A stretch of 64,000 nt of DNA from Sphingosinicella microcystinivorans (lineage in GTDB: Bacteria > Pseudomonadota > Alphaproteobacteria > Sphingomonadales > Sphingomonadaceae), in NCBI RefSeq assembly GCF_003634215.1, contig NZ_RBWX01000010.1, forward strand, positions 62,001 through 126,000, written 5' to 3'. The notes under the pieces were generated by a model. The model saw only the letters and a program-made list of their open reading frames with translations. It did no database searches and was not told the origin of the DNA. This document shows, piece after piece, positions 1-64,000 of the stretch (its first letter is position 1; each line of letters starts with the position of its first letter). Made by a program: the position numbers and the translations under genes.

Positions 1-205
1 CGCTGCGGCCATAGCCGACGTTGACGCAATAGAGGCCGCCGAAGCCGTCGATCAGTTGCGATCCGTCGGCACCCCTGATGCGCACGCCCGACCCGGTCTC
101 CACGACATAGCAATCGCCCACACCGGCGGCGAAATCCTTCGCATGGGTAAAGGGGTGTAGGACAGTCGCCCGGTCCATCTCCTTGATCGTGTCGAGTGCC
201 GTCAT
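1..205 (-). CDS. Class III (omega-amino acid:pyruvate type) aminotransferase, N-terminal fragment
   Basis: Reading the minus strand from an ATG at 205 gives 68 residues that run off the left edge of the window. They contain LHPFTHAKDF near residue 16 and DGFGGLYCVNVGYGR near residue 53, which is the usual N-terminal region of PLP-dependent class III aminotransferases (omega-amino acid:pyruvate and related enzymes). An AGGAG sequence lies about 6 bases upstream of the ATG. The PLP lysine and substrate-determining residues are outside the window, so the substrate cannot be named. It is divergent from the Lrp/AsnC regulator at 308, with about 100 bases between them, which suggests local control by that regulator. 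Partial only because the window ends. Confidence 0.8.
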   Translation of the reverse strand, partial: MTALDTIKEMDRATVLHPFTHAKDFAAGVGDCYVVETGSGVRIRGADGSQLIDGFGGLYCVNVGYGRS

Positions 206-307
206 GTGAAATCTCCTCGTATTTCGAGAGAAATTAGCACATCACGCAGCAAGCAATTCGCATAAGCGCGTGTTCGGCAATAATGTTTATCGACTGAGAG
301 GTGCTCG

Positions 308-799
308 ATGACAAAGACTCTAAGCCTTGATGCGGTCGACTATCGCCTGCTTGAAGCGTTGCAGGCCAATGCCCGCGCGTCGGCGGAGGAACTGTCGGAA
401 ATTGCGCGGCTGTCCGCACCGGCCTGTTACCGCCGCATCCAGCGCCTGCGCGCGGGCGGGGCGATCGAGCGCGTAGTCGCGATCGTCGCGCCCAAGACAA
501 TGGGCTGGCCGCTGGTGATGATCGTGCTGGTCGCGCTAGAGCGGGAACGGAGGGAGATCATTGACGGGTTCATCCGCAAGCTGGCGGCAGTGCCCGAAAT
601 CGTCGAGGCCTGGTACGTCACCGGCGATCATGATTTTGCCTTGCGCGTGCTGGCGCGCGATATGGAAAGTTTCGAGGAAATGACCCGCCGCGTGCTCTAC
701 GGCGACGAAAATGTGAAATCGTTCAAAACGCTGGTCACGATGCGGCAAGTGAAGAAAGCAAGTCCCGTGCGGCTGGCGGACGACCTTGCCGTCGACTGA
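308..799 (+). CDS. Lrp/AsnC family transcriptional regulator
   Basis: This 163-residue protein has the length and two-part layout of Lrp/AsnC regulators. An N-terminal winged helix-turn-helix (about residues 7-60, containing LDAVDYRLLEALQANARAS and LSAPACYRRIQRLRAGG) precedes a RAM effector domain (about 66-145). Family members bind amino acids and act as dimers or octamers on neighbouring promoters. It is divergent from the class III aminotransferase, so the 206-307 interval probably carries both promoters and the regulator's binding sites. A GAGAGG sequence shortly before the ATG is a plausible ribosome-binding site. The effector cannot be told from sequence; an amino acid handled by the aminotransferase is a reasonable guess. 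Confidence 0.9.
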   Translation: MTKTLSLDAVDYRLLEALQANARASAEELSEIARLSAPACYRRIQRLRAGGAIERVVAIVAPKTMGWPLVMIVLVALERERREIIDGFIRKLAAVPEIVEAWYVTGDHDFALRVLARDMESFEEMTRRVLYGDENVKSFKTLVTMRQVKKASPVRLADDLAVD

Positions 800-914
800 C
801 GCGGGCGGGCGCCCGGGACGCGCCCTCGCACTTTCCTTTGCCGCGAGCGGACGCGCCAGACGATTCTTCTCGCGCGCGCCCGTCGCAAGAAGCCGTCCTT
901 TTCCGTCATCGCCT

Positions 915-938
915 AATGTCGTCGATGATTTCGACATT
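915..938. promoter_or_regulatory. Inverted repeat upstream of the M55 peptidase remnant
   Basis: AATGTCG at 915-921 and its complement CGACATT at 932-938 form 7-base arms around 10 bases, just before the broken D-aminopeptidase gene. The size suits a dimeric regulator, and the Lrp/AsnC gene ends about 115 bases upstream. Operator function is inference. Confidence 0.3.
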
Positions 939-943
939 TGCGC

Positions 944-1354
944 ATGGGTGACATTGTGCGGCTCTACATTTCGGCGGACATCGAAGGCATCGTTCACGTC
1001 ACGTCGGCGGCGCACACCATGCCCGGCGCATCGGAATATGACTCCGCGCGCCGGTGGATGACCAACACCGTGCTGACGGCGGCAGAAACGGCGCATGCTC
1101 ATGGCTGCGACGAGATCATCGTGTCGGATTCGCACGGCAATGCGCAGAACATCCTGCCCGATGCGATGCCAGATTATGTCCAGCTTGTCCGCGGATGGCT
1201 GCGACGGCTGTCGACGATGGAAGGGATCGACCACGGCACTTTCGACGGTGCGATATTCCTAGGCTACCTCGCCGGCGGGATGAGCGTGGGCGGCAGGTCC
1301 AGCCGCGTGCTCGATCAACTATTGGTCGCGCTTCGTTGCAGTAAATGCCAGTGA
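944..1354 (+). pseudogene. M55 family D-aminopeptidase (DppA-like), C-terminally truncated
   Basis: The N-terminal half matches M55 zinc D-aminopeptidases: LYISADIEG at the start, then PGASEYDSARRWMT, then DEIIVSDSHGNAQNILPDA, then LSTMEGID and a final FDGAIFLGY. Similarity stops at about base 1270, where full-length family members (roughly 270 residues) continue with a conserved metal-binding GYHAMAGT-like region. Here the frame runs into about 28 unrelated residues and stops at 1354. The start could be ATG 944 or GTG 956, the latter giving the family-typical beginning. Base composition falls sharply just downstream, so the likely cause is insertion of, or deletion beside, the low-GC segment that follows. 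It is not expected to be active. Confidence 0.75.
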
Positions 1355-1380
1355 GAAAGATGCGGAATCCCTTTCTCGTT

Positions 1381-1449
1381 TGAGCATCGTAACAGCTCTC
1401 GACAATATTGAGCATTATTTAAGTCAAAAATAGCACTCGTAAATGCTCA
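1381..1449. promoter_or_regulatory. Three copies of a TGAGCAT motif upstream of the Rieske gene
   Basis: TGAGCAT occurs at 1381-1387 and 1409-1415, and its complement ATGCTCA at 1443-1449. The last two extend to 8-base arms (TGAGCATT / AATGCTCA, 1409-1416 and 1442-1449) around 25 AT-rich bases. The cluster ends 30 bases before the Rieske start codon, so it probably overlaps the promoter. A regulator-binding site is inference; the regulator is not known and no candidate gene lies in the low-GC block. Confidence 0.35.
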
Positions 1450-1478
1450 TTAAAAATTTGAATTTCAAGGAAATTGCT

Positions 1479-2477
1479 ATGAGTATTGTCGAATTGCCGA
1501 AGCGTCAAGTGAGAGACATCCCGCGCGAGGGCGCGGGGGGATTCTCTGAGTCATGGTATCCGATATGCTTATCTGGCGATGTAAATTCGAACGAAATTAT
1601 TGGCAAACCGTTCCTTGATGGTAACGTCATTATCTGGCGCGAGAATGACGGGACTCCGCACGTCCAAAGTGGGTACTGTCTGCACTTTGGCGCGGGGCTG
1701 GCTCAAGGTAAAATTATCGATAATAAAGTCGTTTGTCCGTTTCATGCGTGGGAGTACGATCATACAGGTCGTTGTTTGAAAACTGGGATTGGAGATCGTG
1801 CGCCGAAGGATACCAAGCTGTTCGACTTTCCTACTGTTGAGCGTTACGGCATGATCTGGGCGTTCAACGGCCACGAATCAACGTGGTCACTTCCAGATTT
1901 TAAATATCCAGATGAAGAATTAAATGTTATTGTTCAATATATTGGAGAGTGGTCGATCGATCCCTGGATGGTTTGCTGCAACACTCTTGATTTTCAACAT
2001 TTCAAACTGCTCCACGGTCTAGAGCCCGACGGAGATTGGCCTCGCAATGACGAAATTGAATGGACAGACAGTCATGTTGTCTATCCGTTCAAGGGCGCGC
2101 ATTGGAATAAGGAGCCTATTGACTTTCGTTGGGGTATTTGGGGAACAACAGTATTCTTTCAAGAAGGTCTGTTTGACGGAAGGTGGTTCGGCTTATTAGC
2201 GCCACTTGGTATAGAGCGCGCAGGTTTCACAACAGGATGGTACATTTGTGTAACGCACTTGAAAGATAACACTATTTCTGCACGGCGCGAGGCGGAAAGT
2301 TGGGGGCGATGGGCGCTCGCTATGGAACAAGATTTTGCGATGCAGGATTTGCCGGTTTTCTCCTACGGGCATTTCCGTCCCGGCGTACTCACGGAAAGTG
2401 ATAAGCCGCTTGCTCGTTTCTTTAATTATCTTCGGCAGTTTCCAAGATCGCATCACGCAAAGGAATTTTTATATTAA
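1479..2477 (+). CDS. Rieske non-heme iron oxygenase, terminal oxygenase alpha subunit
   Basis: The 332-residue product has a Rieske [2Fe-2S] domain with C67-x-H69 and C86-x2-H89. A catalytic domain follows whose mononuclear iron ligands are D171, H174 and H179 in the pattern D-x2-H-x4-H. This is a standard alpha-type oxygenase that activates O2 to hydroxylate, dealkylate or demethylate a substrate; the electron donor is not encoded nearby. ATG 1479 is preferred over an in-frame upstream start at 1443 because AAGGA lies 7 bases before it. The gene is clearly richer in A+T than the surrounding chromosome. The next two genes (DJ-1-like protein, FAD amine oxidase) follow on the same strand. Pairing with an amine oxidase hints at degradation of an N-alkylated or aromatic amine, but the substrate is unknown. 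Confidence 0.88.
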   Translation: MSIVELPKRQVRDIPREGAGGFSESWYPICLSGDVNSNEIIGKPFLDGNVIIWRENDGTPHVQSGYCLHFGAGLAQGKIIDNKVVCPFHAWEYDHTGRCLKTGIGDRAPKDTKLFDFPTVERYGMIWAFNGHESTWSLPDFKYPDEELNVIVQYIGEWSIDPWMVCCNTLDFQHFKLLHGLEPDGDWPRNDEIEWTDSHVVYPFKGAHWNKEPIDFRWGIWGTTVFFQEGLFDGRWFGLLAPLGIERAGFTTGWYICVTHLKDNTISARREAESWGRWALAMEQDFAMQDLPVFSYGHFRPGVLTESDKPLARFFNYLRQFPRSHHAKEFLY

Positions 2478-2560
2478 TTAAAGAAAATATATAAGAAATA
2501 TTATATATATTTCATAATTTATATAGTAATTATTTGATGTGATTTTTCGGGAATTTAAAA

Positions 2561-3247
2561 ATGTCAAAGATTATTTTTGTCGTCACCTCAAATAATCGCC
2601 TTGGAAACACTGGTCGCTCAACCGGTCTTTGGCTTGAAGAGCTGGCGTCCCCCTATTTTGTTTTCCGTTCAGCTGGTTTGACGATCGATATCGCTTCTCC
2701 TTCTGGAGGAGCAGCGCCGATCGATGAACTAAGCCTAAGCAGCCCTTGGTTAAGTGAAGAGGGTAATCGCTTTATCAATGACCGAGCTGTGACAGCGCAA
2801 TTGCAGAATACTCTCCGATTGGATGATGTAGATGCGAATGCATATGATTCCGTATTCTTTGTGGGTGGACTGGGTGCGGCTTGGGATTTTTTTCCAAGTG
2901 AAGCTGCTCGTTCGGTTACCGAAACAATATTCAACAATTCCGGCATTGTGTCAGGTGTATGCCACGGCGTGCTTGGATTGACGAATGCTCGCGCCGCCGG
3001 CCGCGAGAACCTTTTGAAGGGAGCTGCTGTTACTGCAGTAAGTAATGAAGAGGAACGGATGCTTGGGGTGGCGGAGATCGTTCCTGTTCTTCCCGAAGAT
3101 CTGTTGAAGAGCCTCGGTTCCAAGTATTCTTGCGCAGCGCCGCTAGACCGACACGTGGTGGTTGACGGTCGAATAATGACCGGCCAGAATCCGGCTTCGG
3201 CAGCACCTCTTGCGAGGGCGGTACTTGTGGGCTTGGGCTGCTCATAA
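2561..3247 (+). CDS. DJ-1/PfpI (ThiJ) superfamily protein, Hsp31-like
   Basis: The 228-residue protein has the class I glutamine-amidotransferase-like fold signature. The nucleophile elbow is SGVCHGVLGL, with Cys134 followed by His135, and a conserved acidic residue lies in TGLWLEELASPY (E26/E27), as in Hsp31-type glyoxalase III, chaperone or deglycase proteins. FVGGLGAAWDF (about 100-110) is the usual loop before the elbow. Family members detoxify reactive carbonyls or hydrate isonitriles, and the exact role here cannot be read from sequence. The upstream 83 bases (2478-2560) are almost pure A+T and may hold a promoter. The following FAD oxidoreductase starts 6 bases after this stop, so the two are probably co-transcribed. 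Confidence 0.82.
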   Translation: MSKIIFVVTSNNRLGNTGRSTGLWLEELASPYFVFRSAGLTIDIASPSGGAAPIDELSLSSPWLSEEGNRFINDRAVTAQLQNTLRLDDVDANAYDSVFFVGGLGAAWDFFPSEAARSVTETIFNNSGIVSGVCHGVLGLTNARAAGRENLLKGAAVTAVSNEEERMLGVAEIVPVLPEDLLKSLGSKYSCAAPLDRHVVVDGRIMTGQNPASAAPLARAVLVGLGCS

Positions 3248-3253
3248 ATACAG

Positions 3254-4570
3254 ATGTCATATCTGCAAACTTTTGCTGACCGAACAGATTCCTTGGAGCG
3301 TGTGCTTTGGGAGCAAACTAGCGGTGAGCCGGAGATTTCAGCCGGCACTCTAGAGCAGACCCACACTACGGAAGTGGCGATTGTCGGCGGCGGCTATACG
3401 GGACTGAGTACAGGGCTCGCGCTGGCGGAAGCTGGTGTGCCTGTCGCGATTATCGAAACCTACGCACCAGGATACGGCGCTTCAGGACGAAATGCGGCTG
3501 GTGTTGTGGGTATCTGGCCGGCCAGCTCTCCCACCCAGGTCGTCGCTGCATACGGGAGCCATAGAGGGGCCCGGATGAACACGATGCTGGCAGGAGCGGT
3601 CCCTCTGCTGGATTGTATCATTCTCAAATATGGCATTTGTTGCGATTGGACTCCCTGTGGGATTGCAATGGTCGCGCAAAAGCCGGCTGTTGTTCCGATG
3701 CTGTCGTATCTCGCTGATGACTGGGCGAGATACTCCAATCCGGTCCGGGTACTAGACGTCTGTGGCGCTGCCGAGGTTACCGGTACGAACCGCTTTTTTG
3801 GTGGCATTCTTTTCGAAGCAGCAGGACGCCTGAATCCGTTATCTTACACCAGGGGTTTGGCTCGCGCCGCCGTGCAAAGGGGAGCCGCACTTTTCTGTGG
3901 GCAGCAGGCGCTGTCAGTCGAACGTACAAAGGGGCGCTGGACTATAAATACTGAACGCGGAAGCGTCGTCGCTCGATCGCTGTTGATAGCTACTGACGCC
4001 TACTCAAATGGGCTCTGGCCCGTATTGAAGAAATATTTTTATCGCGTCCCACTCTCCATGGTGAGCACGTCGCCGTTATCGGACGAAATTGCCAACCGAC
4101 TAAACCCAGTAGGAATGCCCTACACAGATGCAAATTTGAACAATCTGTTCTGGGTTATGGTCGAGGGAGGCAATCGTTTAGTTACCACTACAGTTCCACC
4201 GCGCTTGCGACCGGGCGACCCGGCTCGAGTGGCACAACCTTTCGAGCGTAAACTTCGGCGAGTTTATAAAAATCTCCCGGAACTTCACTGGGAACACGCG
4301 TGGTCAGGCTATGTAGGCGTAACGAAAGATCGCCTGCCAAGGATACTGCGCCTTGGCGATGATGCTTACACCATTTATGGCTATTCGGGTCAGGGTATTG
4401 CCAATGCAACTGCGATTGGAGCGGAGGCTGCTAATCTTCTACAATATGGTCCTGATAATTGCGCGATGCCAATCACTGAGCCATCAGTCGTAACGGCTCC
4501 CGAATTGACAGCGTTCGCAATGAGAAACTTTGCGTTTCCTGCCATTCGGTTGCTTGATCGGTATTATTAA
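3254..4570 (+). CDS. FAD-dependent oxidoreductase of the DAO family (PuuB-like)
   Basis: The 438-residue protein opens its nucleotide-binding fold with [19 protein letters not shown] (about residues 41-59, GxGxxG) and then has [11 protein letters not shown] (about 73-83), typical of glycine/D-amino-acid oxidase relatives such as gamma-glutamylputrescine oxidase. Near the C-terminus, [13 protein letters not shown] and [14 protein letters not shown] form the second FAD-contacting region. Expected chemistry is FAD-dependent oxidation of an amine or amino acid. It lies 6 bases after the DJ-1-like gene and ends the low-GC block. The protein is full length for the family. The substrate is unknown; the adjacent Rieske oxygenase suggests a small amine-catabolic unit acquired as a piece. 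Confidence 0.82.
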
Positions 4571-5091
4571 GTATGTGGACTGTAATGGAGAAATATAATC
4601 CTCTCCCATCGGGATACCCCGGGTCACGGCAATCTCTGTAGTGATCTTCTCCGCGGGCAGGATTCCACCTTTCCCCGGTTTTGCGCCCTGCGTTCGGAGG
4701 CAATGCTGTGTCGATAATTGGAGGTGTATGGACAAAGTAACCTGTAGAAAAAGTTGTTAACTTTCTTACAGCAGATTTTGACTTGGTATTATTTGCCAAG
4801 AATGGTCTATTTTTAGTATTGCAATTCGAAGTCGTTGATTTATCCTGAGCTGGCGCTGCCGGATACTGCGGCGCCGAGGCGTGAGAACCTCGCTTGAGTC
4901 CAGTAGCCGGAATTCTGCCGGGTGGTTGGCGCGTATGTACAGGTCCTTGCGGACTAAAGGCGCCGACGCATGCCTCAAGCATGTTCTCATCACCCGGCTT
5001 TTCGCCGTGCCTCGCAAGGGAGGCATCGGATCGTGGCAAGGCAGCGGGAGAGCAGGGAAGGCGGGCGGGAAGCCGGCTGCGGGGTGGCTCG
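4571..5091. other. Gene-free interval spanning the right edge of the low-GC block
   Basis: No convincing gene is seen in these 521 bases. Composition is AT-rich to about 4850 and then returns to high GC, so the boundary of the acquired segment lies here. Visible structure includes AAAGTT-GTT-AACTTT (4750-4764), CTTGG/CCAAG arms at 4782-4786 and 4796-4800, and CATGC-CTCAA-GCATG (4969-4983). The last part is the likely promoter region of the ECF sigma gene. No integrase, IS ends or direct repeats flanking the low-GC block were found by eye. Confidence 0.5.
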
Positions 5092-5658
5092 ATGCAGCTG
5101 AATCTCTGGAGTGCACCCGATCCCGCCGATGACGAATTTCATGCGCGCGTTGCAGAAGCGAAGGCCGCAGACGTAGCGGCGCTTTATCGCGAAGAAGCGC
5201 CGCGCCTACGTCGTTTGTTCGGGCGCCGAACCAGACAGGCAGACGCGGTGCAAGACCTCGTCCAGAGCGTTTTTGCACGTTTTCTCGGTCGCTCTGCAGG
5301 CACGCAGCATGTCCTTGACGAACCGCGCGCCTATCTGACGCGTATTGCCTGTAACTTGCTGCGCGATACGGCGCGGCAGCAGGCACGGAGAGGAGATCGG
5401 GCTTCCGTAAGTATAGAGGAAATTCCGGGGACGGAGAACCCGCTCGCCAGACTCGAAGCACGGGATATGCTTCGCCGCGTGGATGCTGCTATTCTGGCGC
5501 TCCCTGAACGAACGCGCGAGATTTTCATGGCCCATCGTTTCGAGGAGCTGACCTACCCCGAGATCGCGGCGCGCATGGGCGTTTGCGTCAAAACCGTCGA
5601 GAAGCATATTTCGCTCGCGCTGCGCGCGCTTCACCGCGAACTGGGCAAGGCGGAGTGA
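5092..5658 (+). CDS. ECF-type RNA polymerase sigma factor (FecI-like)
   Basis: The 188-residue protein has sigma region 2 at about residues 30-98 (ALYREEAPRLRRLF, then DLVQSVFARFL, then DEPRAYLTRIACNLLRD) and region 4 at about 125-180 (LPERTREIFMAHRFEELTYPEIAARMG followed by VKTVEKHISLALRAL). That is the FecI-type layout. ATG 5092 is chosen because it starts the family-like region; longer in-frame extensions are low-complexity. The FecR gene begins with a GTG overlapping this stop, so both are translated together. The pair is expected to be switched by the downstream TonB receptor when a ligand binds, here plausibly the lasso peptide itself. Confidence 0.88.
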   Translation: MQLNLWSAPDPADDEFHARVAEAKAADVAALYREEAPRLRRLFGRRTRQADAVQDLVQSVFARFLGRSAGTQHVLDEPRAYLTRIACNLLRDTARQQARRGDRASVSIEEIPGTENPLARLEARDMLRRVDAAILALPERTREIFMAHRFEELTYPEIAARMGVCVKTVEKHISLALRALHRELGKAE

Positions 5659-6605
5659 CGCCCCGGTCCGTGGATGGCGACAACCGCGTCGCCGTGGCAA
5701 GCGACTGGTATGCGCGCATGCGCGGCCCCGAAGCTGCGAATGACCGCCTGGCGTTCGAGGCCTGGTACGCGGTTCCTGAAAACGCGAGAGCCTACCGCGA
5801 GATCGAGGAGATCTGGAACACAGCCGGCCGCAGCAGCCTTCGGAAGCAGCCGGCAGACAGGCGAACATCCGTGCGCTGGAAACCACTGGCAGCCGTGGCG
5901 GCGATCGTTCTCCTCCTGCTCGGCGTCAGCCTGTTGTCGGCCGGATCGCCCGTGCTGCCCGAACAGGCCCCGGCGCACGTTCTTGCGCTTGCGAGCGGCG
6001 ATCACGAACGGCGGGCATGGGGGCTCGCGGACGGCTCGTCCGTGCTTCTGGACGGTGGCGGCGCGCTTGCCGTGGAATATTCAGACGCCGAGCGCCGGAT
6101 CCGGCTGGATCGTGGCCGGGCGCGGTTTGTTGTTGCGCACGATGCCGCGCGGCCCTTCGTCGTGTTTGCCGCCGGCACCCGCGTCGTGGCGCGGGGCACC
6201 GTCTTCGACGTCGCGGCGGGTGATACCGGCGCCGAAGTGACGCTTCTGGAAGGTGTGGTCGATGTCAGCGCGGCGAACGCATCAAAACCTGCGACGCTGA
6301 ACCCGGGCGAGCGTATTGTGGCGAAGGACGGGAGGGCAGGAATCAGGCCAGTTCCTGCGGCCACCGCGCGCTGGACCGAGGGCCTTCTGGTGACGCAACG
6401 CCTGCCGCTTGGCCAGCTTGTTGCGGAGGCCAACCGGTCGCCGGGCGCTCGCATCGAACTGGCCGATCCGGCGCTGGGCGCGCTCAAGGTCTCGGGTACC
6501 ATGCGCCTTGGCGATCCGCGCCTTGCCGACAAGCTTGCCGCAACGCTCGATCTCGCGGTCGTTCGCGAACCGGGCGGCATTATCCGGCTGCAGGCACGAA
6601 GATAA
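5655..6605 (+). CDS. FecR-family anti-sigma factor / sigma regulator
   Basis: The 316-residue product starts at GTG 5655, which overlaps the TGA of the sigma gene. An N-terminal cytoplasmic segment (about residues 1-76, with DWYARMRGPEAANDRLAFEAWYA, the FecR N-terminal helix region) precedes one membrane helix at about 78-96 (LAAVAAIVLLLLGVSLLSA). A periplasmic FecR domain follows (DGSSVLLDGGGALAVEYSD, then ARGTVFDVAAGD, then EVTLLEGVVDV). A C-terminal STN-like tail contacts the receptor in known systems. The expected role is to hold the neighbouring sigma factor inactive, and release it, in response to the TonB receptor. Gene order sigma-FecR-receptor is the classic cell-surface signalling arrangement. 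Confidence 0.87.
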   Translation: MTPRSVDGDNRVAVASDWYARMRGPEAANDRLAFEAWYAVPENARAYREIEEIWNTAGRSSLRKQPADRRTSVRWKPLAAVAAIVLLLLGVSLLSAGSPVLPEQAPAHVLALASGDHERRAWGLADGSSVLLDGGGALAVEYSDAERRIRLDRGRARFVVAHDAARPFVVFAAGTRVVARGTVFDVAAGDTGAEVTLLEGVVDVSAANASKPATLNPGERIVAKDGRAGIRPVPAATARWTEGLLVTQRLPLGQLVAEANRSPGARIELADPALGALKVSGTMRLGDPRLADKLAATLDLAVVREPGGIIRLQARR

Positions 6606-6687
6606 CGAAAATCGCGTAGGGGGTTTGCCGCCCCCGGCGTCAACCGCCCTGAACGCTTCATCCCGAGGCGTCCACAGGGAGGAATAA

Positions 6688-9225
6688 ATGACGCAGAAGA
6701 AACGGCAGAGAACTGCCGTGAGGCAGGGCCTGATCGCGCTCTGGTTGCTGGCGGGCAGCGCACCGGCGCTCGCGCAGGGACCGTATGCGCAGACCTACGA
6801 TATGCCCGCGCGGGCGCTTGGTGCTGCGCTCGGCGAAATCGGAACGCGGTCGGGCACCGAAATCATCGCGCCGGCGGCGCTCGTCGAGGGACTTGCGGCG
6901 CCGGCGCTACGCGGCGCCTATGCGCCCGACGCCGCCGTGCGCGCACTGCTTGCGGGAACCGGGCTTGTTGCAGAGCGTGTGAACGGCGCGCTCGTAATCC
7001 GCCGCGTCGATGAACCGATCGTCGTCACGGGCACGCGGATTCGCGGTGCGCCCATTGCCTCGCCGGTCATCGCGGTCAGCGCCGACCAGATGCGCGCGGC
7101 GGGGCAGGCGGGTCTCGCCGACGCGATGCGGGCGCTGCCGCAGAATTTCGGGGGCGGACAGAACCCTGGCATCGGGAACAATGTGCCCGAAGCCAGCGGC
7201 GTCGACATCGGCGGCGGCGCGTCGCTCAACCTGCGCGGGCTTGGCAGCGATGCCACACTGACGCTCCTCAACGGCCATCGGCTGTCCTATTCGTCGGCGC
7301 TGCAGAGCGTCGATATCTCGGCGATTCCCTTCGATGCCGTCGACCGCATCGAGATCGTCGCGGACGGCGCATCGGCGCTCTACGGCTCGGATGCTGTCGC
7401 CGGTGTCGCGAACATCATTCTCCGCAGCGATTTCGACGGCCTTCGCACGCGGGCGCGCTGGGGCGCATCGACCGACGGCGGCAACGGGCAGCAGCAGTAC
7501 GGACTTCTGGCCGGCCGCACCTGGGACAGCGGCGGTCTCATGGGCGCCTATGAATTCTCGCGCATCTCGCCGATTGTCGCGCGGCAGCGCGGCTATGCCG
7601 CCGACGTCACACCGGGTGTGACGCTGTTTCCGTTTCTCAAGCACCACAACGGGCTTGTGAGCGGGCATCAGACGATCGGGGACAAGGTCACGCTCGCCTT
7701 CGATGCGCTTTACAACAAGCGCTGGAAGGCATCGATCTTCCCGCTGAACACGGCCGGTGACCTTGACGTGAGCCGCGCGGAAAACCGGACGCGGAGCACA
7801 TCCTTTGCCATCGCGCCCGCGCTCAAGGTGGATCTCGGCAGCTGGCGCGCCGGCCTCTCCACCATGTACGGCGAGGACCGCGTCCATTTCACGATCGCCA
7901 ACATCCTTGGCGACAGCGTGCTGCTGAACGGCCCCAATTGCTATTGCAATTCCGCGACGTCGATCGAACTTGCCGCGGATGGTCCGTTGTTTTCGCTGCC
8001 CGGCGGCAGTGCACGTCTCGCGGTCGGCGGCGGTTACCGGCAGAATGCATTCGAACTGCGCCGCGCGCTCGCACCGCAGCTCGACATCGACGAAACGCGC
8101 GACAGCAACTTTGCCTACGCCGAACTCAATCTGCCGTTCGTCGGTCCGGCCATGGCTATCCCGGGCGTCCACCGCCTGAACCTCAGCGGTGCGCTGCGCT
8201 ACGAGCATTATCCCGATATCGATACGGTGGTGACGCCCAAGCTCGGCCTCATCTACGCGCCCTTCGCCGGTGTGACGCTGAAGGGTAGCTGGGGCCGGTC
8301 GTTTCGCGCGCCGACCTTCCTGCAACTCTATCAATCTCCGTCCGCGACGCTCGTCCCCGCAACCCGCCTCGGCGGCACCGCAACGTCCGGCGCAACCGCG
8401 CTGCTGCTGATCGGCGGCAACACCGCGCTCGCACCCGAGCGTGCCCGAACCTGGTCGGCATCGGTCGTGCTCGAACCTGCTTCGATCGCAGGCGCACGGC
8501 TTGAGCTCGGCTGGTTTGAAACGCGCTACCGGAACCGCATCGTCACACCGATCGTGACAACGGCGCAGGCGCTCAGCGATCCCGCCTACGCCGATCTGGT
8601 TTCGCGCGATCCGGACGTGGGCGCCGTGAATGCAGCAATCGCCTCGGTGGACAGTTTCTTCAACAGCACGGGCGGAGACTTTGATCCGGCTTCGGTGACT
8701 GCGATTGTCAACAACCGCTACGTCAATGCCGGGCATCAGACGATCCGCGGTTTCGATGCACTGGCCAGCTACGAAACCCCCATGGCCGGAGGCGTGCTCA
8801 GCCTTTCGCTAAACGCGACCTGGCTCGAAAGCACGCAGCGGCGCACCGCACTACAGCCCGAGGTCGCGCTCGCAGGCCGGCTGTTCAACCCGCCGCACTG
8901 GCGTGCACGCGCCGGTGCAAACTGGAGCAAGGGGCCACTCGGGCTGAACGCGCATCTCAACTATACCGGCGGGGTTACCGACGTGCGGCAGATGCCTGCC
9001 GATGATGTCGAGGGGATGACAACGCTCGATCTCGCGTTGCGCTTCGAGACACCGCGTGGCGGCGGTCTCCTCGGCGGTCTTGAGTTTGTGCTTGCCGCCG
9101 AGAATGTCCTCAACGCGCGTCCCGATCCGATCCGGACGACGCTCTACTACGACACGCCCTACGACTCGACGAATTACACCCCTATCGGGCGTTTCATCAG
9201 CCTTGGAGTCAGCAAGACATGGTAA
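6688..9225 (+). CDS. TonB-dependent receptor with signalling (STN) domain
   Basis: The 845-residue outer-membrane protein has a signal peptide ending ALAQ at residue 30. A secretin/TonB short N-terminal (STN) signalling domain follows at about 34-105, then a TonB box in EPIVVTGTRIRG (about 109-120), a plug domain with GADGSALYGSDAVAGVANI-like residues (written in this protein as VADGASALYGSDAVAGVAN), and a beta-barrel ending in aromatic Trp (LGVSKTW). The STN domain shows it can signal through the adjacent FecR and sigma factor. Its stop overlaps the start of the lasso isopeptidase, so the two are translationally coupled. In known isopeptidase-type lasso clusters this receptor is the presumed importer of the threaded peptide. 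An AGGGAGGAA ribosome-binding region precedes the ATG. Confidence 0.9.
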   Translation: MTQKKRQRTAVRQGLIALWLLAGSAPALAQGPYAQTYDMPARALGAALGEIGTRSGTEIIAPAALVEGLAAPALRGAYAPDAAVRALLAGTGLVAERVNGALVIRRVDEPIVVTGTRIRGAPIASPVIAVSADQMRAAGQAGLADAMRALPQNFGGGQNPGIGNNVPEASGVDIGGGASLNLRGLGSDATLTLLNGHRLSYSSALQSVDISAIPFDAVDRIEIVADGASALYGSDAVAGVANIILRSDFDGLRTRARWGASTDGGNGQQQYGLLAGRTWDSGGLMGAYEFSRISPIVARQRGYAADVTPGVTLFPFLKHHNGLVSGHQTIGDKVTLAFDALYNKRWKASIFPLNTAGDLDVSRAENRTRSTSFAIAPALKVDLGSWRAGLSTMYGEDRVHFTIANILGDSVLLNGPNCYCNSATSIELAADGPLFSLPGGSARLAVGGGYRQNAFELRRALAPQLDIDETRDSNFAYAELNLPFVGPAMAIPGVHRLNLSGALRYEHYPDIDTVVTPKLGLIYAPFAGVTLKGSWGRSFRAPTFLQLYQSPSATLVPATRLGGTATSGATALLLIGGNTALAPERARTWSASVVLEPASIAGARLELGWFETRYRNRIVTPIVTTAQALSDPAYADLVSRDPDVGAVNAAIASVDSFFNSTGGDFDPASVTAIVNNRYVNAGHQTIRGFDALASYETPMAGGVLSLSLNATWLESTQRRTALQPEVALAGRLFNPPHWRARAGANWSKGPLGLNAHLNYTGGVTDVRQMPADDVEGMTTLDLALRFETPRGGGLLGGLEFVLAAENVLNARPDPIRTTLYYDTPYDSTNYTPIGRFISLGVSKTW

Positions 9226-11333
9226 GCCTTCTTCGCACGCTTTCAACGCGTAGCCGGATCCACGCATGCGCTGTTGGCGCAGCTCTTGCCGGCGTGCTGG
9301 CCTGCAGCGGTGCAGAGGCCGGAACGCCATGCGCTGACGTTCTCCCGCAGGCGTCCGCGCCTGCCGCTACAATGCGCGACTTTGTACCCGACGACCTGAT
9401 GCGGCTGCGTGACATTGGTCTTCCCGAAGGTGGCATGGCCTCGAGCCACAGCCCGCTCTCGGTCTCGCCCGATGGGCGCGCGCTCGCGTTTGTCGTCAAT
9501 CGCGCCCATCCCGAAACCAACAGCTACTGCCGCGCGCTGGCCGTTCTCGATCTCGCGAGTGGACGAGTCCGCATCGTCGATCGTGGCGGCGAACTCATCA
9601 CGCTCTCCTACATCCTGCGCGGCATGCTCGAACAGCCGGGCTTTCCGGATCTCGTCGTGCCGTTCTGGTCGCCCGACGGACGCTGGATCGCCTACCGGAA
9701 GAAGCTGGACGGCGTCGTGCAGGTCTGGCGCGCCGCGGCGGACGGAAGCGGTGCCAATGCGGTCACGGCGCTTGCCGACGATGCCGAGACGGTCGGCTGG
9801 ACCGCCGACGGTGCGCGCGTCCTTGTCGGTATCCGCCCCGGGATCCGGGAAACGCGCACGCGGATCGCCGAAGAAGGACGTTCGGGCTATCTCTACGATG
9901 ACCGCTTCAATCCGACGACCGGCGCCTTCCCGAAGATCACCGGCGAGCATCCGCGGGTGATCCTGTCGGCAGCGCCGGACGGAAGCGGAGTTCGTACCGC
10001 GGACGCGCGCGAAGCGGCGCAGATGGGACCTGATGTTACGCTTGGTGCGCGCTCCGAATTCGATGCGCGATCAGCGCACGGCCGCGCCTGGACCACGCGC
10101 GAGGGTTTCCTTGGGCCGCTTCGCGTCCATGTCGAGAACGCCAGAGGTGAGCGGATCGCGTGCGCTGCCGAGGCCTGCTCCGGCAAGATTGCCGGGCTGA
10201 CCTGGCTCGGCGACAGCCTGCTTATCGTTCGAAAGCAGGGACGGGCGCATAGCGACATGGCAGTCTGGCGCTGGACGCCCGGCAAGGGCGATCCCGTACA
10301 GCTGGTGGCTGGCGAGGACGTGCTGCAGGGCTGTACAGCCGCATCGGGCAAGCTCTACTGCCTGCGCGAGAATGCAGTGACGCCGCGCCGGATCGTCGCC
10401 ATTGACCCGGCAACAGGCGCGTCGACCACCGTGTTCGATCCGAACCCGGAATTCCGGAACATCCGCCTCGGCACGTCGCGGCGGCTGTTCTTCACCAACA
10501 ACGTCGGTCTCGACACGTGGGGCGATCTCGTGCTCCCGCCGGGCTACAAGGGAGGGCGCCTGCCGCTCGTCGTTGTCCAGTATCACAGCGACGGTTTCCT
10601 GCGCGGCGGGACCGGAGAGGATTATCCGGTGCACGCCTTTGCTGCGCGCGGATTTGCCGTGCTCAGCTACGAACAGACGCCATTTTACGCGACGTCAAAA
10701 GCGAACCCCAAAGATGATAACGAGCTGATGACGATCAACAACAAGGACTGGGCCGAACGGCGCAGCCTCCTCTCGGGGCTTGAGACCGGTGTTCGCAAGG
10801 TGATCGACATGGGCATCGCCGACCCGGCCCGCATCGGGATTACGGGGCTCAGCGACGGTGCCAGCACCGTCGCCTTCGCGCTCATCAATTCCGATCTTTT
10901 TGCTGCTGCAGCGATGAGCAGCTGCTGCATCGAACCCGAATCGGTGAGGACCTACGGCGGTCCCGTCTGGGCGCGGGCGATGCAGGGGCAGGGATATCCG
11001 AAAGCGACGAAGCCTGACCCGGAATTCTGGGCACCGGCATCGATCGCACAGAATGCTGCGCGCATCGATACGCCGATCCTGATGCAGCTCGCCGACCAGG
11101 AATATCTGCTTTCGCTTCAGGCGTGGACGGCGCTGACCGAACTCGGAAAGCCCGTCGAGATGTACATCTACCCCGATGAACGCCACATCCGGTGGCAACC
11201 TGTCCACAAGCAGGCAACGTGGGAACGCAGCCTCGACTGGTTCGATTTCTGGCTCCGCGGCAAGCGCGATGACAGTCCTGCGAAGGCGGCACAATACAGG
11301 CGCTGGGAGGCAATGCGCCAGCCTCCGAAATAG
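9219..11333 (+). CDS. Lasso peptide isopeptidase, Atxe2 family (S9-type alpha/beta hydrolase)
   Basis: The 704-residue protein has an N-terminal export signal (about residues 15-34), a beta-propeller-like region and a C-terminal alpha/beta hydrolase domain. Catalytic residues are visible as Ser545 in GITGLSDGAS, Asp626 in QLADQEY and His656 in DERHIRWQP. Atxe2-type enzymes hydrolyse the isopeptide bond of lasso peptides and linearise them, while prolyl oligopeptidases of the same clan act on other substrates. The assignment rests on the sequence plus position, since the lasso cyclase, B protease and precursor lie immediately downstream on the opposite strand. The start ATG overlaps the TonB receptor stop. 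It probably acts on peptide taken up through that receptor, perhaps for nutrient or signal recovery. Confidence 0.88.
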   Translation: MVSLLRTLSTRSRIHACAVGAALAGVLACSGAEAGTPCADVLPQASAPAATMRDFVPDDLMRLRDIGLPEGGMASSHSPLSVSPDGRALAFVVNRAHPETNSYCRALAVLDLASGRVRIVDRGGELITLSYILRGMLEQPGFPDLVVPFWSPDGRWIAYRKKLDGVVQVWRAAADGSGANAVTALADDAETVGWTADGARVLVGIRPGIRETRTRIAEEGRSGYLYDDRFNPTTGAFPKITGEHPRVILSAAPDGSGVRTADAREAAQMGPDVTLGARSEFDARSAHGRAWTTREGFLGPLRVHVENARGERIACAAEACSGKIAGLTWLGDSLLIVRKQGRAHSDMAVWRWTPGKGDPVQLVAGEDVLQGCTAASGKLYCLRENAVTPRRIVAIDPATGASTTVFDPNPEFRNIRLGTSRRLFFTNNVGLDTWGDLVLPPGYKGGRLPLVVVQYHSDGFLRGGTGEDYPVHAFAARGFAVLSYEQTPFYATSKANPKDDNELMTINNKDWAERRSLLSGLETGVRKVIDMGIADPARIGITGLSDGASTVAFALINSDLFAAAAMSSCCIEPESVRTYGGPVWARAMQGQGYPKATKPDPEFWAPASIAQNAARIDTPILMQLADQEYLLSLQAWTALTELGKPVEMYIYPDERHIRWQPVHKQATWERSLDWFDFWLRGKRDDSPAKAAQYRRWEAMRQPPK

Positions 11334-11350
11334 CTCCTGAGGGCGCAGTC

Positions 11351-11387
11351 GGCCTGGGTGACGCGTCAAAAGGCGCGCGCCCAGGCC
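11351..11387. terminator. Inverted repeat between convergent isopeptidase and cyclase genes
   Basis: GGCCTGGG (11351-11358) and CCCAGGCC (11380-11387) form 8-base arms around a 21-base loop containing GACGCGTC. It sits where the two operons converge (stops at 11333 and 11366) with only 32 bases between genes. A two-way terminator is plausible, but there is no clean T-run. Confidence 0.35.
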
Positions 11388-13078
11388 TCGACATCTGCAA
11401 GGGCGAGAATGCGCAGATGGTCGTGCCCCTTGACGGGCGTCGTATCGCGGAGGGTGTTTTCGAGTGCTGCCCGGTCCAGAATGCCCTCACGAACGAGAAC
11501 GCCGTCCAGCAGAAATTCGGAAAGCATGCTTCGGCGTGTCTCGTACAGCGCCGCGGAAAAGCTGTCCGGCGTACCTTTCGAACGCCGCGCCGTGATCATG
11601 CGCGGGAGCCTCTCTGCAAATGCCTGCCGCGCCGCCCATCGGTTGTGGCCGGCGTGAACCCATTCCCAGCTCGGGATACCGAGACAATGCTCGATGAGCG
11701 GCTGCGCCATAAGCGGCGCCAGTTCGGGCAGCGGACCCGGCCACGTTTCGATGAGATTCTCAACTGCAATCATAAGGGCTACATGTGCCGCGCGGCCTGG
11801 AAGCGCGCCGCGCGGCGCCTTGAGCCACCGGTGCGCCGCAAGCGCTGATGCAGTCCTTGCGACATCGTCCGACAGAAAGCGCAAATCCGGCTGCCACCGA
11901 TAATCCGGCGGTCTGAACCATGCGCGCGCAATGCCATGCGCTGCGACGGTCAGCACATTGCTCTCCGCGAGCTCCGCAATGTCGAGCGCTGTCCGCCATA
12001 CCGACGGGCCAATCCCCCGGGCGCGCAACCGGTCGGCGAGCGGCGCTGCAGATTGAAGCGAACAGAACAGATTGTCGCCGCCGCCGCCATCGAAGACGGC
12101 ATCGGCGCCGATACCTGATGCGGCCTCGCGCTTGCACGCGCGGATGGCCTGCGCGAACGCGCGGGCAATCGGGCGGGGCAAATGCGCGGCGGCGGACCGG
12201 CTGATATCGACCGCCTCGAGTGCGAGCTCTGCGGTGACAAGCGGAATATCGAGATGGGCCGAAACCGTTTCGGCGTAGCGGCGTTCATCGCCGCTCGGAT
12301 CGCCGGTGGTGAACGTCAGTGCGCTGAGCCGCGCACCGCTCTTGGCAGCGGATGCAGCGAGGATAGACGAATCGAGCCCGCCCGACAGCATGATGAGGAC
12401 ATGTTCGAACGGCGCGGCGCGCGCGGCGATGCATGTGTCTGCAAGCTCGCGAAGACGATGCGCATTTTCCTCGATGGTGAGCACTCTTTCGGGCTGCGTG
12501 AAATCCCAGGGCGACCAGAGCGTTTCCGTACCGATGCCCCCCGGGCTGGCCACAAGGCATTCGCCGCCAAGCAACTCGCGCACGCCCGCAAGGCAGGTGT
12601 CCGCCCCGCGCAGGCCCCGTCCCGCGAGATGCGCGGCAACGTGCGTCCATGCGCATGTAAAGCGCGCCTGAAGCGCGGCTTCCAGAAGTGCAAGGTCGGA
12701 GGCGATGACAACGCCGCCGCGGTGTGCGCTGTAAAAAGCATCCTGATCTCCGAACGGCGCGCGCAGGGCTCGCACCTCTGCGCCATCCGACCAGAGGGCG
12801 ACGTAATTTCCCCAATGGGACGCGGTGAGGCAGCGCCCTTTCGTGGCGAGAATGGCGCGCGTGTCAGGCGGCCCGGCATTGCGCAGGGGATGGGGATGAA
12901 GCAACCCGAGGATAACACCGGCGTCGTTCTCGAGAGGGCACATCTCGATACCACCCGCGAACACCTGCAGACGCTCGGAAGCGAGAATGCAGGCAAGCCC
13001 GGCATCCTTCATGCGTGCGGCGATCCGGTCATCAGGCGACGAGGCGCGGATGTTGGCAAGGAAGCGCGGCATCATCAC
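11366..13078 (-). CDS. Lasso peptide cyclase (asparagine-synthetase-like C protein)
   Basis: The 570-residue protein resembles asparagine synthetase B without a catalytic N-terminal cysteine. A PP-loop ATP-pyrophosphatase signature SGGLDSS lies at residues 232-238, and DGGGGDNLFCS begins at residue 330. Lasso cyclases use this chemistry to adenylate a side-chain carboxylate in the core peptide and join it to the new alpha-amino group after leader removal. It follows the B gene directly, with the end of B overlapping this start by 4 bases, and the precursor gene lies upstream on the same strand. The length is normal for the family. The adjacent isopeptidase and precursor make the lasso assignment much more likely than true asparagine synthesis. 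Confidence 0.92.
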   Translation of the reverse strand: MMMPRFLANIRASSPDDRIAARMKDAGLACILASERLQVFAGGIEMCPLENDAGVILGLLHPHPLRNAGPPDTRAILATKGRCLTASHWGNYVALWSDGAEVRALRAPFGDQDAFYSAHRGGVVIASDLALLEAALQARFTCAWTHVAAHLAGRGLRGADTCLAGVRELLGGECLVASPGGIGTETLWSPWDFTQPERVLTIEENAHRLRELADTCIAARAAPFEHVLIMLSGGLDSSILAASAAKSGARLSALTFTTGDPSGDERRYAETVSAHLDIPLVTAELALEAVDISRSAAAHLPRPIARAFAQAIRACKREAASGIGADAVFDGGGGDNLFCSLQSAAPLADRLRARGIGPSVWRTALDIAELAESNVLTVAAHGIARAWFRPPDYRWQPDLRFLSDDVARTASALAAHRWLKAPRGALPGRAAHVALMIAVENLIETWPGPLPELAPLMAQPLIEHCLGIPSWEWVHAGHNRWAARQAFAERLPRMITARRSKGTPDSFSAALYETRRSMLSEFLLDGVLVREGILDRAALENTLRDTTPVKGHDHLRILALADVEAWARAF

Positions 13079-13731
13079 ACGACACGGATCGGCGTGAAAT
13101 TACGCACAGTATCGAGCTGGTCATTGAGGACCGTGTCCCCGAGCTGGACCCATGCGTGCGCGCTGAACGGGCGCAGCCGCGCGCCGAGAACGACGTCGAC
13201 AGCGAATCCGCGGCGGCGCAAATAGCGCCCGAGCGCGAGCGAGCGTACCAGACATTGTTCGTGCGGTGTTGCGAGCATGCCCAGCCGCTCGAACGCCGCG
13301 ACAACAGGGCCAGCATCCGCATGGGCGTCCAGCGTCGACAGGGCAGGGATACGACGTGACAGTCTGCGGAGTGTCCGATCGAGCCCGATGAGACGAAGAG
13401 CAAGTGCCGTTCGTGCAAGTGCGATGGCAAGTCCCGGCACATGACGATTGTCAGGCGCGGGGGGCTGGTCGAGGAGACTGGCGCGGAGGTCTGCAGATTT
13501 GCAGGGTGACAGCGGCTGGCCCTTCGGGCCCTCGACAAGCAGACCTGCAGACACGAGCCCGGGTGGTATGTCGGAGGGCGCGCCGAAGATGGTCTCGCCT
13601 GCCATCAGGCGGCGGAATACCGCTTCCGCAGCCCCAGGGAGACTAAGGTAGAGGTCGGCGGCGCTGTCGAGAAAGACGAGCCGGCCGTGAACGTCGCAGA
13701 AGCTGACGCTTTGAGGCAGGGTCCAGACCAT
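13075..13731 (-). CDS. Lasso peptide B protein: fused RRE and transglutaminase-like leader protease
   Basis: This 218-residue protein joins two functions. Residues about 1-75 form a PqqD-like RiPP recognition element that binds the leader peptide (VSFCDVHGRLVFLDSAADLYLSL-type strands, then GAPSDIPPGLVSAGLLV). The C-terminal part is the transglutaminase-like protease with Cys160 (EQCLVRSLALG), His192 (FSAHAWVQLG) and Asp204 (LNDQ), the usual catalytic triad. It cleaves the leader so that the cyclase can close the ring. The gene lies between the precursor and the cyclase and overlaps the cyclase start. Many lasso clusters outside Proteobacteria split these two domains into B1 and B2, but here they are fused, as is usual in proteobacterial clusters. 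Confidence 0.92.
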   Translation of the reverse strand: MVWTLPQSVSFCDVHGRLVFLDSAADLYLSLPGAAEAVFRRLMAGETIFGAPSDIPPGLVSAGLLVEGPKGQPLSPCKSADLRASLLDQPPAPDNRHVPGLAIALARTALALRLIGLDRTLRRLSRRIPALSTLDAHADAGPVVAAFERLGMLATPHEQCLVRSLALGRYLRRRGFAVDVVLGARLRPFSAHAWVQLGDTVLNDQLDTVRNFTPIRVV

Positions 13732-13756
13732 GTTGCGGAGATCCGCCGGAAGGCTG

Positions 13757-13782
13757 GACGCGCGGCCGCATGGCCGCGCGTC
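13757..13782 (-). terminator. Strong stem-loop between lasso precursor and B gene
   Basis: GACGCGCGGCC (13757-13767) and GGCCGCGCGTC (13772-13782) form a perfect 11-base-pair stem with a GCAT loop. It starts 12 bases after the precursor stop and ends about 26 bases before the B start. There is no T-run, so partial termination or 3'-end stabilisation of a short precursor transcript is more likely than full termination. Confidence 0.7.
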
Positions 13783-13794
13783 CTCACCCTCCTG

Positions 13795-13920
13795 TCAGTC
13801 GCGGCTGAGGCCGGCCGGGTCGCGGGCGAGCTGCGCGTCGCCGTTGAATCCCACCGGGCCCTTCGTCTCGACGCTCGCCTTGCCGAGCGTACGGACATCC
13901 GTCTTCTGTGTGCGTTTCAT
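13795..13920 (-). CDS. Lasso peptide precursor (A), 41 residues
   Basis: A small minus-strand gene starts at ATG 13920, with AAGGAGAG (13933-13926) five bases upstream. The leader is MKRTQKTDVRTLGKASVETK, with the conserved Thr at position -2 before the cleavage site. The core begins with Gly and reads GPVGFNGD, then AQLARDPAGLSRD, 21 residues in all. Gly1 and Asp8 can form an 8-residue macrolactam ring, leaving a 13-residue tail, which is a normal size for proteobacterial lasso peptides. It is immediately followed by the B and C genes. The possible plug residues are not certain, since the tail has Arg and Leu but no aromatic residue. A longer in-frame start at 13986 is rejected because the ribosome-binding site fits 13920. 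Confidence 0.88.
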   Translation of the reverse strand: MKRTQKTDVRTLGKASVETKGPVGFNGDAQLARDPAGLSRD

Positions 13921-14020
13921 GGATGCTCTCCTTCTGGTTTCGTCGCAATCCAGCGACAGGATCCGAGAGTAGAACGACCGCACCATATCGAAATTTTATA
14001 CGGCGCATGCAGAACGAATA
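13921..14020 (-). promoter_or_regulatory. Probable leader and promoter of the lasso A-B-C operon
   Basis: This 100-base space separates the GntR stop from the precursor start. It holds an AT-rich patch with TATAAA (13990-13985 on the minus strand) that could be a -10 element, no clear -35 element, a GTCGC/GCGAC hairpin (13942-13957) and the precursor ribosome-binding site. Read-through from the luxR-luxI-dioxygenase-gntR genes upstream is also possible. Confidence 0.4.
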
Positions 14021-14632
14021 TCAGCGCGCCTGTCCGCAGGCGCTGCAGATCGCCGCCACCGCGCGGATACGTCGCCGGTGATAGCGCGCGATCGCCTGAT
14101 GCAATGGCGCGCCTTGCAAATTGCGGCGGGCAGCGGAAAGCGCCCGGAATTCCAGTTCGACATCATCGAAGACATGCGCCTCGGCATGGCGGACCGCATG
14201 CAGCCGGTCGCCGGTGTTGATGATCGCGGCGTGCCATTCCTCATTACCGGCGCGATGCCCCAGCTCCGCGAACAGCTGCGCGACGGCGTGAGGGATATCG
14301 GGAGCGCCCGGGCCGGGCGCCTGCTCGGGTAGAGCGGCATTCGACGCTGCGCGTAATTTCAGGGAGGTCACCAACAGGGTCTGGTTCCACGTATAGAGAT
14401 TGCGGAGCCGGGATTCCGATACCGCGGGCACATGAAAGCCCTCGTGCGGCCAGCCCTCGACAAGGCGCTCGCCCATCAGCCGGTGCAGCGCATCGCGCAC
14501 CGGTGTCGTGCTCGTGTTGAGTTCGACGGCAAGGCGCGCGGGATCGAGGCGCTGGCGCGGGAGCAGCGCGCCCGACATGAGGTGCGTCTTAAGCGCGTCG
14601 TAAACGCGCTCCATCGTCAGGCCCGGGCTCAT
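14021..14632 (-). CDS. GntR family transcriptional regulator
   Basis: The 203-residue protein starts with a GntR winged helix-turn-helix (about residues 7-75: VYDALKTHLMSGALLPRQRL, then AVELNTSTTPVRDALHRLMGERLV, then GFHVP). A C-terminal all-helical effector-binding domain of the FadR/FCD kind follows, though divergent. Its ATG (14632) overlaps the stop of the phytanoyl-CoA-dioxygenase-like gene in an ATGA junction, so the two are translated together. The lasso precursor begins 100 bases downstream on the same strand. The expected role is repression or activation of this cluster in response to a small carboxylate-like ligand; the ligand is unknown. Confidence 0.82.
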   Translation of the reverse strand: MSPGLTMERVYDALKTHLMSGALLPRQRLDPARLAVELNTSTTPVRDALHRLMGERLVEGWPHEGFHVPAVSESRLRNLYTWNQTLLVTSLKLRAASNAALPEQAPGPGAPDIPHAVAQLFAELGHRAGNEEWHAAIINTGDRLHAVRHAEAHVFDDVELEFRALSAARRNLQGAPLHQAIARYHRRRIRAVAAICSACGQAR

Positions 14633-15543
14633 ACCGCGCTGTCGCTGGCCGCCTGTGCTGTCGCATTCTCCGAGGCTGCGCGGCGCGCATAAGCGGCGAT
14701 CATCTCCGCCTGCTCCGGCGTCAGCGCATCCATCGCGGCAAGCGGCCCGGGCGCGCCGCCGCGCAGTAGCACCGACGGGCATTGGCCTTCATAATTATTG
14801 AGGTTGGGGCGATGCTGGCGATAGCCGATGAGCGCCTGCAGGCTTTCCGGGAACTGCCGCGCGATCTCCGGCGGATAGGCAAGCCAGGGGTTCTCGTAAG
14901 GTTTGAGCCAGCCGAGCGAATAGCCCACGACGATGCCGCGCCGCGGCGTTGCCGTCCGGTTGGCGCCGCCGCCATGCAGAACGGATCCCAGAAACACGAT
15001 CGCGTCGCCGGGTCCGCAGCACGCGGCAATGCCGGCGTCGCCGGGCAGTTCGGCGTTCGCAGCCGCGCCGTGGGTGCCCGGCCAGATCCGTGTCGCCCCA
15101 TTGTCCTCGTAAAAGGTCTCCAGCGGCCACATAACATTGACGAGATATTCCATGCGGCCTTTCTCGCACGGATACATATCCTGATCGCGGTGCGGCATCT
15201 GCGCAGGCTCGCCGGGATGAATCTCGATCGCCTGCATGAGATTGAGCTGGATGTGATCGCACCAGGACCCGAGAATATTCTCGACGACACCGAGCACGGT
15301 GGGATGTTCTGCAAGGCGCCTTGCCGCCGGCGCCCGCACAAGAAGCCGGCCAAAGCGTTTGGTGCGCGCGCCGAAGAAGCCGCCGATCGAGAACGGCGTT
15401 TGCGCAAAATCCGGATCAAGCGCGGCATTGAGCGCCGTGATGTCGTCCTGCGGAAGCAATCCCGGGATGATGCAATAACCTTGCGATGACAATCGGCCGG
15501 TCCAGTCGTCGGCGCCTTGCAGGGCAAGAACAGGTACGGGCAT
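14629..15543 (-). CDS. Phytanoyl-CoA dioxygenase (PhyH) family Fe(II)/2-oxoglutarate oxygenase
   Basis: The 304-residue protein has the double-stranded beta-helix iron ligands of the PhyH family: His118 and Asp120 in PHRDQDM and distal His190 in VLHGGGAN, followed by an arginine pair at 201-202 that may bind 2-oxoglutarate. Family members hydroxylate fatty acyl chains, amino acids or peptide natural products. It sits between luxI (30 bases upstream) and gntR (4-base overlap), in line with the lasso genes on the same strand. A tailoring step on the lasso peptide or production of a signal is possible, but neither follows from the sequence. The length and motifs suggest an active enzyme. Confidence 0.85.
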   Translation of the reverse strand: MPVPVLALQGADDWTGRLSSQGYCIIPGLLPQDDITALNAALDPDFAQTPFSIGGFFGARTKRFGRLLVRAPAARRLAEHPTVLGVVENILGSWCDHIQLNLMQAIEIHPGEPAQMPHRDQDMYPCEKGRMEYLVNVMWPLETFYEDNGATRIWPGTHGAAANAELPGDAGIAACCGPGDAIVFLGSVLHGGGANRTATPRRGIVVGYSLGWLKPYENPWLAYPPEIARQFPESLQALIGYRQHRPNLNNYEGQCPSVLLRGGAPGPLAAMDALTPEQAEMIAAYARRAASENATAQAASDSAV

Positions 15544-15573
15544 GGCAGATCTCCGGTTGAAAAGCGGGAGGGC

Positions 15574-16185
15574 TCAGGCGGCGCGCTCGAGGGAAGGGTG
15601 GTCGGGGGCGTTCCAGATCCCCGTTGCGGCGAGACGGGCGGGTGTTTCGGCGTCGATGTCGATCAGGAGCGCGGCGATATCGGCGTTGGCGTACCGCTGC
15701 ACCGCCCCGAGCGAACGGCAGGTCCAGCCGAACGCCTGGATTTGTTTCAGCCATGCCTGTTCGGCGACCGCTGTGTATCGCCGCACGCCCTGGTCCAGCG
15801 CATATGCAGCAAGTCCGCTGACAAGCCGGTCGCGGGCACTGCGCCGCGCATGCGCCTTGAGGCGGCGGTCGAGACAGAAGCGTGTGATCTCGCGTGTATC
15901 GTGGGCTCGCGGTACGGCGCCTTCGCAGAGCGCGGGGAATAATGTGCCGAGAATATGCGGGCGAACGGTTTTCAGTAGACGTGCCGAAGCGAGGTGCGCC
16001 CCCGATGCGTCGGTCAGGACCAGATAGGCGGCATGGCCGTCGTCGAACTCGTCAATCTCGAACGTGCCGCCGATCACGGGTACGTCCCATTTGAGCAAAT
16101 CGACGAAGACCTGTTTCCGTGCCTCGAACATCGCGCGCAGAACATCGCCGCTCGCGCCGCTGTTGTGGTCGATCACATGTAGCAT
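15574..16185 (-). CDS. Acyl-homoserine lactone synthase (LuxI family)
   Basis: Starting at ATG 16185, the 203-residue protein carries all the residues usually invariant in LuxI enzymes: Arg23, Phe27 and Trp33 (EARKQVFVDLLKW), Asp45 and Asp48 (EIDEFDD), Arg69 (SARLL), and Glu99/Arg102 (EITRF). It should make an N-acyl-homoserine lactone from S-adenosylmethionine and an acyl donor; chain length cannot be predicted. The cognate luxR is upstream on the same strand, beyond a 414-base gap. The PhyH-family gene follows after 30 bases, so luxI, the dioxygenase and gntR likely form one operon leading towards the lasso genes. A longer open frame to 16308 lacks family similarity. Confidence 0.92.
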   Translation of the reverse strand: MLHVIDHNSGASGDVLRAMFEARKQVFVDLLKWDVPVIGGTFEIDEFDDGHAAYLVLTDASGAHLASARLLKTVRPHILGTLFPALCEGAVPRAHDTREITRFCLDRRLKAHARRSARDRLVSGLAAYALDQGVRRYTAVAEQAWLKQIQAFGWTCRSLGAVQRYANADIAALLIDIDAETPARLAATGIWNAPDHPSLERAA

Positions 16186-16599
16186 CGCCCCTGCTCCCTC
16201 GCCTCGCTTCGGATGCGGACCAGTTGAGCAGAGGGCCGTAGCGCCGTGCATCCCTAGACCTGGGGAGGAAGTTTCTGTTGAGATCGAGTGGTGCGGGCAG
16301 GCAGACAATTGGTCTACGGGCGGGACGTTGCGCGGGCGGGGCGTCTTCGGATCGGGTGCCTTTGCTTCGCCAGGGCCAGCACGTTGCCCACCAGAGCGGG
16401 CCTCAAACGATAAAGATACGTTTGCAGATCATGTCATTCGGAAATGATCCGTAGGCAGATCATTCTGCCATGCTGACAGGCCGTGAGATCTGATCAGCGG
16501 GCATTCAAGCCTCGCAGATGTGGTTTCGGCACATTGCGCCATTTGCAATTTCGGCGCGCATATCCATGGATATGAGAACCATCCGGTGCGCGGTAATCG
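16186..16599. promoter_or_regulatory. Gene-free luxR-luxI interval with repeated GCAGATCAT
   Basis: No gene is seen. The nonamer GCAGATCAT occurs twice, at 16424-16432 and 16455-16463. The first copy overlaps GATCAT/ATGATC arms (16427-16432, 16444-16449) and the second is the core of GGCAGA-TCAT-TCTGCC (16454-16469), a perfect 6-base-pair inverted repeat. They lie 240-290 bases upstream of luxI and 130-180 bases after luxR, so LuxR binding to control luxI is plausible. TGATCAG at 16491-16497 is a further palindromic patch, and TGATCAG also occurs before the second luxR at 17544. Confidence 0.4.
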
Positions 16600-17352
16600 T
16601 TACACGATGCGGCGTTCAGGTCTCAGGACATCGTCAATGCAGAGCGCACCGTCGGCAATCAGGCGAACGACGAGTTCGGTTCTGGTATGCACGCCAAGCC
16701 GGGCCCGCGCCTCGCGCATATGTTCGAGCACCGTCTGCTCACCAATCCCGAGTTTATGCGCGATCTCATGATTGCGCAGGCCCTGGCCGGCAAGCGCTAT
16801 GCATTCGCGCTGACGGTCGCTGACCTGCGCGCGGGGAGCGCGGCGACGCTGTGGGGAAAGACGGCGGGCACCCTCAAAGGCAAACAGCCCGATCATCTGG
16901 GCCCATGGCAGCACGTCGTCGGGCAGCGCTTCATCCGCGACCGAAACGAAGGTGCATGATCCCAGTGCCTCTCCCGGCACGTGGGCGGGAATCGTGACAC
17001 CTTCGCCAAGCCCGATCTCTCGCCCGCGTGCCAGCACGTCGTGGTCGGCCCGGGTCAGTGGAATGAGCTGCGGCACATCGCGCCACAGAAAGCCCTGTGC
17101 CGTCCGGTGGCTTGCGCGGTGGATCGGATCGGAGAGCCCGAGTCGGTTCGCATCGTACCAGTCCTCCCACCCGGGCGGATAATTATGAATGCGTACCGCG
17201 CGCGGCGATGCAGAAAAATCAACGTGATGTGAAAGCGCGAAATAGCGGATGCCCATGCGGTCGCAGGTATCCGCGAGGGCGTCACGAAGTGCACCGTGCG
17301 TCTTCACAGTGGAAATCCTGCGCGCGAACGCGGAGGCAGCAAGCAGAGGCAT
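16600..17352 (-). CDS. LuxR-family quorum-sensing transcription factor (paired with luxI)
   Basis: The product is 250 residues from ATG 17352; a GTG at 17430 would add 26. The N-terminal autoinducer-binding domain shows the usual Trp-Tyr-Asp-Trp pattern (NYPPGWEDWYDANRLGLSDPIH, then FLW). The C-terminal helix-turn-helix is typical of LuxR (VSDRQRECIALAGQGLRNHEIAHKLGIGEQTVLEHMREARARLGVHTRTELV). It should bind the acyl-homoserine lactone made by the adjacent LuxI and act on nearby promoters. Neither start has a clear ribosome-binding site. The gene is divergent from a second luxR at 17594, so the two share an upstream region. Confidence 0.88.
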   Translation of the reverse strand: MPLLAASAFARRISTVKTHGALRDALADTCDRMGIRYFALSHHVDFSASPRAVRIHNYPPGWEDWYDANRLGLSDPIHRASHRTAQGFLWRDVPQLIPLTRADHDVLARGREIGLGEGVTIPAHVPGEALGSCTFVSVADEALPDDVLPWAQMIGLFAFEGARRLSPQRRRAPRAQVSDRQRECIALAGQGLRNHEIAHKLGIGEQTVLEHMREARARLGVHTRTELVVRLIADGALCIDDVLRPERRIV

Positions 17353-17593
17353 GGCCCATGACCGGCCCGGCGACCCGGCATTCTCATCGATGCCAGAACT
17401 CCCGGCCGCCTTCTCACACGCCGGCAGCACGCCTCAAGCACACTTGCCGAACCCGTATGATCACGGCTCTGCCCGGGTGCGGTTGGACAAGTAATGTCCG
17501 CGACCTCGCCCGTCCGGTCAGGAATGTCGAGAGTAAATTCACATGATCAGATAAAGCAAGTATATTCTCTTTATTTTTGGGAAGGTGATTGCG
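17353..17593. promoter_or_regulatory. Divergent promoter region between two luxR genes
   Basis: The interval turns AT-rich towards its right end (17530-17580) and contains ACATGATCAGATAAAG with a TGATCA palindrome, a possible regulator site. If the upstream luxR starts at GTG 17430, part of this interval is coding. GGGAAGG at 17579-17585 is spaced 8 bases from GTG 17594 and supports that start for the second luxR. Confidence 0.4.
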
Positions 17594-18418
17594 GTGCTTC
17601 CAGAGGGGCGCAGGGGCCGTGTTGACGAAAGCGCAACGTCGTTGGCGCTACCTGATCTTCATCGAAGGGTGGGGGCACCGGACTTAGCTCTGGATGTCGC
17701 TGGCACGTTTGCGGCAAGCGTGGCACGTGCCGGGACGCTGCCGGCGCTTGCTGCGCTGCTTGGCGCGGCGGCCAGCGATCTCGGGTTTTCCTTTTTCGCG
17801 ATCGCCGAACATGCGAACCTCGCAAGGCCGCCCCCCGATCTTCTTCTTCTCCACAATTATCCACCCGGCTGGGCCGACGCATTCATGCTCGGTGGCTGGC
17901 GCCACGATCCCGCCTGGCACGCGGCCAGTCGCCACGTTGCAGGGTTCCGGTGGAGCGAACTGCCTGCGCTCATGCGTTTGACGGATAGGGAGCGCGCGCA
18001 TCTTGCGGCTGCCCGCCGCGCCGGACTCGGCACCGGCTACACGGTGCCGTTGCACGCGCCCGGTGGGCGTGCCGCGAGCTGTTCCTTCGCCGTGGCGCCG
18101 AGGCACCGCATTGCAGCGCATACCCTCCTTGCCGCAGATATCGTCGCGCAGCGGGCGTTTCTTGCCGCATCCACAATTCTTGGCACCCGGTCCCGTCGTC
18201 CGCATTTGAGTCCGCGCGAGCATGAATGTGTGGTGCTGATGGCGCAGGGCAAGACCGACTGGGAAATCGCACGGATTCTTAATCTCAGCGAGGAAACCGT
18301 GACACGTTATCTGAAGACGGCGCGGCAGCGTTTCGGGGTCACGCGCCGGACGCAGCTTGCGCTCGCCGCAATGAACGCGGGCCTTATAGAGATGCGCGAC
18401 TGCATTTCCTGGGCGTAG
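17594..18418 (+). CDS. Second LuxR-family regulator with autoinducer-binding domain
   Basis: The product is 274 residues from GTG 17594 (GTG 17585 is an alternative). The autoinducer-domain pattern NYPPGWADAFMLGGWRHDPAWHA, then FRW, parallels the luxR next door, but the Tyr and Asp spacing differs (Trp-Ala-Asp-Ala-Phe in place of Trp-Tyr-Asp). This suggests a different ligand or a solo receptor. The C-terminal helix-turn-helix is LSPREHECVVLMAQGKTDWEIARILNLSEETVTRYLKTARQRFGVTRRTQL. There is no second luxI in the window. It may sense the same signal with altered affinity, or act as an antagonist of the first LuxR. Confidence 0.85.
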   Translation: MLPEGRRGRVDESATSLALPDLHRRVGAPDLALDVAGTFAASVARAGTLPALAALLGAAASDLGFSFFAIAEHANLARPPPDLLLLHNYPPGWADAFMLGGWRHDPAWHAASRHVAGFRWSELPALMRLTDRERAHLAAARRAGLGTGYTVPLHAPGGRAASCSFAVAPRHRIAAHTLLAADIVAQRAFLAASTILGTRSRRPHLSPREHECVVLMAQGKTDWEIARILNLSEETVTRYLKTARQRFGVTRRTQLALAAMNAGLIEMRDCISWA

Positions 18419-18943
18419 CCACTTTGCGGTTCTGGTTCACCGCCGCATCTAAAACATCCTCGGCCGCGCGCGCCCGGTCCGGGGGAGGGTGTCCACAATC
18501 GTGGTCGATAATGTCCTGTGTACTGAACGTTGTGCGTCTTTGTGTGCATTATACTGGACGCTACGGTCTGGCGCTGAACCCCGCGGAGGGGTTTGTTCTG
18601 CAGCGCAGAGGCAGATGACCTCCTGAAGGCAAGGAACGGGGGGCGACCGGATTTCGGGACGCGGCGAGAATGTCACTACATGACGTGAAAGCCGCAGGCT
18701 AACGGTTCGGACGAGCCCACGGCCTGGTCCGCTGCGCTGTATTGCTGTGAAATCGACTTCGGCGAGCTGCACTCCTGGCAATAGCCCCTTTGGGGGTTGA
18801 TGGCGCCGCCATCCCCTTCCGGCATCGTGTGCGCGAGCCGGAGGCGCCTGTGGAAAAGCTTTGGACAGAAATCGCATGCGCCTGCCGTGGGCATCGCAAC
18901 CGTCCAGGCGCGTGGGGTCCCGCTATCCGCCCGGTGCCGAGCA
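18419..18943. other. Gene-free interval after the second luxR
   Basis: No convincing gene is present in these 525 bases. AACCCC-GCGGA-GGGGTT (18575-18591) is a perfect 6-base-pair stem followed by TGTT and could be a weak terminator for the plus-strand luxR. The interval marks the change from the lasso/quorum-sensing locus to integrative-element genes. No tRNA, attachment repeat or IS end was recognised. Confidence 0.45.
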
Positions 18944-19699
18944 ATGCCCCATCGGGGCATCCCTGACTGGCGCTCCAATGCGCCGTATCGCGCGCTTGCG
19001 GCGTGCGACGCGCCGCTCATCGCCTGGGAATGGCTGCGCCGCGACCCCGCATACCGTTTCGCCGCAGCGCGCGGCGAAACGGATGCCGGATGCTTCGGTC
19101 TTCACCGGTTCGAAGATCCGGCGTGCAGCAGCGCGCTGGCGCGGGTCTGGTGGCGCAGGGACGTTGATCCCTTCGTGCTGACTGCCGCGGCGGCGCCCTG
19201 CGCCGGCAGCGAAGCGTTCTCTCCGGACCTGCTGCCTGTCGCCGCTACGATAGAACGTCTGGCCGGCGCCGAGCGGCTTCTCGTGACGGACGGCGCGCGC
19301 AGCCTGCGCGTCGATATCGTCGCGGGCACGCTCCTCGAAGGCCCCGCCCATTTGACATGGCAGCTGCCCGGACTCGTAGCCGCGGCCGCGCCGATGCACG
19401 CGCTCGCCCGGTTTATTGCGCTCTGCCGGACCGGCGTCCTGAGGCGCGGCACGTGTCCATCGCCCGCCGGCGCGCGGCGGTGGGCGCTGCTGCTGCGGGT
19501 CAGCGATGCGCTCGATGCAGGTGCCACGCAGCGCGACATTGCGGAGGCCTTCTTCGGCGAGGAAGCCATTGGTCGACGATGGCGCGTCAATGCTGCCGCA
19601 CGCAGGACGCAGATTCAGCGTCTCGTCCGGCAGACCCGGTGGCTTCGTGCGCAGCCGGCAGCGCGTCTTCTCATGCCGGGGGCACTCGGGCGGCACTGA
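18944..19699 (+). CDS. DUF2285 / DUF6499-type protein of alphaproteobacterial integrative elements
   Basis: The 251-residue protein begins with PDWRSNAPYRALAACDAPLIAWEWLRRDPAYR (read in parts: PDWRSNAPYR and then WEWLRRDPAYR), which is the DUF6499-type opening. It ends with a DUF2285-like helical region (RDIAEAFFGEEAIGRRWR, then RRTQIQRLVRQTRWL) that may bind DNA. Such proteins are found in conjugative and integrative elements of Sphingomonadales and Rhizobiales near plasmid-type partition and transfer genes, and are often annotated as transcriptional regulators. ATG 18944 is preferred because the conserved part starts there; a longer frame from 18797 has no family similarity. It is the first marker of the element region. 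Confidence 0.75.
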   Translation: MPHRGIPDWRSNAPYRALAACDAPLIAWEWLRRDPAYRFAAARGETDAGCFGLHRFEDPACSSALARVWWRRDVDPFVLTAAAAPCAGSEAFSPDLLPVAATIERLAGAERLLVTDGARSLRVDIVAGTLLEGPAHLTWQLPGLVAAAAPMHALARFIALCRTGVLRRGTCPSPAGARRWALLLRVSDALDAGATQRDIAEAFFGEEAIGRRWRVNAAARRTQIQRLVRQTRWLRAQPAARLLMPGALGRH

Positions 19700-19751
19700 G
19701 CGTCTGCCGCGGGGGGCATGAGCCTTGTCTGATTCGGGAGGCGAGTATCGC

Positions 19752-20669
19752 TTACGGGAACAGCACATTTTCAAGCGTGTCGACCAGCGCGCGCCGCCTG
19801 TCGGCGGTCAGCCGGTCCAGATTGAGAAGTTTCCACAGGACGGCGGGCAGGTGTTGCGCATCGGCTATGCCCAGCAGATCCCAGTCCGGTTCCCCGCGCT
19901 TGAATCCGAGAAGAAAATGCCGATGCGCATCCGGCATGCCAGCGACCATTGCGGTGATGATCGCTTCGCGCGCCTCCTCAAGTTCGGCGAGGTCGATCGG
20001 TTCCTGCGTCATTCCGGCAAAGCCGCGTGCGAACTCATCGCCCAGCGGCTTGCGGTTCGGGGCAAGAACTTCGGCCATCGGGCGGGGGTGGCTTACCAGA
20101 TAGACGAGGAAGGCGCGCCGCAATTCGTTGTCGATGCCTTCGTTCGCCAGCAGATCTCGCACGTCAAAAAGGTCGCGGGGATGCTGACGGTCAAGTGCGG
20201 CCACGATCTTGCCCGCGTAGAGATCAGAAAAGGACACGACCTGAATCTCGGCAAAGCCGAAAGCATCCTCGACCGCAGGCACCACGCTGATGAGGCGAGG
20301 GGCATAGACGGTGCCGCGCAGCACCGGCGTCACCTCGATCTTGATCTGTACATCGCCGGCGCGCACGATCAGCTTTGTGACGATTTTCTCATCCGCCGAT
20401 CGCGAGACATTGGCCTGCGCGCCGGGGATACCGCGCTCGATCCTCGCCTTGATCCGCAGCATCGCGGCATCGATTGCAGCAAGCGAGGAGCGACGGTCCG
20501 CAATCGGCAGCCAGGTGAGGTCGATGTCCACCGAAAGGCGCGGCATGTCGCGCACGAACAGATTGATCGCCGTGCCCCCCTTGAGGGCAAAGGCGCTCTC
20601 CCCGGCCACGAAAGGGAGCGTGCGAATGAGAAGCGCAACCTGCCGCCGATAGATGTCGAGAAAGGCCAT
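19752..20669 (-). CDS. AbiEii/AbiGii family nucleotidyltransferase toxin
   Basis: The 305-residue protein has the DUF1814 nucleotidyltransferase core of type IV toxin AbiEii: LKGGTAINLFV (residue 29 on), then RLSVDIDLTW with Asp48 and Asp50 as the metal-binding pair. Further on, SFSDLYAGKIVAALDRQHPRDLFDV (read as SFSDLYAGKI and RDLFDV) supplies the conserved Lys and Arg-Asp motif. AbiEii-type toxins, including MenT relatives, transfer nucleotides to RNA and stop growth on phage infection. The antitoxin gene ends 5 bases upstream on the same strand, as in other AbiE pairs. The start is the ATG at 20669 that begins family similarity. Confidence 0.9.
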   Translation of the reverse strand: MAFLDIYRRQVALLIRTLPFVAGESAFALKGGTAINLFVRDMPRLSVDIDLTWLPIADRRSSLAAIDAAMLRIKARIERGIPGAQANVSRSADEKIVTKLIVRAGDVQIKIEVTPVLRGTVYAPRLISVVPAVEDAFGFAEIQVVSFSDLYAGKIVAALDRQHPRDLFDVRDLLANEGIDNELRRAFLVYLVSHPRPMAEVLAPNRKPLGDEFARGFAGMTQEPIDLAELEEAREAIITAMVAGMPDAHRHFLLGFKRGEPDWDLLGIADAQHLPAVLWKLLNLDRLTADRRRALVDTLENVLFP

Positions 20670-20674
20670 GACGA

Positions 20675-21463
20675 TCAATGCGCCCCGAATTCGGGCGGAA
20701 CGGTGATATTGTAGCGCGGGTCGAGCTTGCCGCCTTTGACAAGGACGCGCTTGCCCGCGCCAAGGTTCACACGCGAGGTGTCGAGCCGGGCGAGCCATGC
20801 GTGGCTATGGCGACTGGCGAAGAACAGAAAGAGCCGCTTCACCTTGACACTGGTGCAAGCCTCAAGGAGCGTTTGCAGGCGGCGCGGACTTAGATCACTG
20901 AGGCCCTCCATCAGGGCATCGACCTGCTGGAAGCTCTCCCGTTCGGGCAGTTCGTCGAGCAATTCGAGAACGGCGCGCTCCTTGCTGGAGTAGCGGACGG
21001 GCAGGGTCAGGCCGCCTGTGCTGACCATGACGGGACTCGATTCAGGCGACGCGTCGACATCGCCGGGAAACAGCCGCAGGCTGTTATGCCAGCGAAACGC
21101 GAGATCGAGCGGCAGGCTCGCCAGCCAGGTCGGCGGATGCGTCGGCCCATAGAGATGAACCTCGCGCAGCGCGGAGGGCAGATAATGCGCATAGCCCTGC
21201 TGTTCGAGTGCAGTGCGCCCGCCGACGGCAAGTGGAAGGTCGAGCACGGTCTGGAGCGAAACGACAACCTGCTGCCATGTCAGCGGTGAACGCGAGCGGC
21301 GATAGACGCGCCGCGCCGGACTTTCGAGCCAGCCGGCGCGGACATACTGGCTACGCAGCGCCGATGAATAGCCCTGGGCTTCCATCCAGGCGGCATCGGC
21401 AAGAAGCCCCTCGGGAAGTTCCTGCTGGAGACGGTTTAATTTTCCATCAAAACGCATAGTCAT
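20675..21463 (-). CDS. AbiEi family antitoxin
   Basis: The product is 262 residues from ATG 21463 (ATG 21457 is possible). It has an N-terminal winged-helix region (GLLADAAWMEAQGYSSALRSQYVRAGWLE, read as AAWMEAQGYSSALRSQY) and the AbiEi middle domain with GGRTALEQQGYAHYLP and VHLYGPTHPPTWL. The C-terminal part (RYSSKERAVLELLDELP, then RRLQTLLEACTSVKVKRLFLFFA) matches AbiEi antitoxins that bind inverted repeats in their own promoter and repress the operon. It precedes the toxin on the same strand with a 5-base gap. A palindrome and an inverted repeat upstream fit self-repression. Confidence 0.85.
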   Translation of the reverse strand: MTMRFDGKLNRLQQELPEGLLADAAWMEAQGYSSALRSQYVRAGWLESPARRVYRRSRSPLTWQQVVVSLQTVLDLPLAVGGRTALEQQGYAHYLPSALREVHLYGPTHPPTWLASLPLDLAFRWHNSLRLFPGDVDASPESSPVMVSTGGLTLPVRYSSKERAVLELLDELPERESFQQVDALMEGLSDLSPRRLQTLLEACTSVKVKRLFLFFASRHSHAWLARLDTSRVNLGAGKRVLVKGGKLDPRYNITVPPEFGAH

Positions 21464-21518
21464 GCTTGGTCTTTTGACATGTTTGCAAACCATTGTCGAG
21501 TTTATAATTATTCTAATT

Positions 21519-21537
21519 CACTAAGTCATACTTAGTG
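21519..21537. promoter_or_regulatory. Operator-like inverted repeat upstream of abiEi
   Basis: CACTAAG-TCATA-CTTAGTG is a perfect 7-base inverted repeat 56 bases before the antitoxin start. A second palindrome, GTTTGCAAAC, lies at 21481-21490 between it and the gene. The local sequence is AT-rich and probably holds the promoter. AbiEi proteins are known to bind inverted repeats in this position; the precise site is inferred. Confidence 0.6.
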
Positions 21538-22207
21538 TTTTGCGAAAAAAGTAAACCTGGCTGTTGTGAACTCCCTATATTCTGCGGCGAATATGGCCAA
21601 CAATCGCTGCAGTTGGACCCGATGGGCAGGCAGGCGCCTTCGCCGGCTTGCTGATCGCCAGCCTGCTGATCGTCGGCGCGATGATCGTTGGTGCTCCAAA
21701 TACGGCGAAAACAGACATTGCCTTCGCGCTGTACCTTTCATGCTGTTGCCTAAACCGTTTTCTGTCCCCTGGTGCCGCCGGTTCGGAAAAACATTTCCCG
21801 AGCCCGATACCACCGGGTCCCCTCCGGCGGGCTGGCCGCCGTCCTGAAGCTCGCGTTCGATACCGGGCCCTGACGAATGCCGGGGATCCCTCGCGGCATA
21901 GCGCCGCCGCTGCGTCTGCCTGGCCGTGTCCGGATTCTCTTCCCCAGGGCGTCTCCCCGTACCCTTGACCCGGCGCTTGGGGCATTGACCTGGACCAGCC
22001 GCCTTGTCCCGAAACCTTCCGCCCTTCCCGGCTTCTTTCCCCGCCCGTGCCGGGCTCCTCGCGGCCGCTTCGCTCCCAAACAAGCCGGGCGTCAGGTCCG
22101 CCGCTCACGCTCCGGCCCTTGCGGGTGCGGGACTGCGGCTCGGGGCCGGTCCGATGGTCTGCCCATCGCCCGGAACGGGTTCGGGCGAGACACGAAGGAG
22201 AAATGAA
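21538..22207. other. Gene-free interval before the first DUF736 gene
   Basis: The first part contains a short hydrophobic reading without a usable start codon (LLIASLLIVGAMIVG at about 21648), which could be a gene remnant. The rest is C- and G-rich with pyrimidine runs on the plus strand. CGCCCG and CGGGCG (22167-22172, 22182-22187) form a hairpin just before the DUF736 ribosome-binding site. The region may be the long 5' leader of the DUF736 gene. No origin or attachment site was recognised. Confidence 0.4.
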
Positions 22208-22525
22208 ATGCCTGCAATCGGACATGTGAAGCGCAGCGGCGAGGGCTACAAGGGCGAGCTCAAAACCCTCTCGATCCGCGCCGGGATCGAGATCATCCCC
22301 AACCGCACGAAGAGCGGCGACGCCCAGCCCGACTACCGCGTGCTGACCCAGGGCATCGAGGTCGGTGCCGGCTGGATCCGCACCGGCGAGACGTCGGGCA
22401 GGGACTATGTGTCGCTGAGCATCGCCGCGCCCGAATTCGGTCCGCGCCGGCTCTACGCCAACCTCGGCCGCGTGCCGGGCGAGACCGACGAAACGTTCGC
22501 GGTCATCTGGAACCCGTACGACTAA
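22208..22525 (+). CDS. DUF736 domain protein (first copy)
   Basis: The 105-residue protein is preceded by GAAGGAG 7 bases upstream. It has the DUF736 pattern IGHVKRSGEGYKGELKTLSI, then IEIIPNRTKSGDAQPDYRV, then GAGWIRTGETSGRDYVSLSI, ending FAVIWNPYD. DUF736 proteins are abundant in rhizobial and sphingomonad integrative elements and plasmids; their function is unknown. It lies on the plus strand, while the second copy (23067-23393) lies on the minus strand, and the two differ clearly in sequence, so they are diverged paralogues rather than a recent duplication. Confidence 0.88.
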   Translation: MPAIGHVKRSGEGYKGELKTLSIRAGIEIIPNRTKSGDAQPDYRVLTQGIEVGAGWIRTGETSGRDYVSLSIAAPEFGPRRLYANLGRVPGETDETFAVIWNPYD

Positions 22526-22723
22526 GCGGGTTCGGCCCCGCGCCGCGTGCGCGGGGCCACCTTTCCTGCAGCAGACGGAGGGTGCGCGGGCTGCCGGGCT
22601 TCCGGTCGCGCCAGGCTCGAATTCGCGATTGGCGATTTTCGAGCCTCTGCACGGCTTGTCCCTACTGGCACCAAAGGCACGCCGCGCCGCGTGCGGCGCC
22701 GCGCTGGCTATGGAGGCGCGCTC

Positions 22724-22894
22724 ATGACGCAAAGGGAACCCGGACGAGAACGGCCCACGCGGCCGCGGTCGCCGTACCTCAATCCGGCGATGGCCGCAGC
22801 GTGGCTGGGAATCTCGCCGCGGGCGCTGCAGGCCCATCGCAGCAACGGCACGGGGCCGCGCTTCCGGCGGCACTTCCGCAATCTCATGCGGTGA
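22724..22894 (+). CDS. Small helix-turn-helix protein, excisionase/MerR-like, shortened
   Basis: This 56-residue gene has GGAGG spaced 7 bases before its ATG. SPYLNPAMAAAWLGISPRAL followed by QAHRSNGTGPRFRRHF matches the helix-turn-helix of element-borne excisionase-like regulators. These usually continue with a YRIDDLDAW-type segment that is missing here, as a stop follows FRNLMR. It may still fold as a DNA-binding domain or be a truncated form. It is placed 198 bases after DUF736 and could control element genes. Function is not established. Confidence 0.6.
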   Translation: MTQREPGRERPTRPRSPYLNPAMAAAWLGISPRALQAHRSNGTGPRFRRHFRNLMR

Positions 22895-23066
22895 GGTCGC
22901 CGTTCCCCCTAATATACTGCCACCTAGTAAACTAGTGATTCATACCGTCGGAAAGGCGCAAAGTCATTTTTCTGGGATGATCGGGAGCGTTCGGCGCGTT
23001 CTCGGACGGAATTCCCACAGGCCGATGGCCCCGCCTGGACCGTCCGGGCGGGGCGTCCGAGGTGGC

Positions 23067-23393
23067 TCAGTCGCCATTGCGGCGGCTGGGGCGGGACCAG
23101 ATCAGGCTGTAGCCCTCGCCGTCCTCGTCGTCGAAGAGGTTGGCGAAGATTGGGGCGGTGAAGCTCGGGTCGTCGAGCTTGAGGCCCAGATAGTCGCGGC
23201 CCTCGTTGGAGCGCTTGGACCAGGCGGCTCCGATCTCGACCCGGCCAACGTAGACGCGGTGGCTGGGGGCGTTCTCGCCGGTGGCGCGCGTGTCGGGAAC
23301 GATGCGGACGTTCTTGGCCTGAACGCTGAGGGTGACGATTTCGCCGCTGAACTCGTTGTTGCCGGTCTTCTTGAAGGTGCCGATGGTCGCCAT
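23067..23393 (-). CDS. DUF736 domain protein (second copy)
   Basis: The 108-residue protein is a typical DUF736 member: MATIGTFKKTGNNEFSGEI, then TLSVQAKNVRIVPD, then APSHRVYVGRVEIGAAWSK, then GRDYLGLKLDDPSF, ending EGYSLIWSR. The ATG at 23393 is preceded by AGGAGA (minus strand). It is transcribed in the same direction as the element backbone genes at 23964 to 35705, which also carry DUF2493, Toprim, strawberry notch and ArdC proteins. Function is unknown, but it is a reliable marker of this class of integrative element. Confidence 0.9.
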   Translation of the reverse strand: MATIGTFKKTGNNEFSGEIVTLSVQAKNVRIVPDTRATGENAPSHRVYVGRVEIGAAWSKRSNEGRDYLGLKLDDPSFTAPIFANLFDDEDGEGYSLIWSRPSRRNGD

Positions 23394-23963
23394 GTCAGTT
23401 CTCCTTGATCACTGTCTCGAGCCCGCACCATTGCGGCCTCGATGGCGATCGGCAGGCCGGAGGCGATCGACGGCGCACCCCGCAGGGGCTCGACAGCAAA
23501 GGAGGAACTTTCTTGCCTCGCGAGGAATGGGCGTGAGCCCAGGGGAAGAAAGTTTCGACGCCGCTGTTGCGCCATAGGCGATGGAGGCTTCAGCCGGCCT
23601 ACGGCTAGATCAGGCCATTGAAGAGGCCGCTTGGGTGCGCTCGATACGCGCAGGGATCACGCATGGAGAACTTGGCGACCCGTCGCGACCTCCAGGAAGC
23701 GACCACGACGTTCAGAGCATCGGCTTTCCGCCAAGGACGGGCAGGCACGCCGTATCCCGCCGATAGGAACACCACAGCGCGGCGCCTCCATCCTGCGGCC
23801 TTGACCGACCGTCGAGTGGGCGGCCTGGGCTGCGAGCGCGTCGAGGGCACGAACTTCCACGCCTCGAAAGCCGTGGGCCTGACACCGTCCGATGATCGAC
23901 AAGAATACCGACGGGAACGGAGCGGCTTGGGACTGCCTTGGTCCGCCCGCGCGTCAATGATGT
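23394..23963. other. Gene-free interval between DUF736 and the membrane protein gene
   Basis: No gene could be supported in these 570 bases. Several overlapping open frames exist on both strands, but none has a ribosome-binding site with a recognisable domain. A minus-strand frame (about 23657-23902) and a plus-strand frame from ATG 23663 have arginine-rich, low-information translations. The interval may hold degraded backbone genes. Confidence 0.4.
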
Positions 23964-24404
23964 TCACGCCGTGGCGATGTCCTGTCCGGACGGTCCGGGC
24001 GAGGCCTTCGTCGTTATCCGAACGAAGGCCGTGATGCCGACCGCAACCGCGCCGATCACGGAGAAGACGAGCTGCCAGGTTTCGGACGGCATGGTGTGCT
24101 TCACGATGCCGTGCGTCGCGTGATAGCCGGCGATCACGGCCGGCGCGACGAAGGCGAGCGCGACCAGAAGCTTCAGCCACATCGGACGGACGAAGGCGAG
24201 CAGGAGCTGGCCGATGCCGAGAATCACACCGGCGGCAACAACGCCGATGGCGATGGCTCCGAGGGCGCCGGCGCCGGTCTGATGCGCCCAGACGCCGATG
24301 GTCACGCCGGCAAAGGCGGGCAGCGCGAACACGGCGAGCTTGAAGAGCAACCAGCAGAGCACGCCTATGGCGGCGAGCGATCCAAGGATGGCGAGGATGA
24401 TCAT
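23964..24404 (-). CDS. Small multi-pass membrane protein of the integrative element
   Basis: From ATG 24404 (GGAG 10 bases upstream) the product is 146 residues and almost entirely hydrophobic. It has about four predicted membrane helices (MIILAILGSLAAIGVLCWLLF, read as IILAILGSLAAIGVLCW; LAVFALPAFAGVTIGVW; LGAIAIGVVAAGVILGIGQLLL, read as GAIAIGVVAAGVILGIG; and KLLVALAFVAPAVIAGY), followed by VFSVIGAVAVGITAFV. It lies between the DUF736 gene and a 54-residue membrane protein on the same strand. I do not recognise a family with certainty. Position and strand suggest a backbone gene of the element. Confidence 0.65.
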   Translation of the reverse strand: MIILAILGSLAAIGVLCWLLFKLAVFALPAFAGVTIGVWAHQTGAGALGAIAIGVVAAGVILGIGQLLLAFVRPMWLKLLVALAFVAPAVIAGYHATHGIVKHTMPSETWQLVFSVIGAVAVGITAFVRITTKASPGPSGQDIATA

Positions 24405-24545
24405 GGTGGTGGTCTCCGTGAGAATGAGTCTGACGGTTGCGCCTTCCACCACCACCGCGGCGCGATCGGCAGCATAGCCGAAGTCGGCTCGCTTCGGGAG
24501 CGGAAATCGAACCGACCTCCGCCCGCGAAAGCGGTTCGCCTCCGG

Positions 24546-24710
24546 TCAGGAGGCGAAGGGATCGATCTCGGCCACGATTTCCGCATCGCCGTCGAACTCG
24601 TTGGAGGGGACGACGGAGAGTGTGCCGTCTCCGGCCCTGAAGATGACGATCGCGACCATCAGCGTGGTGGCGAGGCTGAAGGCGAAGGCTTGAGCGTCGG
24701 TGAGAGTCAT
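24546..24710 (-). CDS. 54-residue single-helix membrane protein
   Basis: From ATG 24710 the product reads MTLTDAQAFAFSLATTLMVA and continues with IVIFRAGDGTLSVVPSNEFD and an acidic C-terminus (DAEIVAEIDPFAS). One N-terminal membrane helix is followed by a short acidic tail. GGAG lies about 10 bases before the start. It sits on the same strand as the neighbouring element genes. Comparable small proteins occur beside DUF736 genes in alphaproteobacterial elements, but no function is known to me. Confidence 0.55.
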   Translation of the reverse strand: MTLTDAQAFAFSLATTLMVAIVIFRAGDGTLSVVPSNEFDGDAEIVAEIDPFAS

Positions 24711-24732
24711 TCGTTCCGGCTCCTGTCTGGAG

Positions 24733-24751
24733 GCGGGGGACCATCCCCCGC
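24733..24751. repeat. GC-rich hairpin upstream of the 54-residue gene
   Basis: GCGGGGGA (24733-24740) and TCCCCCGC (24744-24751) form a perfect 8-base-pair stem with a CCA loop. It lies 23 bases before the minus-strand start at 24710, in its leader. It could be a terminator for minus-strand reads from upstream or a leader hairpin; there is no T-run. Confidence 0.55.
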
Positions 24752-25197
24752 GCGACAGGCGCCCGATGTGTCCGGCCGAGGCCGCAATCACCGCGGAGGC
24801 GGAGCCTCAAGGCCGCACGCTCGCGTAGCGGACCCTTCACGGGTTGATGGCGTCAGGCCATCGGCTGGACCAAGGATCAGCGCATAGGAAGCGGGGTGGT
24901 CTGTCGCGGAAGCGGAGGCCGGACCATCCAAAACTAAGCGCGATTGGGGCGAGCCGTCACGGCGACCACCACTTCTGCGGGCCAGCAGCTTTCAATGAAG
25001 GGGGTTCGACCTGTCAGAAAGAAGCGATCCAGTTCAACATCGCCACGTGATTCAGGTCGATATTCAGAGATTCTACTCGTAATTTTACAGTGCCTGAGTG
25101 AAGAATCGCGGGCAGGTGGCTGCTGCAGCTTGACTGGGCAGTCCCGAGGACGGGGGGCGATAACCCAAGGGGGGATCTGAATGTCGGAAGTGCTGGG
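24752..25197. other. Interval upstream of gajA, left edge of the Gabija insert
   Basis: No gene is supported in these 446 bases. Composition becomes less GC-rich between about 24990 and 25110, suggesting the left boundary of the acquired Gabija module and its promoter. No repeats matching the right edge (28356-28432) were found by eye. Confidence 0.4.
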
Positions 25198-27030
25198 ATG
25201 CAAGTCGTTCGCCTGAAAATCTCCGGCTTCCGAGGCGTGCGTTCGGCGGACATCGTATTGGGCCGCCATACCGTACTGGTGGGGCCAAACAATAGCGGCA
25301 AAACCACCGTGATCGAGGCGCTGGCGTTGCTGTTCGGGCGCGATCGTCTGGTGCGCCGCCTCACCGAGCATGACTTTCATGGCAGCGCGCCCGACGAAAC
25401 CGCCCGCATACTGTGCATCGCCACCATCACGGGCTTTACGCCCAACGACCCGCACCACCATTCGTCTTGGTTCAGCCCCGAACGCGGCGTCGAGAAATGG
25501 TTCGACCCGAAAGCCAAGACGTTGAGCGCCGCGCCGGATGTGCAGCATACCGATCTGGCCGTGCAGATCGGTTTCGCTGCGCGCTTCGACCTGGACGAAC
25601 TGGAAGCCGAAACGCTCCGTTTCTTCGTGGATGACGAGGCCACGCTGGGCGATCCGTTCGCGGAAGACGCGCACCTGCGCACGATCCACACCAAGGTGCT
25701 CCAGGAGTTGGGCTTCTTTCTGGTCCCGGCCTCGCGCACATGGGACCGCTGGATTTCCTTTTCCTCGGAGTTGTTCCGCCGCGTCGTGGCGACGCGCGGG
25801 GACATGCCCGCACAGGCAGTGCGCGCCGAGCGCCAGAGACTCTGGACTCCACCGGACGGTGCGCGGCTCGAAGACCAGCCGGGGCTTTCCGAGATCGTCG
25901 GCGCGGCCAATGACGAGTTGCGCGCGCTCATGGCCAGCGCGCCCAGGCTCCAGTTGCGACTGACAGCGACTGACAGCGACTCAGTTTTGGAAAGCGTGGT
26001 GCCGCACTTCGTGCAAGGCACGGGGCCAACCCTTCCCTCGCAGCGGCAGGGCACGGGCCTCGTCTCCCTTCAAAGCCTTCTATTGCTCATGCAGTTCGGC
26101 AAGGCGCGCGCGGAAACGGGCCAGTCCTTCATGCTGGCCGTCGAGGAGCCGGAATTGCACATCCAGCCCTCGCAGCAAAAGCGGTTGGTCAACCGCCTCA
26201 ATGCACTGTGCAACCAAACGATAGTCACGACGCATTCGCCGATAGTGGCCGCAATGTTTCCAGCTCCCGATACGCTCTTTATCGAAACGCGCGAGGGCGC
26301 GTTGAGCGCCAAGCCACTGATGGACGCTGTGCCCGCACAGCCTACTAATCACCAGCAGCACTTGCTCTACGCATGGCGGCAGAAGCTGGTGGCCGCGCTC
26401 ATGCACGAATGCGTCCTGATCCCCGAAGGGGTTTCGGACGTGGCATGGCTTGAGGCGCTGCAAACCGCTCTTGAGCAGCATCAGGGTTGGGATAACGCGC
26501 AAGCGAATACGCCGCTTCTCTCCACCTTCGTTGGCATCGTGCCGACCATCGACGCCAAGATTGCCGACACCTTCGCGCTGGTCAGCGCCGTTCACGCACG
26601 GCCCTGCATCCTTGTGGACGGGGACAATGACGGCCGCGGCTACTTCGATGCGGTGAAGGGCAGCAATCCGCCGCCGCGCTGCGTCGTGTTCTGGCCGCAG
26701 GGCTGGGCGATGGAGCATGTGGTTTCGTGGATTGCGGGCGCGGATGAAGCCGCGATACTGACCGCGCTCGGAACCGCGCTGGGTGCTCCTTTCGCCGACC
26801 GTGAGGCGCTCACCGCACATTTGCTTACCCAGAAATCCTACGCGCCGACCCATGAAAGCGCCGCCGTCACGCTCATGGCGAATGCGGCCTGCCGGGTGCG
26901 CGCCGCGCAGTTGCTCAATGCCCTGTGCGACGTGCTGCGCGATCCCGCCAACGCCAATACGCCGCTCTTTGCGCGCATCCCGGCGGATTCGACCGCCGAC
27001 ATGCACGTCTTCCGGTTCGTGCCCACATGA
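25198..27030 (+). CDS. gajA: Gabija protein GajA: OLD-family ATPase with TOPRIM nuclease domain
   Basis: The 610-residue protein has an ABC-type ATPase domain with Walker A GPNNSGKTT (residues 29-37), a Walker B-like VEEPELH (315-321) and THSPIVAAMF in the H-loop. A C-terminal TOPRIM nuclease domain follows, with Glu410 (LIPEGVSDVAW) and the DGDND triad (Asp474, 476, 478). GajA cuts DNA, and in known systems its activity is suppressed by nucleotides that fall during phage replication. The gene overlaps the next one, a UvrD-like helicase, by an ATGA junction, which is the Gabija arrangement. A stand-alone OLD nuclease is the alternative, but the helicase partner makes Gabija the better call. 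Confidence 0.88.
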   Translation: MQVVRLKISGFRGVRSADIVLGRHTVLVGPNNSGKTTVIEALALLFGRDRLVRRLTEHDFHGSAPDETARILCIATITGFTPNDPHHHSSWFSPERGVEKWFDPKAKTLSAAPDVQHTDLAVQIGFAARFDLDELEAETLRFFVDDEATLGDPFAEDAHLRTIHTKVLQELGFFLVPASRTWDRWISFSSELFRRVVATRGDMPAQAVRAERQRLWTPPDGARLEDQPGLSEIVGAANDELRALMASAPRLQLRLTATDSDSVLESVVPHFVQGTGPTLPSQRQGTGLVSLQSLLLLMQFGKARAETGQSFMLAVEEPELHIQPSQQKRLVNRLNALCNQTIVTTHSPIVAAMFPAPDTLFIETREGALSAKPLMDAVPAQPTNHQQHLLYAWRQKLVAALMHECVLIPEGVSDVAWLEALQTALEQHQGWDNAQANTPLLSTFVGIVPTIDAKIADTFALVSAVHARPCILVDGDNDGRGYFDAVKGSNPPPRCVVFWPQGWAMEHVVSWIAGADEAAILTALGTALGAPFADREALTAHLLTQKSYAPTHESAAVTLMANAACRVRAAQLLNALCDVLRDPANANTPLFARIPADSTADMHVFRFVPT

Positions 27031-28355
27031 CGTTCGATTTTTTCGAGGGCGCAGCGGGCACGGGCAAGACCCACAATCTCGTGGCTCGCGCGGGAGAGAT
27101 CGTTGGGGGCGGCGCGCTGGGCGAAGGGCACAAGCTCTTGGCGCTCTCCTTCATGAACGGTGCGCGCCGACGATTGGATGCGCGCCTTGGTGAGAACCCG
27201 GCGTTCCGCAGGCGTTTTGATTGCCAAACCTTCGATGTGTTTGCGCGAACACTGGCCGCGCGGCGCAGAAGCCTGATTGCGCCAGCGATGCAAGAGCAGG
27301 CCATTGCACTGAACGAATTTGACGGGCCATGCGCTCTGGCGGCCGGGCTTCTGGATCGCGAGCCTGTCCGGCAATGGGTGGCGAGAACCTTCCCGCTGGT
27401 CCTTGTTGATGAAGCGCAGGATCTCGACGAGCACCGCATGGGCATCCTTCAGGGGCTTTCACAGTCCTGCTGGATCGTCGCGGGGGCGGACGCCTTTCAG
27501 TGTCTTCACGATGGGCGTGATACCGCGCACCTGATGGCGTGGCTTGAGGGCGCAGGACACACCCACCACCTCACTCAGCCTCGGCGTACCAATCAACAGG
27601 GTCTTCTTGCCGCCGCGCTCGCTGTCCGCGAAGGACGCGACATCAAGGCCGTTCTTGCGGCCAACACATTCAACAACAGGACAACATGGAACGGCGCGGG
27701 TTTCCGTCTTCTGGAAACGCCTGCCACCCAGCATAACACTGGGCTTCTGGCATGGGCGATTGCCAATGACTTTTCGCAGCGCCAAGGCGCGGTTGCCGTT
27801 CTGACGCCCGATGCGGGCAATGCCATCATTCGCGCGGCTCTCGCCACGAGTCAGACGAGGCAGTGGACACGTAATAACGGCGCGACTTTCGGGCCATATC
27901 CGCACACATGGGATCGTCACGACAACGAAGAGGCCGACGCCTTGCTGGGCAATATCGCCTTGCCGGAGGCAGCGTCTTGCGCCGATCTTCGCGCGCTTCT
28001 AACGCCCTTGGCTGGACACGCCGCCATCGCGCAGGCCATCAGCCGCATGGACCGCCTGCGTAGGGCGCACGGGCAAGCGGCCTTCACCGCCGCGCAAGTC
28101 ACCGAGTTCGTCCGGGATTCCGTGCGCAATCGTTCGCGTCTGGGCTTTCGGCAGCAACACGGCCATCTCGCCATGACGATCCAGCGCGCCAAGAACCGCG
28201 AGTTTCCGAACGTCATCGTACTATGGCCGCACACTGCTACAGGCAGCGCGGAGCATTTGCGAAGGTTGCTCTACAACGCCATCACGCGCGCGCGGAACCA
28301 TTGCACCGTCATCGTCCTTGGCCAGGGACGGCTGAACGCTCCGCCCTTCGCATAA
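27027..28355 (+). CDS. gajB: Gabija protein GajB: UvrD/Rep-like SF1 helicase
   Basis: The 442-residue protein starts with FEGAAGTGKTHNLVA (Walker A at residues 8-15). LVLVDEAQDLDE holds the Walker B pair Asp128/Glu129, motif III is WIVAGADAFQCLHDG, and the C-terminal motifs are MTIQRAKNREFPNVIVLWP and LLYNAITRARNHCTVIV. It is shorter than housekeeping UvrD, as expected for GajB. In Gabija, GajB joins a GajA tetramer and senses DNA ends or replication intermediates. The start ATG lies within the gajA stop (ATGA), so expression is coupled. The downstream neighbour is a minus-strand DUF2493 gene, so the operon ends here. Confidence 0.88.
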   Translation: MTFDFFEGAAGTGKTHNLVARAGEIVGGGALGEGHKLLALSFMNGARRRLDARLGENPAFRRRFDCQTFDVFARTLAARRRSLIAPAMQEQAIALNEFDGPCALAAGLLDREPVRQWVARTFPLVLVDEAQDLDEHRMGILQGLSQSCWIVAGADAFQCLHDGRDTAHLMAWLEGAGHTHHLTQPRRTNQQGLLAAALAVREGRDIKAVLAANTFNNRTTWNGAGFRLLETPATQHNTGLLAWAIANDFSQRQGAVAVLTPDAGNAIIRAALATSQTRQWTRNNGATFGPYPHTWDRHDNEEADALLGNIALPEAASCADLRALLTPLAGHAAIAQAISRMDRLRRAHGQAAFTAAQVTEFVRDSVRNRSRLGFRQQHGHLAMTIQRAKNREFPNVIVLWPHTATGSAEHLRRLLYNAITRARNHCTVIVLGQGRLNAPPFA

Positions 28356-28432
28356 TTCACCATCAGATAGGTTGTTGAGGTGTCGGCCTGTCTGGACGAA
28401 CTGGCCAGTGCATTGCATCAAAGAGGCGGCGC

Positions 28433-29356
28433 TCACGCCCCGCCGAACCTCCAGACCGGGATACCGAGCTTTTTGGCTTTATCGGCGAAGTTGTCCTGGA
28501 TGCCGGTGCCGGGGAAGACCATCACGCCGATCGGCAGCACTTCGAGCATCTGATCGTTGCGCTTAAAGGGCGCGGCGCGACCGTGCTTTGTCCAGTCGGG
28601 CGCGAAACCGATCTGCGGCACTCCGCGGTGGTCGGCCCAGCGGGAGGCGATTTTCTCGGCGCCCTTCGGCGATTTGCCGTGCATCAGCACCATGTCCGGA
28701 TGCTTGGCGTGGACTTGGTCGAGCTTTGCCCAGATCAGTCGGTGATCGTTGAATTCGAGCCCGCCGGTGAAGGCGATCTTCGGCCCCGGGGGCAGGAGCA
28801 CTTCCTGCTCGGCGCGTTTCCTGGCGGCGAGGAAGTCTCGGCTGTCGATCATCGCCGCGGTGAGATTGCGGTGGTTGACCTTCGACCCGTTGCGCGGGAG
28901 CCAGGGCTTGCCGGCGTGACGCTCGTAGTGCTCGCCGGCCTGGTCGCGCATCAACTCGAACGCATCCTGCCGCTCGACCAGCGTCCTGCCTTCCGCGATG
29001 AGCCGCTCGAGTTCGACCGATTTGATTTCGGTGCCATCCTGCTCCCGCTGGGACCGGCGCTGCGCCTGCTCATTATCGTCGAGGTCGCGCTCGATCCGCT
29101 CGGCGGCGCGGTGGAAGACGTTGACGGTCGACCAGAGGAGATCGTCCAGGTCGGGTTCGAGGCGGGTGTCGCCAAGGGTGGCGATCAGGGCGTCGAAGAT
29201 GTCGGCGATGGCGCCGGCGACGGCGTTGCCTTCGGGCAGTGGCCGCGGATCGGGTTCGTCCTCGTAGGGGCGGTAGCCATAGAGCTGAAGCTCGGTCAGG
29301 GCGTGGTCGGTCGGGGAAGAGGTGTGCTGCGGTTCATGGTCGTCATGCTCGCTCAT
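28433..29356 (-). CDS. DUF2493 (SLOG-like) protein of integrative elements
   Basis: From ATG 29356 (GGAG 6 bases upstream) the product is 307 residues. An acidic N-terminal half with a helical region (about residues 60-150, including DLDDNEQAQRRSQREQ) is followed by the DUF2493 domain at about 195-305. That domain contains IAFTGGLEFNDHRLIWAKLD, MVLMHGKSPKGAEKIASRWA and VMVFPGTGIQDNFADKAKKLG. DUF2493 belongs to the SLOG/Rossmann nucleotide-binding group; its role in these elements is not established. The gene is on the minus strand like the Toprim, strawberry-notch and ArdC genes, with which it forms the usual backbone block. Confidence 0.85.
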   Translation of the reverse strand: MSEHDDHEPQHTSSPTDHALTELQLYGYRPYEDEPDPRPLPEGNAVAGAIADIFDALIATLGDTRLEPDLDDLLWSTVNVFHRAAERIERDLDDNEQAQRRSQREQDGTEIKSVELERLIAEGRTLVERQDAFELMRDQAGEHYERHAGKPWLPRNGSKVNHRNLTAAMIDSRDFLAARKRAEQEVLLPPGPKIAFTGGLEFNDHRLIWAKLDQVHAKHPDMVLMHGKSPKGAEKIASRWADHRGVPQIGFAPDWTKHGRAAPFKRNDQMLEVLPIGVMVFPGTGIQDNFADKAKKLGIPVWRFGGA

Positions 29357-29476
29357 GGGATGCTCCGTCGGATTTGGACCGCGACCGTCGCGGCCTTCAT
29401 GGCGACGAAGCCGTCGGGCGGGCCGGACTGGCACCCGGAGCGGCAGCGCAGGGCCGAAGCGCAGCGGAGGGCCGAA

Positions 29477-29539
29477 GGGGCCGACTATTTTGGTTCGCGA
29501 TGGAAAGGCCCGAAGGGCCGCCGGAAAATAGTCGGCCCC
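29477..29539. repeat. 15-base perfect inverted repeat with an inner hairpin
   Basis: GGGGCCGACTATTTT (29477-29491) and AAAATAGTCGGCCCC (29525-29539) are exact complements. Between them, GGCCC-GAA-GGGCC forms a smaller stem. The element lies in the 306-base gap between the Toprim and DUF2493 genes, which otherwise holds no gene. The A/T ends of the arms sit at the loop side, so it is not a classical intrinsic terminator. A two-way terminator, small RNA or replication/transfer site are possible. Confidence 0.8.
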
Positions 29540-29662
29540 AAGGTTGCCTGGCCGGACCGTTTGACGGCCGATCGCCCTCTCGAAGGCCGAGGCGCGGGCC
29601 TCTTGCGATGGGGAGCATCCGGCGACGCGGTCGACGACGAGCCGCCCCGCATCCCATTCCGG

Positions 29663-30724
29663 CTACGCTGCCAGCTCCATGAAGCGGGCGACGTCCTGCG
29701 GCGCGATCTGGACGCGGATTCCTGACCGCAGAGCATCGATGCCGAGCATCCGCAGATCCTCGTTGAAGTCCCCGAGCGCCGGCGACAGCACGATCGCCTC
29801 GATCCCGGCCTGTTCAGCCCGGTCGATCAATGCCGCCATCGCGCCGTCTCCTGCCGGATCGTCGTCGCGCGCGATGTAGAGCCGGCGCAGCACGTCCGGA
29901 AAGAGGATGGCTGAGAGATGGGCGGCCGAGAGCGCGGCCACCATCGGCATGGTCGGCAGGGCGCATCTGAGCGACAGCATGGTCTCGATGCCTTCACCTG
30001 CCGCCATCACCGAGCCCGCCGCGCCGAAGCGCACGGCATGACCGAGAAGATCGCCCATCGCCCGTCTCGGCGTGTCGATCGGGGCCTTGCCGAGTGTCGC
30101 TTCGCTGAAGCCGTCGGGGTCGAGCCAGGTGCGATGTGCGCCGGTGAGCTTGCCGCCCAAGGCGGTGACGGCGGCGATCATCGCCGGCCACGTCTCGGTC
30201 GGCGAATGCTCGTCGGGCCGGTAGAAGCAGCGCGGATGGAAACGCAGCGAGCCGGTTTCGTGCAAAGCCGTAATGCCGCGTTTGCGTAAATACGTCTCTG
30301 CGAGAGTGCGTGTCATCGGCTGCGATATGGCAAAGAGCCGCCGTGCGGCCTCCGGCGATCCGGTCGGTGCGTTCGGCTTGCGCGTCCGGCGCTCGTCGGA
30401 TTCCGGTTCGGGATGCGGCAGGCTGAGAAAGCGCCGAGCCTCGTCAGCGACATCCTTGAAGTCGAGGAGGCTGCACGCCTCGCGGATCACGTCGAGCAAG
30501 TCGCCATGCTCGCCGGTCGCCGCGTCGGTCCATTTGCCGGCCGCGCCCTTGCCGGTCTCCGGTCCCTTGAGACGCACGAACATCGAACGGCCCGGCGTGT
30601 TGCGCACGTCGCCGACCAGCCAGTAGCGGCCCTGACGGAAGCCGGAGGAGAGATAGTGCCGGCACACCGCCTCGGCCTGCCGGCCGAGACGCTGCGCCAG
30701 GTCGGAAGCGTCGTGACGGACCAT
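29663..30724 (-). CDS. Toprim-domain primase-like protein of integrative elements
   Basis: The 353-residue protein has an N-terminal region with the CHC2-primase-like stretch FRQGRYWLVGDVRNTPGRSMFV and WTDAATGEHGDLLDVIREA. A Toprim domain at about residues 230-330 contains AAGEGIETMLSLRCALP and LYIARDDDPAGDGAM, which supplies the Asp triad. Such proteins are backbone genes of sphingomonad and rhizobial elements and are probably primases for replication after transfer. Its ATG (30724) shares a base with the TGA of the upstream strawberry-notch gene, so it is translationally coupled. Confidence 0.85.
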   Translation of the reverse strand: MVRHDASDLAQRLGRQAEAVCRHYLSSGFRQGRYWLVGDVRNTPGRSMFVRLKGPETGKGAAGKWTDAATGEHGDLLDVIREACSLLDFKDVADEARRFLSLPHPEPESDERRTRKPNAPTGSPEAARRLFAISQPMTRTLAETYLRKRGITALHETGSLRFHPRCFYRPDEHSPTETWPAMIAAVTALGGKLTGAHRTWLDPDGFSEATLGKAPIDTPRRAMGDLLGHAVRFGAAGSVMAAGEGIETMLSLRCALPTMPMVAALSAAHLSAILFPDVLRRLYIARDDDPAGDGAMAALIDRAEQAGIEAIVLSPALGDFNEDLRMLGIDALRSGIRVQIAPQDVARFMELAA

Positions 30725-33700
30725 CACGCAGCCTCCCGTTCGGAGACGCGCTCAACGGGATAGCGTTCCAGCACTTTGGCCAGCACGCCGGCACCGTTCG
30801 CGTCGGTCGGCACGAACATGCGCAACTTCCACGAAATGATCTCGTGAAACAGGCCATAGGCGCGCAGGCGGTCGCGCATGGTGTCGGTGAAGCCCGATAG
30901 TTCGATGCGATGGGCGCCCATGACGCGCACGCGGCGAAGCTGGAGCCCTTCCGCAAGGTCGAGGATGGTGCTGCCGTCCAGCAATGCCGCGAAGGCATCG
31001 CCCGCCGTCAGCGTGCTGGGGCCGGTCGCGAGCGCGCCCGCGACCCAGGCGGGAGAGACGCGGCGGCCGATGATGCGTTCGCCCTCGTCGGTCTGGAGCC
31101 GATAGACCCGCGTCGACTCGTTCGGCAGCCGCTTCCAGATCGGCAGCAGGAGGCCGGCGACGATGTGGATCGTCGAGTCGGAGAACTCCGGCACCTGCGC
31201 CACTTCGCGATTCCAGGCGGCGGCGAAGGCGTCGCGATCGGCTTCCTGCCAGTGGCTCTCCGCCATCATCTTCAGGGAAGCGTGATGATGCTCCATGGGC
31301 CGAAGCAATCGCACCCGGCGTTCGATCTCGCCGTCGTCGAGCATCACGCTGGGCGCTGGGATCTGCACCGCAGGGCGCCCCGAGCGCTCGTTGACGAGCA
31401 GGACCGCGCGAGGATCGGAGAGGTGGTCGAGCGCCTGGCCGAGGGCCAGCGGCCGGTTGCGCTCGCGCTGCGCGATGGTGAGGAGGCGCGTTTCGGCACC
31501 GGTTGCGGGATGGGTGTAGATGGTGCGCCGGTCGGCGACGACGAAGCTCTCCGCTTTCAGCGTCTCCAGTCCGATATCATAGGTCCCGCTGGTAATAGCG
31601 CCCTCGATCCTCGCATTGAGGAGCTGCTCGAAGGCCGTGAACAGCACGCCCTGCAGGTCGATGGTGAGCGCCAGCAGCCGGTTGAGGAAGGTGGTGATCG
31701 GCGGCAGCTCGTCCTTCAGGCCGCCATCGTCCATCAGGGAGAGGCCCGTAGCGCTCTCGAATGTCTGGAGCGAGCAACCCTCGACCTTGCCGCGCGCGAT
31801 CAGCATATAGAGCTGCCGCAGCGCGTCGCGGGCGTAAGGGCTTTCCAGATTGTCCTCTGGCCGAAACAGGCCCTGACCGCCGGTCTGGCGCTGGCCGCGC
31901 GTGATCGCGCCCAGCGTGTCGAGCCGGCGGGCGATGGTGGAGAGAAAGCGCTTTTCGGCCTTCACATCGGTCGCGATCGGACGGAACAGCGGCGGCTGCG
32001 CCTGGTTCGTCCGATTGGTGCGGCCGAGACCCTGGATAGCGGCGTCGGCCTTCCAACCGGGCTCCAGCAGATAGTGGACGCGCAGGCGCTGGTTCTTCGC
32101 CGACAGCTCCGCGTGATAGCTGCGCCCGGTGCCGCCGGCATCGCTGAACACCAGCACGCGCTTCTGGTCGTCCATGAAGGCGGCGGTCTCGGCGAGGTTG
32201 GCCGAGCCGGCGCGGTTCTCGACCATCAAACGGTCGCCCTTGCGGACAATGCGGCGCGAGCGTCCGGTCACTTCGGCCACTATGTCGGTGCCGAAGCGCT
32301 GGACGATCTGGTCGAGCGCGCCGGGAACAGGTGGCAAGCTTGCGAGCTGCTCGATCAGCCGGTCACGCCGAGCGACCGCCTCCCGGCTCTCGACCGGCTG
32401 GCCGTCGCGATAGACCGGCCGGGAGGAGAGATTGCCTTCAGAATCGGTGAAGGGCTCGTAGAGCTGTACCGGGAAGGAATGCTGAAGGTATGACAGGACG
32501 TATTCGCGGGGCGTGATGTCAACGCGCACGTCATTCCATTCATCGGTCGGAATCTCGGCCAGTCTTCGTTCCATCAGCGCTTCGCCGGTCGAGACGATCT
32601 GCACAACACATGCGTGGCCGTCCTCGATGTCGCGCTCGATCGAGCGGATGAGCGTCGGCGTCTTCATCGAGGTGAGCAGATGTCCGAAGAAGCGCTGCTT
32701 TGTGCTCTCGAAGGCCGAGCGCGCCGCCGACTTCGCTCGGGCGTTCAGCGTGCCGGTCTCGCCGGTGATGTTCGCCGCCTGCATCGCGGCGTCGAGATTG
32801 TTGTGAATGATCGCGAAAGCGCCAGCGTAGGCGTCATAGATGCGCCGCTGCTCGTCGGTGAGCTGGTGCTCGACCAGCTCATATTCGACGCCGTCATAGG
32901 AGAGCGAGCGCGCCGTGTAGAGGCCGAGTGATCGGAGATCGCGGGCGAGCACCTCCATTGCCGCGACGCCGCCGGCCTCGATCGCCTCCACGAACTCCGC
33001 CCGTGTGGCAAACGGAAAATCTTCGCCGCCCCACAGGCCGAGCCTCTGGGCATAGGCGAGATTGTGAACGGTGGTGGCGCCGGTCGCAGAGACATAGACG
33101 ATACGCGCATTCGGCAGGGCGTGCTGGAGCCGGAGCCCCGCGCGACCCTGTTGCGATGGGGCGACGTCGCCCCGTTCTCCCTTGCCACCGGCGGCGTTCT
33201 GCATGGCGTGGCTTTCGTCGAAAATGATCACTCCGTCGAAGTCAGAGCCCAACCATTCGACGATCTGCCTGACGCGCGAAACCTTCTCGCCGCGCTCGTC
33301 GGACCGTAGCGTGGCGTAGGTGGTGAATAGGACGCCTTCCTGAAGCGTGACGGGCTTGCCCTGCGGGAACCGCGATAGCGGCGTCACCAGCAGGCGCTCC
33401 ATGCCGAGCGCGGACCAGTCGCGTTGCGCGTCCTCGATCAGCTTGTCGGACTTGGAGATCCAGAGCGCCTTGCGGTGCCCGCGCAACCAGTTGTCGAGGA
33501 TGATGGCGGCCGACTGGCGGCCCTTGCCCGCGCCGGTGCCGTCGCCCAGCATGAAGCCGCGCCGGAAACGGACCGCGCCCTTCGCATCGTCGGGTGCTGC
33601 CGTGACGAGATCGAAGGTGTCATCGACCGTCCAGCAGCCTGCCAGATAGTCGGAATGCGCCTCGCCAGCGTAGATCACGGTTTCGAGCTGGGCATCGGAC

Positions 33701-34746
33701 AGGATGCCGTCGGTGACGAGGTTTTCGGGCAGGCGCGGACGATAGCTGGGCTTGGGCGGCGCGACCGAGGCCATCGCCGCCGACTGCACGAGCTTGGTGG
33801 GATGCGCCTGAGAGCCGGGAATACGGATCGCCTGAAGTCCGTATTCTTCGTAGATCGCATCGGTCAGGCGTGTGCTCTCGGCCGGTGCCCAATCCACGGT
33901 CTCATAGCTGAGGTCTACGCCCTCGGGTTCGGCGAGCGAGGCGTTCGCCGCCGGCGTCGAGGCGGCCCGTGCGAGATAGCCGCGCACGGTCTTCGGTACA
34001 GGACCAGATGCAACGGGAGCGGCGATGGTCGCGGCTACGGCAGGACGAGGCGGCACATGCTCGGCGATCCAGCCGATGAGCGTTACGACATCGGGGGCGA
34101 TGCCCGGCGATGCGGGGAATGCGGCCGGGTCTTCGGCCGGCGCCTTGTCGATGACGGTGAGCCGCGTCTCGATCGTCGTGCCATGCTTGGCATAGACCGC
34201 GCCGTCGATCGCAGCGGTGAACACCACGCGGCCGCGCTCCTGCAGACGGACAAAGGCGTCGCGCCAGGCCGGCGCATCCGGCGAGAAATTGGTGCCGGTG
34301 ATGGCGACCAGGCGCCCGTCATCGGCAAGGCGCGCCAGTGCCGAGGTGACATGGCGCAAGGCGGCGTCGACCATTCGGCCGGAGACGTTCGCCATCACCG
34401 AGAAGGGCGGATTCATCAACACGACGCTCGGGTTCACCGACGGATCGAGATGATCGTCGATCTGCGCCGCGTCGAAGCGCGTGACGGGCGCAGCCGGAAA
34501 GAGGGAGGAGATGAGGCCGGCGCGGGTGTCGGCCAGCTCGTTGAGGGTCAATGTGCCACCGGCAATCTCGGCCAGGATGGCGAGCAGGCCGGTGCCGGCA
34601 AGGAAACCAACCGCATTGTCGAAGAGGTACTTCCCCCGCCAGCGTGTGGGGGAACTGCACGCCGGCGCGGACGCATGACCGGCCGCCAGCGACGACGCAG
34701 CTTGCTGCCGGTGACGTCGCCGGCGCGATGAAGATGGCGCGCGCAT
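30724..34746 (-). CDS. Strawberry-notch family methylase-helicase, N-terminally truncated
   Basis: The 1340-residue protein combines the remains of a DNA methyltransferase domain (GTGLLAILAEIAGG at residues 51-64, NPPF at 112-115) with an SF2 strawberry-notch helicase. The helicase has a Walker A-like GDGTGAGKGRQSAA, Walker B DESHAMQN and a conserved HAELSAKNQRLRVHYLL region, followed by the strawberry-notch C-terminal domain. Relatives in these elements carry about 150 further N-terminal residues and read VLEPSAGTGLL at methyltransferase motif I. Here the first 50 residues are unrelated and Ser/Arg-rich, so the motif is cut at about base 34597. Helicase function may persist while methylation is doubtful. 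The start overlaps the ArdC stop (TAATG). Confidence 0.8.
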   Translation of the reverse strand: MRAPSSSRRRRHRQQAASSLAAGHASAPACSSPTRWRGKYLFDNAVGFLAGTGLLAILAEIAGGTLTLNELADTRAGLISSLFPAAPVTRFDAAQIDDHLDPSVNPSVVLMNPPFSVMANVSGRMVDAALRHVTSALARLADDGRLVAITGTNFSPDAPAWRDAFVRLQERGRVVFTAAIDGAVYAKHGTTIETRLTVIDKAPAEDPAAFPASPGIAPDVVTLIGWIAEHVPPRPAVAATIAAPVASGPVPKTVRGYLARAASTPAANASLAEPEGVDLSYETVDWAPAESTRLTDAIYEEYGLQAIRIPGSQAHPTKLVQSAAMASVAPPKPSYRPRLPENLVTDGILSDAQLETVIYAGEAHSDYLAGCWTVDDTFDLVTAAPDDAKGAVRFRRGFMLGDGTGAGKGRQSAAIILDNWLRGHRKALWISKSDKLIEDAQRDWSALGMERLLVTPLSRFPQGKPVTLQEGVLFTTYATLRSDERGEKVSRVRQIVEWLGSDFDGVIIFDESHAMQNAAGGKGERGDVAPSQQGRAGLRLQHALPNARIVYVSATGATTVHNLAYAQRLGLWGGEDFPFATRAEFVEAIEAGGVAAMEVLARDLRSLGLYTARSLSYDGVEYELVEHQLTDEQRRIYDAYAGAFAIIHNNLDAAMQAANITGETGTLNARAKSAARSAFESTKQRFFGHLLTSMKTPTLIRSIERDIEDGHACVVQIVSTGEALMERRLAEIPTDEWNDVRVDITPREYVLSYLQHSFPVQLYEPFTDSEGNLSSRPVYRDGQPVESREAVARRDRLIEQLASLPPVPGALDQIVQRFGTDIVAEVTGRSRRIVRKGDRLMVENRAGSANLAETAAFMDDQKRVLVFSDAGGTGRSYHAELSAKNQRLRVHYLLEPGWKADAAIQGLGRTNRTNQAQPPLFRPIATDVKAEKRFLSTIARRLDTLGAITRGQRQTGGQGLFRPEDNLESPYARDALRQLYMLIARGKVEGCSLQTFESATGLSLMDDGGLKDELPPITTFLNRLLALTIDLQGVLFTAFEQLLNARIEGAITSGTYDIGLETLKAESFVVADRRTIYTHPATGAETRLLTIAQRERNRPLALGQALDHLSDPRAVLLVNERSGRPAVQIPAPSVMLDDGEIERRVRLLRPMEHHHASLKMMAESHWQEADRDAFAAAWNREVAQVPEFSDSTIHIVAGLLLPIWKRLPNESTRVYRLQTDEGERIIGRRVSPAWVAGALATGPSTLTAGDAFAALLDGSTILDLAEGLQLRRVRVMGAHRIELSGFTDTMRDRLRAYGLFHEIISWKLRMFVPTDANGAGVLAKVLERYPVERVSEREAA

Positions 34747-35705
34747 TAGGCCGCCTCCCGCTCGCCGGTGTCGACGGACACCGCGAGCTGGTCATGTTCG
34801 GGCATGAAGCTGAGCAGGTAATCGGCGGCCTTGCTCGCCTGGGACGCTGCGCGGACTATGGCACGATTGTCTTCGCGCAGGACGTCAGCCCATGAGGCGA
34901 TGTAATCGGCGTGGCGCACGGTCGGCACGATGCCGAGTGCAGCACAGCAAAATGCCGCTGAAATCTCCGCGACCAGCTCCTCGAAGGCGTACTTCCGGGA
35001 ACCGAAGGAGCCCGAGAGGTCGCGGTTCAGGCGGTGCGGCGCCCCACTGGCGTGGGAGCATTCATGCAGCGCCGTTCGATGCCAGTTGATCGGCTCGAAG
35101 AATGCCTGGGACGGCGGGACCATGACATAGTCGAGCGCTGGCACATAGAAGGCGCGGTCGCCGCCGATGCGGAAGTCGATTCCGCTTGCCTTGATGAGCG
35201 CCTCGACCCTTGGCTCGACCAGGCCGGGCGCGGGCGGCGGAGCGGCAATGGCGAGGTCTTCGGGCAGGCCTTCGCATTGCGCCAGGTTGAAGACCGTGAA
35301 TCGCTTGAGAAAGGGGATGGCCTGGGCGTCCTCGCCGGTCTCGCGGGCGCGCCGCTTTTCGTCATCGGGAACGAAACGGTCGGCGTAGACGACGGTGATG
35401 CCATGCTCGCCCCGGCGGACATGGCCGCCGAGCGAGAGGGCCTGGCGGAAGGTCAGCCAGGTTTGGCAGGGGAAGCCGTGCTGGATGACGGCGCCCCAGA
35501 GGATCAGAACGTTGATGCCGGAATATTGCCTGCCGGTCGCGGCGTTCTTCGGCATGGCGAGTGGCGCCTTGGCCGCTGCTGTTCCCCAGGGCTGGACCCA
35601 GGGAAGCCGGCCGGCTTCCAGCTCGGCGAGGATCCTGCCGGTGACTTCATCATAGAGGCTCGTCCGGTCGGGGCCGGAACGGGCGCGTGTATCGTGTCTG
35701 GACAT
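34746..35705 (-). CDS. ArdC family antirestriction protein
   Basis: The 319-residue protein has the N-terminal ssDNA-binding ArdC domain (SLYDEVTGRILAELEAGRLPWVQPW, read as ILAELEAGRLPWVQPW, then NAATGRQYSGINVLILW). A C-terminal zinc-protease-like domain with HRTALHECSHASGAPHRL (HExxH) follows. ArdC proteins protect incoming DNA from restriction during conjugation. It begins the minus-strand backbone block, with the strawberry-notch gene overlapping its stop. Three GC-rich hairpins lie directly upstream (35798-35863), which is typical of leading-region genes that may be expressed from single-stranded DNA. The protein is full length. Confidence 0.9.
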   Translation of the reverse strand: MSRHDTRARSGPDRTSLYDEVTGRILAELEAGRLPWVQPWGTAAAKAPLAMPKNAATGRQYSGINVLILWGAVIQHGFPCQTWLTFRQALSLGGHVRRGEHGITVVYADRFVPDDEKRRARETGEDAQAIPFLKRFTVFNLAQCEGLPEDLAIAAPPPAPGLVEPRVEALIKASGIDFRIGGDRAFYVPALDYVMVPPSQAFFEPINWHRTALHECSHASGAPHRLNRDLSGSFGSRKYAFEELVAEISAAFCCAALGIVPTVRHADYIASWADVLREDNRAIVRAASQASKAADYLLSFMPEHDQLAVSVDTGEREAA

Positions 35706-35797
35706 CGCGGGTCTCCGCGACGGGCGCCGGAGGCCTCTCCTCCAGCCCTCAACCCGTCACGGAAAACCCGGCCGGCACTCTCACTCTTGGGGGCGTT

Positions 35798-35863
35798 GCG
35801 GGGTCTCCCCGCAGAAGGGGTCGGCCGAGACGACAGGCTCGGCCGCAGGGGAAGGCTTTCCCC
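35798..35863. repeat. Three consecutive hairpins upstream of ardC
   Basis: GCGGGG-TCT-CCCCGC (35798-35812), GGCCGAG/CTCGGCC (35823-35844, 8-base loop) and GGGGAA-GGCT-TTCCCC (35848-35863) are all perfect stems. They lie 94-158 bases before the ardC start, inside the 242-base gap to the SF2 helicase gene. Possible roles are a ssDNA promoter of the kind known in conjugative leading regions, an origin of transfer, or a terminator for the helicase operon. Confidence 0.65.
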
Positions 35864-35947
35864 ACCACCCATTTCCAGATCACGGCTTTGGTGATCCCAG
35901 TCTACAGGCCGCTCACTTCCAATTATCAAGCATCATAGGTCCAATCG

Positions 35948-38900
35948 TCATACGCTGCCGATGATCCGCAGCTTCATCGCGCGGGTCTCCAACAGATACG
36001 TCTCGACCCCGGCCAACAGGTGCAAGCCCTCTTCGGTGATTGCTGCGCGGGAGAGACCCGGCTGCACAATCCTGACGTCGAACTCGTAGCGATAGTCCTG
36101 CCAGCTCGCTTTCAACTTTTTGAGGAACGCAGCGGTGCCTTGCTCGAAGCGTGAGCTTTGCCCCTTGTCCAGGCGCAGCTTCTCGCGCTTCAGCATGTGG
36201 GTGAACATGCGGTTGGGACGGTCTCGCCAGCGCGCCGACTTCTGCGCCTGTCCGCAGACCTCATAGAGATCCTTGACGCGGGCGCCGGGCGTCGCAGCGC
36301 TCGAATATTTGCAGTGATGCAGCGTGACCTGCACAAGGCCCTCGGTGACGCGGAGCGTGACCACATCGGCGATTTCCCCGGCGCCGTCGTCGTCGAAGAT
36401 CAGGTCATAGGCGTCGCCATCGGCGAGCAGCGTGTCGATCACGCGCCGCTGGACGGAGTCGGCGCGTTTCTCAGGGCCTTGGGATTCGGCTCGGATGTTG
36501 GTCTTTGACCAGTCCCACACCTCGATCCGGTCGGCGGGATAGGGCTCGACCGCTTCACCCTCCGGCAGCGCGTAGAGATGGCTGTAGATGAGGAGAGAGC
36601 CATCGCCGAAGTCGATCTGGGGGGAATCGTCACCGAAGGACTCGGACAAGGAGTTTACCTTGCCGCCGATCCTGATGGTGGCCTTGGGACCGGCGCGCTG
36701 CGGATAGCGGGCGCCGCCATCGCTGAACACGATCTCGAACTCGGCGACATGGGCGTCGCTGCGTACCGCGAAACGCAGCGGACCGTTTCGTTCGTGATCA
36801 AGAAGCTCGATGTCGCATTCGGTGAACAATACCGGCTGATCGCCGAAGCTGATCTCGACGCGATCCTCTAGCTGCACCAGCAGCGACTCCGGCCAGTGAA
36901 TCGCGACGGGTGGAACAGCGGGTCGCTCGCTGATCTGTCGAGGCCGCATGGCGCTCTTGAAAACACCATCCGTCGTGATGCCGGGGTCGTTGACAGACCG
37001 GCCGATGTCCTCGCACCATTCGATCCAGTCGGTGAGATCGCGAACGGGCGAAATCGACCAGAACTTGCCCTTTGCCGAGCAGCCATGGGTGGCCGGCACG
37101 CCGTCGAGAAAGCCCGTCGCGAAGACATTGTTCTTGATTCTGGACTGGGACTTGGCGGTGTCGAGGCCATCGGCGACGTCGACGCCCATATACATGGAGT
37201 AGCGCACGCCGCGCCCCTGATGATGGGTGAGGCCGAGGTTGCGCAGGATCAGGCGCTTGAAGCCATGCAGGCTGCGGAACACCTCTTCGCCTTCGACACG
37301 GCGGGTGGATTCGCCGCACACTGTTTTGGCCAGCTTGTCATAAGGCGCCTTCGCCGAGCTGCTGATGTAAAGGAGGCCCTTCGTCTGGTCCCAATGCATC
37401 ATGTGCAGGTCCCAGATGACGTTGGTCGCATGCTGCGCGGTCGTCCATCCGGCCTGCTCCTCCGAACGGGTGACGAAGATGGCCACGCGCTGGTGCGGAT
37501 TGATCTTCATGCCGAGATAGACGCCGGGATTGTAGAGGTCTTCGGCGCGCAGCGGCTCCCAGGCGTCGCACGAGGTTCGATAGACCACGGCATTCATCTT
37601 CGGTTCGAGCGTTTGCAGCGGAATGTCGCTGAGATCGCCGACGAAACCCTTGAACATCTCGGCACGCCGAGCTTGCCGCTCGATGCGCGCGCTGCTGAGC
37701 GCCTCGACCAGCGCGTTCCAGTCTGCATCTTCGGCGTAGAGTTTCGCCAGGGAGCGGTCGATGTCGTCAACGCCGGTATTGGCGATCACTGTCGCGTCCC
37801 CGAGCGTCGGATCCTGGCGGGTGAAGCGACCAACGAACTGGATGGTGACGGCAATGCTCTTGTGTGGGTCGTGGAGCCCCGCGATCTTGAGTTCGGGCAG
37901 ATCGAAGCCTTCACCCAGCATGTCGACGCAGACGATGAGCCGGCTGTCGAACCGCCGAAGCGCGTCCAAATTCGCGCGCCGCTCGCGCGTCGCCTGCTGG
38001 CTATGAACGAGGACAGGCCGAAAATCCGGAAACAGGGCGGTGTAGAGCTGATGCAACGCCTTGGCGCGGTCGATCGTGGAGCAGCGCGCCATGGCGAGAT
38101 GATTGAGGCCGGAATCGAGATCGGCTCGTAGAACCTCTCCGAGCTTTTCGGCGATCGCCTGATCGGCATCGGCCTGATCGAGGCCGAAGACAGCCTCGAA
38201 GCGGATCGGTTTGAAATAACCTTCGGCCTGCGCCTTCTTGAGGGGGTAGGTGTAGATGAACTCGCCATCGACCCGCCGGCCATCTTCGCGAAATGGCGTG
38301 GCGGTGAACTGAACGATGGGCAATGGCGGGTCACGATCGACGAAAAGGCCGCGAAAGCGCGCCCAGGTCGGCGCGCCAATATGATGAGCCTCGTCAATGA
38401 ATAGGGCCGACGCGCGGGCCGCCATTCGCTCCTGAACGGGCGCTTCGGCGCGGCCGGCGATCTGCATCGTGGTGACCACGACATTCGCACTGTCGAATAT
38501 CTGGTCCACGTCCGCGGCGCTTGTCGGGATATGGGAGAGGCGCATGACTACCGGGAAAGCGGCGGAAGCGTCGAGGCAGTCCTGGTGCTTGAGGACGCCG
38601 AAGGTCTCGAATTTTCGGGCGATTTGCTCGCGCAGCGCATCGGTCGGGACGACGACCAGCAAGCGCTCGAACCGCTGATGGGCGTTGAGCGCGAGCATCG
38701 TTTCCGTCTTTCCGGTGCCCGTCGGCATGACGATGGTGGCGGGCTCGGTCGAGCGTGTGGCGTGGGCAAGCGCGGCATGGAGCGCGCCGATCTGTGGGCG
38801 GCGCAGCCCGGGCACCGCCGGTCGGCCGTTCTCGGCGGGGCGGCTTTCCCGCAGGTGGAAAGCGTCCTGCCATGAGGCCGCGACAAGGGCGAGGCGTTCG

Positions 38901-39289
38901 CCGCGCGCGGCCGCATCGAGCGCGGCGATGTCGGTCGGCGTGATGTTGATCCATCGGCCTTCGCCGAGTTCCAACGCCTCGGCGATCTTGGAAGGCTCCG
39001 ACGCGCCCGGCACCAGGAGGATGAGGTCGGCTTCCAGTCGCGTGGCTGTCCTGGCGCTGATGATCTTCAGCGTTTCGCCGGATTTCAGGCTTGCCTCATA
39101 TCCGTTGACACGTCGGATCGAAAATGGCCGGAGCCGGCAGGTTTCGCGCAACGCGGGGACCGCCAGTTGCCGCACCGGGCTCCCAAGCACCCTGCCGTCG
39201 ATCGCAAGGCGCGGGGGAAGCAGCAGCGAGACCTCCTCGTGGAAGAGGTCGTCCTGGACGGAACTGGCAGGACGGTTGCGGGGTGCCAT
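35948..39289 (-). CDS. SF2 DEAD/DEAH-box helicase with possible C-terminal nuclease-like region
   Basis: The 1113-residue protein has Walker A PTGTGKT (residues 189-195), Walker B IDEAHH (about 285), motif III VQFTATPF and motif VI QFVGRFTRQDP, an SF2 restriction-helicase core. A long C-terminal part (about 560-1113) is not recognised. Within it, Asp975 (IADVVTLRV) is followed 19 residues later by HHCK994YS, a spacing that recalls PD-(D/E)XK nucleases with the acidic residue replaced. It is the last gene of a minus-strand operon after the AddA-like gene (14-base gap). A GAGG ribosome-binding site precedes ATG 39289. Role is inferred as DNA translocation in defence; no named system was identified. 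Confidence 0.75.
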   Translation of the reverse strand: MAPRNRPASSVQDDLFHEEVSLLLPPRLAIDGRVLGSPVRQLAVPALRETCRLRPFSIRRVNGYEASLKSGETLKIISARTATRLEADLILLVPGASEPSKIAEALELGEGRWINITPTDIAALDAAARGERLALVAASWQDAFHLRESRPAENGRPAVPGLRRPQIGALHAALAHATRSTEPATIVMPTGTGKTETMLALNAHQRFERLLVVVPTDALREQIARKFETFGVLKHQDCLDASAAFPVVMRLSHIPTSAADVDQIFDSANVVVTTMQIAGRAEAPVQERMAARASALFIDEAHHIGAPTWARFRGLFVDRDPPLPIVQFTATPFREDGRRVDGEFIYTYPLKKAQAEGYFKPIRFEAVFGLDQADADQAIAEKLGEVLRADLDSGLNHLAMARCSTIDRAKALHQLYTALFPDFRPVLVHSQQATRERRANLDALRRFDSRLIVCVDMLGEGFDLPELKIAGLHDPHKSIAVTIQFVGRFTRQDPTLGDATVIANTGVDDIDRSLAKLYAEDADWNALVEALSSARIERQARRAEMFKGFVGDLSDIPLQTLEPKMNAVVYRTSCDAWEPLRAEDLYNPGVYLGMKINPHQRVAIFVTRSEEQAGWTTAQHATNVIWDLHMMHWDQTKGLLYISSSAKAPYDKLAKTVCGESTRRVEGEEVFRSLHGFKRLILRNLGLTHHQGRGVRYSMYMGVDVADGLDTAKSQSRIKNNVFATGFLDGVPATHGCSAKGKFWSISPVRDLTDWIEWCEDIGRSVNDPGITTDGVFKSAMRPRQISERPAVPPVAIHWPESLLVQLEDRVEISFGDQPVLFTECDIELLDHERNGPLRFAVRSDAHVAEFEIVFSDGGARYPQRAGPKATIRIGGKVNSLSESFGDDSPQIDFGDGSLLIYSHLYALPEGEAVEPYPADRIEVWDWSKTNIRAESQGPEKRADSVQRRVIDTLLADGDAYDLIFDDDGAGEIADVVTLRVTEGLVQVTLHHCKYSSAATPGARVKDLYEVCGQAQKSARWRDRPNRMFTHMLKREKLRLDKGQSSRFEQGTAAFLKKLKASWQDYRYEFDVRIVQPGLSRAAITEEGLHLLAGVETYLLETRAMKLRIIGSV

Positions 39290-39303
39290 CGATCGCCCTC
39301 GCT

Positions 39304-42300
39304 TCAGGCCGCCATGGCCTGGGCCGAGGGCGAGACGGTGATGATGGCACCGGTCGTCATCAGCACGATCAGTCCGCGCTCGGCGCCGGTCATGTCGAGA
39401 TAGGCGCGGACTTGCGAGCGATAATGATCGAGCGTCTGGGGATCGGGGTTCACGTCGCTCTTCCAGTCGATGATGACGACTGGGCGACCCTCGGCAGTCA
39501 AGGTCAGCGCGTCCGCGATGCCAGCGGTCGCCGTCTCCTCGCTCTCATCCGCGCGGGCGGCGTAAACGGGGAACTCGGCCAGAAGCGCCGGGCGCAATGC
39601 CGCGATCTCGGGCAGAGCCAAGGTCCGCATGACACAGCCCGCCAGCTCCTCGGGTGAAAGACCCGTCGCCGGATCGGCAACGGGCGAACGGCCGAGCGCC
39701 CTGATGAGCACGTCGGCGCGTTCGGTAAGGGCCGGCGCGACCGCATCGGTTTCTCCGGTCAGGACTTCCTCCATGAGCTTATGGAGGATCAGCCCGCGCT
39801 GGCGGCCGCCCTGGACCGCGACTGCCGCCTCAAGTTCACGCGGCTGGTCATCGCCCGAGCCCATCCAGATTCCGGCCTCTTGCTCCTGGAGCAGGGCGCC
39901 GGACGCGCTCTCGTCGCGGCTCGGCGCCAGCCAGACGAGGCGCGTCTGCCGGGCGGCGATGGCCGCAGCCTGGGCCACGAAAATGTCGCGCGTCTGGGTG
40001 TTGCCCGCGCCAGCGCCGGCGACTGCCTCCCCGAGCGGCAGATGCGAGACATCGAGGCCGGGCAGATCGGCAAGCGACAAATCGAGCAGGCCGATCCAGG
40101 CCGATCTTGAGGGTGTCGTATCGAGCCGTGGCAGAACGAGGAGTTCGCGGGCGCGCGTCGCCGCGACATACCAGAGCCGGATGCGTTCGCGATCCAACTC
40201 GTCCTTTTCCGCCTGGCGCGCGGTCTCATAGCCCTCGGGCGCGACGCCGAGAACCGGGCAATAGAATGTGTCGGTCAGGCGGTCGATCGCCGCGCTGTCG
40301 GGCGCCATGACGCTCGTCATGGTGTTGACGGGGATGACGATTGGCCATTCGAGGCCCTTGGCCGCGTGCATGGTGAAGAGCGCGACGGCTTCTTCCTGCG
40401 CGTCGGGCCGGCCTTCCACGGCGCGCGCCTCGTCGGTCCAGGCTGCGGTCATCGCTTCGGCGAAGGCGCGAAGGCCGCGCACGGCGTAACCCGTCGACAG
40501 GCTCAGATACAGATCGACATTGGCGAGCGCGCGTTCGGCCTGGCCGCGATGACGCTCGAGGAGGAGGGGCCGAACCCGCATCACGTCCACGGCCTGCGAG
40601 AGAAGCTCGTGCGGCGTCGTGCTGTTGCTGCGGCGGTAGAGCGCCTGCAGCTTCTCGATGATCTCGCGTGCGAGCGGATGAGCGATGGCGCCAGGATCGA
40701 CGCCGAGATCGAGACGAGGAATCCGGTCGGGCTGTTCGTCGGAACGCGGCAGCGCCCAGATGATATCCAGAAGTTCCTCTTCTGTGAGGCCGACCAGGGG
40801 GCCGCGCAGCAGCGCGCCGAGCGCCAGCGTATCGCGCCGGTCGGCGAGAACGCGGGTCAGCGCGATCAGGTCCTGGACCTCCTGCCGGCGGAAGAGACCC
40901 TTGCCGGCCTGTGTCGCCACCGGAATGCCGCGACGCTCCAGCGCCTCCTCATAGCGCCACAGTTCGGCGCCGGTCGGCGCCAGCAGAGCGATGTCGCCCG
41001 GCTGGCAAAGACGTTCCGCGCCGCTGCGCCGGTCGATGATGGGCTGGTTGCCGATCAAGCGCGCGCACAGTTCGGCTACGGCGTCGGCTTCGGCGTCGCG
41101 CTGCTGCTCGGCACTGGCCTTGCCGTTTTCGTCGGCGACAGCGATGTCGAGCGCCGCGACGCACAGGCCGTCGCCGGGATCGTCGTGAAACGGGTCGAGG
41201 GCGGTGAAACCGGGTTGGCCATCCGCCGATAGCACCGGCTCGAAGCGCTCATTGACGAAAGTGAGGATCGACGCGCAGGAGCGGAAATTGGTGGAGATCG
41301 ACAGCAGGCTGTCGGGATCCTGAGCATGAAAGGCGTCGCGCGCTTGCACATAGGCGCCGACATCGGCGCCGCGGAAGCGATAGATCGCCTGCTTGGGGTC
41401 GCCGACGAGGAAAAGTGCACCCGGACGGATCCGGAACCGGGTCCAGTCAGGATCGCCATCGACCGGCTCGCCGCACAGCCGCCAGAAGATTTCGGTTTGC
41501 AGGGGATCGGTGTCCTGGAACTCATCGACCAGGACGCGCGCGAAGCGCTGTCCGAGTGCGCGGCGGACATCATCATGGTCGCGCAGCAGATCGCGCGCGG
41601 CAAAGATCAGATCATCGAAGTCGAGCTGGGCGCTCGCGCGCTTGTGGTCGCGATAGCGCTGCAGGATCGGACGCGCCTCCTCGATCAGCGCCGCCAGAAC
41701 CTGGCTGGCCGCCGCCTGAAGAAGCGAAGTCCAGGCATCGCAGCAGGCGGTGTAGTGGCCTTCGGCGGCGATGTTCAGCCGCTCACCATCTGCTTTGGAG
41801 AGGCCCGCGTGCTTCGCTGCTTCGGTCCATTTGCCCTTCTTGCGATAGCAGGCGAATGTGCCTGCCTTGGTGCAGAGATCCGAGTGCGGACGCGAGGTCA
41901 GAAGCCCAACCAAGCCCGAGGGCGTCGTGGGATCGGGACCAACCGTCAGCGCGGTCGCCATCTCGGCCAGCCGCTCGACGATCACGACGGTTTCCGGCTC
42001 GGTCTCCGCCGCTCCGCTCATGAAGGCCGCGAAATCCGCCGTCGCCTGCCGGAACGCCGTCAGATGACCGTCGAGCGGGGAGACGGGCGGCGCCGCGAGG
42101 GTGCGGCGGCGCCGCATATTTTCGGCGATCTTATGGACGAGCGCCACGGTTTCACCGGGGCTGTGGAGCACCATTTCGGCAAGGATGCCGCCTTGGTCGC
42201 CGGACAGACGCTCCCGCAGCCAGCCATCGACGATCTCAAGGAAGGTGAGATCGGCCTGATTGCGGTCCATGACGCCGGCGCCGGGATCGATGTCGGCTTC

Positions 42301-42696
42301 GGCCGGGTAGGGCTTGATCAGGCGCTGGCAGAAGCCGTGAATGGTCGAGCAGGTGATTTCGTCGATCGCGGCGCTCGCGGTCGCGAGATTGTCGCGCTGC
42401 ACCCGCGACAGGCCTTCGGGCAGCGCCACGCGCAGCTCGGCCGCGATGTCGCCGGCCGAGAGGTCGGCGACAATTTCGCGGACGCGCGAGAGAAGCTCGC
42501 TGGCCGCCAGCTCGGTGAAGGTGACGGCGGCGATGGCCCGCGGAGCGACGCCCTCGGCGAGCATGATGGCGATGCGTCCGGCTATGACGGCGGTCTTGCC
42601 AGAGCCCGCGCCGGCTTCGACCAGGATCGACCGATCATGGAGGCTGATCGCGTCGCGGCGCGCGCCGTCATCCTTGAGGGCCACGCTGCTCATCAT
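39304..42696 (-). CDS. AddA-like UvrD helicase with C-terminal RecB-type nuclease
   Basis: The 1130-residue protein has an SF1A helicase core with Walker A EAGAGSGKT (residues 27-35), Walker B VLVDEFQDTDP, motif III FLVGDPKQAIYRFRGA and motif VI WYVAATRARELLVL. A C-terminal PD-(D/E)XK nuclease follows, with Asp1062 (GIADAL), Asp1077-Trp-Lys1079 (IIDWKSD) and a following QVRAYL motif. This is the AddA architecture. It overlaps the end of the AddB-like gene by 4 bases. A housekeeping addAB would normally stand alone, whereas here the pair is tied to an SF2 helicase and a small basic protein next to BREX, which points to a defence role. ATG 42696 or 42693 are equivalent starts. Confidence 0.85.
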   Translation of the reverse strand: MMSSVALKDDGARRDAISLHDRSILVEAGAGSGKTAVIAGRIAIMLAEGVAPRAIAAVTFTELAASELLSRVREIVADLSAGDIAAELRVALPEGLSRVQRDNLATASAAIDEITCSTIHGFCQRLIKPYPAEADIDPGAGVMDRNQADLTFLEIVDGWLRERLSGDQGGILAEMVLHSPGETVALVHKIAENMRRRRTLAAPPVSPLDGHLTAFRQATADFAAFMSGAAETEPETVVIVERLAEMATALTVGPDPTTPSGLVGLLTSRPHSDLCTKAGTFACYRKKGKWTEAAKHAGLSKADGERLNIAAEGHYTACCDAWTSLLQAAASQVLAALIEEARPILQRYRDHKRASAQLDFDDLIFAARDLLRDHDDVRRALGQRFARVLVDEFQDTDPLQTEIFWRLCGEPVDGDPDWTRFRIRPGALFLVGDPKQAIYRFRGADVGAYVQARDAFHAQDPDSLLSISTNFRSCASILTFVNERFEPVLSADGQPGFTALDPFHDDPGDGLCVAALDIAVADENGKASAEQQRDAEADAVAELCARLIGNQPIIDRRSGAERLCQPGDIALLAPTGAELWRYEEALERRGIPVATQAGKGLFRRQEVQDLIALTRVLADRRDTLALGALLRGPLVGLTEEELLDIIWALPRSDEQPDRIPRLDLGVDPGAIAHPLAREIIEKLQALYRRSNSTTPHELLSQAVDVMRVRPLLLERHRGQAERALANVDLYLSLSTGYAVRGLRAFAEAMTAAWTDEARAVEGRPDAQEEAVALFTMHAAKGLEWPIVIPVNTMTSVMAPDSAAIDRLTDTFYCPVLGVAPEGYETARQAEKDELDRERIRLWYVAATRARELLVLPRLDTTPSRSAWIGLLDLSLADLPGLDVSHLPLGEAVAGAGAGNTQTRDIFVAQAAAIAARQTRLVWLAPSRDESASGALLQEQEAGIWMGSGDDQPRELEAAVAVQGGRQRGLILHKLMEEVLTGETDAVAPALTERADVLIRALGRSPVADPATGLSPEELAGCVMRTLALPEIAALRPALLAEFPVYAARADESEETATAGIADALTLTAEGRPVVIIDWKSDVNPDPQTLDHYRSQVRAYLDMTGAERGLIVLMTTGAIITVSPSAQAMAA

Positions 42697-45350
42697 TCCG
42701 CCTCCCAGATTTCAGCGACTTGACCGAGCCGTTCGGTCGCAGCCGGCAGCTTGCGTTTGCAGTAAGTGGCGCTGGCGTTCGCCGGCAGGGCGAAGGCGAG
42801 GTCGTCATAGTCGCCGCCCGTGTCGGGGCCTGGCAGCGCGGCGCCGCCGGCGAAACTGATCCTGGCCGCACCCAGATAGCCGGTGATCTCAGCGAGCACC
42901 GCCTCGGGATCTTCGAGCTGGAGGTCGACCTGTTCGCGCGGGAACAGCAGTGAGGCGCTGATCGCGATATCGTCGCCCAGCAGCGCCTTCACCGCGAAGG
43001 CGTAGAGGCAGCGCTGAAGCTCCCGTCCGCCGTTCAGCCGGATCGCGGCCCGGGGAGCCCGGCCCGTCTTGTAGTCGCGAACGAGCGCGCGCTTGCCGTC
43101 GCCCGCGATGTCGAGCCGGTCGATATAGCCGGCGATATTGAACCCTGTATCGGGGATCGTGACTGGCACGGCGGGATCCCACGGGGTCTCCGCGTCCGAC
43201 TTGGGCTCAGCCCCGCCGAAGGGCACCTCGCCATAGGAGCGGGCACCCGGCAGAAGCGCATCGCCATATGCAAGAGCCCGGCCTGCCAACAGCCGGGCAT
43301 CATCCAGGGTGCGCCCCCAGATGACGGCCGGCGGGACCGCGCGTTGGCTCTCCCAATCGGCGGCGACAACCCCTGCGGCCCGGTCCACCGCCGCCGTGAT
43401 CTTTGCGGCGTCGGCGGATGCCAATCCCCCGGCGCTTTCCAGGTCGCGCAAGGCGCGGTCGAGAACCACGTGAACCAGATCGCCGACGCCCAGCGCATCG
43501 AGCACGAGCGGCTCGGCGCTGCTTTCGGGCACGTGCCAGCCGAAGGCATAGACCCAGGTGAAGCTCAGCGGATTGCGCAGCAGACGCCGGAGCGAGCTAG
43601 CCGACTGGGTACGGGCCAGGATTGCCAGAATGAGCGGATGATCGCGCCGGATGAGCCCGTCATGCGCCGTGATCTCGGTGCGCCGCCAGTCGCGCCAGCA
43701 GCCTTGCGCGCTGACCGCCTGCGGATCGGCGCTGAACTCCTGCGGCCGGGCCATGAGGCGGTCGGTTTCGCTGAAGGCGTGGGCCGGCACGGCGTTGCGG
43801 CGGAGATAGACCTCCTCGCCATGCCCGGCGAGCAGCGGGCTGCGTCCCAGCAGGCGCCCGTCGCTGTCGCGCCGGGCGCGCGAAAGGACGACTTCGCCGT
43901 TCGTGGTCGCCAGGATCGTCTCGAAATCGCGGCGATCGGCGAGGCTCGCCGGAAGCGGGTCGAGCTCGGCCGTCGGGATGATATGGTCCGGGATCAGCCG
44001 GTCTTCGGCGATTCCGCGCGGCCAGCGCGAGGAGTTGAGGCCGATCAGCCGCACGAAGCGGCGCGGCGAGGCCGCGAGCGCACTGGCCGGCATCCAGGCG
44101 ACGGACACGCACGCGTCCAGCCCGTCGTCCTGCTTCAGGGTTTTGAGGGTGGCGTCGATCGAGGCCGCCGGCCCGGCGAGAAGGGCCTTGCGCCAGATGG
44201 CGAGCGCGCGGCCGGTGAGGAAGGCCTCGCCGATCTCCGGCGCTGCGGCCGGCCCCTTGGCGAGCAGGTCGATGGCTGCGCGCAAGGTCGGAGCGTGATC
44301 CGCGCCGTCCGGCCAGTCCTCGGGCTTCAGTCGCGCCAGCAAGCGGTTCCAGGCGTTCGGCGTCGACATCGGCGCATCGGCCGGCAGGACGCGCAGCCAG
44401 CCTTCGGGAAGCGACTCAAACGGCGCGGAGTCCCGACACAGGGCGGCGAGGCGGCGGAGCCGGGACTGCGACAGGCCGCGAACCGCGATATCGGCCAGCG
44501 CGGCGGCCGCCTGGCCTTCACGAGTGGTGACGGCCCTGACGCCATGGACGAAGTGCAGGTCGATATTGGCGTCCGCGCGCAGGGCGAGAAAGTGATCGTC
44601 ATAGTCGGCGGGCGAGGCAGTGGCGATCGCGATGTCAGACGGCGCCGCCCGCCCGGAGGCGAGGAGCGACCGCGCCCAGCGCACGGCCTCGATGGCTTCG
44701 TGATAGGCCGTCGCGGCGCTGACGGCGCTGACCTGCGGGGTTTCCGAGGGTGCGCGCAACACCGCGACGCCGGTGCTTTCCAGCCAGGCTGGCGCCGGCC
44801 TCGGCCCGGCCGTCCATTGCACGGGAATGTGCGCGGTGAGCGCCCCAAGGAGCGGCCGCCAGATGGGCGAGAGTTCGGTGAGGCCGGCGATCTCCATGGG
44901 GCCGAGAACGGCGGGCGCATGGGCGATACGGCTGGTCGCGGCGGCGACGATGTCGATGGGACGGGTCATGCCAGCGGGAAGCTGCGTCAGGACCGCCGCC
45001 TCCAACCGGGCGATGGCGTCGAGTCGCGGATGCTCGGCCGCGCGCGCCGCAAGGTCGATACCGGCGCGCCAGGCCTTGTGCAGGGTGTCCGCCGCCGCGT
45101 CGATCATGCCGGGCAGCGACTTGATGCTCTCGAGCTCGCCCATCGGCGTTGACGGCAGGGCGGCCTGGATCGCCGCGCGCAGGCTTTCGTCATCGATTGG
45201 CCGGACGAAACCTCCGGCGAGCCGCACCGCCGCCTGCTCGAAGGACATGACCTGCAGGCCATGACGGCCGGCGCGCGCCGCCGCGAGGCGGCGTTCCCGC
45301 ATGGCGAGGCGGCCGTGAACGATGAGGGTGGATCGACTCGCGCCGGCCAT
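42693..45350 (-). CDS. AddB-like PD-(D/E)XK nuclease family protein
   Basis: The 885-residue protein has an inactive-helicase-like N-terminal half and a C-terminal RecB-type nuclease domain. Residues of that domain are Asp744 in GYIDRLDIAGDGK and Asp759-Tyr-Lys761 in VRDYKTG. The four cysteines that hold an iron-sulfur cluster in classical AddB are not seen, and only isolated cysteines occur in the C-terminal part, so the cluster is probably absent. GGAG precedes ATG 45350 by 7 bases. It follows a 47-residue basic protein gene (20-base gap) and overlaps the AddA-like gene, so the four genes form one operon, divergent from BREX. Confidence 0.8.
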   Translation of the reverse strand: MAGASRSTLIVHGRLAMRERRLAAARAGRHGLQVMSFEQAAVRLAGGFVRPIDDESLRAAIQAALPSTPMGELESIKSLPGMIDAAADTLHKAWRAGIDLAARAAEHPRLDAIARLEAAVLTQLPAGMTRPIDIVAAATSRIAHAPAVLGPMEIAGLTELSPIWRPLLGALTAHIPVQWTAGPRPAPAWLESTGVAVLRAPSETPQVSAVSAATAYHEAIEAVRWARSLLASGRAAPSDIAIATASPADYDDHFLALRADANIDLHFVHGVRAVTTREGQAAAALADIAVRGLSQSRLRRLAALCRDSAPFESLPEGWLRVLPADAPMSTPNAWNRLLARLKPEDWPDGADHAPTLRAAIDLLAKGPAAAPEIGEAFLTGRALAIWRKALLAGPAASIDATLKTLKQDDGLDACVSVAWMPASALAASPRRFVRLIGLNSSRWPRGIAEDRLIPDHIIPTAELDPLPASLADRRDFETILATTNGEVVLSRARRDSDGRLLGRSPLLAGHGEEVYLRRNAVPAHAFSETDRLMARPQEFSADPQAVSAQGCWRDWRRTEITAHDGLIRRDHPLILAILARTQSASSLRRLLRNPLSFTWVYAFGWHVPESSAEPLVLDALGVGDLVHVVLDRALRDLESAGGLASADAAKITAAVDRAAGVVAADWESQRAVPPAVIWGRTLDDARLLAGRALAYGDALLPGARSYGEVPFGGAEPKSDAETPWDPAVPVTIPDTGFNIAGYIDRLDIAGDGKRALVRDYKTGRAPRAAIRLNGGRELQRCLYAFAVKALLGDDIAISASLLFPREQVDLQLEDPEAVLAEITGYLGAARISFAGGAALPGPDTGGDYDDLAFALPANASATYCKRKLPAATERLGQVAEIWEAE

Positions 45351-45370
45351 GGCCGCTCTCCTGCCGGGGA

Positions 45371-45514
45371 TTACTTCTTGTTCGGACGCTGGGTGAGCGC
45401 CGATGCGGCGGCTGTCTTTGCGGCCTTACTGCTCTTGGGATTCCGCAGCACCTTGGCGGCAGCGCTCGCCGCCCGCTTGCTGGTGACTTCGCACTTGGAA
45501 CCACGTTTCGGCAT
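45371..45514 (-). CDS. 47-residue basic, alanine/lysine-rich protein
   Basis: A short gene from ATG 45514 has AGGGGG spaced about 8 bases upstream. The product begins MPKRGSKCEVTSKRAASAAA, contains KVLRNPKSSKAAKTAAASAL and ends TQRPNKK. It is strongly basic with Ala/Ser/Lys repeats, resembling small histone-tail-like or DNA-binding proteins. It is the first gene of the AddB-AddA-SF2 helicase operon and lies 128 bases from the divergent WYL regulator. A nucleic-acid-binding accessory is plausible. It could also be a stand-alone small protein that merely shares the promoter. Similar small basic proteins are common in proteobacteria without known function. Confidence 0.65.
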   Translation of the reverse strand: MPKRGSKCEVTSKRAASAAAKVLRNPKSSKAAKTAAASALTQRPNKK

Positions 45515-45642
45515 GGTCTTGCCCCCTGAAATTCGCGCCGATCACCATTGACTGGCGCTGCAGATGGGAATAATAATTACACGGATCGCGTCGGTATGTC
45601 CATATACTTTTTATCCCCATCGACGCGCGGAGATGAAAAGCA
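45515..45642. promoter_or_regulatory. Shared divergent control region between the helicase-nuclease operon and BREX
   Basis: The 128 bases hold both promoters. CGCGTCG (45587-45593) and CGACGCG (45621-45627) are 7-base complementary arms enclosing an AT-rich core with GTATGTCCATATAC (GTAT/ATAC). GGAG at 45629-45632 precedes the regulator ATG. BREX WYL regulators (BrxR) bind inverted repeats upstream of their own operon, so this is the probable operator. If so, BrxR could also control the divergent operon. Confidence 0.5.
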
Positions 45643-46566
45643 ATGTTGGAAGGCGCTGCGGCGTTGAAATGGGGTGTGGAGCGGCGGCTCGAGTTCATCG
45701 AGTTCCGGCTGTTCTGGGAGGGCGGGGTCAACCGCTCCGACATCATCGAGATGTTCGACGTGTCCGTGCCCCAGGCGTCGAAGGACCTGACGCTCTATCA
45801 GGAGCGCGCGCCCCACAACGCGATCTACGACAAGAGCGCGAAGCGCTATGTCGCGAGTGCGCAGTTCTCGCCGATCTTCCTGAAGCCTGATCCCGACGGT
45901 TATCTGTCTCGCCTGCGCTCGCTGGCGGAGGGGCTCACCGAGCCCAGCGAATCCTGGATCGCACATCCGCCCGAGACGGACATCGCCTTGACGCCGCGCC
46001 GGGCGGTCGACTCAGGCGTCTTGCAGGCGATCCTCAGCGCGGTTCGCGAACACCGCTCGATCGATGTCCATTATCAATCGATGAGCGGCAAGCGGGCCGA
46101 CCCCATGTGGCGGCGGATGACGCCGCATGCTTTCGGCTATGACGGCCTGCGTTGGCATGCACGCGCCTATTGTCACATCGACAGCAAATTCAAGGATTTC
46201 CTGCTGCCTCGGATCCTCGGGGTGCGTGACATGGATCGTCCCGGACCCGGCGGCGATCAGGATACATTGTGGCAGGAGACCTTTGACATCGAGATCGGTC
46301 CTCATCCTCGCCTGACACCGAGCCAGCGTGCGGTGGTTGCGAAGGATTACGGGATGACGAAGGAGCGGGCGGTCTTAACGGTGCGCTACGCGATGCTCTT
46401 TTATGTCCTCAAACGCCTTGGCCTTCTAAGCGATGCCAGTCAGCAGGATCCTCGCACCCAGCATATTGTCGCGCTCAATGCTGCAGAGACCGCACGCGCC
46501 CTAAAGCGCGCCGAATTCGAACTCGATGAGGCCGAGCAGGCTCCCAAGGTCAGGGGGCGCGCTTGA
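45643..46566 (+). CDS. brxR: WYL-domain transcriptional regulator of BREX (BrxR-like)
   Basis: The 307-residue protein has an N-terminal winged helix (about residues 8-60: ERRLEFIEFRLFWEGGVNRSDII, read as RLEFIEFRLFWEGGVNR, then FDVSVPQASKDL). A WYL domain at about 130-200 contains IDVHYQSMSG and RRMTPHAFGYDGLRWHARAYC, followed by a WCX-like C-terminal domain. BrxR-type regulators sit upstream of type I BREX and repress it, with a ligand presumably sensed by the WYL domain. Its stop overlaps the start of brxA (TTG 46563), which makes it part of the operon. Confidence 0.85.
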   Translation: MLEGAAALKWGVERRLEFIEFRLFWEGGVNRSDIIEMFDVSVPQASKDLTLYQERAPHNAIYDKSAKRYVASAQFSPIFLKPDPDGYLSRLRSLAEGLTEPSESWIAHPPETDIALTPRRAVDSGVLQAILSAVREHRSIDVHYQSMSGKRADPMWRRMTPHAFGYDGLRWHARAYCHIDSKFKDFLLPRILGVRDMDRPGPGGDQDTLWQETFDIEIGPHPRLTPSQRAVVAKDYGMTKERAVLTVRYAMLFYVLKRLGLLSDASQQDPRTQHIVALNAAETARALKRAEFELDEAEQAPKVRGRA

Positions 46567-47183
46567 AGGAGAGCTCGGAACAGCGCCCCTATCTTATGTC
46601 CTTCGGAACGGGTGGGCTTTTCATCAACGAGAGCGTGGCCGTTGCTCGTCAGCATGTTGCCGGCGCCGATTGGGACTCGACGTTGGTCGCTGCGCAAGAA
46701 AGCGGAGCATTCCCGGTCCGCAAGGCAAGTTCGGCGCGACGTTCAATTCGGGAGATCGTTAATCGGTTGAAGCGCCTGTCTCCAGACGAACTGGCGCTGT
46801 TCATAGAAGGGGACCGGAGCGAGCAGGCCGCACTGTTATGGCTCGCAGCCTGCCGCGCTTACAGGTTCATCGGTGAATTCGCGGTTGAGGTGCTCAGCGA
46901 CAGATTCCTGTCGTTGCGGACCGACCTGACCTATGCCGACTTCGACACGTTCCTGTCCGCGAAGGAGGAATGGTCTCCTAAGCTCGCGGCGCTGTCGGCC
47001 TCGACGCGTGCCAAACTCCGGGCCGTGCTTTTCCGCCTGATGCGCGAGGCTGAAGTCCTGTCACAGGATAACCGGATCCTCGGGGCGATGTTGTCGCCGC
47101 GCGTGTTGGCCGTGATTCAGGCCGGCAATCCCGATGAGCTCCGCTACTTCCCCGGTGCAGAACGACAGTCGGGGAGGAAGTGA
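46563..47183 (+). CDS. brxA: BREX protein BrxA (DUF1819)
   Basis: The 206-residue protein matches the DUF1819 BrxA family: FGTGGLFINESVAVARQHV near the start, RRSIREIVNRLKRLS, then LWLAACRAYRFIGEFAVEVL. It ends AEVLSQDNRILGAMLSPRVLAVI. BrxA is an essential small component of type I BREX with a DNA-binding fold. The start is uncertain. TTG 46563 overlaps the regulator stop and gives a full-length protein, while ATG 46596 would shorten it by 11 residues and lacks a ribosome-binding site. It is followed by brxB with a 2-base gap. Confidence 0.88.
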   Translation: MKESSEQRPYLMSFGTGGLFINESVAVARQHVAGADWDSTLVAAQESGAFPVRKASSARRSIREIVNRLKRLSPDELALFIEGDRSEQAALLWLAACRAYRFIGEFAVEVLSDRFLSLRTDLTYADFDTFLSAKEEWSPKLAALSASTRAKLRAVLFRLMREAEVLSQDNRILGAMLSPRVLAVIQAGNPDELRYFPGAERQSGRK

Positions 47184-47185
47184 CA

Positions 47186-47797
47186 ATGGCGCGACAGAGC
47201 AAGACGGCGAGCCCTAAAAATCGCTTCGATCACCTGCTGAAAGTGATCGCGAGTGAGCGCTTTCTGAAAAAGCAGGGCCTCGGCAATGAGGTGCCATTCT
47301 TCATCTGCCCCTATCCAGCAGATGAAGCCGTCGGCATGGAGGCGATGCGCGCCAGCCTCGTGAAGCAGCTTGAAAATCGAGGCGTGCGCGTGATCGAGAT
47401 CAATCTCTACGATCTGAGCATCGCCTTACTGCGTGACCGTGGCATCTGGGATGAGGTTCTCGCCGCGGAACAGGGCATCAGGAAGGACGAGTTGAAAGAG
47501 CTTCTTCAAGGGGTTCTCGATCCCGAGACGCATCTCGTTCCTGAAATCGGTGCGCGGCTCTTAACCCAGGAGTTTGATGTCCTGTTTCTGTCGGGTGTCG
47601 GCGAGGTCTATCCTTTTATCCGTTCCCACAATGTGTTGAACAACCTTCAGAGCACCGCCAAGGAAAAGCCGACGGTGATGTTCTTTCCGGGAAAATACAC
47701 GCACAGCCTGGCCACCGGAGCGTCGCTCGATTTGTTCGGAATCCTGCATGATGACAAATATTATCGGGCCTTCGACATAACGCATTACGAGATCTGA
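47186..47797 (+). CDS. brxB: BREX protein BrxB (DUF1788)
   Basis: The 203-residue protein has the DUF1788 signature: FDHLLKVIASERFLKKQGLGNEVPFFICPY (read as FDHLLKVIASERFL and PFFICPYPADEA), then VRVIEINLYDLSIALL. FLSGVGEVYPFIRSHNVLNNL and VMFFPGKY complete the pattern seen in BrxB of type I BREX. Its role is unknown in detail, but it is required for protection. ATG 47186 is chosen over GTG 47180 because GGAGG is spaced 8 bases from it. brxC follows after 7 bases. Confidence 0.9.
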   Translation: MARQSKTASPKNRFDHLLKVIASERFLKKQGLGNEVPFFICPYPADEAVGMEAMRASLVKQLENRGVRVIEINLYDLSIALLRDRGIWDEVLAAEQGIRKDELKELLQGVLDPETHLVPEIGARLLTQEFDVLFLSGVGEVYPFIRSHNVLNNLQSTAKEKPTVMFFPGKYTHSLATGASLDLFGILHDDKYYRAFDITHYEI

Positions 47798-47804
47798 GGG
47801 GGGC

Positions 47805-50800
47805 ATGAGCAAACTTCGCGAAATTTTTGAGAAACCTGTCGATCGCGCGATCGAGGGGGTCATCAAGGCGGATGACGAGGCCAGCCTTCGGGTTGAACTC
47901 GAGGAGTATGTCATCACCAACGAGATCGAGCGGCAGCTCGAACGGTTCCTCGACGCCTACAACAATTATGGCACTGCCAACGGTGTGTGGATCTCCGGGT
48001 TCTTCGGCTCGGGCAAGTCACACCTGCTGAAAATGCTGGCGCTCCTTCTGGAGAACCGGGACGTGGGCGGAAGCCCGGCCTATGAGCTTTTCAAACAGAA
48101 GTGCGCTCACAATGAGATCCTCGCGGCTGATCTGCGCAAAGCCGTCTCGATCCCGTCGAAGAGCATCCTGTTCAACATCGACCAGAAGGCCGATGTGATT
48201 TCGAAGGAGCAGATCGACGCCCTGCTTTCTGTGTTCCAGAAGGTCTTCGACGAAATGTGCGGCTACTATGGCAAGCAGCCTCACATTGCGCAGTTCGAGC
48301 GTGATCTGGACAGCCGCGGTCTGCTCGACACGTTCAGGGCGGCATACCAGTCCATCGCCGGCAAGCCCTGGGACCGCGGACGCGAACAGGCTCTGCTGGA
48401 GAGCGCGAATGTAGCCAAAGCCTATGGTCAGGCTACGGGTGCTGATCCATCTGAGGGACAGGGCATCCTGACGCGATATCGTCAGGATTTCCGGTCATCG
48501 ATCGAGGACTTCGCCGACAAGGTGAAGGCCTATATCGACGCGCAGAAGCCGGGATTCCGGCTCAACTTTTTCGTCGATGAGGTCGGTCAATACATCGCCG
48601 ATAACGTCAAGCTCATGACGAACCTGCAGACGATCGCGGAAAGCCTGAACACCAAATGCCGCGGCCGGGCCTGGCTTATCGTGACGGCGCAGCAGGACAT
48701 GGCCTCCGTCATCGGCGACATGAACCAGCGGCAGGAGAATGACTTCTCCAAGATTCAGGCGCGCTTTGCGAACAGGATGCCGCTTAACAGCGCCGATGTC
48801 GCCGAAGTGATCCAGAAGCGTCTGCTCAAGAAGACCGACGCCGGTATCGAGGCGCTGTCCGCGCTTTATCATCGCGAGTCGAACAATCTGAAGACCCTGT
48901 TCGACTTTTCGGATGGCTCAATCCGGCTCGAGAACTTCCGGGACCGTGATCACTTCATTCACAGCTATCCATTCATTCCGTACCAGTACCCGCTGTTCCA
49001 GTTGGCGATCCAGAACCTGTCCCAGCACAACGCTTTCGAGGGCAAGCACAGCTCGGTCGGTGAACGGTCGATGCTGGGCGTCTTCCAGGAGGTTGCGGTA
49101 AGGCTTGCGGATATTCCGGTTGGGGGGCTCGCGACCTTCGACCAGATGTTCGAAGGCATCCGCACGGCGCTCAAATCGAATGTCCAGCAATCAATCCTGA
49201 TTGCCGAAAAGAATCTCGGCGACGACTTCGCCACGCGGATTCTGAAAGCCCTGTTCCTGGTCAAGTATGTCAAGGCGTTCAAGCCGACGGCCAGAAACGT
49301 CGCAATCCTGATGCTGGACAGGTTCGACACGGACCTGACGAAGCACAAGCGGCGTGTCGACGAGGCGCTCAGCCTGCTTGAACAGAACACCTATATCCAG
49401 CGCAACGGCGAGCTGTTCGAGTTTCTGACCGATGAGGAGAAGGACGTCGAGCAGGAGATCAAGGCGATGGAGGTCGATACGGCCGAGATCGCCAAGGAGC
49501 TGGAGACCCTAGTCTTTGATGGGGTCATCAAGAACCGGAAGCTCCGGCACGAGTCGTCGTCCCAGGACTATTCCTTTGCGCGCTATCTTGATGACCGGCC
49601 GCTCGGTCGCGACTACGAGCTTTCGATCAATGTCATCACGCCATTCCACGAGCAGAGCGGAAACGCCGAGGCGATCGCGATGCGCACGATGTCGAGGGAC
49701 GAGCTCGCCGTTGTCCTCAACGCCGACAGCCGCTTCGTCAGTGACTTGATGATGTTCAAGCGGACCGACAAGTACGTCCGCCAGGCTCGCGCGGTGACGC
49801 AGCAGCCTGCCATCGAACGCATCATCCGCGAGAAGGGCGAGCAAAACAGCAGCCGACAGCGCGACCTTACGCTCAAGGCCCGCACTTTAGTGGGCGAAGC
49901 TCGGCTTTTCGTGCGGGGAGAGGAGATTGAAGTTCGGTCGGAGGATCCGCAGGCCCGTATCGAACGTGCGTTTCAGACCCTCGTCGACAAGGTCCATGTC
50001 AACCTCGGCATGCTACGCGGCGTAGCCTACTCGGAGAACGAGATCGGCAAGTTCCTGGCGTATGGCAATGACGGCATGTTCGGCGAAGACGCCGCGAATC
50101 TCACGGAGGCGGAGCAGGAGATTCTCAACTACGCGCAATCGAACGCCCGCAACGGCATACGGACGACGGTGAAAGCCGTCGTCGAACGGTTTGAGCGCAA
50201 GCCTTATGGTTGGTCCTATGCCGCGATCCTCTGCACCACGGCCAGCCTGCTTGGCCGCGGCAAGATCGAAGCACGTTCGGACGGCGCTCCGTTGGAGGGG
50301 GAGGCCCTGCAACGAAGTCTTCAGAACGCCCATGCACTGGCCAACATCGTGCTCGAGTTGCAGGTGGAGTTTACGCCAGCGCAGACGCGCAAGCTCAAGG
50401 AGTTCTATCGCGAGTTTTTTGACGCGCAGCCGGCCGGTTCCGAGGGAAAGGCGCTCGGGATCGAAACGGGCGAGGCCTTTGCTGCTCTCAAGAATGATCT
50501 CGCGGTGCTGGAGGCACAGTCGTCGCGCTATTCCTTCCTTACCGCATTGAGTGATGTGCGGGAGGCGGTGCGCGAGGTTACAGGCAAGCCATACGCCTGG
50601 TATCTGCAGGAGCTGAGCCGGCACGAGGACCGACTGCTCGATTTGAAGGAGGGCATTCTCGACCCAATCCGGCGATTCATGGGTGGGGCGCAGAAGGCGA
50701 TCTATGACGAGGCGCGCGCCTATCTGTCCGACCAGAGTGCCAATTTCGGCTATGGCGGCGATGAAAAGGCCAACGCTATCCGTGCGGTTCTGGACGACCC

Positions 50801-51344
50801 GAACTGCTTCAAGGGCAACACCATCCAACAGATAAAGGGCACCCTCGATGCCCTGAAAGCAGAGGTTGATACCCGGATCGCGACAGAGCGCAAAACGGCG
50901 CTGTCCGATGTGGAAGAGCTTCGAGAGAAGCTACGGGCGCTCCCCGAATTCGCCTCTCTCACGGATTCCGACCGCGGCGAAATCGATGCTGCCTTCACGG
51001 GCATTCTGGAGACAGTCGCAAACAGCAAGCTGATCGCGGTGATCCGTGAGCGGGTGAGCGGATTCAGGTCATCCACCTATCCGGCGCTGCTCGGCCGTGT
51101 AACGGCGCCTCCTCCAGCGCCGCCCGGCCAGAAGGGCGATGAGGAGGCTGAACGGCAAAATTTCAAGGATGACGCAAGCTCCCCGCCAGCGCCCGTCCAA
51201 CCGGAATATGTGGCTGCGGGCGCGCTCCGCGTCACCTATGCCAAGCCGTATCTCGCCGATGAGAAGGATGTCGATGCCTATCTGGATACTCTGCGCGACA
51301 CGCTGATTGCGGAAATCCGCGCGGGCAGACGGGTCACCGTCTGA
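47805..51344 (+). CDS. brxC: BREX protein BrxC (PglY-like ATPase)
   Basis: The 1179-residue protein has the BrxC N-terminus FEKPVDRAIEGVIKADD and Walker A GFFGSGKSHLLK (residues 65-76). FVDEVGQYIADN follows as a Walker B-like motif (about residue 250), then a long helical region. BrxC is the large ATPase of type I BREX and works with PglX, PglZ and BrxB in host methylation and phage exclusion. Its TGA overlaps the ATG of the downstream ATPase gene by one base, which places that extra gene firmly inside the BREX operon. The length is normal for BrxC. Confidence 0.93.
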   Translation: MSKLREIFEKPVDRAIEGVIKADDEASLRVELEEYVITNEIERQLERFLDAYNNYGTANGVWISGFFGSGKSHLLKMLALLLENRDVGGSPAYELFKQKCAHNEILAADLRKAVSIPSKSILFNIDQKADVISKEQIDALLSVFQKVFDEMCGYYGKQPHIAQFERDLDSRGLLDTFRAAYQSIAGKPWDRGREQALLESANVAKAYGQATGADPSEGQGILTRYRQDFRSSIEDFADKVKAYIDAQKPGFRLNFFVDEVGQYIADNVKLMTNLQTIAESLNTKCRGRAWLIVTAQQDMASVIGDMNQRQENDFSKIQARFANRMPLNSADVAEVIQKRLLKKTDAGIEALSALYHRESNNLKTLFDFSDGSIRLENFRDRDHFIHSYPFIPYQYPLFQLAIQNLSQHNAFEGKHSSVGERSMLGVFQEVAVRLADIPVGGLATFDQMFEGIRTALKSNVQQSILIAEKNLGDDFATRILKALFLVKYVKAFKPTARNVAILMLDRFDTDLTKHKRRVDEALSLLEQNTYIQRNGELFEFLTDEEKDVEQEIKAMEVDTAEIAKELETLVFDGVIKNRKLRHESSSQDYSFARYLDDRPLGRDYELSINVITPFHEQSGNAEAIAMRTMSRDELAVVLNADSRFVSDLMMFKRTDKYVRQARAVTQQPAIERIIREKGEQNSSRQRDLTLKARTLVGEARLFVRGEEIEVRSEDPQARIERAFQTLVDKVHVNLGMLRGVAYSENEIGKFLAYGNDGMFGEDAANLTEAEQEILNYAQSNARNGIRTTVKAVVERFERKPYGWSYAAILCTTASLLGRGKIEARSDGAPLEGEALQRSLQNAHALANIVLELQVEFTPAQTRKLKEFYREFFDAQPAGSEGKALGIETGEAFAALKNDLAVLEAQSSRYSFLTALSDVREAVREVTGKPYAWYLQELSRHEDRLLDLKEGILDPIRRFMGGAQKAIYDEARAYLSDQSANFGYGGDEKANAIRAVLDDPNCFKGNTIQQIKGTLDALKAEVDTRIATERKTALSDVEELREKLRALPEFASLTDSDRGEIDAAFTGILETVANSKLIAVIRERVSGFRSSTYPALLGRVTAPPPAPPGQKGDEEAERQNFKDDASSPPAPVQPEYVAAGALRVTYAKPYLADEKDVDAYLDTLRDTLIAEIRAGRRVTV

Positions 51345-52519
51345 TGATCGCTGGCTTCGAAATTCAGAACTTCACGGCATTCGGTAAACTGGAGATCTCG
51401 CTCTCCCCGCGGGTGAACGTGATCATAGGCTCCAATGGGACCGGGAAGACACATCTCCTGAAAGCGATCTACGGCCTCGCGATTGCCGGCCAGAGCGCAT
51501 CGGATTCAGATCGCTCGAAAAAGAAGTCAGAGGCGGAGCTAACCAAGAAGCTCCTGCGCCTTTTCTCGCCCGAGGAGAGCAGGATCGGCACGTTGCGGGC
51601 CAGCGGTTCGACGGCGCCGACCCGGCTGTGTCTGAGGGGCAGCGACGACTCCAGTGTGGCGATCTTATTTAACGGCACTTCCAAGGTCGCACGGCTTGAG
51701 AAGAACGCCGGCCTGGAGGGCTATGAGACGCAGCCCGTGTTCATCCCGACCAAGGAGATCCTGTCGCTCGTTCGTGGCATGCGCCATCCAGAGCATGATC
51801 GCGCCACCGTCGAGATGATCTTCGACGACACCTACATCGATCTCGCGGAATTCCTCGTCCATCCCGGATTCGAGGATGAGGCTGCGAGCCTCGACGAAGA
51901 TCCCAGGCTTTCGAGCATCATCCGTGAATTGGTCGCCCTGGTCGGAGGGCGATATCGCTGGACGAATGATGGGGCCTTCCGCTTCGAGCCGGGGAGCTAT
52001 GAGGAGAAAGCCGATCCTGCCCGGTCGAAGTCGAAGACGGCGCAAATGTATCAGGATTCTACCATCGTCCGCTTCGTTCCGAAGGGCGGGCAATCGCTTT
52101 CGAGCAGCATGACTGCTGAGGGATACAGGAAAATCGGCGTGCTGCACCGACTGCTCTGCAACGGCTCGATCAATCCCGGCACCACCGGTGTTCTCCTGTG
52201 GGATGAGCCAGAGGCGAACCTGAATCCGAAACTGATGAAGAAGCTCGTTCAGGTCCTTCTGGAGCTGTCTCGCAACGGCCAGCAGATCGTCCTCGCCACC
52301 CACGACTATGTCCTTCTGAAATGGCTGGACCTGCTGCTCGACAAGGGGAAGGAGGATCATGTCCGGTTTCATGCCCTCTATCGTGATCCGGACACTCAGA
52401 GAATGGCGGTGGAAAGCGCCGACAGCTACTCGCTGATCTCAAAATCCGCGATCTCTGACACATTCGCCGAGCTGTTCGACGAAGATGTGGCGCGGGCGCT
52501 GGGGGGAGCGAAGCCATGA
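51344..52519 (+). CDS. ABC-type AAA ATPase embedded in the BREX operon
   Basis: The 391-residue protein has Walker A IIGSNGTGKTHLLK (residues 27-40), an ABC-like signature region (GGQSLSSSMTAEGYRKIGVLHRLL), Walker B VLLWDEPEANLNP with Asp287/Glu288, and the H-loop LATHDYVLLKWLDLLL. This is the SMC/OLD-like single-chain ATPase layout found in phage-sensing modules such as AriA of PARIS. It starts inside the brxC stop and overlaps the next gene by 4 bases. It is not a core BREX gene. With the small nuclease-like partner it probably forms a two-gene effector. In Salmonella a PARIS pair is also found in a BREX locus, but its partner there is a DUF4435 protein. Confidence 0.85.
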   Translation: MIAGFEIQNFTAFGKLEISLSPRVNVIIGSNGTGKTHLLKAIYGLAIAGQSASDSDRSKKKSEAELTKKLLRLFSPEESRIGTLRASGSTAPTRLCLRGSDDSSVAILFNGTSKVARLEKNAGLEGYETQPVFIPTKEILSLVRGMRHPEHDRATVEMIFDDTYIDLAEFLVHPGFEDEAASLDEDPRLSSIIRELVALVGGRYRWTNDGAFRFEPGSYEEKADPARSKSKTAQMYQDSTIVRFVPKGGQSLSSSMTAEGYRKIGVLHRLLCNGSINPGTTGVLLWDEPEANLNPKLMKKLVQVLLELSRNGQQIVLATHDYVLLKWLDLLLDKGKEDHVRFHALYRDPDTQRMAVESADSYSLISKSAISDTFAELFDEDVARALGGAKP

Positions 52520-53067
52520 AGCTGTACAGAGCAGAGCCCGACGCCGATCTGGAGTTCTCATTTCCCGACGCGCTCGTTTGGGAGGAGTTGGACCGACAAG
52601 GTGTGAAGCTGCCGGTGCAGATGAAGTTCGTCGATCTCGTCATCGAAAGGGACGAAGATGTTCTGCTGGTCGAGATCAAGGATCCGTCGAACAAGAGAGC
52701 GCCAGCCGCGGCGCAGCAGGACTACTTCAAGCGACTGTCGGACAATTCAATCGTCACGCAGGAGCTGACGCCGAAAGCGCGCAGCTCCTACACGTTTCTC
52801 CATCTGATGGAGCGTGACGTTAAGCCATTCAAATATGTGGTCCTGCTCGGTCTGGATGCCTTCGATCCGGAGCAACAGAAGGCGCTTCTCACCGGCTTCA
52901 AGGATCGGCTGCTGGCCGACATCCGGTGCGAGACCGACACGCCCTGGCGGCGACAGCACATCGCGGACTGCGTCGTGCTTTCCGTGGACATCTGGAACAA
53001 GACATTCGCCGACTGGCCCGTGATCCGGGTTCCCGCAGCGGCCGCAAATGGGGAGGCAGCCGCCTGA
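52516..53067 (+). CDS. Small protein with PD-(D/E)XK-like motif, partner of the embedded ATPase
   Basis: The 183-residue protein has Asp40 in MKFVDLVIER followed by Glu53-x-Lys55 in VLLVEIKDPSNK, the spacing expected of a PD-(D/E)XK nuclease, then a helix with QQDYFKRL. The rest contains FKYVVLLGLDAFDPEQQKAL and IADCVVLSVDIWNKTF, with no other known domain recognised. It overlaps the ATPase stop by 4 bases and the pglX start by 1, so all three are coupled. The likely role is a DNA or RNA nuclease released or driven by the ATPase. DUF4435 (PARIS AriB) features were not seen. Confidence 0.65.
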   Translation: MKLYRAEPDADLEFSFPDALVWEELDRQGVKLPVQMKFVDLVIERDEDVLLVEIKDPSNKRAPAAAQQDYFKRLSDNSIVTQELTPKARSSYTFLHLMERDVKPFKYVVLLGLDAFDPEQQKALLTGFKDRLLADIRCETDTPWRRQHIADCVVLSVDIWNKTFADWPVIRVPAAAANGEAAA

Positions 53068-56000
53068 TGGACACCTCGAAGCTCAAGAAGTTCGCCCAGT
53101 TCGCCCGCCGCACCCTGATGGGGCAGGTCAGCGCCAAGCTGGACTCCGTGTTCGCGGAAGGCGCCGCCGCGCGGCGCGAGCATCCGGAGGCGATGAAGAA
53201 GCTCGAGGCGGCCATCGTGCGGGACGGCAAAGGGCAGGTGATTGAGCGGGTGGCCTATATCTGGTTCAACCGCTTTTCGGCCCTGCGCTTCATGGACGTG
53301 AACGACCTCAACCCCGTTCGCGTCGTCTCGCCCTTGTCCGGTCAGTTCCAGCCCGAAATCCTGGCCGAGGCTAAGGCCGGGAACATCGACGAGGACCGCG
53401 TCCCGGAAAAGATTCGCGTTCAGGTCCGCGCCCTGCTGGACGGACGTGCGCCCAGTCCCGACGCGCAGGCCGAAGCCTATCGACTACTGCTCGTCGCGAT
53501 CTGCAATGACTGGCACAGGGTCATGCCGTTCCTGTTCGAGCGGATCGACGACTACACTGAGCTGCTGCTGCCCGAGGATCTGCTGTCGAACGCCTCGATA
53601 CTCGCCTATTTGCGCGAGGCGATGACGCCGGACGTCTGCGAGGATGTCGAGGTCATCGGCTGGCTTTACCAGTTCTACATTTCTGAAAAGAAGGACGAGG
53701 TCTTCGCAGGGCTGAAGAAAAATGTAAAAATCTCGGCCGAGAATATTCCGGCCGCCACGCAATTGTTCACCCCGCACTGGATCGTGCGCTATCTGGTCGA
53801 GAATTCCCTCGGCCGTCTCTGGATGCTGAACCGGCCAGGCTCCCGGCTAAAGGAGCGCATGGACTACTACGTCGCTCCGGAAGAGCCGGAAGCGGACTTC
53901 CTACGCATCACGTCACCGGAGGAAATCAAAGTCTGCGATCCGGCCTGCGGATCGGGGCACATGCTGACTTATGCCTTCGATCTCCTGCACGCCATTTACG
54001 AGGAGGAGGGATATGACGCGGCCGAGATCCCGGGCCTAATCCTGGCCAATAACCTGTATGGGGTCGAGATCGACGAGCGTGCCGGAGCGCTGGCGGCATT
54101 TGCCCTGACGATGAAAGCAGCCGGGCGTCGCAAGCGGTTCCTGCGGCGAGTCGGCAAGGACGGCGTGCAGCCCAACATATGTGTGCTGGAGAACGTCAGC
54201 TTCAAGGACGATGAACTCGCCGATTACGTGAAAGAGGTGGGACGCGACCTGTTCACCGCGGACCTACGCGAGACGCTTGGACAGTTTCGAGAGGCGAAGA
54301 ACTTCGGTTCGCTCATAGTACCCAAGCTGAAGGACGTCGCGGAGCTGCGCCGAGTGATCGCCGAGAAGCAGTTCGAGAACAACCTGTTCCTACGTGATGT
54401 TCATGAGCGGGTGCAGGTTGTGCTGCGCATGACCGACTATCTGAGCCCCAAGTATCACGCGGTAGTGGCTAATCCACCCTACATGGGAGGTAGTGGAATG
54501 AACCCTGCCTTGGCCGCATGGGCAAAGGAGGTATACCCAGACGAGAAATACGACCTTTACCTCATGTTTATTGAGCGCAATCGCCGCATGGCGTTGCATT
54601 CTGGTTGTATTGCTATGATTACAATGCAGGGCTGGATGTTTTTGTTTCGATACCAAAAGGCAAGAACAGGGATTCTTTCGCGCGCAGGAATCGAGACAAT
54701 GGCTCATCTTGGTCAACGCGCGTTCGACTCGATTGGTGGCGAAGTTGTGTCAACTACTGCCTTTGTCCTTAGGAACGACAGGAAAGCCGCCAGAGTGGGT
54801 CAGTTTATTCGACTTGTGGATGGGGCGTCAGAGGCTGAAAAGTGTAGTTCTGCAATCGACGCAATATCGAATAGAAATTCGGGGTTGAGATACCGAGCAT
54901 CCACGGAGGATTTTGAAGCCATTCCCGGATCGCCAATCGTCTATTGGGCGTCGCGCCGTGTGCGAGATGTCTTCCAAGAGCGACTACCTCTCGGACAGAC
55001 GATCGAAACCCGAGAGGGTCTGACTACCGGAAGCAATGATCTGTTTCTGCGTGAGTGGCATGAAGTCTCGATCGGCAAGGTGGGGTTTGAAATCTCGTCA
55101 ACCGACGAGGCTGCAACGACGGACTATCGTTGGTTCCCTTATGTAAAGGGAGGCGGATCGAGACGGTGGTTTGGAAATTCGGAGCATTTCGTCAATTGGT
55201 ATCGGGACGGAGCTGAACTTCGGGAATTCAAAGATCCCAAAACGGGCCGTGTGAGATCGCACAACTACAATGGTGAATACGGGTTCCGTGAGGGGTTCAC
55301 TTGGTCCGGTATCTCTAGCAGCGATTTTGCAGTTCGCCAGGTGCCAAGCGGTTTCATGTTCGATGCCAAAGGCCCGATGGGATTTCTGAATGTTCCATCT
55401 GACGAGGCAAAAGTCGTCTCCTTCTTAAACAGTAGGGTCAGTAGCTATTTTTTAAGAATGCTGGCTCCCACGCTAGATTTCAAATTGGGCCATGTTCTTA
55501 ACTTGCCTTTCGAGGCCAGCGATTTGCCATCTGTATCCGGCAGATACCAGTCAGTTTTGGAAATGGCCCGTGCTGATTGGGACGCCTACGAAACCTCTTG
55601 GGCTTTTGTCGCCTTACCACTGCTCAGCCGCGAATATCGAGATAAGACAATGGAGGGCACTTATGCGCGTCTCCGAGCGCATTGGCGCGGCATGACGGAG
55701 GAGATGAAGCGCCTGGAAGAAGAGAACAACCGCGTTTTTATCGATGCCTATGGTTTGCACGATGAGCTGACACCAGAAGTGCTACCTGAGGCTGTCACGC
55801 TCACCTGCAATCCAGCTTACCGCTACGGGAACCAGAAAGCCGAGTCAGAGCTGGAGACATTGCTGCTTGCTGACACGATGCGCGAGTTTGTCTCCTATGC
55901 TGTAGGCTGCATGTTTGGTCGATATAGTCTTGATGCACCTGGCCTGATCCTTGCGAACCAGGGTGAGGGAGTGGAGGACTATCGCGCTAGGATCCCGAAC

Positions 56001-56603
56001 CCGACCTTTGAGCCAGACGCCGACAACGTGATTCCTGTGCTCGATGGCGACTGGTTCGCTGATGACATCGCTGCTCGGTTCCGGCGGTTCCTGCGCGTTA
56101 CTTTCGGCGAGGAGCATTTCCAAGAGAATCTCGCCTTTGTCGAAGGGGCGCTCGGCAAGGATATTCGCAAGTATTTCACTCGTGACTTCTTCAACGATCA
56201 TGTGAAAGGATACAAGAAGCGGCCGATCTATTGGCTGTTTTCCAGTCCGAGGGGGACTTTCAATGCGCTGATATACATGCACCGCTACCGTCCCGACACG
56301 GTGAGCGTGGTGTTGAACGACTATCTGCGCGAGTTCCGGTCCAAGCTCGAGGCGTATCGCAGGGCGCAGGAGGCGCTTAGCATCAGCGGGGACGCTTCGC
56401 CTGCGCAGAAGACCAAAGCCTTGAAGGAGATCGAGGCGACAGTCAGGCAGATTGAGGAGATCGATGCCTGGGAGCGTGATGTCCTGTTCCCATTGGCAAC
56501 GCAAAAGATCGAGATCGACCTCGATGATGGGGTGAAGGCCAATTACCCGAAGTTCGGCGCCGCCCTGAAGCCCATCAAGGGCCTCAACGATTCGGACGAC
56601 TGA
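53067..56603 (+). CDS. pglX: BREX adenine-specific DNA methyltransferase PglX
   Basis: The 1178-residue protein has methyltransferase motif I VCDPACGSGHML (Asp291 onwards) and motif IV ANPPYMGG (NPPY 469-472), as in PglX of type I BREX. It methylates a non-palindromic sequence on host DNA, which marks self. The start ATG 53067 shares a base with the preceding stop. Bases from about 54480 to 55620, covering the part that should hold the target-recognition region, are visibly richer in A+T than the rest of the gene. This suggests exchange of specificity. pglZ follows after 2 bases. Confidence 0.93.
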   Translation: MDTSKLKKFAQFARRTLMGQVSAKLDSVFAEGAAARREHPEAMKKLEAAIVRDGKGQVIERVAYIWFNRFSALRFMDVNDLNPVRVVSPLSGQFQPEILAEAKAGNIDEDRVPEKIRVQVRALLDGRAPSPDAQAEAYRLLLVAICNDWHRVMPFLFERIDDYTELLLPEDLLSNASILAYLREAMTPDVCEDVEVIGWLYQFYISEKKDEVFAGLKKNVKISAENIPAATQLFTPHWIVRYLVENSLGRLWMLNRPGSRLKERMDYYVAPEEPEADFLRITSPEEIKVCDPACGSGHMLTYAFDLLHAIYEEEGYDAAEIPGLILANNLYGVEIDERAGALAAFALTMKAAGRRKRFLRRVGKDGVQPNICVLENVSFKDDELADYVKEVGRDLFTADLRETLGQFREAKNFGSLIVPKLKDVAELRRVIAEKQFENNLFLRDVHERVQVVLRMTDYLSPKYHAVVANPPYMGGSGMNPALAAWAKEVYPDEKYDLYLMFIERNRRMALHSGCIAMITMQGWMFLFRYQKARTGILSRAGIETMAHLGQRAFDSIGGEVVSTTAFVLRNDRKAARVGQFIRLVDGASEAEKCSSAIDAISNRNSGLRYRASTEDFEAIPGSPIVYWASRRVRDVFQERLPLGQTIETREGLTTGSNDLFLREWHEVSIGKVGFEISSTDEAATTDYRWFPYVKGGGSRRWFGNSEHFVNWYRDGAELREFKDPKTGRVRSHNYNGEYGFREGFTWSGISSSDFAVRQVPSGFMFDAKGPMGFLNVPSDEAKVVSFLNSRVSSYFLRMLAPTLDFKLGHVLNLPFEASDLPSVSGRYQSVLEMARADWDAYETSWAFVALPLLSREYRDKTMEGTYARLRAHWRGMTEEMKRLEEENNRVFIDAYGLHDELTPEVLPEAVTLTCNPAYRYGNQKAESELETLLLADTMREFVSYAVGCMFGRYSLDAPGLILANQGEGVEDYRARIPNPTFEPDADNVIPVLDGDWFADDIAARFRRFLRVTFGEEHFQENLAFVEGALGKDIRKYFTRDFFNDHVKGYKKRPIYWLFSSPRGTFNALIYMHRYRPDTVSVVLNDYLREFRSKLEAYRRAQEALSISGDASPAQKTKALKEIEATVRQIEEIDAWERDVLFPLATQKIEIDLDDGVKANYPKFGAALKPIKGLNDSDD

Positions 56604-56605
56604 GC

Positions 56606-59107
56606 GTGCAGGACCGGATCGCCAAGGGGATCGAGGCCCAATTCGACAAGCACCGGATCGTCTTCTGGTACGATCCGGCGCACGAATTTCGTCAGGCGTT
56701 CGAAACATTGACGCTCGACGGCGTCGAGAAGATCGAGGTGGCGAACACCGAGTTCGCGGTAAAGCATCGCATCCTGCGGGAGGAGCCGAAGCAGCGCTTT
56801 CTGCTCTATCGGGACGGTCCGCGCCCGGCTGACATCGACAACTGGCTGCTCGACGTCGAGTTGGGGCACGGTGTGTTCAAGACCGATCAGGTCGCGATCT
56901 GGCTGGCGGACCTGGGGTTGCCGATCAGCTTCGAGGATCTCGCGCGGGAGCATCAGGAGTTCTTTCGCTCCGGCCGCCGGCTGGAGAAGCTCAAGGCCGT
57001 CGTTCGTGGTGACGACACCAAGGTCACACTTCGCCTGAGGATGCTCGGTGTGTGCGCAGGGGCTGATGGTGACTTTGATACCGTCGTCGAGGAACTGTTG
57101 GCAGAGCTGGCCGCCGACAAGGACGACAGCCTGCGGTTGATCGGCCGCGTCGGCCTGAGCGACTTCCTTTGGGATCAGATGTCGCGGCTGTTTGGTTATC
57201 GCGCCGATGAGCCGAGCATTGGCGATTTTGCGATCACACTTTTCAAGTCCTGCTACCAAAGTGCTGTTGGCGGTGAAGCGCTCCTGGCTCCCGAGGCGTT
57301 GGTTTTCTTCCGTCGTTGGAAGAACAACCGGAACGCTGAGGAGGCCTTCGCGACGCTCTCGGCTGAGTATGCTGAGGCGTTGGGCGTGGCGCAGGATCTC
57401 GCCAAGCGGGACTTCCGAACCCTCATCGAGGTGGACTATTTCGAGGAGGTTGATCGCGCGATCATCCGCGCGTTGGTCCACGAGGTTGGCAGCCAGACAG
57501 TCGCGCAGGCCGACGTCCTAACTTGGATCCGCCAGCGTCGGCAGAGTCATTGGTATGGCTCTTACCGCGACATTTACGAGGCTATCGGCTTCGCCGCCGA
57601 GTTCCAGCAGGCGATGGCGCAGGTGACACTCGGCATGACCAGCCTCGCGGAAGGCGTCGAGCGCTATGCAAAGAGCTGGTATCGGATCGACCAGCTTTAT
57701 CGAAAATTCATCTGGCGCATGCAGGGCTCCGGGCAGGCGACGCTGATGCGCGAGCTGTTCGAGCAGGTCGAGAATCACTACGTCAATAGCTACCTGTTGC
57801 GTCTGAACGACGCTTGGCAGAGGCATGTGGACGCGGCCAACTCCTGGTCGGCGCCGCCGATTCCCGCGCAGCGGAGCTTCTACCGCGAGCATGTGGGCGA
57901 GTTCCGCCGGCGTGACCAGAAGATCTGCGTCATCATCTCCGATGCGCTTCGCTATGAGATCGCCGAGGAGCTGTTGGGCCGTATTCGCAGCCTTGACCGA
58001 TACGAAGCGGGGATCGAGCCGATGTTTGGGAGCCTGCCGAGCTATACCCAGCTCGGAATGGCGTCGCTCTTGCCCAATGAGGATCTGCAGATTGCCGACA
58101 ACGATAGCGGAACCGTCCTGGTCAACGGCCAAAGTTCACAGGGCCTGGAGAACCGCAGGAAGGTTCTAGCGACCGGGCGGGCCGGCGATAGGACGGCGGC
58201 CGTGAAGGCCGAGGACCTGATGGGCATGGACAAGGATCAGGCCCGTGCGCTGGTCCGCGATCATGACGTTGTCTACGTCTACCACAATTTGATCGATGCG
58301 ATCGGCGATAAGCAAGTGTCCGAGGATCGCGTCTTTGAGGCCGCTGAGGATACGATCGAGGAGCTCGTCAGGGTGGTCAAGAAGCTCAACGGCGCCAACG
58401 CCAACAATCTGATCGTAACGTCCGATCACGGTTTCATTTACCAGCACCGGCCGATCGAGGAGAGCGACTTCTCTTCAGCGCAGGTTGAGGGTGACATGAT
58501 CCTTTTCCGCGACCGGAGGTTCATCCTTGGGCACGGCCTGAAAGGCAATCGCGGCCTGCGGCGCTTCACGCCGGAGCAAGCGAGCCTCGAAGGTTCGGTG
58601 GAAATGCTGATACCCAAGTCGATCAACCGGCTTCGCCGCCAGGGCTCGGGGAGTCGGTTCGTGCATGGCGGCGCAACCCTTCAGGAAATCGTGGTCCCGG
58701 TCGTCAAGATCAACAAGAAGCGTCAGAGCGACACTTCGGCGGTCGAAGTCGAGATCATTGGCAGCTCCAACCAGTTGATTACGTCGAGCCAAATTTCGGT
58801 TCGCTTCTATCAGGTTGCCGCCGTCACGGAGAAGACCCAGCCCCGCACGCTGAGAGCCGGCATTTATGCACAATCGGGCGAGTTGATCTCCGACAGCCAT
58901 GAACTGGTCTTCGATTTCCGGTCCGAGAACGCTCGCGAGCGCGAAGTCGCGGTTCGTTTCCTGTTCTTGCGGCAAGCGGATGCATTCAACGGTCAGGAGG
59001 TCATCCTGAAGCTGGAGGAACGGCACGCCGATACCTCCCACTTCAGGGAATACCGCACGGCTCGCTACACGCTGCGCCGCAGCTTCTCGAACGACTTCGA
59101 TTTTTGA
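56606..59107 (+). CDS. pglZ: BREX protein PglZ (alkaline-phosphatase-like)
   Basis: The 833-residue protein has the PglZ phosphatase-fold residues Asp446 in IIISDALRYEIAEELL (read from CVIISDALRYE) and Asp607-His608 in VTSDHGFIYQH, with the helix-rich N-terminal half typical of the family. PglZ is a core BREX component, thought to cooperate with PglX. The start is GTG at 56606, 2 bases after the pglX stop. No strong ribosome-binding site is visible, so translation probably depends on coupling. brxL follows after 10 bases. Confidence 0.93.
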   Translation: MQDRIAKGIEAQFDKHRIVFWYDPAHEFRQAFETLTLDGVEKIEVANTEFAVKHRILREEPKQRFLLYRDGPRPADIDNWLLDVELGHGVFKTDQVAIWLADLGLPISFEDLAREHQEFFRSGRRLEKLKAVVRGDDTKVTLRLRMLGVCAGADGDFDTVVEELLAELAADKDDSLRLIGRVGLSDFLWDQMSRLFGYRADEPSIGDFAITLFKSCYQSAVGGEALLAPEALVFFRRWKNNRNAEEAFATLSAEYAEALGVAQDLAKRDFRTLIEVDYFEEVDRAIIRALVHEVGSQTVAQADVLTWIRQRRQSHWYGSYRDIYEAIGFAAEFQQAMAQVTLGMTSLAEGVERYAKSWYRIDQLYRKFIWRMQGSGQATLMRELFEQVENHYVNSYLLRLNDAWQRHVDAANSWSAPPIPAQRSFYREHVGEFRRRDQKICVIISDALRYEIAEELLGRIRSLDRYEAGIEPMFGSLPSYTQLGMASLLPNEDLQIADNDSGTVLVNGQSSQGLENRRKVLATGRAGDRTAAVKAEDLMGMDKDQARALVRDHDVVYVYHNLIDAIGDKQVSEDRVFEAAEDTIEELVRVVKKLNGANANNLIVTSDHGFIYQHRPIEESDFSSAQVEGDMILFRDRRFILGHGLKGNRGLRRFTPEQASLEGSVEMLIPKSINRLRRQGSGSRFVHGGATLQEIVVPVVKINKKRQSDTSAVEVEIIGSSNQLITSSQISVRFYQVAAVTEKTQPRTLRAGIYAQSGELISDSHELVFDFRSENAREREVAVRFLFLRQADAFNGQEVILKLEERHADTSHFREYRTARYTLRRSFSNDFDF

Positions 59108-59117
59108 GGGGGAAGCG

Positions 59118-61187
59118 ATGACCGCGCTTGACGACAAGATCAATGAACGCTTCCCAGGCCTCGTGGTGCGCAAGGACCTGGTCAAGGCGGTGAAGGGCAA
59201 CGCCATCGTCCCTTCCTACGTTCTGGAATTCCTGCTCGGCCAATATTGCGCCACGAATGACGAGGCTTCGATTCAGTCGGGCATCGAGACGGTCAAGGAG
59301 ATCCTGCGCAAGCACTATGTGCATCGCAACGAGGCGGGCCTGATCCGGTCGAACATCCGGGAAAAGGGCCGGTGGAAGGTGATCGACAAGATCAGTGTCG
59401 ACCTCAACACCGACAAGGACGCCTATGAGGCGACCTTCGCGAATCTCGGCATCAAGAAGGTCATCATCGATTCCGACACGGTCAAGGCCCATCCCAAGCT
59501 GCTCGTGAGCGGTGTCTGGTGCATTGCCGATGTCGAGTACGAGCGCAGCGAGGACAAGAATGTCGAGCCCTGGATCTTGAGCAGCCTCAAACCGATCCAG
59601 CTCTCCAAGTTCGACTACGATGCTTTTCTCGGCGCGCGCGCCGGCTTCACGACCGAGGAATGGATCGACCTGCTGTTCCAGACGGTCGGATTCGACCCTG
59701 AGATGTTCGGACGGCGCAGCAAGCTCCTGCAACTGATGCGCCTCGTGCCCTTCGTCGAGCGAAACTACAATCTGATAGAGCTAGGGCCGAAGGGAACAGG
59801 CAAGTCGCATATCTTCTCGGAATTCTCGCCACACGGCATCCTGATTTCCGGTGGCGAAGTGACGGTTCCGAAGCTGTTCGTCAACAACAGTTCGGGCAAG
59901 ATCGGCCTAGTCGGCTACTGGGATGTCGTGGCCTTCGACGAGTTTGCCGGGCGGCAGAAGCGCGTCGACAAAGCGCTTGTCGACATCATGAAAAACTACA
60001 TGGCCAACAAGAGCTTTTCGCGCGGTGTGGAGACGCTTGGCGCCGAGGCATCGATGGTCTTTGTCGGTAACACCAAGCACAATGTTCCCTACATGCTGAA
60101 GCATACCGACTTGTTCGAGGAGCTACCCGAGAAATATTACGACTCAGCCTTTATCGATCGGCTTCACACTTATGTACCAGGCTGGGAGATTGACGTCATC
60201 CGGGGGGAGATGTTCGCGTCGGGGTATGGGTTCGTCGTCGACTATCTCGCCGAAATCCTTCGGCACATGCGTAATGATGACTATTCCAACCGCTACCACG
60301 GGCTGTTCACGCTCTCGTCGGATATTTCTACCCGTGACCGCGACGGCGTGAATAAGACTTTTTCAGGTATGATGAAGCTGCTCTTTCCAGCGGACAACGC
60401 AACCGAGGCCGAAGTCGAAGAGATCTTGCACCTGGCTGTGGAAGGGCGGAAACGGGTAAAGGACCAACTTCTTCGGATCGACAGCACCTATCCGGAAACG
60501 GACTTCTCGTTCACGGCGCAAAATGGACGGAAGGTCGTCGTCAAAACGCTCGAAGAGACAGAGTACCCGCAATACTACCACAAGCGCGCGATGGGCCACG
60601 ACGGTCCAATGTCCGAGGGCGCAAGCGATGTCAGCGGTGCGTCCACCTCAAATGTCGCGCAGCGCGTGGGAGAAGCAAAAACTGATGCCGTCGGTCCGCG
60701 CGAAGGACACAAGGTTTTCAGCGAGAACCAGAAAGGAGTCACTTTCGCCGATCTCTTCTGGCCATGGCTTGAAGGCGCCACGAATATCGTTGTCACCGAT
60801 CCCTACATCCGCATGTTCCATCAGGTGCGGAATCTGATGGAGTTCATCGAGATGATCGCAGTGCGCAAAGCGCCGGAAGAAGAGGTCGCGGTGCGGCTCA
60901 TCACCTGTCCGGACGAGACATACCCCGAGAAGCAGCAGGCCAATCTAATGGCTGTCGAAAGCGCCAGCACGGCCGCCGGCGTTAAATTTTCCTGGGAGTT
61001 TGACGGGACAAACACGATCCATGCGCGTCACATCGTCAGTGATGCAGGGTGGAAGATCAGCCTCGATCGAGGTCTTGATATTTTTCAGAAGTTCGAAATG
61101 AGTGACGCTTTTAACCTCGCCAATCGGTTGCAGGCTTATCGTCAGGTCAAAGCATTCGAAGTCACATATTTAAGGGTGAAGAAGTAG
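59118..61187 (+). CDS. brxL: BREX protein BrxL (Lon-like AAA+ ATPase)
   Basis: The 689-residue protein has Walker A ELGPKGTGKSHIFSEF (Lys229), Walker B VVAFDEFAGRQKRVDKAL, sensor residues in SMVFVGNTKHNVPYML and the arginine-finger region FIDRLHTYVPGWE. A C-terminal extension (about 530-689: FADLFWPWLEGATNIVVTDPYIR, read as WPWLEGATNIVVTDPYI, then HARHIVSDAGWKISLDRGLD) looks like a phospholipase-D-like MIT_C region. BrxL is the BREX component that assembles on DNA and blocks phage replication. It ends the operon, 50 bases before a convergent gene. The length is slightly above the usual for BrxL. Confidence 0.92.
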   Translation: MTALDDKINERFPGLVVRKDLVKAVKGNAIVPSYVLEFLLGQYCATNDEASIQSGIETVKEILRKHYVHRNEAGLIRSNIREKGRWKVIDKISVDLNTDKDAYEATFANLGIKKVIIDSDTVKAHPKLLVSGVWCIADVEYERSEDKNVEPWILSSLKPIQLSKFDYDAFLGARAGFTTEEWIDLLFQTVGFDPEMFGRRSKLLQLMRLVPFVERNYNLIELGPKGTGKSHIFSEFSPHGILISGGEVTVPKLFVNNSSGKIGLVGYWDVVAFDEFAGRQKRVDKALVDIMKNYMANKSFSRGVETLGAEASMVFVGNTKHNVPYMLKHTDLFEELPEKYYDSAFIDRLHTYVPGWEIDVIRGEMFASGYGFVVDYLAEILRHMRNDDYSNRYHGLFTLSSDISTRDRDGVNKTFSGMMKLLFPADNATEAEVEEILHLAVEGRKRVKDQLLRIDSTYPETDFSFTAQNGRKVVVKTLEETEYPQYYHKRAMGHDGPMSEGASDVSGASTSNVAQRVGEAKTDAVGPREGHKVFSENQKGVTFADLFWPWLEGATNIVVTDPYIRMFHQVRNLMEFIEMIAVRKAPEEEVAVRLITCPDETYPEKQQANLMAVESASTAAGVKFSWEFDGTNTIHARHIVSDAGWKISLDRGLDIFQKFEMSDAFNLANRLQAYRQVKAFEVTYLRVKK

Positions 61188-61236
61188 CGTCTCGTGGGCA
61201 AATGCGAACCATTAAACAAGATTCCATTGCCGACGC

Positions 61237-61734
61237 TCAGTTTCCGCCTTCTGGCGCGTGACGTTCTCTCAGTAGGTCTCCGATGCTCCGCCCGTCCACG
61301 CGACAGACTGCGATTACTCGATCGTGCGAGATGACGCGTCCGCTGCGCCCGAGACGAGCCTCGCATCGCGCCCGACGGCCGAACGCGACCTGCTCAAGTA
61401 GCGCCTTTGCTCTGCGACCTTCAGGTGCGTGAAGTTCAGGCGCATTAAAGTCGGCGAGGCGGACTTCAATCCAAGTGCCGGGATCTGCCGCCTGCCCAAC
61501 GCAGAGGCTGTCACCGTCCCCTACGTACCGTACCAAGCCCTCGAATTTCTGCCCTGCGACTGAAGGAAGTCGCCCTTCGCATGGGGCGGCCAGCGCTGGC
61601 GTGGCCCATGAGAACATCATGAGCGCAAAGGTAGCGGCCAGCAGGTGATGAACTGGCCGGGGCGAGTTGATGAAAAACTCTGGGCCGGTCGGGATCAGCG
61701 GCAGCATCAGGTTCTTGCTCGTTGAAGGTTCCAC
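61237..61734 (-). CDS. Secreted thermonuclease-family (SNase-like) protein
   Basis: The 165-residue protein starts at GTG 61734 or ATG 61707. A signal peptide (LLAATFALMMFSWATPALA) precedes an SNase-like domain: VRYVGDGDSLCV (Asp pair), EVRLADFNAPEL (Arg and Glu of the active site, with Asn where SNase has Asp), and a HDRVIAVCRVDGRSIGDLL end. SNase-like proteins cut DNA or RNA in the periplasm or outside the cell. The Asp-to-Asn position may be common in this alphaproteobacterial subfamily, so activity is undecided. It is convergent with brxL. The domain is shorter than staphylococcal nuclease at the C-terminus. Confidence 0.75.
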   Translation of the reverse strand: MEPSTSKNLMLPLIPTGPEFFINSPRPVHHLLAATFALMMFSWATPALAAPCEGRLPSVAGQKFEGLVRYVGDGDSLCVGQAADPGTWIEVRLADFNAPELHAPEGRRAKALLEQVAFGRRARCEARLGRSGRVISHDRVIAVCRVDGRSIGDLLRERHAPEGGN

Positions 61735-61751
61735 CGCCGATATTCCCCCAT

Positions 61752-62348
61752 CTATCCCAGACCGACCTTGTAGCGTGCAAGAAGTCCAACCAATCGGTCG
61801 CGGTCTATTGTCATCGGGTGAGGGGTGCCCGCCGGCGCAAGGCGATCGCCGACGTGCTCAAAGAGCGCGACGCAGATCTCGCCATTGTCGTGGTTGGAGC
61901 GGTAGGCAATGCCGTCCGGCACCGTAGGATGGTCGTGGATGGCTCGCGACCACCGTTGCGCGACGGCATGAGGCCCACTCGTGACGGCACCGGTCGCGCC
62001 GACCTGCGCTAAGCCGGGGCCGTGAAGGGAGACCAAGCGGAGGGTCGCGGTGACCTCTACTTCGGAGAAGGATCGCGCCTCGAGGAAACTCATGGCGACA
62101 AAGCGTGCGCCAACGCTGCGCAGGCAGGTTTCCGCGAAGGCACCTTCGAGCGTCGTCGCGAGATAGCAGACCCCGTAGGTCTTTGTCGGATCGTCGAAGC
62201 GATTGCCGCCAGTCGAGCCGAAAAAGAGCGGACGGAGGTCGCTGCGATGGATGCGCACAAGGCGAGCGCCGCTGGCAATCTCTTCAAGAGGAAGCTCGCG
62301 GCTGGCGAAGTCGGGCGGCGGAAGTGGGCCAGGACTAGGCGGCGCCAT
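61752..62348 (-). CDS. RES-family NAD+-degrading toxin
   Basis: The 198-residue protein has the RES triad: Arg in LVRIHRSDLRPLFF, Glu in TTLEGAFAETCLR and Ser in AYRSNHDNGEI, along with NRFDDPTKTYGVCYLA. RES toxins degrade NAD+ by phosphorolysis or hydrolysis and so deplete the cell. The antitoxin gene lies directly upstream and overlaps its start by 14 bases, as in many Xre-RES pairs. The module is on the minus strand beside BREX. It is full length. Confidence 0.9.
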   Translation of the reverse strand: MAPPSPGPLPPPDFASRELPLEEIASGARLVRIHRSDLRPLFFGSTGGNRFDDPTKTYGVCYLATTLEGAFAETCLRSVGARFVAMSFLEARSFSEVEVTATLRLVSLHGPGLAQVGATGAVTSGPHAVAQRWSRAIHDHPTVPDGIAYRSNHDNGEICVALFEHVGDRLAPAGTPHPMTIDRDRLVGLLARYKVGLG

Positions 62349-63021
62349 GTTCGCCGTAAGCCGCCGCTGCCGTCACCACATCGTCGATCTTGCCCTTGCG
62401 AAGCAGATCGATCGGCCGCTTGCCGCCAAGTCGCTGGTCGCCCGTGAGCATGAAGTTGACGCGCATCCAAGGGTCATCGACCGTGAAGGCGTCGAGCACC
62501 TCCCGGACGCCGGGCAGCAGGCCGTTCTTGCCGATCTGGAAGGCCGGGTAGACATAGCCGTCCCCGACGTCGAGCCAGAAAACCTGGTTACGCTCCCGCT
62601 TGCGGCCGAGGCCCTGCGGCGTGATGCCCAGGTGCTCAGCGAGCTGCTGCGCGGAGAGCGCGCCGCCTTCTGCCTTCAGCATGTCGCGCTTCATCTCCGA
62701 TCCGCGCAGGAATGCCTCGGTCAGAGGATCGGGCTTGTCGGGCTCGATTTCTGCTCCAATCGCGGCGGCTTCACGCAGGGACGTGAATAGCACGTCCGTG
62801 TCGGTCGATGCTCCAACGGCGGCCAGCAAGCGGTCGCGCGGGATCCGTTCTGCAATTCGCGCGAGGGCGCGGCCGGTCCGAAGGACGAAGGCCTCGACGA
62901 GATCCTCGCTTGGTGCGGGCTCCGAACGGCGGCTGCGCGTAGATGCCGTGGAAGTGGCCTTACCTCCGAAGTGGCTGGCGCGACTGCGGCGGCGAGTTCC
63001 GGCTGAAGCTGTGGGCGCCAT
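62335..63021 (-). CDS. Xre/MbcA-type antitoxin of the RES pair
   Basis: The 228-residue protein has a basic, disordered N-terminus (residues 1-40). A middle helical region follows and then a helix-turn-helix segment (LSAQQLAEHLGITPQGLGRKRERN). The C-terminal toxin-binding part (DPWMRVNFMLTGDQRLGGKRPID, read as RVNFMLTGDQRLGGKRPID, then LLRKGKIDDVVTAAAAYGEHG) resembles the MbcA/ParS C-terminal domain. It neutralises the RES toxin and probably autoregulates the operon. The overlap with the toxin start supports pairing. AAGGGA precedes ATG 63021 by 8 bases. The gene is longer than typical Xre antitoxins because of its N-terminus. Confidence 0.8.
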   Translation of the reverse strand: MAPTASAGTRRRSRASHFGGKATSTASTRSRRSEPAPSEDLVEAFVLRTGRALARIAERIPRDRLLAAVGASTDTDVLFTSLREAAAIGAEIEPDKPDPLTEAFLRGSEMKRDMLKAEGGALSAQQLAEHLGITPQGLGRKRERNQVFWLDVGDGYVYPAFQIGKNGLLPGVREVLDAFTVDDPWMRVNFMLTGDQRLGGKRPIDLLRKGKIDDVVTAAAAYGEHGAA

Positions 63022-63267
63022 GGCGATGTCCCTTGGAATGGTTCATTTGTCGTGATAGATATATGCCATGAAAGTCGAAACTTCAATTGCGATTGTCATG
63101 CAGGCACAGAATCCCGCTAATTGTACGATTTTGCACTCCTCCATGGTTCGAGGCGCTGCGCCAAGAGCACCGAGAAGCGCCGGGCACCGCCGATCTTGCG
63201 TCGGCAGCACCTCGCGCAACCCATTGATGTCCGTGCGCTTTTCTCGATTTTGTGCAATCTTGGGCGC

Positions 63268-63510
63268 ATGGATGTCAAGGCTGCAGCACCCACCTCGGCG
63301 GACGTCATCGACTTCTTCGACTACGTGTCCTCCGAGCCCCGCACAAGCCGTCAGAGGGGTGACGTTGAACGCCGAACCGCGGTCTCTCGACTGGGCATGC
63401 GGATCACGGACGATTGGCCGGCATGCGTGCCGGTCACGGAGGCTGAACTGGATCTGTTCGAGGCCCATTTCGGCCCGCTCATCGATGAGCTGCTGCGCTC
63501 GACAGACTGA
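63268..63510 (+). CDS. Small hypothetical protein upstream of the serine recombinase
   Basis: The product is 80 residues from ATG 63268, acidic overall, with DVIDFFDYVSSEPRTSRQRG at the N-terminus and TEAELDLFEAHFGPLIDELL at the C-terminus; helices are likely at both ends. I do not recognise a domain. The serine recombinase starts 22 bases after its stop, so the two are co-transcribed and it may be an accessory or excision factor. A longer frame from TTG 63121 is unlikely. The 246 bases before it (63022-63267) are AT-rich near 63040-63130 and hold the divergent promoters. Confidence 0.6.
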   Translation: MDVKAAAPTSADVIDFFDYVSSEPRTSRQRGDVERRTAVSRLGMRITDDWPACVPVTEAELDLFEAHFGPLIDELLRSTD

Positions 63511-63531
63511 CTTGTTGAATGGAGGTCCTGC

Positions 63532-64000
63532 ATGAACGCCAAAGCGACCCCCGCCTTGGCATCGCCAGGGCGTGCCGCCCTCTATCTCCGCGTCTCGACC
63601 GGGCGCCAAGCCGAACATGATCTCTCGATTCCCGATCAGCGGCGTCAGCTACGCGCTTATTGCGAGGGGAAGGGGATTGCCGTGGTCGCCGAGTTCGTCG
63701 AACCCGGAGCGTCCGCGACGGACGACCGTCGTCCCGAGTTTCAGAGGATGATGGACGCCGCAGCGGAGAAGCCCGCGCCGTTCGACTGCATTATCGTCCA
63801 CTCGTTCTCCCGGTTCTTCCGCGATCAGTTCCAGCTTGAGTTCTACGTGCGTCGGCTGGTGAAGAGCGGGATCCGCCTGATTTCCATCACGCAGGACCTC
63901 GGCGATGATCCCATGAGCGTGATGATGCGTCAGATCATGGCGCTATTCGATGAATATCAGTCGAAGGAAAATGCCAAGCATACGCTTCGCGCCATGCGTG
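63532..64000 (+). CDS. Serine recombinase family protein, N-terminal part
   Basis: The reading begins at ATG 63532 with GGAGG 7 bases upstream and runs off the right edge after 156 residues. The N-terminal catalytic domain shows the resolvase/invertase motif AALYLRVSTGRQAEHDLSIP (Arg20, nucleophile Ser22), then DCIIVHSFSRFFRD and ISITQDLGDDPMSVMMRQIM. The continuing YQSKENAKHTLRAM suggests a large serine integrase with a DNA-binding recombinase domain beyond the window. It is a candidate for the integrase of the defence-laden element. Partial only because the window ends. Confidence 0.9.
   Translation, partial: MNAKATPALASPGRAALYLRVSTGRQAEHDLSIPDQRRQLRAYCEGKGIAVVAEFVEPGASATDDRRPEFQRMMDAAAEKPAPFDCIIVHSFSRFFRDQFQLEFYVRRLVKSGIRLISITQDLGDDPMSVMMRQIMALFDEYQSKENAKHTLRAMR

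Follow-up and report, generated by a model that had tools for sequence, protein, structure and literature searches.

Within the window, the 64,000-nucleotide stretch of Sphingosinicella microcystinivorans DNA that was analysed, a compact set of minus-strand genes lies back to back with a BREX operon. The features of this locus are the following:

35948 to 39289, minus strand: SF2 helicase of 1113 amino acids, an open reading frame with ResIII (1.2e-19) and Helicase_C domains in Pfam.
39304 to 42696, minus strand: AddA-like subunit of 1130 amino acids, an open reading frame with UvrD-helicase (2.2e-53), UvrD_C and PDDEXK_1 domains in Pfam.
42693 to 45350, minus strand: AddB-like subunit of 885 amino acids, an open reading frame with a PDDEXK_1 nuclease domain (4.5e-15) in Pfam.
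45371 to 45514, minus strand: small basic protein of 47 amino acids, an accessory open reading frame upstream of AddB.
45573 to 45606, minus strand: candidate divergent promoter/operator block, TATATGGACA-N11-TCCGTGTAATTAT, conserved in the intergenic space that separates the cassette from the WYL gene.
45643 to 46566, plus strand: WYL-domain regulator (BrxR-like), matched by PADLOC WYL models, which heads the divergent BREX operon.

The first-pass annotation had described four minus-strand genes that overlap or lie 14-20 nt apart, and this layout was found as described: 20 nt separate the small gene from AddB, AddB shares 4 nt with AddA, and 14 nt lie between AddA and the helicase. The divergent BREX operon runs in the order WYL, BrxA, BrxB, BrxC, PglX, PglZ and BrxL.

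By its motifs, the AddA-like protein is a UvrD-type SF1 helicase with a C-terminal PD-(D/E)XK nuclease. By analogy with AddB, the AddB-like protein would be a RecB-type PD-(D/E)XK nuclease subunit with a dead-helicase N-terminal part; a Pfam search matched no helicase domain in this part, which we take to be of the inactive-helicase type. The AddB-like nuclease residues D744, D759, K761 and Q779 are kept in 24 of 24 aligned rows, and the AddA-like helicase residues K34, D391 and E392 in 20 of 20. The AddA-like nuclease residues D1062, D1077 and K1079 are present in 19 of 20 rows, with K1079 gapped in the remaining one, so that the two lysines proposed earlier as nuclease residues, K761 and K1079, are borne out. 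The hallmarks of the AddAB-type class are found in the pair, namely Walker motifs and a DEXQ-type Walker B in AddA and a nuclease motif in both subunits. Compared with locus L016, dN/dS ranges from 0.07 to 0.14 across the AddB, AddA and helicase genes. As judged from these alignments, the catalytic motifs are all retained under purifying selection. Pairwise distances of AddA and AddB correlate at 0.995 (56 loci), and those of the helicase correlate at 0.79 with AddB (31 loci) and at 0.63 with AddA (34 loci). On this measure, AddB-AddA is the invariant core, evolving as one, and the SF2 helicase is a common, exchangeable third gene.

The structure model of the SF2 helicase (pLDDT 82.1, pTM 0.59) has RadD, XPB, SauUSI and the type I R subunits as its nearest folds. 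Its C-terminal residues E972, D975, H992 and K994 are kept in 35 of 35 relatives, and in the model of the C-terminal domain (pLDDT 93), D975 starts and H992-C-K994 ends neighbouring strands. Foldseek searches with this model gave weak matches to FokI (best E value 0.028), Shedu and XPF/Mus81 nucleases, and none at E 0.001 or better. These conserved residues and weak fold matches suggest that the C terminus is probably a PD-(D/E)XK-like nuclease domain of its own.

It had been asked how the trio compares with the housekeeping addAB of the strain, and the two are clearly different. A second addAB on C1 passes the models (AddB 777 bits, cut-off 486.5; AddA 1026 bits, cut-off 860.75), whereas the scores of the window copies are far lower. 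The window AddA reaches 288.6 bits on TIGR02784/addA_alphas (cut-off 860.75) and misses the equivalog threshold; the window AddB reaches only 39 bits on TIGR03623, and TIGR02786, the alphaproteobacterial AddB model, was not reported for it at E 0.01. For the AddA tree, 31 of 61 mobile rows were kept after thinning, and 26 of the housekeeping rows (30 plus the strain's own) passed the length and ambiguity filters. A single branch with an SH-aLRT of 100 splits the 31 mobile from the 26 housekeeping rows. One row, L030, has a very long branch in this tree. The bit scores of the AddA profile do not separate the two kinds, since its seed set was very probably mixed and very probably held the strain's own housekeeping AddA (a 1112-aa open reading frame in L002); the tree does separate them. 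The duplicates L110, L112 and L122 (equal to L038, L037 and L095) and the housekeeping locus L124 were left out of the distance, tree, partner and border analyses; L030 was additionally left out of the partner-change analysis, and only L122 was left out of the AddB-seeded flank count. That the window pair is the housekeeping addAB is ruled out by the model scores, the strain's own chromosomal pair and the separate AddA branch. A sole, vertically inherited addAB is likewise rejected by the second pair on C1 and by a search of 5 other genomes of the genus, none of which gave AddB.

A neighbourhood survey for the trio in other genomes, as proposed in the first-pass annotation, was positive, with full-length AddB, AddA and helicase in the same order at 30 loci including the window. 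The window trio adjoins BREX and a 96% identical trio adjoins Hma. In twelve locus pairs involving Shango loci, a stretch of 93-96% DNA identity begins 15-45 nt inside AddB and stops 2 nt short of the helicase gene's end; these pairs combine three near-identical Shango lineages with four related loci and so reflect few events. In seven pairs of a helicase and an Azaca locus, homology starts at most 25 nt from the AddB start and stops 39-52 nt before the AddA stop. Between L091 and the window, and between L091 and L114, it stops exactly at the helicase stop. The right border is also visible in L022/L045, an ArdC flank is common to L019 and L020 beyond an insertion, and homology continues further right in L036/L051 and L018/L038. 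Left borders join the cassette directly to SngC, WYL-BREX or WYL-Hma and right borders to ZacA, the neighbours having been identified by PADLOC models (SngABC for Shango, ZacABC for Azaca) and, in the case of Hma, by HmaA.

On the left side, the 56 loci have BREX as partner 8 times, Hma 19 times, Shango 6 times, a ubiquitin-like set 5 times and something else 18 times. Mapped on the AddBA tree, the left-partner label needs at least 19 changes, and the BREX label, carried by 8 rows, needs 7, where shuffling gives 7.6. On the right, Azaca genes take the helicase position in 8 of 56 loci, and AddBA stands without the helicase, with Azaca or other genes instead, in 23 of the 55 loci whose right side is readable; the helicase-seeded loci (the best 80 of 146) favour the helicase, so that these shares are not population frequencies. 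With one duplicate set aside, 33 loci were seeded on AddB, and 17 of them have BrxC, HmaA, ZacA or SngC in the fetched flank. At the other 16, where the four profiled systems are absent, several have other defence-like neighbours by annotation. Judging from these borders, AddB-AddA is sharply bordered at gene ends, both by itself and together with the helicase, and its neighbours have changed many times. The earlier proposal of a defence cassette is partly supported: it holds for a mobile, defence-type cassette and fails for an obligatory three-part system, as the helicase is replaced in the 23 loci and, of 45 loci having at least 1 kb upstream, 9 have a helicase at 76-88% identity with no AddA. 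That the trio is a component of BREX was also rejected, BREX being the left partner in only 8 of 56 loci.

Of the 64 plasmid records that carry AddB, 40 are predicted to be conjugative; 20 of the 64 were picked by hand, not at random, to supply the plasmid loci used here. Some loci adjoin plasmid genes (DUF1403/ScpB, repABC) without a profiled defence system. The cassette was absent from 50,697 phage records. Class surveys, which scored two first-look candidates per genome and hence give lower bounds, found AddB in at least 12 of 385 genomes (three being matches of 35-56 residues and one broken), the helicase in at least 2 of 385 and HmaA in at least 12 of 289. The small protein, for which Pfam and PADLOC searches matched no family, precedes AddB in 15 of 64 loci and is thus dispensable to the unit; it is found in three plasmid records, and its pN/pS is 0.17 across 12 equal-length copies.

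The block TATATGGACA-N11-TCCGTGTAATTAT has a single match in the window, with 0 expected in shuffles, and loci linked to BREX or Hma have the same block at a distance of 7-59 nt from the WYL gene. Promoter-like hexamers are present on both strands at 45548-45602, and a scan of 45480-45660 for inverted repeats gave only one short palindrome, which lies outside the conserved block. From its recurrence, this conserved divergent promoter block appears to tie the cassette to the WYL-headed neighbour operon, and it is a candidate operator bound by the WYL protein. The WYL regulator is likely a co-regulator outside the exchanged unit.

Taken at the level of sequence, the locus points to a horizontally moving AddAB-type end-degrading module, for which we infer an anti-phage function and mechanism. 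The reading that we prefer, at a probability of about 0.5, is that a mobile AddAB-type pair with an exchangeable third helicase serves as a plug-in unit of defence islands that degrades invading DNA from its ends and has come under the promoter region of the BrxR-like WYL regulator. The AddB-AddA heterodimer would enter double-stranded DNA ends and degrade invading DNA processively. The SF2 helicase, resembling RadD, XPB or restriction translocases, could recognise or open foreign DNA and make ends or flaps for AddBA, and the WYL protein would silence the two arms until infection or damage sets in. What is gained over the resident AddAB may be an enzyme that is unseen by phage anti-RecBCD/AddAB proteins or that ignores Chi.

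AddAB-like enzymes also act in recombination and repair, and the known role of AddAB is break repair. A defence-island neighbourhood can also arise by hitch-hiking. It is unlikely, yet consistent with that known role, with the 64 plasmid records and with the loci adjoining DUF1403/ScpB or repABC, that the pair is a spare AddAB for the maintenance or recombination of mobile elements, sitting in defence islands as variable cargo zones. The host, however, already has addAB, the borders abut SngC, WYL-BREX and WYL-Hma on the left and ZacA on the right, and the cassette is absent from phage records, where recombination modules are common. Improbable in our view is a defence role residing in the SF2 helicase, with AddBA as an accessory that one of the helicase lineages captured. 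Relatives at 37-53% identity lack AddBA in 26 of 26 loci (2 with less than 1 kb upstream), relatives are found alone on enterobacterial plasmids, and the helicase is more conserved (mean distance 0.16 vs 0.24 for AddBA); against this, 23 of 55 readable loci have AddBA with no helicase, and AddBA is the more constant pair.

A serious competitor, at somewhat below even odds, is that AddBA, with or without the helicase, is an independent defence system that happens to share its islands with BREX, Hma, Shango and Azaca and is functionally unconnected to them. The free exchange of neighbours implies that none is required, and the trio is frequently complete, as at 30 loci. The divergent promoter block common to the WYL-BREX and WYL-Hma arms, the close packing against SngC and ZacA and the repeated choice of the same few partners speak against it. 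Returning to the plug-in unit, a bolder and rather doubtful form of it is that AddB-AddA is a general DNA-degradation engine with exchanged recognisers (BREX, Hma, Shango, Azaca and the SF2 helicase), one WYL-controlled divergent promoter switching both on. If this were true, BREX-type systems would gain a destructive arm, and the pair would be a phage-proof second AddAB. PMC12904381 describes RecBCD/AddAB as a main barrier to phage DNA, a main target of phage inhibitors and watched over by several defence systems. A mobile AddAB that swaps BREX, Hma, Shango and Azaca partners would show defence built from a shared degradation part and interchangeable sensors, and it is a candidate answer to what, if anything, destroys DNA after BREX or Hma action.

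The first-pass annotation knew of no named defence system with this composition, and none matched in the catalogue against which novelty was judged, PADLOC-DB 2.0.0 (2023), or in the literature searched. The catalogue has no family for the AddB-like or the small protein and generic helicase families only for the AddA-like and SF2 proteins. HmaABC, SngABC and ZacABC models are missing for the AddB-like and small proteins, from the 21 PADLOC families of the SF2 helicase and from the 25 families listed, out of 48, for the AddA-like protein. The literature searched, with subscription papers and preprints mostly outside its scope, described no AddAB-like defence cassette; an AddB-like nuclease beside CRISPR-like repeats is described in PMC10910872.

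Among known systems, Gabija also has a UvrD-type helicase with a nuclease, and the AddA-like protein matches GajB models with up to 122.8 bits, but these cover the helicase core only and the cassette has two RecB-type nuclease domains. Its identity with Gabija was rejected, as a GajA-like (OLD/Toprim) partner was not found in the cassette and PADLOC gives AddB no family. Hachiman (HamA-HamB) is alike in combining an SF2 helicase with nuclease activity and in a candidate DNA-intermediate-sensing logic, as described in PMC12278908; that the SF2 helicase is HamB was rejected, with no Ham model among its 21 PADLOC families and no HamA-like gene. It is not RadD either (55.8 bits on the RadD model, cut-off 720). 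RadD, XPB, SauUSI and the type I R subunits are the nearest solved folds to its core only, and its long middle and C-terminal regions are extra and without counterpart. With AddAB (TIGR02784/TIGR02786) and RecBCD, the pair shares two subunits, an SF1 helicase and nuclease in AddA and a nuclease in AddB, and with AddAB also adjacent genes, the addB-addA order and the catalytic motifs; it differs in its sub-cut-off scores, separate AddA branch, mobility, defence-island setting and third helicase. Movement as a sharply bordered unit and a place beside several different anti-virus systems suggest a swappable DNA-degrading add-on without a name in PADLOC-DB 2023. BREX, Hma, Shango and Azaca are its direct neighbours in different genomes; among the families listed, their models recognise no cassette protein as a member, and the neighbours change while the cassette stays.

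The cassette beside BREX, proposed in the first-pass annotation as a four-gene unit, is confirmed in the window sequence, where all four open reading frames lie at the coordinates claimed. The cassette and its upstream region comprise:

35948-39289, minus strand: SF2 helicase (1113 aa), with ResIII and Helicase_C matches (Pfam)
39304-42696, minus strand: AddA-like protein (1130 aa), with UvrD N/C and PDDEXK_1 matches (Pfam)
42693-45350, minus strand: AddB-like protein (885 aa), with a PDDEXK_1 match (Pfam)
45371-45514, minus strand: 47-aa basic protein
45573-45606: conserved block TATATGGACA-N11-TCCGTGTAATTAT in the WYL-AddB gap, by sequence match
45643-46566, divergent from the cassette: WYL gene, 128 nt from the start of the 47-aa gene

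The divergence from BREX also holds, as the WYL gene heads a type 1 BREX operon in which the BrxA, BrxB, BrxC, PglX, PglZ and BrxL models all match. Inside this operon, between BrxC and PglX, lies a HEC-02A/HEC-02B pair (51344-53067; 338 and 231 bits), which also resembles AriA of PARIS, and just past BREX a RES-domain protein, possibly a toxin, is encoded (61752-62348). The 47-aa protein was found in only 15 of 64 loci, yet is kept by selection. Elsewhere, the window carries a type IV toxin-antitoxin pair made up of AbiEii (toxin) and AbiEi (antitoxin) (19752-21493), two genes, one on each strand, for autoinducer-binding regulators of the LuxR type (16600-18418), and TonB receptor, S9 peptidase, asparagine-synthase-like and transglutaminase-like genes (6688-13731) that resemble a lasso-peptide cluster.

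The possibility that the pair is the housekeeping addAB is ruled out by a second, chromosomal-type addAB on another contig, by low model scores and by a tree split. The chromosomal AddB scores 777 bits (cut-off 486.5) and the adjoining AddA 1026 bits (cut-off 860.75), while in the window AddA reaches 288 bits on the same AddA model and AddB gets 39 bits with TIGR03623. A tree built from 57 AddA proteins has a branch with SH-aLRT 100 that separates the 31 mobile rows from the 26 housekeeping ones. The comparison with the strain's own addAB places the cassette pair (AddBA) apart from it, and its independence is shown at the level of sequence. Among 72,556 plasmid records, AddB was found in 64, of which 40 are predicted to be conjugative; it was found in none of five other genomes of the genus and in none of 50,697 phage records.

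The core of the cassette is, judging from pairwise distances, AddB-AddA: the correlation is 0.995 for AddA-AddB (56 loci), 0.79 for helicase-AddB (31 loci), 0.63 for helicase-AddA (34 loci) and 0.72 for AddB-WYL (34 loci). Of 56 loci, 32 have the helicase as right partner, 8 have Azaca and 15 have other genes, and 1 meets a contig edge on that side; these shares are not population frequencies, since helicase-seeded loci favour the helicase. The left partner is Hma (19), BREX (8), Shango (6), a multiubiquitin-ThiF-DUF6527 set (5) or other (18). PADLOC named the Shango (SngA/B/C 345/586/908 bits), Azaca (ZacA/B/C 388/541/1043 bits) and Hma (HmaA 1586 bits) neighbours. On the AddBA tree, 19 label changes are needed on the left and 8 on the right; the BREX label needs 7 changes for 8 rows, against 7.6 in shuffles, 152 of 500 of which were as low. 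In a Desulfosarcina plasmid (L097:10513-20152), nucleotidyltransferase, ThiF and Mov34/PAD-1 genes precede AddBA, a set resembling type II CBASS.

Homology borders were analyzed in 73 close locus pairs. In 12 pairs, representing few events (near-identical Shango-linked L022/L048/L093 against related L019/L020/L021/L045), 93-96% identity begins 15-45 nt inside AddB and ends 2 nt short of the helicase gene end, with at least 3.9 kb of dissimilar sequence available on each side. In seven helicase-type/Azaca-type pairs (L059, L038, L055 and L018 with L115/L116; L100 with the window and L114), likeness is confined to a stretch that begins within 25 nt of the AddB start and breaks off 39-52 nt short of the AddA stop. 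Homology of L091 with both the window and L114 stops exactly at the helicase stop. Counter to such sharp borders, other pairs share longer flanks (e.g., L036/L051 on the right side). Together, alignments and tree show a unit structure and the exchange of its partners. The window and L114, a locus with the trio beside Hma, share 96% identity across the stretch from ArdC to the end of the trio. Identity between their WYL genes (45643-46566 and L114:12908-13792), taken per 100 columns, is 80-97% for roughly the first 550 nt and drops to 60-72% thereafter; past these genes the window continues with BREX and L114 with Hma, as if recombination within the WYL gene had swapped the two. Directly downstream of the cassette (29663-35705), an ArdC-type protein, a strawberry-notch-type helicase and a Toprim-domain protein are encoded, the first two of which are also found next to the trio at other loci.

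The helicase linkage proposed earlier was upheld in part. Full-length AddB, AddA and helicase occur together in 30 loci, window included, and all seven plasmid records with a helicase of at least 80% identity are also AddB records. Among the best 80 of 146 helicase relatives in genome contigs (76 loci), 50 loci show 76-88% identity, and in 45 of these the upstream sequence reaches 1 kb or more; AddA is present there in 36, some cut or eroded and one (L030) strongly diverged, and missing in 9. At 37-53% identity, neither AddA nor AddB was found in any of 26 loci (two with less than 1 kb upstream). In three Pseudomonas loci (L033:4816-9945, L049, L072), a protein of 1709-1726 aa precedes a close helicase; the one in L033 is a RecQ-type/UvrD-type fusion and itself comes after Mokosh-type genes. 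One close helicase is split in two parts (L068 and L072; residues 7-575 and 558-1112), about 0.1 Mb apart in a single Pseudomonas chromosome record.

Alignments show the catalytic motifs intact: AddB catalytic residues in 24/24 rows, AddA ATPase residues in 20/20 and nuclease residues in 19/20 (the exception, L095, being cut short beside an IS3 transposase), and helicase K194, D299, E300, E972, D975, H992 and K994 in 35/35. The helicase model (pLDDT 82.1, pTM 0.59) has its closest folds in RadD, XPB, SauUSI and restriction translocases. Its last 199 residues, modelled alone, give a confident fold (pLDDT 93.3, pTM 0.90) with weak best matches, including FokI and Shedu nucleases and, lower, XPF/Mus81, none at E 0.001.

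The block is the sole match in the window at up to three mismatches, with none in shuffles, and contains promoter-like hexamers facing AddB. A looser pattern matches exactly in 18 of 157 loci, some duplicates, and with mismatches in additional BREX- and Hma-linked loci. Since L065 carries the block and the helicase without AddBA, the block belongs with the WYL gene, and the comparisons show a putative promoter block common to cassette and WYL arm. An inverted repeat read by eye in the alignment (TATATGGA/TCCGTATA) was not recovered by repeat search at the settings used. In a described case, a BREX island is repressed by the WYL protein BrxR, which binds inverted repeats close to its own promoter and whose family co-localises with many systems (PMC9122601). 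The WYL protein may likewise control the cassette.

In the best reading, AddBA would be a mobile nuclease-helicase that enters DNA ends and degrades invading DNA, its substrate supplied by the SF2 helicase or by another system in its stead. We infer an anti-phage role; the helicase may load AddBA, which could be insensitive to phage inhibitors. No named defence system of this composition was found in PADLOC-DB 2023 or in literature searches for an AddAB-like cassette. The enzyme families are already known, in an arrangement to which these searches gave no name.
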